DNA of 35,351 nucleotides from a virus. The notes beneath the pieces are model-generated. The model was not told the origin of the DNA. It did not search any database and saw nothing but the letters and a program-made list of their open reading frames with translations. The stretch spans positions 1-35,351 of IMG/VR virus record IMGVR_UViG_3300020472_000085. One strand, 5' to 3'. Position 1 is the first letter of the stretch. Every line of letters starts with the position of its first letter. The position numbers and the translations under genes are program-made. This document shows positions 1 to 35,351 of this stretch, in pieces.

Positions 1-1877
1 GTAAATGTAGAAACACCAGAAATACTAATATCCGTACCTATAAATCTAGCAGCAGTAGCAACTCCAGTTACATTCCAATTTCTTGCAACTGCTTCATCAT
101 AAACCAAATCACCACTAACATCTAAATCACCAGAAACTTCTACATCATTAAAATATGAAGTTCCAGTAGTATTAATACCAGCAGCACTACCCTCTCCAGC
201 AATAAACAGAGAGGAAGAACTATCCCATTTTAAAACATAACCATCAGTCTGAATACCTGATCCAACAGCAACATCCTCCATTCTGGCAAGAAAGACTTCA
301 CCACCTCCACCAATTGTTGATAATTGATGCTGAACTCTCTGAACAAACAACTTATAATGCTGTTGCAATTGCTCCATTGTTACATAATTCTTATCCAATG
401 GTGTTAGTGGATCTGAATTATCTACATTAGGAGGAATGTTTAATAGACCTTCAGTAAGAACTGTCTTTTCATTAAACTTCGATAAAACTTCTTCTAAATG
501 TTGTATTTTACCAGTAAGTTCTTTATTCTTTTTCTCAATTTCATTTACTTGCAATTCTTCTACAAGATCTTTAAATTCATTACCTAATTTTTCAACATGC
601 TTTTCATTAACAGTAAAGTTAATTTCCAAATCTTTAAATTTGTTGGATATAGTATCTTCAAATAAATCCACATTTGATTTAAGATCAGTATGATACTTGG
701 AAGTACTAGTATCTAAATTTTCTTGCAATTCAAGTATTTCTTCAGAAAGATTATTTTCCAAATCTTTAATTTGAGAAGCAAAATTCTTTAAACGCTTTTC
801 ATCAGCAAGTGCTTTCTCATTAAACTCTTCATTAAACACCTCAGAAAGATTTTTTGAATCTTTAATCAAATGTTCAACTGCTATAATCCTTTCAGTTAGA
901 ATATCATCTATCTCACCACCTTTTTCATTAACTTCTTTCTGAATAGCAGTAAGACCTAGATCTAAAGTTGAGATTTTTTGATCCAAAGTAGATATATTCT
1001 CTTTTAATGATTCAGAAACTTTTCCTAATTCTTTTTCTGCGCTTAACCTAGACTCTGCCAAATTTGTCTTATATTGCGTTATACTCTTTCGTATATCTTT
1101 GATATTATCCTTATAATCTTCTTGTACAGATCCTAATACATCTTCAACTGATTTTTCAATTTCTTTGATTCTTTCTTCTGTCTTTACTTCAGTTTCAGCA
1201 AAGAATTTCTTATATTTTGGAAGTTCTTTAGTAAGTAAACTATTAACCTTACTACCAATTCCTTGAACATCCTCTTTTATTGATGAAAGATTTTCTTCAT
1301 TGATTGCCTCAATCTTAGAACCAATTTGTTCAACATCGTCATTAAGAGTGGTTACTAAACTTCCAATAGAATCTTTTACATCCTCTTTAAAATCAACAAA
1401 TCTACTATCAACTCTTCTTTCAGATTCTACAATTAATTTCTTATATGAAGGTACTTCTTCCCCTATAAACCCATTTACAGTTTCAGATAACTCAGCAAAT
1501 TCCTTTTTTATTCCCAATAAAGTTTTAGAATTAACTGTTTTTACTTTGTCCTGAATACTTCTTATTGATTCTTCTACAAATAATAAATGTGCAGTCATAG
1601 CACTATCAAGATCTTCCTTATTAATAAGTTCTTGAATATCTCCTCTAATATCTTCTATACTTTCTGCTAAAGCATCTACCTTTTCAATATTTGCTTCAAA
1701 GGTATCAAACTTATTTGTAAAATCCGATATACTTTGAACATGATTTAGATTTGTCTTAAATGCATTAAAAGCACCAGAAATAGTCTCTACCCTTTCAGGT
1801 GTAGCACTTTCCTTAACTTCATCTAAAGAAGTATTAGGTTTTAAGGTATAAAATTCGGATGGCTTCTTGAGTGGCAC
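1..1877 (-). CDS. Coiled-coil fibre-like virion protein, 3' part missing
   Basis: The frame is open for 625 codons from a GTG at 1877 to the left edge, so the C-terminus is missing. The start is well fixed: an in-frame TAG lies directly before the GTG, the next ATG is about 90 codons in, and GGAG sits 9 nt upstream. Residues about 15-480 are Lys/Glu-rich with heptad-like spacing and almost no Gly or Pro, so a long coiled coil is likely. A 77-residue unit is repeated (PSYKK near residue 142, PKYKK near 220), with a more diverged third copy. Near residue 524 comes a Gly-rich turn (IGGGGEVFLARMEDV), then beta-type sequence (SGDLDVSGDL, GVATAARFIG) typical of cyanophage fibre shafts. It follows the small terminase gene where T4 has gp17. 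I infer a trimeric fibre or whisker-like virion protein; the exact role is unknown. Confidence 0.75.
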   Translation of the reverse strand, partial: MPLKKPSEFYTLKPNTSLDEVKESATPERVETISGAFNAFKTNLNHVQSISDFTNKFDTFEANIEKVDALAESIEDIRGDIQELINKEDLDSAMTAHLLFVEESIRSIQDKVKTVNSKTLLGIKKEFAELSETVNGFIGEEVPSYKKLIVESERRVDSRFVDFKEDVKDSIGSLVTTLNDDVEQIGSKIEAINEENLSSIKEDVQGIGSKVNSLLTKELPKYKKFFAETEVKTEERIKEIEKSVEDVLGSVQEDYKDNIKDIRKSITQYKTNLAESRLSAEKELGKVSESLKENISTLDQKISTLDLGLTAIQKEVNEKGGEIDDILTERIIAVEHLIKDSKNLSEVFNEEFNEKALADEKRLKNFASQIKDLENNLSEEILELQENLDTSTSKYHTDLKSNVDLFEDTISNKFKDLEINFTVNEKHVEKLGNEFKDLVEELQVNEIEKKNKELTGKIQHLEEVLSKFNEKTVLTEGLLNIPPNVDNSDPLTPLDKNYVTMEQLQQHYKLFVQRVQHQLSTIGGGGEVFLARMEDVAVGSGIQTDGYVLKWDSSSSLFIAGEGSAAGINTTGTSYFNDVEVSGDLDVSGDLVYDEAVARNWNVTGVATAARFIGTDISISGVSTF

Positions 1878-1901
1878 CTAAAAATACTCCATCTACATTT
1901 A

Positions 1902-1909
1902 TATTTATT
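1902..1909 (-). promoter_or_regulatory. T4-type late promoter motif AATAAATA
   Basis: The minus strand reads AATAAATA here, matching the NATAAATA -10-like element of T4-type late promoters that use the phage sigma factor gp55. It lies just after the gp16 stop codon, 24 nt before the GTG start of the fibre-like gene, so a transcript starting about 7 nt downstream would have a short leader containing the GGAG ribosome site. The motif alone is common in AT-rich DNA; position in the gap is the supporting evidence. Confidence 0.5.
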
Positions 1910-2338
1910 TTACTTTTGTTTGGAGGTTTCTCCTTTGATTAATTTCGCTAAATCTGCAGTAGATCCAACAAACAAAGCATTGTTAGTAACACTAGTAGGT
2001 CCTTGCTTTTCTTCAGATTTAACATCTTTAAGTTTCTTCTGAAGATCCATTAATTTATCAGTTGCATCAGAGACACTTTTAATTAATTGTCCAGCAACTT
2101 CATACGCTCTTGGCATTTCACTTTCTTGAGCAAGTTCAAGAATACCGTCAATTGCTTCTTGTCCTTTCTCTATTATACTATAAAGATTGCCTCTTGTATA
2201 TTCATAATCCCTAGTAATCTCATCTTTAGTAAGTCTATCTGGGGGAGGATTAACTCTCTCAATAGATTTAGTTTCTTCTTCTACTACTTCTGGAGTAACA
2301 TTAAAAGTTTTATCAAGTTTAGTAAATTCTTTTGTCAT
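1910..2338 (-). CDS. 16: Terminase small subunit gp16
   Basis: This 142-aa protein is the likely small terminase subunit, which recognises concatemeric phage DNA and regulates the large subunit gp17 during headful packaging. The central part, about residues 35-105, is helical and contains the segment RGNLYSIIEKGQEAIDGILELA followed by a second amphipathic helix with DATDKLMDLQKKLKDVK, as expected for the helical-hairpin oligomerisation core of T4-like gp16. The N- and C-terminal tails are polar and low in hydrophobics. It is slightly shorter than T4 gp16 (164 aa). The gene starts 2 nt after the gp15 stop without a clear Shine-Dalgarno site, so coupling to gp15 translation is likely. The order 13-14-15-16 is the T4 order, which strongly supports the call. 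gp17 would be expected next but does not follow directly. Confidence 0.85.
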   Translation of the reverse strand: MTKEFTKLDKTFNVTPEVVEEETKSIERVNPPPDRLTKDEITRDYEYTRGNLYSIIEKGQEAIDGILELAQESEMPRAYEVAGQLIKSVSDATDKLMDLQKKLKDVKSEEKQGPTSVTNNALFVGSTADLAKLIKGETSKQK

Positions 2339-2340
2339 TG

Positions 2341-3333
2341 TTAAATATATTCACCACTAAATCCAAAGTCATCCCCTTCAGGAATTAAATCATCATCAGC
2401 ACTAGTAATAGATTTGACTTCTGCACCAGTCAGATGGTTACCAATAGTTGTACCATCTCTTCCTCTTTCAACTATTAAATCATTACCACTTATACTCTTA
2501 ACGAAAATTTCTTCATCCCCAATATTAAGATAACTCAAACTACTACTATTTGCAGTAATTCCACTAGCATCATTAACTTTAATTTGATTATCTGCAATTG
2601 CAACATCTGCTGCTAAGTTGGTAAGAACAGTTCCTGTGTAACTCTTAATTGCCCTTGGAGTAGCAGAATAACGAACATCTCTTTCGACTGATTTTGCACC
2701 ACCAGCAATATAATTGACAGTAGCTTTTCTGATGATATCCTTGGTAGCACTCTGAACAGGACCAAATAGATATGTTTTTGCAGTAAATCTTAAAGTATAA
2801 AGAAGAACTCTTCTCTGAGTAAAGTCCCCTTCATAATCATCCTGCATTGTAATATTTTCTAAAACAATTGGAATATCTCTTTTTTCTTTAATAGTATCAA
2901 CCAATGTAACTGTCAAATTATATGCTGGTTGAAAATAAGGTAATATCTGTTCGGTTATCTGTAATGCATCATCATTCAATTTGCACATTAAAGAAAGTTC
3001 AAATGCCATATTATAAGGAACTGGCATATATGCTTTCTTAGATTCTTCTCCTGTAGTAGGATCTTTTACAGTGAATTGTTGAGTAGTAGTAACCTTCCTA
3101 GATGGGTCATAAGTTAGTCCAGTAAATTCAAAGGACATCCTTGGTAATGTTATAGCAGTAGACTTACTTAAATCAGGAGACTGTTCTAATCTAGCTAAAA
3201 ATTTCTGAGTAGGTCCATATGCCAAAGGTACTCTTGTTTCTTGACTATCATTTTTTATAGTAATTCCATTAAACAAAGTACCAAATCCAATAATGGTTCT
3301 CCTTAAAATTTCGTTATAAAAATATTCAAACAT
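2341..3333 (-). CDS. 15: Tail sheath stabiliser / tail completion protein gp15
   Basis: The 330-aa product matches the gp15 family, which forms the ring that closes the head-proximal end of the tail tube and sheath and joins tail to neck. The N-terminus has the family features: an aromatic FEYFYNEILRRTIIGFGTLFN start, then LPRMSFEFTGLTYDPSRK near residue 65 and a long central beta region with PYNMAFELSLMCKL. T4 gp15 is 272 aa. The extra length lies at the C-terminus, about residues 240-318, where a beta module with IGDEEIFVKS, RGRDGTT and HLTGAEV is appended; similar modules occur in the giant wedge proteins of this window. A late-promoter motif overlaps the upstream gp14 stop, and AGGT lies about 9 nt before the ATG. 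Confidence 0.88.
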   Translation of the reverse strand: MFEYFYNEILRRTIIGFGTLFNGITIKNDSQETRVPLAYGPTQKFLARLEQSPDLSKSTAITLPRMSFEFTGLTYDPSRKVTTTQQFTVKDPTTGEESKKAYMPVPYNMAFELSLMCKLNDDALQITEQILPYFQPAYNLTVTLVDTIKEKRDIPIVLENITMQDDYEGDFTQRRVLLYTLRFTAKTYLFGPVQSATKDIIRKATVNYIAGGAKSVERDVRYSATPRAIKSYTGTVLTNLAADVAIADNQIKVNDASGITANSSSLSYLNIGDEEIFVKSISGNDLIVERGRDGTTIGNHLTGAEVKSITSADDDLIPEGDDFGFSGEYI

Positions 3334-3352
3334 AGTTATAGACCTGACATTT

Positions 3353-3360
3353 TATTTATG
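3353..3360 (-). promoter_or_regulatory. T4-type late promoter motif CATAAATA before gp15
   Basis: The minus strand reads CATAAATA, with the gp14 TAA stop (3356-3358) forming part of the motif. It continues as ATAAATAAA, the same nine bases as in the motifs before gp8 and gp25. Spacing to the gp15 ATG at 3333 is about 20 nt, similar to those two sites. This is a position-supported inference, not a proven start. Confidence 0.5.
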
Positions 3361-4831
3361 GAGTACCAAATGGATTAGCTTCTGAGAAGTCTAAAATATT
3401 ATCAGCCTCAGTTTCTATATCAGTATTATCAGCAAATCCATCATCAAGAGGATCCTTATCAACTGTTCTCAACTTACGGGTAGCCCCTGAAGATGCTCCT
3501 GTTAATACTTCTCCGACTACAAATGATCCAACAATAGATGCTACTTCTAGGACATTTGTACTAGAATTCCAAGTTCTTACCCTTGCAGTTGCACTACTGG
3601 TTCCTCCAGTAACTGTTTCATTAAATACAAAATTACCTGTTGATGATGTATCAGGAGAAGCAATAGTAACAGATATTGGTAAGTCTCCAGCAGTATATCC
3701 TACACCAGCATTAGTATAGCGAATAGATGTTACATTTCCTGCAGGATTTATAACAGCAACACCAGTAGCAGTTGTACCAACACCAGTTGCTGCTTTAGCA
3801 GGTGCAGAGAATGTAACGGTTGCCAAATCAGTAGCAAATCCACTACCAGCATTAGTAACTGTTACAATACCCAATGTTCCATCTGCAGAATAAGCAGTTC
3901 CTGCAAATCCACTACCAGGTCCATCAGCAACAGAAGTAACTGCTATTCCTGGTCCAACAGTATATCCAGCACCTGGATTTACAATATGAAGACTTTGAAT
4001 CGATTTCTGATTAGTTGCTACATTCTTATTACATACAGAAATTCCACCAATCATTTCTCCAACTGATGCAATACCAGTAACTCCTCCTGATGGGGCAGAA
4101 CCCAATCCTACATTAGGAGCATAGATATATCCTCCACCTCTATTTGAAATAGCAAACTTATATACACCTCCTGAGGTTACAATTCCTGTATATGCCCATG
4201 CAGTTGCTGCAGTACCAACCAATGTAAATGTTTGGGTTGGTCCTAACATTACATTCAAACCATCTGCATCAGTTGTTCCATCTACATCATCTCCCACCAA
4301 TTCATCATCAATTGCATCAATACCAGTATCAATAACTTCGTCTTCGTAACGGAAGAGTTCACATCTCAATTCATAAATATAATTCTTTTGTAGTTGATAA
4401 AATGGTCTCTCATGTTCTACATATTTAATTTCAAATAAACGATCTCCTAACGGGAAATAAATCAAATCTCCTTCTTTAGGTCTTGTTGTTAACTTTACAT
4501 CTGCTTCATTTTTTAATAAAGGTGTAATATATTCTTCATATCTTTCTCTAGAAATAGTAAGAGTTAGTTCATTTGTTCCTTGAATACCAAACTTTGAGAG
4601 CATTACCGGATTATCTCCATATCCATCAAAAGTATTAACATATGCTTCTAATGGATATGCATCATCAAATTTTGATCTAACAACTTCTCTAATTATAGTA
4701 TTTTCTGCCACATACTTGCGAGGTAAATAATGCACCTCAACACCGTACATCTTCAACTGTTCGTTGATTAAATCCTGAACTAAATTTTGTTCAGATCTAG
4801 CACCTTGTTGAAAAAACGGATTAAGTGCCAT
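3356..4831 (-). CDS. 14: Neck protein gp14, enlarged by an inserted beta-repeat region
   Basis: This is the neck protein gp14, which with gp13 forms the connector between portal and tail. Residues 1-175 are the gp14-like core: MALNPFFQQGARSEQNLVQDL, an aromatic YGDNPVMLSKFG segment, RPKEGDLIYFPLGDRLFEIKYVEHERPFYQL and ELRCELFRYEDE. The C-terminal tail (EADNILDFSEANPFG) also looks like a conserved end. Between them, about residues 200-455, sits a Gly/Thr/Val-rich beta region with repeated 'NxGxGY' turns (SNRGGGY, NPGAGY, TNAGSGF, TNAGVGY) and a SGATRKL unit. The protein is 491 aa against 256 aa in T4, and the insert explains the difference. The ATG overlaps the gp13 stop as TAATG, so the two are translationally coupled. 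I infer surface-exposed domains decorating the neck. Confidence 0.88.
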   Translation of the reverse strand: MALNPFFQQGARSEQNLVQDLINEQLKMYGVEVHYLPRKYVAENTIIREVVRSKFDDAYPLEAYVNTFDGYGDNPVMLSKFGIQGTNELTLTISRERYEEYITPLLKNEADVKLTTRPKEGDLIYFPLGDRLFEIKYVEHERPFYQLQKNYIYELRCELFRYEDEVIDTGIDAIDDELVGDDVDGTTDADGLNVMLGPTQTFTLVGTAATAWAYTGIVTSGGVYKFAISNRGGGYIYAPNVGLGSAPSGGVTGIASVGEMIGGISVCNKNVATNQKSIQSLHIVNPGAGYTVGPGIAVTSVADGPGSGFAGTAYSADGTLGIVTVTNAGSGFATDLATVTFSAPAKAATGVGTTATGVAVINPAGNVTSIRYTNAGVGYTAGDLPISVTIASPDTSSTGNFVFNETVTGGTSSATARVRTWNSSTNVLEVASIVGSFVVGEVLTGASSGATRKLRTVDKDPLDDGFADNTDIETEADNILDFSEANPFGTP

Positions 4832-5700
4832 TATCCTATCATATCAAGTGGAGGTAATTCATAAGTAGAAGACATTTGTTCACGAATTCTGGCAAGTTCT
4901 TTCTCACCATCATCATAAATTTGTCTTCCATTTAATTCAATACCACCTGGCAATTTAACTCCTTGAAATTTAAGTAAATTTTGACCCCATTGCCTTTTCA
5001 GAAGAGCAGTTACATAAGGTTTTAAGAATGAATCATTCCACACTCTACCATAATCATTTGGGTCTAATACCCTAAAACACTCCATGACTAGAAAATCATC
5101 AACAGTAACACTACCCCAATCAATATCCAAATATAACCTATCCATTCTTTTATTAAATCTTATTTGCTTTTCCGTAGTTAATGCAAACTGAATATCTTCA
5201 AGAAATGATTTAACCATTGCATAACTAAGGATTTCTGTAGATCCCCAATAATAAACATCATTTAGAAATAACTGGTACTTAACACTAAACATATTATTAG
5301 TAATACTATTAGCACCATCAAAATGAAATACTTTATAAACACCAACAACTGATGGTGGAACTTGTAGATAATTACTATTTTCTGTCCAATCAAAATCTAC
5401 TGCAATCGTACTTATACCAGACGATGCAGGTGCAGTAGCAGTAGTTGTAACTATTCCTGATGATCCTTTACTAGATCCAGCTTTCGCAGTTGCTTGTCCT
5501 CTATCAATATCTGCTTGAGTAATCTGATACTTCAAGAACATACGAGCACACCCGTCAAAGTGCCTCTCTTGGAAGAACTGGATGCCATCATCAATGATAT
5601 CCTCACATTGTTCATCAGCTATGTTAATCTCCAGCACAGGAGCACCTAGCTGCCTTAGACAGTATTGTTTAAACTCTGATCGTGATGAGGGTGTTGACAT
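4831..5700 (-). CDS. 13: Neck protein gp13
   Basis: The 289-aa product corresponds to gp13, the neck protein that binds the portal side of the completed head and, with gp14, allows tail attachment (T4 gp13 is 309 aa). The N-terminal segment (SRSEFKQYCLRQLGAPVLEINI, then CEDIIDDGIQFFQERHFDG) is characteristic of this family in marine T4-like phages. A middle aromatic region (NNMFSVKYQLFLNDVYYWG) leads to a helical C-terminal half ending GEKELARIREQMSSTYELPPLDMIG. Residues 73-93 form a Ser/Ala/Thr-rich low-complexity stretch that looks like a linker or loop. AAGGAT lies about 10 nt before the ATG. The gene opens a run of four overlapping or abutting genes (13-14-15-16). Confidence 0.88.
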   Translation of the reverse strand: MSTPSSRSEFKQYCLRQLGAPVLEINIADEQCEDIIDDGIQFFQERHFDGCARMFLKYQITQADIDRGQATAKAGSSKGSSGIVTTTATAPASSGISTIAVDFDWTENSNYLQVPPSVVGVYKVFHFDGANSITNNMFSVKYQLFLNDVYYWGSTEILSYAMVKSFLEDIQFALTTEKQIRFNKRMDRLYLDIDWGSVTVDDFLVMECFRVLDPNDYGRVWNDSFLKPYVTALLKRQWGQNLLKFQGVKLPGGIELNGRQIYDDGEKELARIREQMSSTYELPPLDMIG

Positions 5701-5724
5701 TTAGACACTTATCCTTGTTTATAT

Positions 5725-6120
5725 TTAGGGTGCAGAGGAAATACCTGTGTAAACAAGGATATTACCGTTTATCATATTGTAAATAGAGGCTCCTGTACCA
5801 ACTAAAACATTATACAAATATCTTCCTTGCGAAAGAGATGATGTATCAGTTGAACCCATAGATAAAGTAATTTGACCAGTACTTGTAGTAACTCCTACAA
5901 CAAAAGTTCCTGCTGGAGTCGTTGTCGCTGCTACACCAGCACCTTTTTGCACCTGAGAAGATCCTGTCCAATCAGCACTATCAGAATAAAGATTAAATGC
6001 TGTATCAGAAGTATCTTTTATATCAAAGATAGCCTTAAAATCGGCACCAGTATAGATTGTCAGATTTGATGCTACAGGAACTCCTGCACTTGGATCAAAA
6101 GTAATCTTTTTAGTTGCCAT
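5725..6120 (-). CDS. Small beta-rich hypothetical virion protein (131 aa)
   Basis: I do not recognise a named family. The product is Gly/Thr/Ser-rich with alternating hydrophobic residues (LTIYTGADFKAIFDI, QITLSMGSTDTSSL, YLYNVLVGTG, NILVYTG), suggesting a compact beta-sandwich of the kind seen in small phage decoration or fibre-attachment proteins. There is no signal peptide, membrane segment or catalytic motif. The start is supported by AAGGA 8 nt upstream, and the first 11 nt overlap the end of the preceding small gene, so the pair is coupled. It lies between the 2524-aa structural protein and gp13, where T4 has gp11, gp12 and wac, so a virion role is likely. Function is inferred from place only. 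Confidence 0.7.
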   Translation of the reverse strand: MATKKITFDPSAGVPVASNLTIYTGADFKAIFDIKDTSDTAFNLYSDSADWTGSSQVQKGAGVAATTTPAGTFVVGVTTSTGQITLSMGSTDTSSLSQGRYLYNVLVGTGASIYNMINGNILVYTGISSAP

Positions 6121-6334
6121 TGACTAATTCCTTGAGTAGAGATTTGATTTCATTCATTTCACTTTTTAAACCATCAAGATCATCTTTCATAGTATCAAGA
6201 CTTTCATTCTTTATTTTTTTTGCATCACGAGCAGCAATATAATGATTATAATCTAAATTATTCACATTAATTATAGATCCAGTTTTAGGATCTCTTGCCA
6301 GATCTCCATGACCTTCAACATCGTAAAATTCCAT
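6110..6334 (-). CDS. Small coiled-coil hypothetical protein (74 aa)
   Basis: No family is recognised. Residues 1-40 are polar and include GHGDLARDPKTGSIINVNN, while residues about 43-71 form a regular heptad pattern (TMKDDLDGLKSEMNEIKSLLKEL), a good candidate for a short parallel coiled coil that could oligomerise the protein or hold it on a partner. The ATG is 1 nt after the stop of the 2524-aa gene, with no visible Shine-Dalgarno site, and the 3' end overlaps the next gene by 11 nt. It is therefore embedded in the late operon and is probably a small virion or assembly factor, although nothing in the sequence shows this directly. Confidence 0.7.
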   Translation of the reverse strand: MEFYDVEGHGDLARDPKTGSIINVNNLDYNHYIAARDAKKIKNESLDTMKDDLDGLKSEMNEIKSLLKELVNGN

Positions 6335-6335
6335 A

Positions 6336-9300
6336 TTATGCTAATGCAACTACCCTCAAATCCTTCATCCTTGGCACATAGACCTGACTGTTAGAAGTCA
6401 TAACGATCTTAACCCTATAATTTCTAAAGGAAGGCAATCTATCTACACTAAAGGTATATTCCTTAAACTGTAGTGTTGCAGCATCAAATCCATAAGCATT
6501 TGATTTTGGAACAAGTTTGTCAGATTGACCATTATTAGCATTTTCATTAATTACCTGACCCCGTACATCAAGATTATTATATCCAGGGAATGGAGTAAAG
6601 ATTGGTTCAAATCCTTCTTGATCACTAATAGCATAGAATGCTCTGATATCAGAATCAAGATGAATATGTGCATCCAACATTATTTTAATGGAAGTAGCAC
6701 TATTTTCTAATATAAGTTCTTTAGTAATATACTGACATGCAGTAGGATCATCTTCAATTTTATTCACTCTACTATCTGTTGCATAGTTGCTAATTATATT
6801 ATTAACTCTATTAGATATAGTAATAAGACTACATCTTTGAGCATCAATTACAGGACTTACACGAGAATCACTAGTATTAAGTAGTAATCTTAATTGTAAT
6901 GGTTTTTCTCCTGGAAGAGCAGCTAATTGAACAGCAGCATTTTCTTTAGATGCAATAGTTCTAGCAGTAGTAAGATAATTTGTCTGGTTTATAGCAATAG
7001 GTTCAAATCCATTATTAATCCAAGGAATCTCACTTCCACTGAAACTAGAAGCAGTAGTTGTTCTAAGTTCACCACTTAAAGTAGTTCCTTGAACAGTAAC
7101 ATTATGAATAATAGGTCTAATTGCTTCATAAGAAATATTCTGAGATGCATATATTCTATATCCACCAGCAGACTTATTAGCATTTAAGAATAGTTTTGGA
7201 TATCCAGTATCATTACTTCTATCATCATTTGCCAAATTACTATCAAACTTTGTAGACATATCCAATTTTACATTATAAGAATCATAATCTAATGGATCAA
7301 CTTTTGTTACATCATTCAAATCATGAATCTTATTAACTCTTGCCAAATTAACTCCACCCATTTCATACTTATAAACTGGTGAACCTACTGGATATGAAAC
7401 AGAAGGACCACTACCTGTTCTTGATGCTTCTCTTACAATATTTCCACCAATAAGATTACCAGATACAGCGGTATATTCAATAATCTCATTTCCAATTCTA
7501 AGGAATCCAGTGTTAGTAGTTCCAACACCTACATTTTCAAATGATGAGAATGCGGATGCATCATCAACTGATATTGATCCAGTGTCGCCTAATTGATATG
7601 CAACAGCAAGTTTGGTTGGTTTAATATCTGATTCTGCTCCAGAAATACGAACTGAATTGTTTGTCCAATACATTCCATGATTCTTATGATTCACTTTGAT
7701 ATGTAAACCATCATTACCAGCAACATTAGTAAGTGAAGTTATCTGAACATCTCCACCATTAACACTATTAAGAGTCTTAACAGCATTAGCAGTATCAATA
7801 TACATCATTGTCTTAGCAGATCCAACAACAAAATCACCTTGAACACTATTCAATATCAATTCACTTGTACCACCAACAGATACAATAGAAAGTTTTCCAT
7901 CTCTTCCTTGAGATGTAAGTCCAACAGTTGTAAATCCAACTACATCACCAATCTGGTATCCAGAACCTGGACCATTGATGGTTGCACCTGAAGCAACTAT
8001 AGATCCAGAGTTAATAGTAATATCTGCTGTTGCTCCTCTACCATTACCTGTAAGAGTAACTAAATTAACTCCACTGTATGTAATTTGACCATCAGATGGA
8101 GAATAACCAAGACCAGCATTAGTAATTGCTAAACTTGTTATAGTTCCTGCAACTCCTGCTAATTTACCAGTAGCTTGAGTTCCCATTTGGTAAACAACAT
8201 TACCTGGTTTAAGTCCACCATCTGCTACTGTAGTACCAAGTCCAACTCTTATTTCTTTAGACTGTAATACCAATGAATTTGGCATTAACTGAGGAACTTG
8301 ATTATTTCCTTTGGAAAGTTCTGGAGTATAGAGTTCTACCGATCCAGACTCTACAAAATCTGCTCTATAAAGAGTAAACTTAAGATCTTCCCACTGACTT
8401 GCTTCCCATGTAGAAGCATTTTGAGATTTAAATAGAGATCCCAAATAGGGCTGGTTAGAAATGTATGTTTGAGTAATAAGATCCTGCTCACCAATTCTTG
8501 AAATATACACACTATATTTCGTTGAGTTTGATGCTAATGCAATCGAATATTCTTTTCCAGATTCACAATATACTGGAGATCTAAAGTTAATAGTTGTAGC
8601 AACAGATCCATCGGAAGAAGTTTCAATTTCTTCAGGTGATAAAACAATTTCTGAGAAAGGTAAAATATTCTGTGTTGGGAATCCATTCTCCATTGTTCTC
8701 AACTGGAATACACATGGAATATCCATGTCATCCTTAGAACGGAAGAATATATCACATTTAGTCAAATATACACCAGTATCATCTTCAACCAAGAATGATT
8801 GTGCTAGTGGGTCATACCAACCAATAACAACCTGTTGACTAGTTGAACCAAGATTTCTACTTGCAACAACTTCACCATTTAAAACTTCTGAAACATTCCT
8901 TTCTTGGAATTCTTGTTTCTGTTCAATTCTTGCATTTCTAACAGCAACAATATTTTCCTGAACTGTTTCAAGAGTACCAGATGCTGTATAGGTTTCTTCA
9001 GCAATAGTTGTTGCACTATCTTGATCATTATCAGGATCATTTACAAGTGTAAAGACTTTAGTACCCGTTTCAAATCTTGGGTGATCAATATTATTTGGAT
9101 TAGGAATATAGTAACTTCCAATAAGATCTGATCCTATATCAGAAATAAGTCTTAGATCAGTAAGAGTTGCTTCTGCAGAAGATGATACTCCCTTCAGAAC
9201 CATTCCTGATTCAACCCGACCAAAATAATCACCTTGTGCTTCTGCTGAAAGAGAATAAGTATCTACATTTAAAATAGTTGATGTAGATGCATAAGATGCT

Positions 9301-12300
9301 GATAGTGGTGTACCATCATAAGGGTTCTCAGGATAAACCTTAGTAGGAACATTATATGGACCAATTTTATGATTTGCTTGTGCAACCCTAAAGGTTATTG
9401 TTGGTTCCATACCTTGACTCCAAGCACCAACAGGATTAAGACCAGTTGGTCTAATATATCCCTTAACAACTTCCCCAACCTGGAATGCTCCAGAAGTCAT
9501 AGAAATCTCAAGAAGTTTTGGAACACAGAATCTTGTAACATCTTCACCATCAAAGAATGCATACATTCTTGTAAGTGGCTTCATTCTCTGAGAAACAAAT
9601 TCAACATTCCTTGCTCTACAGAAAGGAATTAAATCTCTACTTACTTCTCTATCTCCAACAGAAGTTCTATCAAATACCTCACTAACAACTGTCCTCATTC
9701 CAGTTCTAGATTCCACACCAGTTCTTCTACCAGATCTTACAGTTTCTTCAACTGTTGCTGTAGTTCTAGTTCCCCAAGCAGGTCTTACACCACCACCAGG
9801 TTGTCCTGCCCAACCTACCCATTCTCCACCAGAAGTAGTGGTTCTAGTTCTTGTTGTTTCTACAATATCACTACCTGTCCAATTAGTTTCCCATGAATTC
9901 CAAACCATAGGTGCAAATCCTGTTTGAGGATCTACATTCATATTCCTAGCAGCGTCTTCCATTGTACGCTCATAATCACCTTCTATTTCAATAACCTTAG
10001 ATTCTAATCTTACAGTATCTACCCATGTATCAGATGCTGGTGTTAACTCCAAAGTTCCTTGCCAGAAACTAATAAGGAAAGGAGTTACACTCTCAGATCT
10101 TGTACCAAATGACTGTTTAATATACTCAACTTCAGAATAATCAAGAGTTACAATATCATTTCCTTTTCTTACATTAATTCCTTCAACCGCAGTAAAGTTT
10201 AAATCATCTGATGGGTCTGTATTAGTTACAGGACCAAACATTAAATCAACTGAAGTTGTATAATGTCCTGGTCTTGCTTGCTTATACTTTCTATCAAGAC
10301 TATTCTTAACTGTTGCTTGATCCTCTTGTGCTAAGAATCCAGTAAAGTTATCAACAAAGAAACCAGCTTTAAATCTATTTAATCCATCACCATCAGAAAT
10401 AAACATATTTGCTGTCGTTGTTTCTAATGTAGAAAGCGCAGTATAATATTCAAGGTTCTTAATTCTATCATCAAGTTTCTTAATATCAATCATTCTATAT
10501 CTCTTATGATCAAGATATTTAACTTTTGCTTGATTAGGATAATAGAGGTATGGAGGTAAAGTAATAGTAGCAACTTCTAATGCTTCATCAACAGGACTTG
10601 GTTTTTCTGGTCTATCAGAAGGAGTTCCATAAGATACTTGGAATTTACCATCTTTTGTTAAGAAAATTCTATCAATACGACCAATATAGTTGGAATATGA
10701 AACAAGAATTGACTCATCAGACGCTAAAACATTTCCAGCAGATTGCCCTGCTCCATCAAAAGATCTACCATAAAATTCTAATGGAGATCTAGCACTTTCA
10801 GAAACAGTATAATCAGAAACTCTTGGTCTAATATCAATTATATCTGCATTAAATACATTATTAACATCTTTAATTTCTGTTGAATAATTAAAGTTGTCAT
10901 ATGAATTTACTGTGGTAATATCTCCAGTGTCAGTAGATGAATAATATCCACTCATAAAGTAGATTTTTATTCTCTTAGTAGGAGCATCAGCATCTTTTTT
11001 CCTCTTTACTGTTCCATAATCATAGAATGTGCTTTCCTGCCCAATATTATAAGTATACTCAGATGATATATCAAAACTTGGAGTATCTAAAGTACTAATT
11101 TCTGCTTGTACATTGGATTCTTGGAATACAACTACTTCACCTTCTTTAAAGGTAATATCATTCTTATAAATGTATACAATTTGAGTAGATGAATTAGAAA
11201 CTTTTTCTGCAATAATTGCAACAGCTCCAGTAACTTGTCCAATTACTAATTCACCATCTATTAATTCCGATGTTGTTGTTGATGAAGTAGTGAGATTAGA
11301 TAAATCCATCTTAGGTGCAGATGGATCTGAATTATCTACAGATTCAAAAATTCCATGAATGTCAACAATATCAGGGACATTTAATGATATAGTTCTATCC
11401 TGTACTCTAGTTCCATAAGGATAACCACCACTACCATAATCCAAACCATCATTAAAGGTTGTTGTACCAATACCAGATCCTTCTGTTCTTGATTTAGAAA
11501 CAACTATAGAATTAACTCTTTTCTTTAATTTTTCCTTTGCCTTTGGTTTTAATTTTTTAATCGTAGTAACTAATGTAGCACCCGTATCATTTGCTCCTAA
11601 ATTATAAATTTGTAAAGAAGTTCCATCAGTAAAAGCAAAATCTTCTTCTGATAATGATTCAGTTTGCCCATCAGTTCTAGTTAAAGAATATCTTTCTTCA
11701 TCAAATGATAAAAATGTTTCACTAGAACCACAAGAGACTGCTTCAGATAATTTATTACCCGAAATATTAACTGTATATATTTTTCTAATTGAAATTGATG
11801 CTTGGGTTAAATCAACATTAGAAATATTAGTTTTTGGAAGTCGAGTATATAAAGTGTTATCTGAAGATTCTTGAAGATCTGTTTGCAATATCTTTAAATC
11901 TTGTACTTCTGTACTAGCAGTACTAGTAGATAATCCACCATTATTAAATCCCGTTACAGTAGTAACTCCAACAATTTCTACAGTAGTGGCATTAACTGCA
12001 GTAACTCTTGCATATGTTGGATATTGTCCCATTGCAGGATCATCCCAACAAAGGAGATCACCAACAGTTGCAATTCCTACAAAATTTGGATCAAAAGCAG
12101 TTACAGTTGCAATACCACCTTGTAATGCTGCACCAACAGTTGCTAATCCAACATGATATTCTATTGACTGCATTACATTAGCAGCAAAAGTAGAAGCAGT
12201 ACCAACAGCTTTATCATTTGATCCAAATATGGATTTTACATTCTTTAAATTTTCTGCTGTAATTGCTATCGCAATTCTTCCATTTTGTTCACCATTGAAA

Positions 12301-13910
12301 ATAAGTGCTTCATTCTTAATAAAAGTACCAGTAGTTTCATAAACAGTTAGACCTAATCCAGCACTAACAGAATCTTTAAGGAATGCAGTTGCACCACTAT
12401 TAGCACCCTCAATGAAAATGGGAGTAGATAATGTAGTGGGTTGATTTATAGTAATATTAGTTACTGTTTGTATATCATAAAGAGAAATATCCCATTCATT
12501 TAAAGGAGGATTTGAAGAGTCATAAGATCCAGACTCAAGTGCCATATCATAAACTCTAGCAACCCCTATTTCATTTCCTGCTACTGTTCTACTGTTTACA
12601 CCAACTCTTTGGTCTCTAAGACTTACTGTATAGGTATTACCAATTCCTATAGTTGGTGATCCATAAACATTATTCAGTTTTAAAGTTGGACCAGTATTGT
12701 ATATAATTTGCTGATTATCAGTAGTATTGACTGTTCTTGTTTTTGGTACATTCAAAAAAGTAGGATTTATTGTTTCAATTTCATAACCACGAACAAATGC
12801 TTTACCTGGAGATAATTTATAGAGTGCCAAATCTTCTGAAGGAGTATCTCCACCAGGAGTAAATTGCCCTTCTTGATATACTCCTCTATTTCCTAAATTA
12901 TCGTTTAAAGAGTTTAAAACGGCAAGATCAAATGGTCTAGTATAATAATCACCAGATTCAGCATAGGTTCTCCGCGCAAGAACATTATCTAAATCTTCAT
13001 AGAATACTCCACCATTTGGACCTACTCCAAAACCAGATCTAGAGACAGATTTTAAAACTCCAGCATTAATTGTTGCTAATTCTATAAAATTATCATCATC
13101 AAAATTATCTATTTCCTTTTTAAATAAAGAAGTTATAATTTTTAATCTATCAGCACCAGGAGCAGAATAATTATTATATCCTTGCGAATTATCATTTAGA
13201 GCTTCATTTAAATCTGCAGTTATTATTTGTTCTTGTACATTTAAACCAACTCTATAACTTGGTGTATTAGTGTACTGATCAAGAATAAGAGTTTCTGTGT
13301 CTACAGTAACAAAATTTCCATGAATAAAATATACACCTTCTTGAATCTGGAAAGCACATCCTGTTGCAGCTGCATCATTAGCAACAGTAATAGCAAATGG
13401 ACTTCCTGCCGCAATCGTTGTATTTCCAAGTAATCCTGAAGATATGGTTATATTACATATTAAATTTTCTCCATCAGAAAATACCTGAGTTGTATTATTA
13501 TTTGTATTTGATTTTATGTAATTAATGTATAAAGTAAGATTATTTCTTTCAGAATTTTCAGCAAGTAAAACTTTATCAACAACTGCAGTTACACCAGAAT
13601 CTTGACCAGTAATTTTTGTACCAACTAATTGATCAATATAAGCAGATACGGGAATTCCTTGAAAGTTATTTTGTAATTGAACACAGTAATATAACTGAGT
13701 ATATCCCGTATTTCCTGGTATTACTTTAGCACCTTCTTTAAAGAAATGTTGTCCAAACTTCTCAATTTGATTTTGTAGTATAGATTGAAGACTGGTTAAT
13801 TCTCTAGCTTGTACAGGATACCCAGGCTTAAACAGCACCTTATGAAAATCATCAGACGGATCAAAGTCGTCAAAGTATGGGGATACATTTAGATTGGTTT
13901 GCTGCGGCAT
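6336..13910 (-). CDS. Large structural protein, DUF4815-like (2524 aa)
   Basis: The N-terminus (PYFDDFDPSDDFHKVLFKPG, then ARELTSLQSILQNQIEKFG) and the region at about residues 1110-1240 (LPPYLYYPNQAKVKYLDHKR, LDDRIKNLEYYTALSTLE) look like the DUF4815 proteins of marine T4-like phages, which are virion components of unknown exact role. Residues about 1700-1865 form another conserved beta segment with aromatic strands. Further on, a 'TNAGLGY...GSGYQIGD' repeat near 1925-1990 and an IGNEIIEYT module near 2140-2180 resemble units in the gp7-like and neck proteins. The C-terminus (RLPSFRNYRVKIVMTSNSQ) is also typical. The gene starts 6 nt after the gp8 stop. By position it replaces the T4 gp9-gp10 block, so I infer a baseplate-peripheral, possibly receptor-contacting or fibre-anchoring protein. 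Confidence 0.8.
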   Translation of the reverse strand: MPQQTNLNVSPYFDDFDPSDDFHKVLFKPGYPVQARELTSLQSILQNQIEKFGQHFFKEGAKVIPGNTGYTQLYYCVQLQNNFQGIPVSAYIDQLVGTKITGQDSGVTAVVDKVLLAENSERNNLTLYINYIKSNTNNNTTQVFSDGENLICNITISSGLLGNTTIAAGSPFAITVANDAAATGCAFQIQEGVYFIHGNFVTVDTETLILDQYTNTPSYRVGLNVQEQIITADLNEALNDNSQGYNNYSAPGADRLKIITSLFKKEIDNFDDDNFIELATINAGVLKSVSRSGFGVGPNGGVFYEDLDNVLARRTYAESGDYYTRPFDLAVLNSLNDNLGNRGVYQEGQFTPGGDTPSEDLALYKLSPGKAFVRGYEIETINPTFLNVPKTRTVNTTDNQQIIYNTGPTLKLNNVYGSPTIGIGNTYTVSLRDQRVGVNSRTVAGNEIGVARVYDMALESGSYDSSNPPLNEWDISLYDIQTVTNITINQPTTLSTPIFIEGANSGATAFLKDSVSAGLGLTVYETTGTFIKNEALIFNGEQNGRIAIAITAENLKNVKSIFGSNDKAVGTASTFAANVMQSIEYHVGLATVGAALQGGIATVTAFDPNFVGIATVGDLLCWDDPAMGQYPTYARVTAVNATTVEIVGVTTVTGFNNGGLSTSTASTEVQDLKILQTDLQESSDNTLYTRLPKTNISNVDLTQASISIRKIYTVNISGNKLSEAVSCGSSETFLSFDEERYSLTRTDGQTESLSEEDFAFTDGTSLQIYNLGANDTGATLVTTIKKLKPKAKEKLKKRVNSIVVSKSRTEGSGIGTTTFNDGLDYGSGGYPYGTRVQDRTISLNVPDIVDIHGIFESVDNSDPSAPKMDLSNLTTSSTTTSELIDGELVIGQVTGAVAIIAEKVSNSSTQIVYIYKNDITFKEGEVVVFQESNVQAEISTLDTPSFDISSEYTYNIGQESTFYDYGTVKRKKDADAPTKRIKIYFMSGYYSSTDTGDITTVNSYDNFNYSTEIKDVNNVFNADIIDIRPRVSDYTVSESARSPLEFYGRSFDGAGQSAGNVLASDESILVSYSNYIGRIDRIFLTKDGKFQVSYGTPSDRPEKPSPVDEALEVATITLPPYLYYPNQAKVKYLDHKRYRMIDIKKLDDRIKNLEYYTALSTLETTTANMFISDGDGLNRFKAGFFVDNFTGFLAQEDQATVKNSLDRKYKQARPGHYTTSVDLMFGPVTNTDPSDDLNFTAVEGINVRKGNDIVTLDYSEVEYIKQSFGTRSESVTPFLISFWQGTLELTPASDTWVDTVRLESKVIEIEGDYERTMEDAARNMNVDPQTGFAPMVWNSWETNWTGSDIVETTRTRTTTSGGEWVGWAGQPGGGVRPAWGTRTTATVEETVRSGRRTGVESRTGMRTVVSEVFDRTSVGDREVSRDLIPFCRARNVEFVSQRMKPLTRMYAFFDGEDVTRFCVPKLLEISMTSGAFQVGEVVKGYIRPTGLNPVGAWSQGMEPTITFRVAQANHKIGPYNVPTKVYPENPYDGTPLSASYASTSTILNVDTYSLSAEAQGDYFGRVESGMVLKGVSSSAEATLTDLRLISDIGSDLIGSYYIPNPNNIDHPRFETGTKVFTLVNDPDNDQDSATTIAEETYTASGTLETVQENIVAVRNARIEQKQEFQERNVSEVLNGEVVASRNLGSTSQQVVIGWYDPLAQSFLVEDDTGVYLTKCDIFFRSKDDMDIPCVFQLRTMENGFPTQNILPFSEIVLSPEEIETSSDGSVATTINFRSPVYCESGKEYSIALASNSTKYSVYISRIGEQDLITQTYISNQPYLGSLFKSQNASTWEASQWEDLKFTLYRADFVESGSVELYTPELSKGNNQVPQLMPNSLVLQSKEIRVGLGTTVADGGLKPGNVVYQMGTQATGKLAGVAGTITSLAITNAGLGYSPSDGQITYSGVNLVTLTGNGRGATADITINSGSIVASGATINGPGSGYQIGDVVGFTTVGLTSQGRDGKLSIVSVGGTSELILNSVQGDFVVGSAKTMMYIDTANAVKTLNSVNGGDVQITSLTNVAGNDGLHIKVNHKNHGMYWTNNSVRISGAESDIKPTKLAVAYQLGDTGSISVDDASAFSSFENVGVGTTNTGFLRIGNEIIEYTAVSGNLIGGNIVREASRTGSGPSVSYPVGSPVYKYEMGGVNLARVNKIHDLNDVTKVDPLDYDSYNVKLDMSTKFDSNLANDDRSNDTGYPKLFLNANKSAGGYRIYASQNISYEAIRPIIHNVTVQGTTLSGELRTTTASSFSGSEIPWINNGFEPIAINQTNYLTTARTIASKENAAVQLAALPGEKPLQLRLLLNTSDSRVSPVIDAQRCSLITISNRVNNIISNYATDSRVNKIEDDPTACQYITKELILENSATSIKIMLDAHIHLDSDIRAFYAISDQEGFEPIFTPFPGYNNLDVRGQVINENANNGQSDKLVPKSNAYGFDAATLQFKEYTFSVDRLPSFRNYRVKIVMTSNSQVYVPRMKDLRVVALA

Positions 13911-13916
13911 GATTAC

Positions 13917-15467
13917 TTAGAACTGCAAAATAACTTTGATATCTTCTTTTTGATTTGTAGACCTAGTTATTGAAGGTCTATTATCAACATAAATTATATT
14001 TCCTGAATATCTTTTAACTTCAGGAGTCGCTACACCATTGGTAAAACTTTGACCAAGATAATATGTACGACTATTTATTACGGTAGACAGACCTGTAAAG
14101 GAAGTATCTATCGCTAAATTAGATCCACTTGTAGGTACAATAGTTAAATTTCCACCAGTTGAAGGTGAAGCAGTAAACTCTTGCAATTCATATCCATAAG
14201 ATGGACTGGTTTGTGCGGTTCCAACTGTATTAAATCCTGCTAAAGTCCTATCTTGCCAGAATTTTAGTACTCCAGTATTAGAATCATAACTCACAACTCT
14301 ACCAACTGCTGTAGTTGCTGTTGATACAGTTTGGGTGATGTATGTATCAGGATCAAATGCTGCTGTACTATATCCAGTTCCAGTTAATCGTAATGCACCT
14401 AATGCACTTGCTTTATCAGCAGATAAAAGTGATCCACTTGTTGCTTTAGGATTTTCAACTACACCAACTCTTGCAATTTGATTTCCAGTTATAAAATCTG
14501 GATTTTCAACATCATTTTCAACTCTGGAATATAAAAGAACATTATATGCACCTAATTCCTTATAAATGTCGCTTCCATGACCTCCAGGTGGTGATATAAC
14601 CACATCAAAAGTAGGTCTAGTAGTTCCTGTAGGAACTCCACCAGACTCTAAATCGACATTACCATAAGTATAATCTTGCCCTTGAGTAGAAACCGTTACA
14701 CTATCAACTTTTTGATCATTATTAATAACAATTGTACATTCTCCGCCAGTTCCGTCACCTTTAATAGGAACCTTTGTATAAGTACTATTTGCTGTACCTA
14801 ATCCAACACCACGATCAGTAATAGTTACAATTTTAAGAGATCCATCTACAGCATTATCTCTTACAGCAGCAGCGTCTGAATTAGTATCCCAATCGAGAGG
14901 GACAGGAATAAAATCAGTAGATTCAAACTTTACAATATCACTCGGTTTAATTGTATAAAGATATTTCCAAATATAACCATCACCACTAGTACCAGCAACC
15001 TTTGGTTCTAAATCTGTAAATGTTGGTTCATCTAAAGATGGTCTTCCATTTGGGTTATCTGGATCCATACCATTACTTAAACAAGCATAAACCCTATAAT
15101 CACTATTCAAGATAAAATAAGATGCAGCATATAAATTAGTTGCACCAGAAACCTTTGCAGTATTAGTACGACTATAATCTCCACGATACATATCATATGT
15201 TGTTCCAGATGTCCAAATTCTTCTTGTAACAACCTGTCTAACATCTGCAGAATTAATTTTCTTCAATGCAACCATAGTATCCCAATAATTATCCTCTTCA
15301 CTAAAGTTATCCTTTGGTGAAGGTGGATTAGTATCCCAATCCGATTGAATATCAGATGGATTTGGCAGACCAATAAAAGAATAATATGCGTTAGTTGCTG
15401 TACTTACTCCTGAAAGAAAGTTCTTTGCATTCAATATTCTTATCTGATCTGTTATAATTGCAGCCAT
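13917..15467 (-). CDS. 8: Baseplate wedge protein gp8
   Basis: gp8 is a wedge subunit that sits on the gp7/gp10 arm of the baseplate. Two blocks can be matched to T4 gp8 from memory: GDGYIWKYLYTIKPSDIVKF near residue 162, against GDGYVWEYLFEI in T4, and the very C-terminus (GNIIYVDNRPSITRS...DIKVILQF), against GEMIYMENRPPIIM...EINILFTF in T4. The N-terminal third carries RRIWTSGTTYDMYRGDYS and YFILNSDYRVYACLSNG. At 516 aa it is longer than T4 gp8 (334 aa); extra beta sequence lies in the middle, including a 'TITDRGVGLG...STQGQDYTYG' unit near residues 220-270. No Shine-Dalgarno site is seen; a late-promoter box lies 17-33 nt upstream. Confidence 0.9.
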   Translation of the reverse strand: MAAIITDQIRILNAKNFLSGVSTATNAYYSFIGLPNPSDIQSDWDTNPPSPKDNFSEEDNYWDTMVALKKINSADVRQVVTRRIWTSGTTYDMYRGDYSRTNTAKVSGATNLYAASYFILNSDYRVYACLSNGMDPDNPNGRPSLDEPTFTDLEPKVAGTSGDGYIWKYLYTIKPSDIVKFESTDFIPVPLDWDTNSDAAAVRDNAVDGSLKIVTITDRGVGLGTANSTYTKVPIKGDGTGGECTIVINNDQKVDSVTVSTQGQDYTYGNVDLESGGVPTGTTRPTFDVVISPPGGHGSDIYKELGAYNVLLYSRVENDVENPDFITGNQIARVGVVENPKATSGSLLSADKASALGALRLTGTGYSTAAFDPDTYITQTVSTATTAVGRVVSYDSNTGVLKFWQDRTLAGFNTVGTAQTSPSYGYELQEFTASPSTGGNLTIVPTSGSNLAIDTSFTGLSTVINSRTYYLGQSFTNGVATPEVKRYSGNIIYVDNRPSITRSTNQKEDIKVILQF

Positions 15468-15481
15468 TTTTTAGAACTTTT

Positions 15482-15500
15482 TATTTATTTATTAAGGATT
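15482..15500 (-). promoter_or_regulatory. Late promoter box before gp8, shared with gp25
   Basis: The minus strand reads AATCCTTAATAAATAAA across 15500-15484, and two overlapping NATAAATA matches fit within 15482-15493. The same 17 bases occur upstream of gp25 (31988-32004). Both lie between a stop codon 6-11 nt upstream and a start codon 17-20 nt downstream. NATAAATA is the reported late-promoter core in T4-like cyanophages; the extra upstream AATCCTT is not part of that core. Confidence 0.65.
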
Positions 15501-15510
15501 AATAAAATCA

Positions 15511-17235
15511 TTAGATACCAACACCACTAAAACCATATCCACCATCCTTTCTAACATAAACCTTATAACTGTTTAAGTCAGAATTAGAACTACCATTATA
15601 ATGAATAAAGAATGAAATAAAGTCAACGGCATCTTTGCCAGGCGACAATACTGCAGTAGTTATTCCAATAGGAGGTTGTGATAATCCAGTTCCATTAGAT
15701 TTTCCTGCAGTTGAAATACCTGCTATTGAAGTACCACTTGCTCTTCCAATAATCGTACAAGTTGCGCCAATACCATTAGTATATACAGTATTAGCATATC
15801 CAGTAGCACCACCATGTGCTGCTCCTTGTGTAGTAATAAGAGTTATTGTAGTAGCATTTGCAGAATCTGCTGGCATATTTTTAAAGGATACAATACCAAT
15901 ATTAGATCCTCTACCAGATGACCAAACAGATGGCATCGTATAAGTATAAATTGTTGATGCCGCAAGATCCATTTCTAATACAACATTAGAACTTGCGTCC
16001 AGGTATGTTGTAGCAGCACTAACAGTCTCACTTACACCTTTAAATTTAAAAGGTTCACTGGATTCAAAACATGCACTAGTATTTTGCCATAGAAGTGTTT
16101 TATTATTATTTGCTGTAGCAGAACTAGCATAAATTTCAATACCTGCCCCTGCAGCAGTTGAATCAGTTGCGTTTGTTGTTGAGGCGATACCTACAGTTTT
16201 ATCAGCGATATCAAGTGTGGATGTATTCACAATGGTCTGCGTACCATCCACGGTAAGGTTACCTGTAATGGTGACTGCTCCTCCAACAGTAACATCATTA
16301 GCAGTAAGTAAATCAACAGTTATATCTGGAGATCCCGTCAAACTATACGCATTAGCTGCTGCAGTTGCTGTTGATGCCGTGCCTGTCAGATTACCAACAA
16401 AACCTCCAGAAGCAGTAACAATTCCCGATGCTTGGAAACCTGTCATAGACAGATCACCAACAGTTGCAATACCACTAACCACTACACCAGCAGGGAAAGT
16501 AGGTGCTCCACCTCGCTTATTAGTATAATTATCAGCACGAACTCGTCCACCAGAACCAGAAAGTGGTCCTCCAATCCCCGTAGTTCCTATTCCAAGAATA
16601 TCTGGTATAAAATCATCACCGTCAGCAACAATTAAATCAAAAGTTTCTAAAACTTCAACATTTGGGAATTGAGTAAATGCAACTTGAGATGATGCAGGAG
16701 GATCAACAGTAACAGTTGCACCAACACCTAACGTTGAATCTATATAATAAATTTTATTTAACGCACTAGAAGTATCATCACTTAATGCTGTTCCTAATCC
16801 AGAAGGAACACTAAGTAATGTAGAACCATCACCAAAGAACTGAGTAGCACTTACAATACCACTAGATGCATACATTGTAATGCCAGCACCAACATTGGTA
16901 ACTCCATTAAATGTAGCACCAGCAGAGACAGTAAAATCAGTAAAACTACCAATTCCACTAAAACTGGATGCAGTTATAACACCAGAAATATTAGCAGCAC
17001 CACGAACCGTTAATGCATCAGTTGGATTTGTTGTAGCAATACCGACATAAGAAAGTGTATTAATTCCCGTTGCAACATCTATCCAATTACCACCACTAAA
17101 ACTTAAAGTAGATCCATCACCGAAATATTCATAGATCTCGTCAAAATTGGCATTAATAATATTAGCACCCGTTCTTAGGGTACTACCATCACCAGCGTTA
17201 GCCGCTGAACCTGTACTTAGACCTACTTTAGCCAT
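15511..17235 (-). CDS. Fibre-like virion protein (574 aa)
   Basis: This protein has the look of a cyanophage tail-fibre-like subunit. The N-terminus (GLSTGSAANAGDGSTLRTGANIIN, then FDEIYEYFGDGSTL) is a recurrent opening in such proteins, followed by repeats of the pattern 'GIVSATQFFGDGSTLLSV' and 'GIVTASGGFVGNLTGTAS' and a VTITGNLTVDGTQTIV strand-turn run that suggests a triple-stranded beta shaft. About residues 395-574 are less repetitive and end with an aromatic FISFFIHYNGSS segment, perhaps a globular tip. There is no membrane segment or enzyme motif. It sits between the gp7-like gene and gp8, where T4 has nothing, so it is an insertion relative to T4. No ribosome site is obvious; TATAAT overlaps the start region but lacks a -35 match. 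Confidence 0.7.
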   Translation of the reverse strand: MAKVGLSTGSAANAGDGSTLRTGANIINANFDEIYEYFGDGSTLSFSGGNWIDVATGINTLSYVGIATTNPTDALTVRGAANISGVITASSFSGIGSFTDFTVSAGATFNGVTNVGAGITMYASSGIVSATQFFGDGSTLLSVPSGLGTALSDDTSSALNKIYYIDSTLGVGATVTVDPPASSQVAFTQFPNVEVLETFDLIVADGDDFIPDILGIGTTGIGGPLSGSGGRVRADNYTNKRGGAPTFPAGVVVSGIATVGDLSMTGFQASGIVTASGGFVGNLTGTASTATAAANAYSLTGSPDITVDLLTANDVTVGGAVTITGNLTVDGTQTIVNTSTLDIADKTVGIASTTNATDSTAAGAGIEIYASSATANNNKTLLWQNTSACFESSEPFKFKGVSETVSAATTYLDASSNVVLEMDLAASTIYTYTMPSVWSSGRGSNIGIVSFKNMPADSANATTITLITTQGAAHGGATGYANTVYTNGIGATCTIIGRASGTSIAGISTAGKSNGTGLSQPPIGITTAVLSPGKDAVDFISFFIHYNGSSNSDLNSYKVYVRKDGGYGFSGVGI

Positions 17236-17269
17236 TATAGAGTAACACTAGTTTTTCAGTTAGAAGTAT

Positions 17270-20200
17270 TTAGACTATTTGACCGTCATAATTTTTAGAC
17301 TTAAGCGGTTTAGACCTTCTCACAATAGAACTGGTGCTAAGTCCAGATATACTACCGCGAGTATATGCAGTATATTCATTGGATTCATTCCTTGATACTA
17401 CATCAATTTTACCCCAACTAAAGTCTCCAATATAATAAGAAGTAGTGAATGCGCCACTCCATCCTGAACCTTGTCCCTGACCAGCAGAGGAGAAGTCATA
17501 AGTTTCACTACTAAATCCTGCTTTAGTTGAAGCAAAGGTAATTGTTGATACACCAGCAATTTTTGCAGTTACTCTTCTAAATGTTGTAGTTCCAATACCT
17601 GTAAGAGCACCAGTTATATGATTAGAAACTGTATCAACTTGATAGATATTATCTACAAATAATGTACCAATACCAATAATATCACCTGAGGAATTTAAAG
17701 AATTAAGAGTCGTATCAGCAAATCCAACATATGTATTCTTAGTTACAAAGTAATCACCTACCTGAATACTACTTAAAGTAACAGCCGTACCAACAAGATC
17801 AGTATTTCTTAACCAAGAATCATATGGAATATGAATATCAAAGATTAAACTCTTATCAATATCTGCTTCACCACCTTCTGTTCCAAATCCAACAATAATT
17901 CCGTCATCTCCACTATAAGAACCTACCGTATCTGTTTCAGCAATTAATTGTGGTGGTTGAATAAGGCAGACTGGTGGATCATCCTGTGAATACTGTGTTC
18001 CACTATTAGTAATTTCAATTCCAGTAACAACACCAACGGGATTAATAAAGGATCTACCAATTGCGGTGGTTCCAACACCAATTTTACCAAATACTAGTGA
18101 TGGAGCAGAAGTATATCCACCTCCACCATCTGTTATATCTACTGAGGTAACAATGCCACTAGTAGTTACAAGACATGTTGCAATTGCACCTACTTTAGTA
18201 TCCTGAGAAATCATCATTATCTTATCTTGCCATGTACTACGAATAGAAGCATCGGATATTTCATTTGTAGTATTATAAAGGGGTCTTAAACTATCAACAT
18301 AAACTACAGTAGATCCTATTCCAACAGTCTTGATAATATATGAACATGGATTAACATTAGCATTATATAATTCTCTAGATTTTCCAACTTCTTCTTCATT
18401 TATAATCTTATCTTCAGTTTGTCTAGTCCATACAACAGGTCTTAAAAGATCTTCATTTTGAGTATTACCAGGACCAAAATAAGGTACAGTTTGTGCTGTA
18501 TCTGTAGAAGATACCGTAGTAACACCTCTAATATTCTCCTTAAGATAATATGGTTCAGATCCATTTTCTATTCTTAGATCATCACCTTGTTTAACAGTTT
18601 CAAGAATTTCTCTAGTTACAACATCGCTCGAACCACTTCCTTTATAGAAAATAACCTTAGATATATCTCCTGCACTAGGTGGTTCTGTAAATACAACTAC
18701 ACTACCTCCATCAAATTTATAAGCTTTACCAGGTACTTGAAGAATATCATTAATAAAGATGAGAACAATATCTTGAACAATAATCTTAGAACCTTTACCT
18801 GCTCTAATAGATATTTGCTGTCCTGCTCTTCTTAATTGGAAAGCAACAGTTTCACCATCAAATAAACTATCCCAATCATCAAGATTCTCTAATTCTCCAA
18901 TAGACCATCCAGTAAACTTATCTGTAAATTCTTTGGTAACTTCTAATTGGAATTCGTTGTAATAAGTGCTTGTATCAGTTGGAATGCCTGTTGTTCCTCC
19001 ATAAGGAATAGTAAGAATTTCTCCTACTCTATAACCACTTCCAGTAATATTAACACGGAAATCTGTTACACTTGATCCTTGTCCAACGACAACATCAACA
19101 GTTGCATTAGTCCCAACTCCTGCAGATGTAGAAGAATATTCTAATGGTAAATTAGTATATGAAAGTGGAGAATCAATAATAACAAATGGAGGATTAACTT
19201 GACTATATCCACCCTTAGAAATTGTAATTGCTACACCAGTCAAAGTACCATTAGATCCAATAGTAGCAGTTCCAACCCATTGAGTATTAGGAGTTGTCAA
19301 ACTGGTTGTTCCAACACCTACATTAACTGTTTGACCAATACCAGATCTATATCCAGATCCACTATAACCAATACTAACTGAAGCAACAGTTCCTGCAGTA
19401 GAAACAACCGCAGTACCACCTGCAGCAACTAATGGTTGATATCCATGACCCTCAGTTGAACCTACAGAAAGAATTACACCACCAATAGGAAGAGTTGAAA
19501 GATTAACATCAGATGATACTGAAGATGCTGTTCCTGTAAAGGAAATACTTGTAATTCCTGCATTTTCAGTTAAGCTATAATCTTTAGATGGTGTTTGGAA
19601 CACATCATTAATTAAGATTACCGCATTTTCTGTTGCAATTCCAGTTATATTAGAACTATTTGTTTTTAAATCAAAGTCAGATGTAGATCCATCAAACTCA
19701 TTAGAAAGACCATCAAAAACATAATTTTGATAGTAAGTTTCGTTACTAGAATCTGTAATTCCAGAACGCAAGAATACTCTTCCATTAAAGTTCGATCCTG
19801 TTGCTACTCCTACCCAATCTCTAGAATCTGGTGGATTAGTAGTACTACTTAAAGGAGTATTGCCATATGGTGCTTCTGTAAAGTTAAGAACATTATCAAC
19901 AATATTATAATTACCAGTAACTTTCGTTACCAATGCTCCTGTAGAATGTCCTGCAAGGGTAGTACCTAACCATTCTCTCTTAACTCTAAATCTATTAGTG
20001 CTTCCAACACCAACAGATTCAATCTTCATTATTTCACTATTAACTTTAACTAAATCTGCACCAGTAATAGAACTAATTCCAGTAAAGTAAATAAGATCAT
20101 CAGTAGTAGTTGCTGCATGAGCAAGAGTAGTTGTTACTGCTGTAGATACTACAGGAGATTGAATAATATTATCCAAACTAAGAATAACCTTAGCATTCTG

Positions 20201-23200
20201 ATTTGTAGAAACAAATCTATGAGAAGTACCAACACCAACACTTGTAAGATCTGTTGGTACAGCAATATTCTGTAGAGATTTTGCAGCAGTTTCTGCTATT
20301 TTAATTTTATCATCATTAACTTTAATAACAAATAAATCAGCAGGTAAAAGTGTAGTGGTTCCAACTCCAACAAATCCATTTGTTTCAGCAATTCCTATTG
20401 CACCAACACTACCAGATCCATCATGAACATATTCGATCTGTTCACCAGTTTTAAAGAAGTGATTTGGAATTGTAATAGTGTTAGTAGTAACATCTACAAT
20501 ATCAGAATCATTTCCTTCAAAACTTCTATTAAAAATAGGTTCAGTTTGATGCTTTAATTCAAATGCTCTCTTAAGATTATTTTCTGTTCCCTCATATAAA
20601 CCATACTGAGTTTGTATATCTACATTACTACCAATATCCATATTATCTCTAGCATCATCTTGAATTTTGAATGCATTCATATATGTTTGAGCTTCAATTG
20701 GGAATCTTACACCACCCATCATTCCTGCTCTAGGAGTACATATAAGTTGAACAGTAGCAATTCCAGCAGTAGAATCAGAAACTATTCTAGTTCCTACTGT
20801 TGCAATTCCTGATGATTTTAAAGGTGTTCCTACTTCGCCATATTGAGTATCAAAAGTGCCACCATCATCAGTAGAAACAATATAATCATCCACAACTAAA
20901 ATTTCACTGAAATGATATGAACCCTCTTGCGAAGTTTCTGTTAATTGAATTGCAAAATATGCAGCATCATATCCATCTACAGTTGATGAACTCTGACTAA
21001 TATATTCTCCAATAACAGTCGGATCAGAACTAGTAGTAGTTCCTATTCCAGTTGATTGAGTTCTTAATCTTGCATGTTTTAAATCTAATACTGCTGATGA
21101 TCCACTATTAACTGTTGCAGCTAATGAAACTATAGCAGTATTAACAGTAGCAGTTGTTCCTATTCCCGCATTTGTTTGATCAGGGAACCAATCAACTTTT
21201 ACATTAGATCCATCATAATATGCAGAGTATGTTCCAAGACCTAATGATGGATTTGATTGATCTTCAACCTCACTAAGTAAATTACCATATTCACTTACCA
21301 TTACTTCATTAGTATCATCATCATGAATAAGATTTAATTCATCAAATTCAAATTGACCACCACTAAGTTTTGTAGTATCCGCAGTGATAGACAATAATAT
21401 CTTAGCTGAGCGATATGTACTTGCAATACCTACAATATTAATTCCAGTTGTAGTAGCAGTAGCAACATTTGCGCTAGTTGATTCAATTTTACAAATTCCA
21501 AAAGCAGTACTACCAATACTTAATAAAGTATCATCTAAATTATAAGAAAGAGTTGCAATATCAAAATCATTTACTTTATAATTTCTTGGATACCATAATA
21601 GTCTTCCAGTATTTCCAAGAATATTAGCATCAAATGATCCTAAATCATATACAGTTTCTATTCTTCCATATTGCTGGAAATATAAATCAGAATTATCATG
21701 AAGTATATCAATAACTTGAAGTTGTCTTTGTTGAGTAAACCTTCTATCCTTAACATAAGCAAAATATTTAACTGCTCTAGTTGTAGATACATCAAATTCA
21801 GCAGCTATGCTAAATGCTGTTGATCTAGGATTACTATTAAATTCTCCACTCACATCATCTATAGAGAGAACCCTATTACCCATCGATTCATCATAATCAA
21901 GAAGAATTCTACTAGAAAATACTATTTCATCAGATGCAACTCTAGAAGATACATTTATAGAATTTTCTTTCACTAAATCAAAATCATACACGGTATTTAA
22001 ATCACCAAAACCAACTAAATGATTTACAACATCATATTGCGTTACTTCAGTAGATAATCCAACTGTCATTGAATTTAAATTCAATGAGTCTACTTGCATA
22101 TCAGAGAATTTTACATGACCTAAAGTATGATTTAATGCACTTACAACATCATTCCAAGTCTCATAAGATACTTTAGACCTTAAGGAATATGAGAAATTCT
22201 GATAATACAGACTATCCTGTATTCTCTGCATATTTGTATTCAAAAAACCAGAATCGGTTTCCCATCCTTTTTGAACCAATGAATAAGCACCTAATTTAAA
22301 GTCAGAATCATATTTTGTTACTGAAGAAGCAACACCATGAGTATCTGATGATTCTCCTACAATAACATCCCCAACTTTAAAGTTTTCGGTAGTTGCTATT
22401 TTTAATAATCCAAGTTTCTTATCCCATTTCTCAACAACACCACTAGCAGAATCGCAAATAACACTTTCTCCATCAAGATAATCTTCTACACCCAATTTGA
22501 CATTAAATATTGGGAAATATTTTTCAGGTATAATTCTTCCTATAGAAGTAGGACTATCAAATTGACCAGGAGTTACTTCAGAATTTAAATCAGAATAATA
22601 ATCATATAAACTAAAAGTAACAATACCAAGACCACCAATATTGGGATCAACTTCTGTTAATTCAAATAATTTGTAATCATATTCAGCAGAATTATATCCT
22701 CTAGCTGTTGAACCAACACCAACACTAATATTTTCAATTAATACTTTATCTCCAACTATAAATGGGAAAGAACCAGCAGTACTAAACCCAACAGATAAAG
22801 TAACAGATACATCTTTAGTTGTAGTATTAAATCCTACAGTATTAATTCCAACTCCATTAGTATTATCAGTAGGAATAATAATAGGAGGAACATTACTAAG
22901 ACCCTTAGATTCTTCAAGGATACTTACATTTGAATCACCTAAAGTATACTTAAGAACTATATCTTCATCTAATTTTCTTGTTATTCCATCAAATACCTTA
23001 AGTGTAGGTGCTACAGAATATCCTCTTCCTACAGAAGATATTCCAACAGATTTAATAACAGCAAGATTATCTATTGTTACTAGTTGAGGTAATCCAACAC
23101 TCGGTCTAAGTGTATTATCTGAAGGGAAATTATATCCAATATCTTTAATCTTCGTTCTTCCAATTTTTCCAATAGTTTTACTAGAGACCTCAGCACGAGC

Positions 23201-26200
23201 ATTTTTACCAATATCAGAAGTAATAGTAGAAATTCCTGGAAGAGAATAATAATTTTCTCCACCATCAGTTATATTAAATTCTGATATAGAACCATAAGCA
23301 GTAGCAGAATCTGTTGTATATTTTAAATCAGATGAAGTGGAAATATAAGATGCTTTTTCTGGTAACTTAGCTAAGGTATAATTAAATGTATTTGTTGCAC
23401 CAACTGAAATAGTATGTTTTCCATTATATCCACTTTCTACAACTTGTAATTGATTTGCGGAAATAACATCAGCATTTCTAGTAACCTGCTCTTTAACAGG
23501 AGGTATAGTACCTTCATATAAAGGATCAAAAGTATAATATAAAATTTCTGGAATATCTTTATTAACAGTTAAAGTAACATTAGCATTTGAATCTACACCA
23601 GCATCTCCAGTTCTTTGAACACTAAACTGGTCAGTTAATTTATTAGTATCCCATATTTTTATAAGATTTGAATCACTATAGAAATTAAATTTAAATGCTG
23701 GATATGAAGTACCTTGACTAATATACCCTAAAGATGAATCTGATAAGTCAAATATAGCAGATTGATTTTTATATACCTTTACTGGTGGATTTATAGGATT
23801 AATTGTTCCTGCAGAAAGACTAGTAATGCCAACCGTAGCAGGTTTTAATAATTTAGAATTATAAGAAGTATCGCATAATTTAAATTTATTTTCATCAATT
23901 CTTACAATAAAATATATTGCATTATTAGAAAGACCGCCGCATGGAATAGATGCTGTATGAATAACTTTTTGTCCAGTTACAAATCCATGATTTGATATAC
24001 TAATTGTATTAGATGTAGTGTTAACTCCACCAGCAACAAAGTCTTTTGGATCAATTATAATAGATCTATTATAATCATTATATTTTACTGTAAATGTAGT
24101 TGAAATATTTCCAGGACTTACATTAATTTCAACATTATCGTCTGTTAATAATCCATGACTTGCTCCTGTTGATACTGTTACTTTATTTCTAGAAATTTCT
24201 GCAGTAATTGGAGTGTAATTAGTTTTAAAACTATGCCATATACCAGTTCCAATTCCTGAGAATAATAAAGTTGAAGAATTTTTAAATGTTGTTCCAACAC
24301 CAACTATAGAACTACCAGCAGTATTCAATCCAACTACAACAGTTGATATTCCAATTAAATCTTTACTATGCTTATACGCATATAAAGTTTGACCATCAGT
24401 TAATGTTGATATACCACCACCACTATTTTGAACATCAATACCTGCTCCTCTATTAGGAGAATATGTTAATTGATCACCTGTTACCAAACCATGATCTTTA
24501 ATCCAAATAGTTTTAGTTGGAATAAAGACTTGAGTTAGTCCTAAACCTGGACTTGGATATCCTGGTTGAGAATAGAATTGAATTGTTGTTCCAATACCAA
24601 CACCAGAAGCAGTTCCTATCGCAACAGATTCATTTGGATTAAAATAAATTTGCTTATTTACTTTACAATCATATGTTGTTTTAAATCCTGCATTTATAAC
24701 TAATTTTCTTGAATCTTCATAAAGAACTGTAGTTACTGTATGTGCTGCTCCTGCAGTTCCTTCTACAGCTCTAAGAGCTCTAATTCTTGAATATTCAGGT
24801 TCAATATTTAAGACTTGAATTTTCTCAGAATTTATTCTAAGAATATCATTTTCTTTAATTTCTGGGTATTCTAATCTTCCATTAATATCAAAATAAGTAA
24901 CTATTCCAGTTACACCATCAGACCCAATTCCAGTTGGTTGAGTTCCTACACCAGTTAATACAAAAGTATCTGTAGTAAAACCTACTTGATAAATCCCACC
25001 AATTTTAGAGGATGTTGTAGATAATCCAGAAACATTAATTATATCTTTAGATGCAAATTGATGAGGTTTAGTAGACCAAAGAATATATTCACCCTTTTGA
25101 ACTCCAGGATAGACTTCAACACCACTTATACTACTTGTAGCAACACTTATATTACTTAAAGGTTTACCACCAATTATAGAAACTTTAGCAGCAGCCCTAT
25201 TTCCTTTAGTTCCAGTATTATCAAAAACTACTGCATCCCCAACACGATATAATTCCCCTGATGTTGTAAGTCCTATTTTATCAATAGTACCAGGTTTTCC
25301 TGATTTAACATCTAAAGTTTGAGATAAATCATCAGGAATATAAAGATATTCATATTCTAAATTACCTTCAATAAGGTTATAAAAATAAGTATTTCTAGAC
25401 CATTCATCATTATTTAAATTAATTTGATCTTGATTTGAATAAGAACTAAAATTAAACTTATTAGGTGTAGATTTATAATTCTCCCCAATTAAATAAGGGA
25501 ACACTGGCCTTTTATAACCAGCAAATGGTCCTGCTGAATCTGCATTACTATCATTAATAGTAGCAAAATAAGCATAAGTTCCATTTGGATATTCTGGAGT
25601 AACACAGAATCTTCCATTATTTTCATCAAGAGTTTTTGGATCACTTACTTTAGTAAAACTATAATCTTCAATAAAAAATCCTACTGGAAATTCATTTTGA
25701 GGGGGTCTACTAGGTTTTAAATCAACACTATAAGCAGACTTCATTTGCGCTACTACACCACCAGTTTGTGTAGAATATCCATAAGGACCATAAATTGGAT
25801 TTCCATCGTATGCCCACCCAATAATAGGAGAATGATCATCTGATGCAACTTCTAAACTATTAACTCTTCGTAAGTCAGATTTTCCATATAGTGTATTTCC
25901 TTCTTGATCTGTTCCAAATACTGCTTCCCTAAGTTTTCTAGGTGCATATAAATGAGAATACTGAAGTCCCCTATCAATATTAAATTGATCAGCAATAATT
26001 CCATCATCTGTACTAAAATTATCAATATGTCTTTGGAAAAGATTTAATCTCCAATTTTGAATATCTGCTCTAAATTCAGCACCTTCTCCTGGAACAATAA
26101 CACTAATACTAGTATTTTCTTGAGTATATCTCTCACCACCTTCAATTACCTTAATGGATGTTATTGTATTGTCAGTAAGAACTGGAGTAAGTACTGCACC

Positions 26201-29200
26201 CACACCATCACCAGAAATAACTAAATCTGGTGGAGAATTATAATTAGATCCTGTTGCTAAAATTAATATTTCAACAATCTTTCCATCATTAATAATTGGT
26301 CTTAATTGAGCACCTGAACCAGCAATTAAAGTAACATCAGGTTGTCTATCAAAATTAATAATTTCAGATGATCCATATCCAACACCATTTTTGGATACAT
26401 GAACAGAATTAATACTACCCCTAATTATTGGTTGAACTTCAAGCTGGAAAGTATTAGTTCCTATTGATGAAATTCCAACTTTTCCAGTTATATTTACAGT
26501 AATATCTGGGTAATTAAAAGTATGAGTCCCTACACCAACAGATGTAAAATCAATATACTGTTTTGTTCTATAATAAAACTCTTTATCAGTGCTAAAACCA
26601 ACTTGTGATAATTTAAATTCAGCATTATCAACTCTTGTTAAATAATATTCTGTCCCATCTGTTAAACCACCAAGAGCAGTTCCTTCAGCAGTGTATTTAA
26701 CTATTTCACCAGAATCATAACCATGATTAGGAATTTGGACGCTATTGAATGCAGTATTAATTCCACTTCCTGACTCAGTTGGAGTACTTCTCTTCTTATT
26801 TGCATATCCACTTCCACCATTAACTACATTAAGAACATCTACTATAAATTTCTTATTAAGTGCTCTTATAGATTGTTTTCCAATACCATAAGAAGTTAAA
26901 GATATGGTACCAAGTCCAGCAATAGCATTTGCTTCAGAAGAATGGAGTTTTATTGTAGAATTGTTTACACTAGTAACAAAGTAGTGAGAATGTGTAGTAA
27001 TTCCACCAATGTTAGTTTGTCCATTAGTTTCATAAATTACTTCTTCAGCATTTTTAAATTTATGATAAGTATTAAATCCAATAGTATTGTCGGTAAGACT
27101 AACCCAAGCACTTGTTTGTCCAGCATGAGTGTTAGAATCTGCAAAAAAGTCAACTGAATGACTAATTTGTCTCATATCTACATCAACAATTGCTCCCGAA
27201 CCATTACCACCGCTAATGGTTACAATTGGAGTTTCTTCATAATCAAAACCACGATCAAGAATTCTAAGAGCAGATAAAGATCCTTCAACTGCTGCGATTG
27301 CTGTTGCTCCAGTACCTACACTATCTTTAATATGTACAACTGGTGGATTAATTACATCATAATCGGCACCCGTACTACTAACTTCAATTTCATTAATTTG
27401 TCCAAATGTAATAACATCACCTGCTTTATAATTTAAAACTTGAACACCATTTACTAATATTCCAGTAAATCCAGGAGTAGTTGCAACTATATCACTATTA
27501 TCATCTTGAGGAAGAGCAATTTCTCTTAAAATATTTTGAGATTGTAAAGTTTTAAATCTAAAATCATAAGGTTCAATTTTACTATTTGTTACGGTAGTAT
27601 CCTCAGTAAGAGTAACAAAAGTTCCGTCAGAAATATTAGTTCTACTAGTTGCAAGTTTTATTTTAGAATTGCTTACCCTGTATATAAAATAAAGTCCTTC
27701 AGTAATTAATGCTGGTCCATCAATTATTCTAGATTGAGCATTTCCAAAAGTATCATAATATTCTTCCTCAATTCTTTCTGGAGAATAATAAATTGCATCA
27801 CCAGTATAGAATCCATGATCCTCAGTTAATGGGTTAATTAAAAATTCAGATCCTATAAAAGTTCCAGAGAATGTAACAGTCTGACCATAGACATCTAATG
27901 GTTGAGCATTATAAGAAGGAATGGAAGGAGAAGCAACTAAGTAATTTTCCCCTTTTTTATAAACATTCTGTACATTACTAGAATAAATTATAGAATTTGG
28001 AAAATTATTAGACTCTGTTTTTAAAATAAGTCTTCTAATATAATAAGTGTCAGGTATCTCATCCGATAATTGTCCCTGACCTTTAATTTCAATAGATCTA
28101 TTAGAATTAACTTTAAGTACAGTAGAAGTTTCCCTTGTTTCATTTCCCAGTATAATTGATGCTCTATCTCCTACTTTAAAACAATGATCTACATTTAATC
28201 CAATTTTATAAGTCCAATCAGAGCTGTCAATTACATCTACTGATTTTACTTTGTAAATTGGAGAAATATTATAAAACCAATTCTTTCCTTTAACTGTTCC
28301 ATCAGAAATACCTAAAGTTTTAATTTGTGCAGTATCATCTTCTTCATAATTTACTGCATTAATTGGAGAATCAAATTCTTCTAATACTGCATTAATTCTT
28401 ACTTTAACAGTTTTTGTAGTATCTACAAAAGATTGTCCATAAACATAAGTATTAATTCCAATATTTGTTGCATTATTAATAGTTCCATTTATACCAGAAC
28501 ACCCAAAGAATTGAGTTGTATTTTTAGAAGCATAAGAAGTAACTCCAACTGTTCCATCACTATAATTTACATATAATTCACCACTTGTAGGAAATCCAAC
28601 AGTAGAATCTACATCGATATAAGTTGTACCTGAAGATACTCGTCCAATTACCCTAGTTTTTGGATGAGTAGCAAATTCACCATATATTGATCCATCAACT
28701 CTACTATCTCTATCATATCCAGCATCAATACTAAGTTTATAAAAAGTTTGACCTATTCCAGTATCTCCAGTATTAATAGGTTCTACTGAAGTAATAGGTG
28801 CATATGCTTTAGTATAATCTCCATAAGTATATGCATTTTGGAATAAAGTAGATTGTTCAAGGTCTACTGGATTTCCTTCACCATCAATAGATTCAACAAC
28901 AAAATCTTTTGTGAGTCTATAATTAGCATTTGATGGAGTAAAGAGAAAATCTCTTGGTTTTATAATTCTTACATCTTCATTATATAAAGCTTTAAATAGA
29001 ATTTCAAAAGATTTATCAGTACCTTTACTAAGATAAAAATCTTTTGCTTGTTTTATAAAAATATCTTGATTTAAATCTTTATGTAACTTTCTATTCTCTA
29101 ATCCAGGTAATAGTTGATGTTTTGTTTTAAGTAAAAATTCCTTAAGAAACAGATTACTTAGATTCTTGACCTGAGACCCTGATGTATGCTCCTCAGAGGT

Positions 29201-29635
29201 GCTTGATTTAAACTCTAGTACATCTGGACTATTTACTGTTCTATAGGAAGTTATACCTGAAAATCCACGCACACAACCAGTAAAGCAAGTTGTTGCAGTT
29301 CCAGTATAAGTAATGATTTCATTATCGATCTGTAGCAATCCATAAGATGAAGGAAATCCATATGTTCCTGTTGGATTCTTTACCATATCAACAGGAATGA
29401 TATCAGTAAAGGAATCAATGGATGTAGATAATCCAACTATCTCAGTTAGATTTGTTTGTTCACCAACTTTTATATACTCATCAATATTTTGAATCAAATC
29501 AATAGATCCACCTTGATACTCTTGACCAAGATAGTATTGCTTTAAAAAATCAGAAACTAATGGAAATTCAGTCTTCGTGTAAGCAGGAAGCTGATTCTGA
29601 ACTATGTTACTGAATTGGATTCTCTTATCTGACAT
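17270..29635 (-). CDS. 7: Giant baseplate wedge protein, gp7-like (4121 aa)
   Basis: The frame is intact for 12.4 kb, over a third of the window. Near residues 198-223, KDFYLSKGTDKSFEILFKAL followed by YNEDVRI matches the T4 gp7 block YDFYSTKGIEASYKFLFKVL...YNEEVEI, and gene order 25-6-7 agrees, so I call a gp7 homologue; gp7 links gp6 to gp8 and gp10 in the wedge. T4 gp7 is only about 1030 aa. The remainder is beta-rich: 'GxGY' modules near residues 748, 790, 1078, 1125, 2125, 2208, 3425, 3480, 3530, 3842 and 3882; 'DNEIITYT...RGFSG' modules near 103, 1600 and 3200; and a YHYH-like domain near 1265-1385 (GWAYDGNPIYGPYG, LDENNGR, YAYF, FPYLIG). The ATG follows the gp6 TAA with no gap. Whether all added domains are baseplate or fibre-like is unknown. 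Confidence 0.75.
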   Translation of the reverse strand: MSDKRIQFSNIVQNQLPAYTKTEFPLVSDFLKQYYLGQEYQGGSIDLIQNIDEYIKVGEQTNLTEIVGLSTSIDSFTDIIPVDMVKNPTGTYGFPSSYGLLQIDNEIITYTGTATTCFTGCVRGFSGITSYRTVNSPDVLEFKSSTSEEHTSGSQVKNLSNLFLKEFLLKTKHQLLPGLENRKLHKDLNQDIFIKQAKDFYLSKGTDKSFEILFKALYNEDVRIIKPRDFLFTPSNANYRLTKDFVVESIDGEGNPVDLEQSTLFQNAYTYGDYTKAYAPITSVEPINTGDTGIGQTFYKLSIDAGYDRDSRVDGSIYGEFATHPKTRVIGRVSSGTTYIDVDSTVGFPTSGELYVNYSDGTVGVTSYASKNTTQFFGCSGINGTINNATNIGINTYVYGQSFVDTTKTVKVRINAVLEEFDSPINAVNYEEDDTAQIKTLGISDGTVKGKNWFYNISPIYKVKSVDVIDSSDWTYKIGLNVDHCFKVGDRASIILGNETRETSTVLKVNSNRSIEIKGQGQLSDEIPDTYYIRRLILKTESNNFPNSIIYSSNVQNVYKKGENYLVASPSIPSYNAQPLDVYGQTVTFSGTFIGSEFLINPLTEDHGFYTGDAIYYSPERIEEEYYDTFGNAQSRIIDGPALITEGLYFIYRVSNSKIKLATSRTNISDGTFVTLTEDTTVTNSKIEPYDFRFKTLQSQNILREIALPQDDNSDIVATTPGFTGILVNGVQVLNYKAGDVITFGQINEIEVSSTGADYDVINPPVVHIKDSVGTGATAIAAVEGSLSALRILDRGFDYEETPIVTISGGNGSGAIVDVDMRQISHSVDFFADSNTHAGQTSAWVSLTDNTIGFNTYHKFKNAEEVIYETNGQTNIGGITTHSHYFVTSVNNSTIKLHSSEANAIAGLGTISLTSYGIGKQSIRALNKKFIVDVLNVVNGGSGYANKKRSTPTESGSGINTAFNSVQIPNHGYDSGEIVKYTAEGTALGGLTDGTEYYLTRVDNAEFKLSQVGFSTDKEFYYRTKQYIDFTSVGVGTHTFNYPDITVNITGKVGISSIGTNTFQLEVQPIIRGSINSVHVSKNGVGYGSSEIINFDRQPDVTLIAGSGAQLRPIINDGKIVEILILATGSNYNSPPDLVISGDGVGAVLTPVLTDNTITSIKVIEGGERYTQENTSISVIVPGEGAEFRADIQNWRLNLFQRHIDNFSTDDGIIADQFNIDRGLQYSHLYAPRKLREAVFGTDQEGNTLYGKSDLRRVNSLEVASDDHSPIIGWAYDGNPIYGPYGYSTQTGGVVAQMKSAYSVDLKPSRPPQNEFPVGFFIEDYSFTKVSDPKTLDENNGRFCVTPEYPNGTYAYFATINDSNADSAGPFAGYKRPVFPYLIGENYKSTPNKFNFSSYSNQDQINLNNDEWSRNTYFYNLIEGNLEYEYLYIPDDLSQTLDVKSGKPGTIDKIGLTTSGELYRVGDAVVFDNTGTKGNRAAAKVSIIGGKPLSNISVATSSISGVEVYPGVQKGEYILWSTKPHQFASKDIINVSGLSTTSSKIGGIYQVGFTTDTFVLTGVGTQPTGIGSDGVTGIVTYFDINGRLEYPEIKENDILRINSEKIQVLNIEPEYSRIRALRAVEGTAGAAHTVTTVLYEDSRKLVINAGFKTTYDCKVNKQIYFNPNESVAIGTASGVGIGTTIQFYSQPGYPSPGLGLTQVFIPTKTIWIKDHGLVTGDQLTYSPNRGAGIDVQNSGGGISTLTDGQTLYAYKHSKDLIGISTVVVGLNTAGSSIVGVGTTFKNSSTLLFSGIGTGIWHSFKTNYTPITAEISRNKVTVSTGASHGLLTDDNVEINVSPGNISTTFTVKYNDYNRSIIIDPKDFVAGGVNTTSNTISISNHGFVTGQKVIHTASIPCGGLSNNAIYFIVRIDENKFKLCDTSYNSKLLKPATVGITSLSAGTINPINPPVKVYKNQSAIFDLSDSSLGYISQGTSYPAFKFNFYSDSNLIKIWDTNKLTDQFSVQRTGDAGVDSNANVTLTVNKDIPEILYYTFDPLYEGTIPPVKEQVTRNADVISANQLQVVESGYNGKHTISVGATNTFNYTLAKLPEKASYISTSSDLKYTTDSATAYGSISEFNITDGGENYYSLPGISTITSDIGKNARAEVSSKTIGKIGRTKIKDIGYNFPSDNTLRPSVGLPQLVTIDNLAVIKSVGISSVGRGYSVAPTLKVFDGITRKLDEDIVLKYTLGDSNVSILEESKGLSNVPPIIIPTDNTNGVGINTVGFNTTTKDVSVTLSVGFSTAGSFPFIVGDKVLIENISVGVGSTARGYNSAEYDYKLFELTEVDPNIGGLGIVTFSLYDYYSDLNSEVTPGQFDSPTSIGRIIPEKYFPIFNVKLGVEDYLDGESVICDSASGVVEKWDKKLGLLKIATTENFKVGDVIVGESSDTHGVASSVTKYDSDFKLGAYSLVQKGWETDSGFLNTNMQRIQDSLYYQNFSYSLRSKVSYETWNDVVSALNHTLGHVKFSDMQVDSLNLNSMTVGLSTEVTQYDVVNHLVGFGDLNTVYDFDLVKENSINVSSRVASDEIVFSSRILLDYDESMGNRVLSIDDVSGEFNSNPRSTAFSIAAEFDVSTTRAVKYFAYVKDRRFTQQRQLQVIDILHDNSDLYFQQYGRIETVYDLGSFDANILGNTGRLLWYPRNYKVNDFDIATLSYNLDDTLLSIGSTAFGICKIESTSANVATATTTGINIVGIASTYRSAKILLSITADTTKLSGGQFEFDELNLIHDDDTNEVMVSEYGNLLSEVEDQSNPSLGLGTYSAYYDGSNVKVDWFPDQTNAGIGTTATVNTAIVSLAATVNSGSSAVLDLKHARLRTQSTGIGTTTSSDPTVIGEYISQSSSTVDGYDAAYFAIQLTETSQEGSYHFSEILVVDDYIVSTDDGGTFDTQYGEVGTPLKSSGIATVGTRIVSDSTAGIATVQLICTPRAGMMGGVRFPIEAQTYMNAFKIQDDARDNMDIGSNVDIQTQYGLYEGTENNLKRAFELKHQTEPIFNRSFEGNDSDIVDVTTNTITIPNHFFKTGEQIEYVHDGSGSVGAIGIAETNGFVGVGTTTLLPADLFVIKVNDDKIKIAETAAKSLQNIAVPTDLTSVGVGTSHRFVSTNQNAKVILSLDNIIQSPVVSTAVTTTLAHAATTTDDLIYFTGISSITGADLVKVNSEIMKIESVGVGSTNRFRVKREWLGTTLAGHSTGALVTKVTGNYNIVDNVLNFTEAPYGNTPLSSTTNPPDSRDWVGVATGSNFNGRVFLRSGITDSSNETYYQNYVFDGLSNEFDGSTSDFDLKTNSSNITGIATENAVILINDVFQTPSKDYSLTENAGITSISFTGTASSVSSDVNLSTLPIGGVILSVGSTEGHGYQPLVAAGGTAVVSTAGTVASVSIGYSGSGYRSGIGQTVNVGVGTTSLTTPNTQWVGTATIGSNGTLTGVAITISKGGYSQVNPPFVIIDSPLSYTNLPLEYSSTSAGVGTNATVDVVVGQGSSVTDFRVNITGSGYRVGEILTIPYGGTTGIPTDTSTYYNEFQLEVTKEFTDKFTGWSIGELENLDDWDSLFDGETVAFQLRRAGQQISIRAGKGSKIIVQDIVLIFINDILQVPGKAYKFDGGSVVVFTEPPSAGDISKVIFYKGSGSSDVVTREILETVKQGDDLRIENGSEPYYLKENIRGVTTVSSTDTAQTVPYFGPGNTQNEDLLRPVVWTRQTEDKIINEEEVGKSRELYNANVNPCSYIIKTVGIGSTVVYVDSLRPLYNTTNEISDASIRSTWQDKIMMISQDTKVGAIATCLVTTSGIVTSVDITDGGGGYTSAPSLVFGKIGVGTTAIGRSFINPVGVVTGIEITNSGTQYSQDDPPVCLIQPPQLIAETDTVGSYSGDDGIIVGFGTEGGEADIDKSLIFDIHIPYDSWLRNTDLVGTAVTLSSIQVGDYFVTKNTYVGFADTTLNSLNSSGDIIGIGTLFVDNIYQVDTVSNHITGALTGIGTTTFRRVTAKIAGVSTITFASTKAGFSSETYDFSSAGQGQGSGWSGAFTTSYYIGDFSWGKIDVVSRNESNEYTAYTRGSISGLSTSSIVRRSKPLKSKNYDGQIV

Positions 29636-31561
29636 TTAAGATCTTACTAAGCTACCGTTTGCATAACTTGAAGTTACAATATAATTAGATGCTGCTGGAT
29701 CTAAACCAGAAGAAACTTCGTCCACTATCGTTTCAAACACACTTGTACTAATATCTAGTTGTAAATACAAGTCCTGTAATCCAACAACATCATTAGAAGA
29801 TGGACAAACCGATATTTCAATAATAGTTTGACCATCTTTTATTTTTCCAGATAAAACATTAACAGGATTAAGAGTTATAATTCCCTTTTCATAATCAATA
29901 GTTCCTACATTTCTCCTAACAATAGTTGCCTCAGTAGAACCTACTGTAGATACTGTAAAGAAGAAAAGAGTTCCATTAGATCTATTAGTATTAGGAATAT
30001 CAGAAATATAAACAGTTTCCTGTAATCCACTTATTTTAAACCCAGAAGATTTAATGTTATATCCATCCATACTCTTAATATGGAATGCATTACCAAATCC
30101 AATTGAATACTCTGCAAAAGTATTAAGAGATGCTCTCAAATCTCTTCTCATTGCAATTGTTGTGATGTTAGATGTTATTGCAGCATCACTTTGATCAATA
30201 ATATTCAAAAACTTACTGTATTTGAATCTTGCACCATACTTATTCATTTCAGATGATTCGGCATACTTAGTAGAATTATTAGAAACTACACTAGAAACAG
30301 AAGCACCTGTTGTTGCAAGATTACTATTATAATAAATTTTAGAATTCACTTCAATATAGAGATATTTTAAATCTAAGATTTCAGGAACAATACCAGCAAC
30401 TGCATATTTCTTCAGTTTCATCTTAATGTTTTCTTTTATTAAATTGGGTAAAAAATCACCAGTTCTAGGTTTAATACTAATAAAAACTTTTCCATATTGC
30501 GGTGGAATTAACTCTTCTCCCCCAAAAACTGAAATTGATTCGGTTTCTGGGTAAATTTTTGCTGGAATTAGTGTTTCATAGTCATTCGCAGTCAATGCAC
30601 GATTTTGAGAAGCATAAATTCGAGGTGCAAACTTCTTAATAGAGTCCACAGACTCAATATTTTCACCACCCCTAGCACTAATATCAGTTGTTACTAAAGA
30701 AATACCAGAAGTTATAGTATAATTAAGTCCATTTCTATCATAATTAAGATTTCCTGCAAATTCAAATTGATTTGTGCCATTTGCACTATCACCATTAGAA
30801 ACAATGTAATTTGCAGTTATATAATTACCTTCTTCAAGTGCTCTTCCAAAAATACCATCTCCAAATATCAATTGATACCTTTCATCTTCAATTTCCTGAA
30901 TATAATAAACATTAGATGTAGAATTAATATCAAAAAGACTATCTTGTGTAGTATAATTGACTTGTGTTGTAGATTGTTCTGTTCCTTTTACATTTACCTT
31001 AAGTAAAATGGTATCAATTCCACTATTTGGTAAAATAAACTTTTGATTTGGAGTTCTGGTACTATATGTGAAATTAGAAGTTAAAAGAGATCCTTCATAA
31101 ACACTAATTTCTTCAAAAGATGCAATTCCATCATATACAGGGACTGTTATATCACTTACAATACTAAAAACAAACGATTGATTGCCAAAAGCACCTGCAG
31201 ATGATACTACAGGACCTTTATTAAGGGTTATTGCTGCTGGAGTAGGAGTAATATTACTACAATCAACGAAAAAACTAATAGTTGCAGCTGCTGCTTTCCT
31301 AGATTTAGGTAAATATCCAATATTTCTTGCTAAAGAAACTACATTTTCTCTTAAAGTAGCACTATCAATGAATACTTCATTAGATACCATGTTGGCATTG
31401 TATGAAGTGATGTAAGTATTGTATGCTAAAAGATCAATTATCGATGAAAGATTAGATCCTTCAAAATCATAATCAGTAAAGGTGGAATTTGCCTTTAAAT
31501 AATCTTTAAGTGAGGTTTTAACTTGATCAAAATCAAGATTAGAGAAGTTTACTAGTGGCAT
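29636..31561 (-). CDS. 6: Baseplate wedge protein gp6
   Basis: gp6 is the core wedge subunit that dimerises to form the continuous inner ring around the baseplate hub (baseplate J-like family). At 641 aa it is close to T4 gp6 (660 aa). The N-terminus contains DYDFEGSNLSSIIDLLAYNT near residue 28 and NIGYLPKSRKAAAA near residue 86, both directly comparable to T4 gp6 (DYDFEGSRL...DLLAYNT, NGYLPTSKSAA). Later segments such as YQLIFGDGIFGRALEEGNYI, ARGGENIESVDSIKKFAPR and ALTANDYETLIPAKIYPE are the characteristic baseplate-J middle part. The gene begins 5 nt after the gp25 stop and ends directly against the gp7-like ATG, giving a tight 25-6-7 unit. Confidence 0.95.
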   Translation of the reverse strand: MPLVNFSNLDFDQVKTSLKDYLKANSTFTDYDFEGSNLSSIIDLLAYNTYITSYNANMVSNEVFIDSATLRENVVSLARNIGYLPKSRKAAAATISFFVDCSNITPTPAAITLNKGPVVSSAGAFGNQSFVFSIVSDITVPVYDGIASFEEISVYEGSLLTSNFTYSTRTPNQKFILPNSGIDTILLKVNVKGTEQSTTQVNYTTQDSLFDINSTSNVYYIQEIEDERYQLIFGDGIFGRALEEGNYITANYIVSNGDSANGTNQFEFAGNLNYDRNGLNYTITSGISLVTTDISARGGENIESVDSIKKFAPRIYASQNRALTANDYETLIPAKIYPETESISVFGGEELIPPQYGKVFISIKPRTGDFLPNLIKENIKMKLKKYAVAGIVPEILDLKYLYIEVNSKIYYNSNLATTGASVSSVVSNNSTKYAESSEMNKYGARFKYSKFLNIIDQSDAAITSNITTIAMRRDLRASLNTFAEYSIGFGNAFHIKSMDGYNIKSSGFKISGLQETVYISDIPNTNRSNGTLFFFTVSTVGSTEATIVRRNVGTIDYEKGIITLNPVNVLSGKIKDGQTIIEISVCPSSNDVVGLQDLYLQLDISTSVFETIVDEVSSGLDPAASNYIVTSSYANGSLVRS

Positions 31562-31566
31562 TTATC

Positions 31567-31968
31567 TTATCTGGTGGATTGCAAAGCAAATTGTAGTTCT
31601 TGTGGAGGAACATCTGCCCCTATAATGTCATAAATTATAAGTACATCAAATTGATTGTTCTCAAAGTTCGGAAATGCCTCTACAGTAGTCAATCTAACTC
31701 GTGGTTCATAAGTTTCAATTGAATTTGTAATTTCATCAACGATAAGATCTGCTCCTAATTCATCCATATTCTCAAAAAGAGAAGCAGAAATCCTAGATCC
31801 AAAGTTTTGTTCAAAAAATTTCTCACCAGGAAGGGTAAATACAATATTTCTGATTGAACGAGCAATTGCATTTTCGTTTTTAAGCCCAATAAGATCGAAA
31901 TTCAGGGGATTTACCTGAAAAGTCATGCTTATATCTTTAAAACCGGGACTAACCCTTTCTAGAGGCAC
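31567..31968 (-). CDS. 25: Baseplate wedge protein gp25
   Basis: gp25 is a small wedge protein conserved in contractile injection systems (GPW_gp25 / TssE-like). It binds gp6 and gp53 and links the wedge to the first sheath ring. The 133-aa length equals T4 gp25 (132 aa). Visible family features are NENAIARSIRNIVFTLPGEK near residue 31, FEQNFGSRISASLFE near 52, and the hallmark EPR motif at residues 88-90 (ETYEPRVRL) followed by a beta hairpin ending in VLIIYDI. A late-promoter box lies 20-36 nt upstream, so gp25 probably opens the baseplate transcript. T4 gp53 and gp5, often near gp25, are not in this window. Confidence 0.95.
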   Translation of the reverse strand: MPLERVSPGFKDISMTFQVNPLNFDLIGLKNENAIARSIRNIVFTLPGEKFFEQNFGSRISASLFENMDELGADLIVDEITNSIETYEPRVRLTTVEAFPNFENNQFDVLIIYDIIGADVPPQELQFALQSTR

Positions 31969-31987
31969 TATATTATAGCGATTATTG

Positions 31988-32004
31988 TTTATTTATTAAG
32001 GATT
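31988..32004 (-). promoter_or_regulatory. Late promoter box before gp25, shared with gp8
   Basis: The minus strand reads AATCCTTAATAAATAAA, identical over 17 bases to the box before gp8 (15484-15500). It contains AATAAATA, the T4-type late core, at 31990-31997. It lies 6 nt after the stop of the 63-aa gene and 20 nt before the gp25 start, a fitting place to start the baseplate operon. Confidence 0.65.
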
Positions 32005-32009
32005 TATCA

Positions 32010-32201
32010 CTAAAATTCTGCAGAGGGTATCATTTGGTCATCATAGTCCAATCCTTCATAGAAATCACCGTCTTTTTTCTTCTCATAAAGGTCATTTTGG
32101 ACTTTTCTATCACTTTTTCTAGGTGTTATTGCATCATTTGCAATTTCACGAAGCATTTTTTGATGTTGATCGTTAGCCATATTGTCTAAAAAGTCGTTCA
32201 T
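32010..32201 (-). CDS. Small charged hypothetical protein (63 aa)
   Basis: The product is polar and charged throughout: an N-terminal helix candidate (DFLDNMANDQHQKMLREIAND), then a basic patch with PRKSDRKVQ, then an acidic, aromatic C-terminus (DFYEGLDYDDQMIPSAEF). There is no cysteine, membrane segment or known motif. It lies between the oxygenase gene and gp25, just upstream of the gp25 late promoter. GAAGAA lies about 12 nt before the ATG, a poor ribosome site. Real coding is supported by compact fit between neighbours (30 nt and 41 nt gaps) and sensible composition. A small regulatory or assembly factor is possible, but nothing in the sequence decides it. Confidence 0.65.
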   Translation of the reverse strand: MNDFLDNMANDQHQKMLREIANDAITPRKSDRKVQNDLYEKKKDGDFYEGLDYDDQMIPSAEF

Positions 32202-32231
32202 TGCCGTAGATTCTTCTTTTTCTATTTAACA

Positions 32232-32759
32232 TTAATATTTTATGGGTACTTGCGACTGTATACAATTACCAGCAAGCACAATTCTCCCTTCACATTTATT
32301 TTTAGGTACATGATGTCTTAAATGTCCAGGAAAAATTACTAATTTACCTTCTTCTGCCTTAATTCTCTTACCACTATCACTAAAAACTAAAGGTGAAGAC
32401 CCTCTAGGACAATCTATAAAGTAAACAAAACTCCATATAGACAATTCATGTTGATGTTTTCGTGCATATTCATCTTTATCATAGATGGCAAACCATGTTT
32501 CAAACCAATTTAAACGATGCCAATACCCGTTTTGCTTCAATCCATATTTCTGATTAAGAATATATTCTACCCATTCACATATAAAGGTAATATTAGGACT
32601 AGAAGTTTGCCAATCTGAATGTTTTCCATGTACATTTGTTTGATATGACAAATTAAAATTCGCATTTTTTACATCTTCTAGTAACCTTCCCTTTAAAGAT
32701 GCATGGTTAGGGTAGGTTTCAACAAATACTTCTAATTTTTGGGGTATTAATAGTTCCAT
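32232..32759 (-). CDS. Putative 2-oxoglutarate/Fe(II)-dependent oxygenase
   Basis: This 175-aa protein resembles the short 2OG-Fe(II) oxygenases common in T4-like cyanophages, which hydroxylate an unknown substrate using O2 and 2-oxoglutarate. Visible features of the double-stranded beta-helix are HQHELSIWSFVYFID at 102-116 (His102/His104 as metal-side ligands), CPRGSSPLVFSD at 117-128, GKLVIFPGHLRHHVP at 138-152 with the distal His149 or His150, and GRIVLAGN with Arg159 as the likely 2OG-binding residue. HxH in place of the common HxD is seen in related phage subfamilies but leaves the exact ligand set open. The ATG is only 2 nt after the T-run of an intrinsic terminator and lacks a Shine-Dalgarno site; there is no other in-frame ATG near the N-terminus. 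Confidence 0.75.
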   Translation of the reverse strand: MELLIPQKLEVFVETYPNHASLKGRLLEDVKNANFNLSYQTNVHGKHSDWQTSSPNITFICEWVEYILNQKYGLKQNGYWHRLNWFETWFAIYDKDEYARKHQHELSIWSFVYFIDCPRGSSPLVFSDSGKRIKAEEGKLVIFPGHLRHHVPKNKCEGRIVLAGNCIQSQVPIKY

Positions 32760-32761
32760 AT

Positions 32762-32783
32762 AAAAAAGGGAGCCTTAACTCCC
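32762..32783 (-). terminator. Intrinsic terminator overlapping a stop codon
   Basis: On the minus strand GGGAG-TTAAGG-CTCCC forms a five-pair GC-rich hairpin followed by six Ts. The TAA stop of the 50-aa basic protein gene (32775-32777) lies in the loop, and the T-run ends 2 nt before the ATG of the oxygenase. Structure and U-tract fit a classical rho-independent terminator that would close the small-gene transcript. Confidence 0.8.
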
Positions 32784-32927
32784 TTGTCCTCTACCTCTTT
32801 TTCTTGCTTTATTTCGGGAAGTAGCAGCATACTTTGTATGTTTGCCGTTTCCTTGACGACTTTTTTTGGGAACTGACTCTACAAAAGTCGAAGATCCCCA
32901 TGATCCTGATTTAGTTTTAACAGGCAT
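32775..32927 (-). CDS. Small basic hypothetical protein (50 aa)
   Basis: The frame runs from an ATG at 32927 to the TAA inside the terminator loop. The product begins MPVKTKSGSWGSSTFVESVP and its second half is very basic (KKSRQGNGKHTKYAATSRNK, then ARKRGRGQGS), so it may bind nucleic acid. I believe similar approximately 50-aa proteins recur in cyanomyoviruses, but I have not searched. AGGA lies 9 nt before the ATG, a good ribosome site, which together with the terminator at its end supports a real gene despite its size. It is preceded by two small coupled genes and is probably the last gene of the right-hand transcript. Confidence 0.75.
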   Translation of the reverse strand: MPVKTKSGSWGSSTFVESVPKKSRQGNGKHTKYAATSRNKARKRGRGQGS

Positions 32928-32967
32928 TAGTTAGTTTCCTCTATAGTAAGTTTTTGATGTAAAATTT

Positions 32968-33048
32968 TCAATGAGGATTATAAATTCCTAGGTAATAGAC
33001 AAATGCTATAATGGTTAGAACCATTGCTAATCCTATAAAGTACATCAT
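32968..33048 (-). CDS. Tiny single-pass membrane peptide (26 aa)
   Basis: The frame MMYFIGLAMVLTIIAFVYYL plus GIYNPH is one hydrophobic helix of about 20 residues with a short polar tail, so a single-pass inner-membrane peptide is predicted. Its ATG overlaps the TGA of the 56-aa gene as ATGA, the classical arrangement for translational coupling, and a second ATG follows at once. There is no Shine-Dalgarno site. It is too short for routine gene callers. Role is unknown; tiny phage membrane peptides can affect lysis timing, superinfection or host membrane enzymes, and none of these is shown here. Confidence 0.55.
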   Translation of the reverse strand: MMYFIGLAMVLTIIAFVYYLGIYNPH

Positions 33049-33215
33049 AATAAATTTAATTGTTTAAGTTTTGCTTTTACCGAGTCACGGGTTGCGCTAA
33101 CTCGGTAATTAACTTCATCTCTACGAGAGAGTTCGCTGAGGTTTTCTGATATTTCATACCAGAGTTGTTCATCGGTCTTATGAGAAAACACGGGTTTGCT
33201 TCCAAATAATCCCAT
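33045..33215 (-). CDS. Small hypothetical protein (56 aa)
   Basis: The product starts MGLFGSKPVFSHKTDEQLWY and continues EISENLSELSRRDEVNYRVS, with a charged helical C-terminus (ATRDSVKAKLKQLNLL). It is mainly helical and soluble, with no recognised motif. The ATG lies 4 nt after the stop of the glycosyltransferase-like gene, with AAGG very close upstream, so it is co-transcribed and probably coupled. Its TGA overlaps the start of the membrane peptide gene. Fit between neighbours and natural composition support it as real. Function is unknown. Confidence 0.65.
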   Translation of the reverse strand: MGLFGSKPVFSHKTDEQLWYEISENLSELSRRDEVNYRVSATRDSVKAKLKQLNLL

Positions 33216-33219
33216 TACC

Positions 33220-34023
33220 TTATATAATACGAGTTTTTTCGTGCCCTACCCTGATACGAGGATCGCACCAGATTTTGTAACCCTGATCAATACAATCTAA
33301 ACAGAACGAGACGTCTTCGCCGCACATATCCTGAACACCACCTGATTCAAAGACTTGCATCTTAGGAGCAAACCAAGGATATTGAAGGTTTTCAAATACA
33401 CCTTTCTTAATTAATACCCATCCAAAACCAGTATAGTCTACCGTAAAGGGTTTTCTGCGTTTCGAGATACTTTCGACGGTTTCGTGATTCATAACCCCGC
33501 CATTCTTGCGGAAGTCTTCTTCATCTAACCAATGAGCAACAGAAGTAGTACTACCATCTTCAGTAGCATACCAACCACCAGTAATTGCACGATCTTTTAA
33601 AACATCTTCATTCTCGGTACCATCTTCATTAACAGATTCGGCAGGAACTGACATATCACATAACTGCCAGAACTTGTTAGTGTCAAAGACAATATCCGAG
33701 TCAATCCAAAGTTGATAATCATACTTTAACTTACCATCCCAAGGTATCTGATCTGGTCCTCTTAATACATTTGCTCCAAGACACTTACATCTTGCGAAGT
33801 TAACCATTGAGGAATAGTCCTGTGATATCTGAATAGACATACCATTCTGAACCATGTCAAAGCATAACTGCACAAAGTTTTTCAGAAAGATGTACGAACA
33901 TCCACGACCTGGAAGACAGAATACAATCGTCTTTCCTTTCATTCTTGCTTTAATTGCATCATAATCCCAATCTTCTTTCTTGGGTTTAGGTGCATTGGCT
34001 TTAACTGTAAATCCTTTTGCCAT
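33220..34023 (-). CDS. GT-A type glycosyltransferase-like protein (267 aa)
   Basis: The product shows the layout of a nucleotide-sugar-dependent GT-A transferase. KTIVFCLPGRG at 31-41 is the first strand and loop, YDYQLWIDSDIVFD at 101-114 gives a DxD motif (Asp108, Asp110) for metal and nucleotide-sugar binding, GFGWVLIKKGVF near 199-210 is a typical acceptor-side strand, and GEDVSFCLDCIDQGYKIWCD at 235-254 with His261 resembles the ED...H end of family-2-like enzymes. Cysteines are unusually frequent for this window. Possible targets are phage DNA, virion proteins or host surface sugars; the sequence does not say which. A consensus sigma70 promoter ends about 24 nt before the ATG, and AAGG lies in between, so this gene is likely expressed early. 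The downstream 56-aa gene follows within 4 nt. Confidence 0.7.
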   Translation of the reverse strand: MAKGFTVKANAPKPKKEDWDYDAIKARMKGKTIVFCLPGRGCSYIFLKNFVQLCFDMVQNGMSIQISQDYSSMVNFARCKCLGANVLRGPDQIPWDGKLKYDYQLWIDSDIVFDTNKFWQLCDMSVPAESVNEDGTENEDVLKDRAITGGWYATEDGSTTSVAHWLDEEDFRKNGGVMNHETVESISKRRKPFTVDYTGFGWVLIKKGVFENLQYPWFAPKMQVFESGGVQDMCGEDVSFCLDCIDQGYKIWCDPRIRVGHEKTRII

Positions 34024-34046
34024 AATTTGTTAATACCTTCATTTCA

Positions 34047-34075
34047 ATTATACACTGAAATATGTAGTGTGTCAA
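34047..34075 (-). promoter_or_regulatory. Consensus sigma70 promoter before the glycosyltransferase gene
   Basis: The minus strand has TTGACA (34070-34075), a 17-bp spacer and TATAAT (34047-34052): 12 of 12 consensus bases at ideal spacing. The predicted start near 34040 leaves a short leader with AAGG before the ATG at 34023. The -35 box overlaps the TGA of the preceding 57-aa gene. Host RNA polymerase would be expected to use it early in infection. Confidence 0.85.
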
Positions 34076-34245
34076 TAAGAATCTTCTTCATAGGGCGATG
34101 TTGGGATATCCGCCACTTCTGAATATGTTATGTCGTCCCAATATGAATGGTATAATCTTCCCCATATTACTTTGAACTCCTCTTCATCCAAATTCTTAAA
34201 TAAACAACGGTCTTTTAAGTAGATATGATAAGAGGTATTCTGCAC
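34072..34245 (-). CDS. Small acidic hypothetical protein (57 aa), GTG start
   Basis: The frame from GTG at 34245 encodes VQNTSYHIYLKDRCLFKNLD, then EEEFKVIWGRLYHSYWDDIT and YSEVADIPTSPYEEDSY. It is acidic and aromatic-rich, of the 'xYLKDxCLxxNLDEEEFxxxW' type that I recall from small cyanophage proteins. No in-frame ATG exists: upstream the frame reaches a TAA after eight codons, leaving GTG, or a rare ATT three codons earlier (giving IKIVQ). No Shine-Dalgarno site precedes either, so the start is uncertain. Transcription would come from the promoter at 34434-34463 through a leader of about 185 nt. The stop overlaps the -35 box of the next promoter. Confidence 0.6.
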   Translation of the reverse strand: MQNTSYHIYLKDRCLFKNLDEEEFKVIWGRLYHSYWDDITYSEVADIPTSPYEEDSY

Positions 34246-34256
34246 AATTTTAATGG

Positions 34257-34318
34257 GCGGATTTTTTTATATAGAAAGGTAATATGGTCTTCAAATTTTT
34301 TCGCGGTTTTTTTATATA
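34257..34318 (-). repeat. Pair of TATATAAAAAAA(T)CCGC repeats in a leader
   Basis: The minus strand carries TATATAAAAAAACCGC (34318-34303) and TATATAAAAAAATCCGC (34273-34257), one inserted base apart, 46 nt between starts. They lie in the stretch 34246-34560 that has no confident gene. That stretch also holds the promoter at 34434-34463, the hairpin at 34510-34536, a GCGCC/GGCGC inverted repeat near 34378-34407, and a possible 23-codon ORF at 34250-34321 (MYIKKPRKN...FYIKKSAH) whose two YIKK stretches are simply the repeats translated. I see no other content. A binding or leader function is speculation. Confidence 0.5.
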
Positions 34319-34433
34319 CATCTCGATCTGTCACCTCTGTAGGTTAGGGTCTCTACCTTTTTTAAGCTAAGGGCAACGCGCCGCAACACAATAACAACGA
34401 AGGGCGCAAACACTGTCAAATACTGTTATAACA

Positions 34434-34463
34434 ATTATAGCATATTACATCACTAAGTGTCAA
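34434..34463 (-). promoter_or_regulatory. Consensus sigma70 promoter with extended -10
   Basis: TTGACA (34458-34463), an 18-bp spacer and TATAAT (34434-34439) lie on the minus strand, and TGC directly before the -10 gives the extended TGnTATAAT element. All 12 hexamer bases match consensus. The next confident gene downstream is the 57-aa GTG gene, so a long leader of about 185 nt is expected. Confidence 0.85.
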
Positions 34464-34509
34464 CAACTGTGTAAACACTAAGTAATACTAACTGCCCCGC
34501 ACATTAAAC

Positions 34510-34536
34510 AGGGGTAAGTGTTATAAACCTACCCCT
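34510..34536 (-). other. Nine-pair RNA hairpin between small genes
   Basis: On the minus strand AGGGGTAGG pairs with CTTACCCCT around a 9-nt loop, including one G-U pair. On the plus strand the same position would be an A-C mismatch, so the structure favours minus-strand RNA. It lies 25 nt after the stop of the 42-aa gene and about 47 nt before the next promoter. No T-run follows, so it may be a factor-dependent or weak terminator, or a 3'-end stabiliser. Confidence 0.5.
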
Positions 34537-34560
34537 AATCTGTGTTTTAATTGTTGTTAC

Positions 34561-34689
34561 TTATAGTGGGGACGATTGCACCTCATAAAGATCATCTAAG
34601 ACGGATAAGATTTCATTGCCATTGTTTGCATTTTCTAGCAAGAATTCAGCAAAGTTAAATGATACAAACTGTGCGGCACTGTTAGACAT
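34561..34689 (-). CDS. Small hypothetical protein (42 aa)
   Basis: The frame starts MSNSAAQFVSFNFAEFLLEN and ends ANNGNEILSVLDDLYEVQSS-PL. It is acidic and helical, with a natural amino-acid mix and no internal rare features, and it looks like other approximately 40-aa early proteins of cyanophages. There is no Shine-Dalgarno site (a pyrimidine-rich TTTCTTTCTTTATT precedes the ATG) and no obvious promoter in the 90-nt gap from the previous gene, so it is probably read through from the promoter at 35150-35178. A stable hairpin follows the stop. No function can be assigned. Confidence 0.55.
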   Translation of the reverse strand: MSNSAAQFVSFNFAEFLLENANNGNEILSVLDDLYEVQSSPL

Positions 34690-34779
34690 AATAAAGAAAG
34701 AAATTGGGTTTGTTTGATTGTCTTTAAAGAGGCGCAATCCTTCCTCAATTGTTATTAATTAGTAGTGTTACAGTTGTTG

Positions 34780-34962
34780 TTACCTATACTCATAATATTG
34801 CAACAACTCGCTATAATCGAAAGTGTGGTTAATCATAGGACGATTTGTGTTATCAATAGGAGTACACTTTACAGGTTCCCCATTGTTACTAACTCCTCCT
34901 GACAGTTGTTGTATAATATGACGAGGAATTAGACTGTAGTTTGTGTTAGTAACTGTCTTCAT
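34780..34962 (-). CDS. Small hypothetical protein (60 aa)
   Basis: The longest frame begins at 34977 (MRRRIMKTV), but I place the start at the second Met (34962), because the codons AGG AGG AGG of the longer version form an excellent Shine-Dalgarno run 6 nt upstream of it. The product is MKTVTNTNYSLIPRHIIQQL, then a polar stretch (SGGVSNNGEPVKCTPIDN) and an aromatic end (FDYSELLQYYEYR). No motif is recognised. Its start lies inside the 3' end of the preceding gene, overlapping by 17 nt, so translation is likely coupled. The following 90 nt up to the next gene hold nothing I can name. Confidence 0.6.
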   Translation of the reverse strand: MKTVTNTNYSLIPRHIIQQLSGGVSNNGEPVKCTPIDNTNRPMINHTFDYSELLQYYEYR

Positions 34963-35119
34963 AATCCTCCTCCTCAATGTAACTAACTACGGACTCATCT
35001 TCTTCTAATTCAAATACTTTATTCCAGTTAATTTGCCGTGGGTTGAAGTCACCGAAGACATCTAATTCCAGCGTTATTCTATACTTACTCTTCTGTCCGT
35101 AAATGTTAGAAACTGTCAT
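34946..35119 (-). CDS. Small acidic hypothetical protein (57 aa; longer start possible)
   Basis: The open frame extends up to an ATG at 35221 (91 aa), but I prefer the internal Met at 35119. A consensus promoter lies inside the longer version at 35150-35178 and would start RNA near 35143, which excludes the first codons. The shorter product begins MTVSNIYGQKSKYRITLELD, continues VFGDFNPRQINWNKVFELEE and ends in an acidic tail (EEEDYEDSY); the SKYRITLELDVF...INWxKVFEL pattern looks familiar from small cyanophage proteins, though I have not searched. Neither start has a good ribosome site. The Glu-rich end encodes the Shine-Dalgarno run of the next gene. The 130 nt from 35222 to the window edge hold no complete gene. 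Confidence 0.6.
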   Translation of the reverse strand: MTVSNIYGQKSKYRITLELDVFGDFNPRQINWNKVFELEEDESVVSYIEEEDYEDSY

Positions 35120-35149
35120 CAGATTAGGGGGATGAGTGTTACATATAGC

Positions 35150-35178
35150 ATTATAAGTCTCCTGTGGAAAAATGTCAA
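35150..35178 (-). promoter_or_regulatory. Consensus sigma70 promoter inside a long reading frame
   Basis: TTGACA (35173-35178), a 17-bp spacer and TATAAT (35150-35155) lie on the minus strand, again 12 of 12 consensus bases. It overlaps the 5' part of the 91-codon frame ending at 34946, which argues for the internal start of that gene. A CATAAATA late-type motif lies just upstream at 35191-35198, so early and late starts may be stacked here. Confidence 0.8.
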
Positions 35179-35351
35179 CCACAGTAGGAGTATTTATGGG
35201 GAATTGTTTACAAAAACTCATAGAGTCACAAAATGTTAACGAGGGGTTTGTAGTTTACGGGCGTTCGTGTTATAATACGCTCGCTAAGATCACTAAAGAA
35301 TCTATCATTTATCAACACAATTTCCACACTATTTGATACCTTTTCCACAGA

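Follow-up and report, generated by a model that had tools for sequence, protein, structure and literature searches.

A putative intrinsic terminator with a docked cargo ORF behind it, placed between the small gene phrog_516 and the baseplate wedge gene gp25, is well supported by the related sequences compared here. The stop codon of phrog_516 lies in the loop of the hairpin, and the ATG of the cargo ORF, a 2OG-Fe(II) oxygenase, stands 2 nt past the T-run. For the expression of the oxygenase we prefer an explanation to which we give an even chance of being right: the conserved hairpin would terminate transcription, a ribosome finishing phrog_516 would aid read-through, and reinitiation would follow on the cargo ORF, itself presumably a gain. 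The window, i.e., the whole stretch of DNA analysed, is a complete IMG/VR record of 35,351 bases; judged from its proteins, the source is a T4-like marine cyanophage. The order on the minus strand is phrog_1574, small ORFs, phrog_516, the oxygenase, a 63-aa ORF, gp25 and a 641-aa ORF, the last of which occupies the place of gp6 (gp6 was named by position, as in P-SSM2). The features of the locus are:

34047..34075, minus strand: sigma-70 consensus promoter TTGACA-17-TATAAT, 12/12 matches, predicted to function as such
32775..32927, minus strand: phrog_516, a 50-aa gene of unknown function, whose final codons, GGG AGT, supply the 5' arm of the hairpin
32766..32785, minus strand: terminator hairpin AAGGGAGT-TAAG-GCTCCCTT, with the TAA stop (32777-32775) in the loop
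32762..32767, minus strand: terminator T-run, TTTTTT; pairing of its first two T's with the AA in the 5' arm is possible
32232..32759, minus strand: 2OG-Fe(II) oxygenase, 175 aa, PF13759, phrog_81, the cargo ORF; ATG 2 nt past the T-run
32010..32201, minus strand: 63-aa gene; where the oxygenase is missing (seven loci), its leader comes directly behind the terminator
31990..31997, minus strand: late-promoter-like AATAAATA ahead of gp25 (motif NATAAATA from PMC2984593, in excerpt)
31567..31968, minus strand: gp25 baseplate wedge gene

The promoter at 34047..34075 may drive an operon that ends in the 50-aa gene. The minus strand carries three perfect sigma-70 consensus promoters within 1.2 kb (35178-35150, 34463-34434 and 34075-34047) and also two giant ORFs of 4121 aa (17270-29635) and 2524 aa (6336-13910). 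In contigs L001 and L002 the 50-aa gene is directly preceded by a 53-aa gene (2340-2501 and 2111-2272, respectively); only a short remnant of it was found by eye at about 32970-32928 (minus strand) of the window, where the gene was seemingly lost. A 26-aa ORF, MMYFIGLAMVLTIIAFVYYLGIYNPH, at 33048-32968 (minus strand) overlaps the stop of a 56-aa gene, recurs in L169 (50-130), and probably encodes one membrane-spanning stretch.

The hairpin (32785-32766) has 8 pairs, including one T-G, and a folding energy of -10.7 kcal/mol; hairpins of seven relatives ranged from -10.7 to -13.2 kcal/mol. Its stem begins 11 nt before the end of the 50-aa ORF, with the stop codon in the loop, and is followed by six T's (32767-32762), AT, and the ATG (32759-32757), leaving 15 nt between the phrog_516 stop and the oxygenase ATG. 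This geometry, with TAA in the loop and a T-run ending 2 nt before the oxygenase ATG, had been described in an earlier sequence-only reading and was confirmed. With a GC-rich stem of at least 5 pairs and a U-run at once behind it, the structure looks like an intrinsic terminator, and the stem is close enough to the phrog_516 stop codon to be covered by a ribosome standing there.

In dinucleotide shuffles of the local sequence (about 100 nt), a hairpin with T-run arose in 6/5000 cases under a strict rule (at least 5 pairs, at least 4 of them GC, a loop of 3-8, and 6 T in 8); the same rule yielded 82 sites, versus 9 in shuffles, across 40 stretches drawn at random from 112 cyanophage stretches. 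A lax scan of 10.4 kb gave no discrimination (5 terminator-like sites versus 3.5 expected), the 46-nt fold did not stand out (z = -1.9, with 9/200 shuffles equally good), and the 111-nt fold had z = 0. Conservation is better evidence for the hairpin than these fold and scan tests. A chance fold was rejected from conservation together with the 6/5000 result, and the same two observations back the call of a terminator made earlier for this site.

The gene pair, phrog_516 followed by the oxygenase, was found in six contigs (the window, L001, L002, L022, L024 and L169) representing four distinct sequences, L022, L024 and L169 being identical across 200 nt of the junction. All six hold GGGAG...CTCCC, TTTTTT, AT and ATG; the distance from T-run to ATG is identical throughout, so the spacing that had been proposed as a point of comparison among related phages is kept. 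Three versions of the sequence between GGGAG and CTCCC were seen: TTAAGG, TTAATG (L002) and GTAATA (L022). Three further loci (L066, L068 and L075), with gp25 proteins 44-47% identical to that of the window, have an overlapping GGGAGAT...ATCTCCC terminator, then a late-promoter-like TATAAATA, then gp25. Where a terminator overlaps phrog_516, the arm-forming Gly codon is GGG in 9/9 loci, compared with 2/73 of the other loci (Fisher 2e-10, kinship not corrected for). A scan of viral contigs for CTCCCTTTTTTATATG returned 70 stretches, and in some of these a hairpin is present and that ATG opens an ORF.

The comparison with loci that have no oxygenase (L005, L006, L010, L011, L013, L014 and L017) places the ends of the cargo. 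In these seven, [A/G]TGTGTAAATAGA comes next after the T-run, and the 63-aa gene begins 34 nt past the T-run, its product being 84-92% identical in 7/7; their terminators differ in sequence and stand 2-5 nt past the phrog_516 stop. The window, L001 and L002 read T-run-AT[ATG...stop]TGTTAAATAGAAA, and in L022 the oxygenase stop falls inside the matching sequence GTGTAAATAGAAAA, as ATGAATGTGTAA-ATAGAAAA. Since matching leader sequence follows the oxygenase, the extra DNA is the ORF alone, from start codon to stop codon, and the abutment of hairpin and ATG represents the left junction of the cargo ORF. We infer that the direction of change was gain of the oxygenase. Use of a downstream in-frame start, an outcome that would have told against the earlier reading, is unlikely, given that several homologues (including L022, L084, L087 and L092) share an N-terminal motif from this ATG.

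What stands behind phrog_516 varies among phages. Matches to phrog_516 by tblastn (E up to 0.01) occur in 397 phage records. We compared 82 loci, namely the best 80 of at least 584 confirmed matches in IMG/VR, plus the window and L169, with ORFs called by rule at a minimum of 45 aa; the shares are those of this set and not of all cyanophages. Within this set (best 80 of at least 584, plus two), a terminator stood at -11 or 2-5 nt from the phrog_516 stop in 47/82 loci, the next ORF started on the stop (overlap of -4 or -1) in 28/82, and neither was found in 7/82; removal of identical contexts left 43, 24 and 7, respectively. The stop overlaps in 28/82 suggest direct translational coupling at those loci. 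Genes behind phrog_516 include PF13759 and PF13640 oxygenases, a heme oxygenase and a formyltransferase; unrelated metabolic cargo follows it in L053, L079, L057, L064, L080 and L009, and begins on its stop codon in L053 (heme oxygenase), L057 and L064 (PF13640 oxygenases) and L079. A family scan of 10 proteins encoded behind phrog_516 left those of L047, L021 and L074 without a family above the cut-off. Ten isolate genomes with phrog_516, inspected by eye over 72 nt past its stop, had no GC-rich hairpin with T-run, and the terminator is thus confined to some lineages; S-BM1 and S-RIM2 have an AT-rich inverted repeat after the stop. For cyanophages, the gp46-gp25 interval has been described as a hot spot of small genes (PMC3037559, in excerpt), and the likeness to our locus is that of variable genes just ahead of gp25; the differences are that gp46 is absent from the window, where the place was identified by gp25, and that the excerpt of PMC3037559 does not mention this terminator.

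No -10-like or late-promoter match was found just ahead of the oxygenase ATG, and no -10-like hexamer (A at 2, T at 6) at the hairpin in the window, L001 or L002; the hairpin base of L022 has a 4/6 match only (TATCGT). A weak promoter-like site within phrog_516 (CAAAAT, 71 nt upstream of the ATG, accompanied by a 4/6 match to the -35 element) is present in L001 and L002 and not in the window, and a 9/12 promoter match lies ahead of phrog_516 at 32971-32943. With no promoter from the terminator to the ATG and no -10-like hexamer at the hairpin, read-through would be the simplest source of oxygenase mRNA. We propose that the conserved intrinsic terminator closes an operon, probably an early one, that would comprise the sigma-70 promoter, phrog_1574, the small ORFs and phrog_516, the last codons of phrog_516 supplying the 5' arm. 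A ribosome finishing phrog_516 would cover the hairpin, polymerase could then pass and transcribe the oxygenase, and the same ribosome could restart at the ATG 15 nt past the stop. The lack of an evident promoter or a conserved Shine-Dalgarno (SD) sequence, together with the 28/82 loci (best 80 of at least 584, plus two) in which the next ORF stands on the phrog_516 stop, favors read-through with coupling; on these grounds the earlier suggestion that translation of the small gene controls the oxygenase is plausible, with the coupling itself being an extrapolation from sequence.

Precedent for such an effect differs between hosts. In E. coli, a terminator placed several bp behind a stop codon was almost completely repressed, and uncoupled translation abolished the effect (PMC4824070, in excerpt); in B. 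subtilis, polymerase is reported to outrun ribosomes, giving uncoupling (PMC7858274, in excerpt). If the polymerase of the cyanophage host likewise outruns ribosomes, termination would go ahead as usual, leaving leaky transcripts as the sole source of the oxygenase. The E. coli tR2 series and the B. subtilis cases, as described in those excerpts, resemble the window in having a GC-rich stem with a U-run within reach of the terminating ribosome; they differ from it in that the window leaves just 2 nt between the U-run and the next gene, too little for a promoter or for an SD at a suitable distance.

Plain compaction would need less: an ordinary leaky terminator, oxygenase made at a low level, and a start without an SD, the translation of phrog_516 being irrelevant. 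We consider this possible, though the chances are against it. Terminators just after the phrog_516 stop, with quite different genes behind, in 47/82 loci (best 80 of at least 584, plus two) agree with compaction, as does the recurrence of starts 0-2 nt behind T-runs. SD usage also agrees: by a generous rule (four bases within -18 to -5), 359/1336 ORFs of at least 150 aa in 11 cyanophage genomes passed and 977/1336 failed, a count in which the first ATG was taken as start and spurious ORFs are included, and a missing SD is therefore ordinary in these phages. However, the stem starts within phrog_516, where a terminating ribosome would cover it; GGG usage tracks the overlap as well, which shows only that the hairpin matters. 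Closeness of stem to stop was rejected as a special property of the window, given the same 47/82 loci of the best-80-plus-two set and the 13/15 phage T4 terminators with an upstream stop that lie within 12 nt of it; since T4 terminators are mostly near stops, closeness alone is no sign of ribosome control. Cyanophage terminators are unlike those of T4 in this respect: of the 128 that follow a stop within 200 nt, 31 were at 12 nt or less from it and the median was 23. The idea that cyanophage terminators avoid stops, making the one in the window special, was accordingly only partly true, with 31/128 so close and T4 mostly close. The 128 stop-to-stem distances look bimodal (24 at 0-8 nt, 2 at 13-16 nt and 41 at 17-25 nt).

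Ribosome binding could instead use a split site, as in T4 genes 25 and 38: on folding, the hairpin would bring a GAGG that lies upstream of it from 28 to 8 nt of the oxygenase ATG. We judge this improbable. SD-like words before the oxygenase ATG are AAGG, GGAG and GAGG, ending 13, 19 and 28 nt upstream. The claim that the oxygenase has no SD was nearly right in that none is conserved; the window AAGG would nonetheless pass the generous rule, and it is absent in L002 (TTAATG) and L022 (GTAATA). The hairpin accounts for 20 of the 28 nt that separate GAGG from the ATG, the distances in T4 go from 27 to 11 nt for gene 25 and from 22 to 5 nt for gene 38 (PMC3014915, in excerpt), and the window, L001 and L002 all retain GAGG. 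On the other hand, GTGG replaces it in L022, L024 and L169, and GAGG simply falls within AGA GGA, which encodes the Arg-Gly of a conserved protein motif. The T4 system (PMC3014915, in excerpt, citing Nivinskas 1999; Malys and Nivinskas 2009) is alike in that, in a T4-like phage, a hairpin separates the AUG from an upstream SD-like sequence; it differs in that the window hairpin has a U-run and holds the upstream stop, and in the absence of GAGG from L022, L024 and L169.

Starts directly behind U-runs were surveyed in 11 cyanophage genomes (L174-L206, L219-L297), with genes called by a simple codon score so that the counts are approximate. Of 203 intergenic terminator-like sites, 99 had the next start within 150 nt, and T-run-to-start distances among these 99 were 0-2 nt in 11, -3 to -1 nt and 3-5 nt in none, and 6-8 nt in 2, with a second peak of 41 at 27-38 nt. 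The binomial probability for 11/27 within -3 to 26 nt was 3e-5, or 0.0017 (8/24) with homologous sites collapsed, by eye and in the 0-2 nt class alone. A -10-like box (5-6/6) at the hairpin base was present in 9/11 of the 0-2 nt class and in 0/16 at 3-26 nt, 6/43 at 27-40 nt, 4/29 beyond, and 21/104 without a near start; over all sites it was found in 40/203 versus 11/203 at a control position. The 0-2 nt class also had a -35 match of at least 3 in 7/11 and at least 9/12 overall in 5/11. In 10/11 of the class the deposited annotation agrees with that ATG as the start of the gene; for SSM2_272 of S-SM2 it uses an in-frame ATG further upstream. Two more cases, P-SSM2 212713 and Bellamy 185088, came from a simpler ORF caller, both annotated at that start. 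The survey method applied to T4 gave 23 sites, and among 10 next starts two followed a short T-run at 0 nt; thus, the 0-2 nt class is not demonstrably confined to cyanophages. Starts behind a U-run are a recurrent feature, in most cases combined with a promoter-like box at the hairpin.

Such a hairpin-U-run-AUG leader could be the main role of the window hairpin, i.e., a 5' structure of the oxygenase mRNA. In its favor are the 11/99 surveyed terminators with the next start at 0-2 nt, 9/11 of them with the -10-like box, and a 44%-identical oxygenase in L314 (about 340-400) preceded by TATACT, hairpin, TTTTTT and A before its ATG. The window shares the AUG spacing of the promoter-hairpin-U-run-AUG class (2 nt) and lacks its -10-like box; L001 and L002 have no such hexamer either, and L022 has 4/6 only, which makes a leader role very unlikely here. 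In the form seen in the window, without the box, the hairpin is built from the coding end of the upstream gene. Bellamy talC, purC of ACG-2014d and S-SKS1, and the Syn9 gene after psbD are the closest cyanophage examples of a start 0-2 nt behind a terminator-like U-run; they differ from the window in the box, present in 9/11 of the class (talC being without it). The sites lie at 198273 for Bellamy talC, 161550 for ACG-2014d purC and 168349 for the Syn9 gene. Other cyanophage starts behind a T-run seem to be served by a promoter of their own, and coupling would not be the sole way to use such a start. We found no publication on cyanophage terminators abutting start codons in the open-licence literature.

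The earlier alternative of a leaderless oxygenase mRNA starting at or near the ATG is scarcely credible and was rejected as unsupported, for although almost no intergenic DNA and no SD at the usual spacing would suit it, the place where a -10 or late promoter should lie is taken up by the hairpin arm and T-run, with no match there.

Taking the preferred read-through and reinitiation together with the survey, we offer tentatively, and as a generalization that may well prove wrong, that in marine T4-like cyanophages a hairpin with U-run could act as a two-way junction, serving as the end of the upstream transcript and as the SD-less leader of the next gene, whose AUG is 0-2 nt behind. Where a -10 box stands at the hairpin base, the following gene would have a promoter of its own; in the form of the window, with the stop in the loop, the terminating ribosome would decide, and cargo ORFs could dock without regulatory DNA. 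Through the broader set of starts at 0-2 nt (talC, purC, genes after psbD), the question can be tested in cultured phages, e.g., Syn9 and Bellamy. Cyanophages carry many auxiliary genes, and the route by which a newly gained ORF is expressed is seldom clear; if ribosome-controlled read-through is true, cargo would be switched on simply, without a promoter or ribosome binding site of its own.
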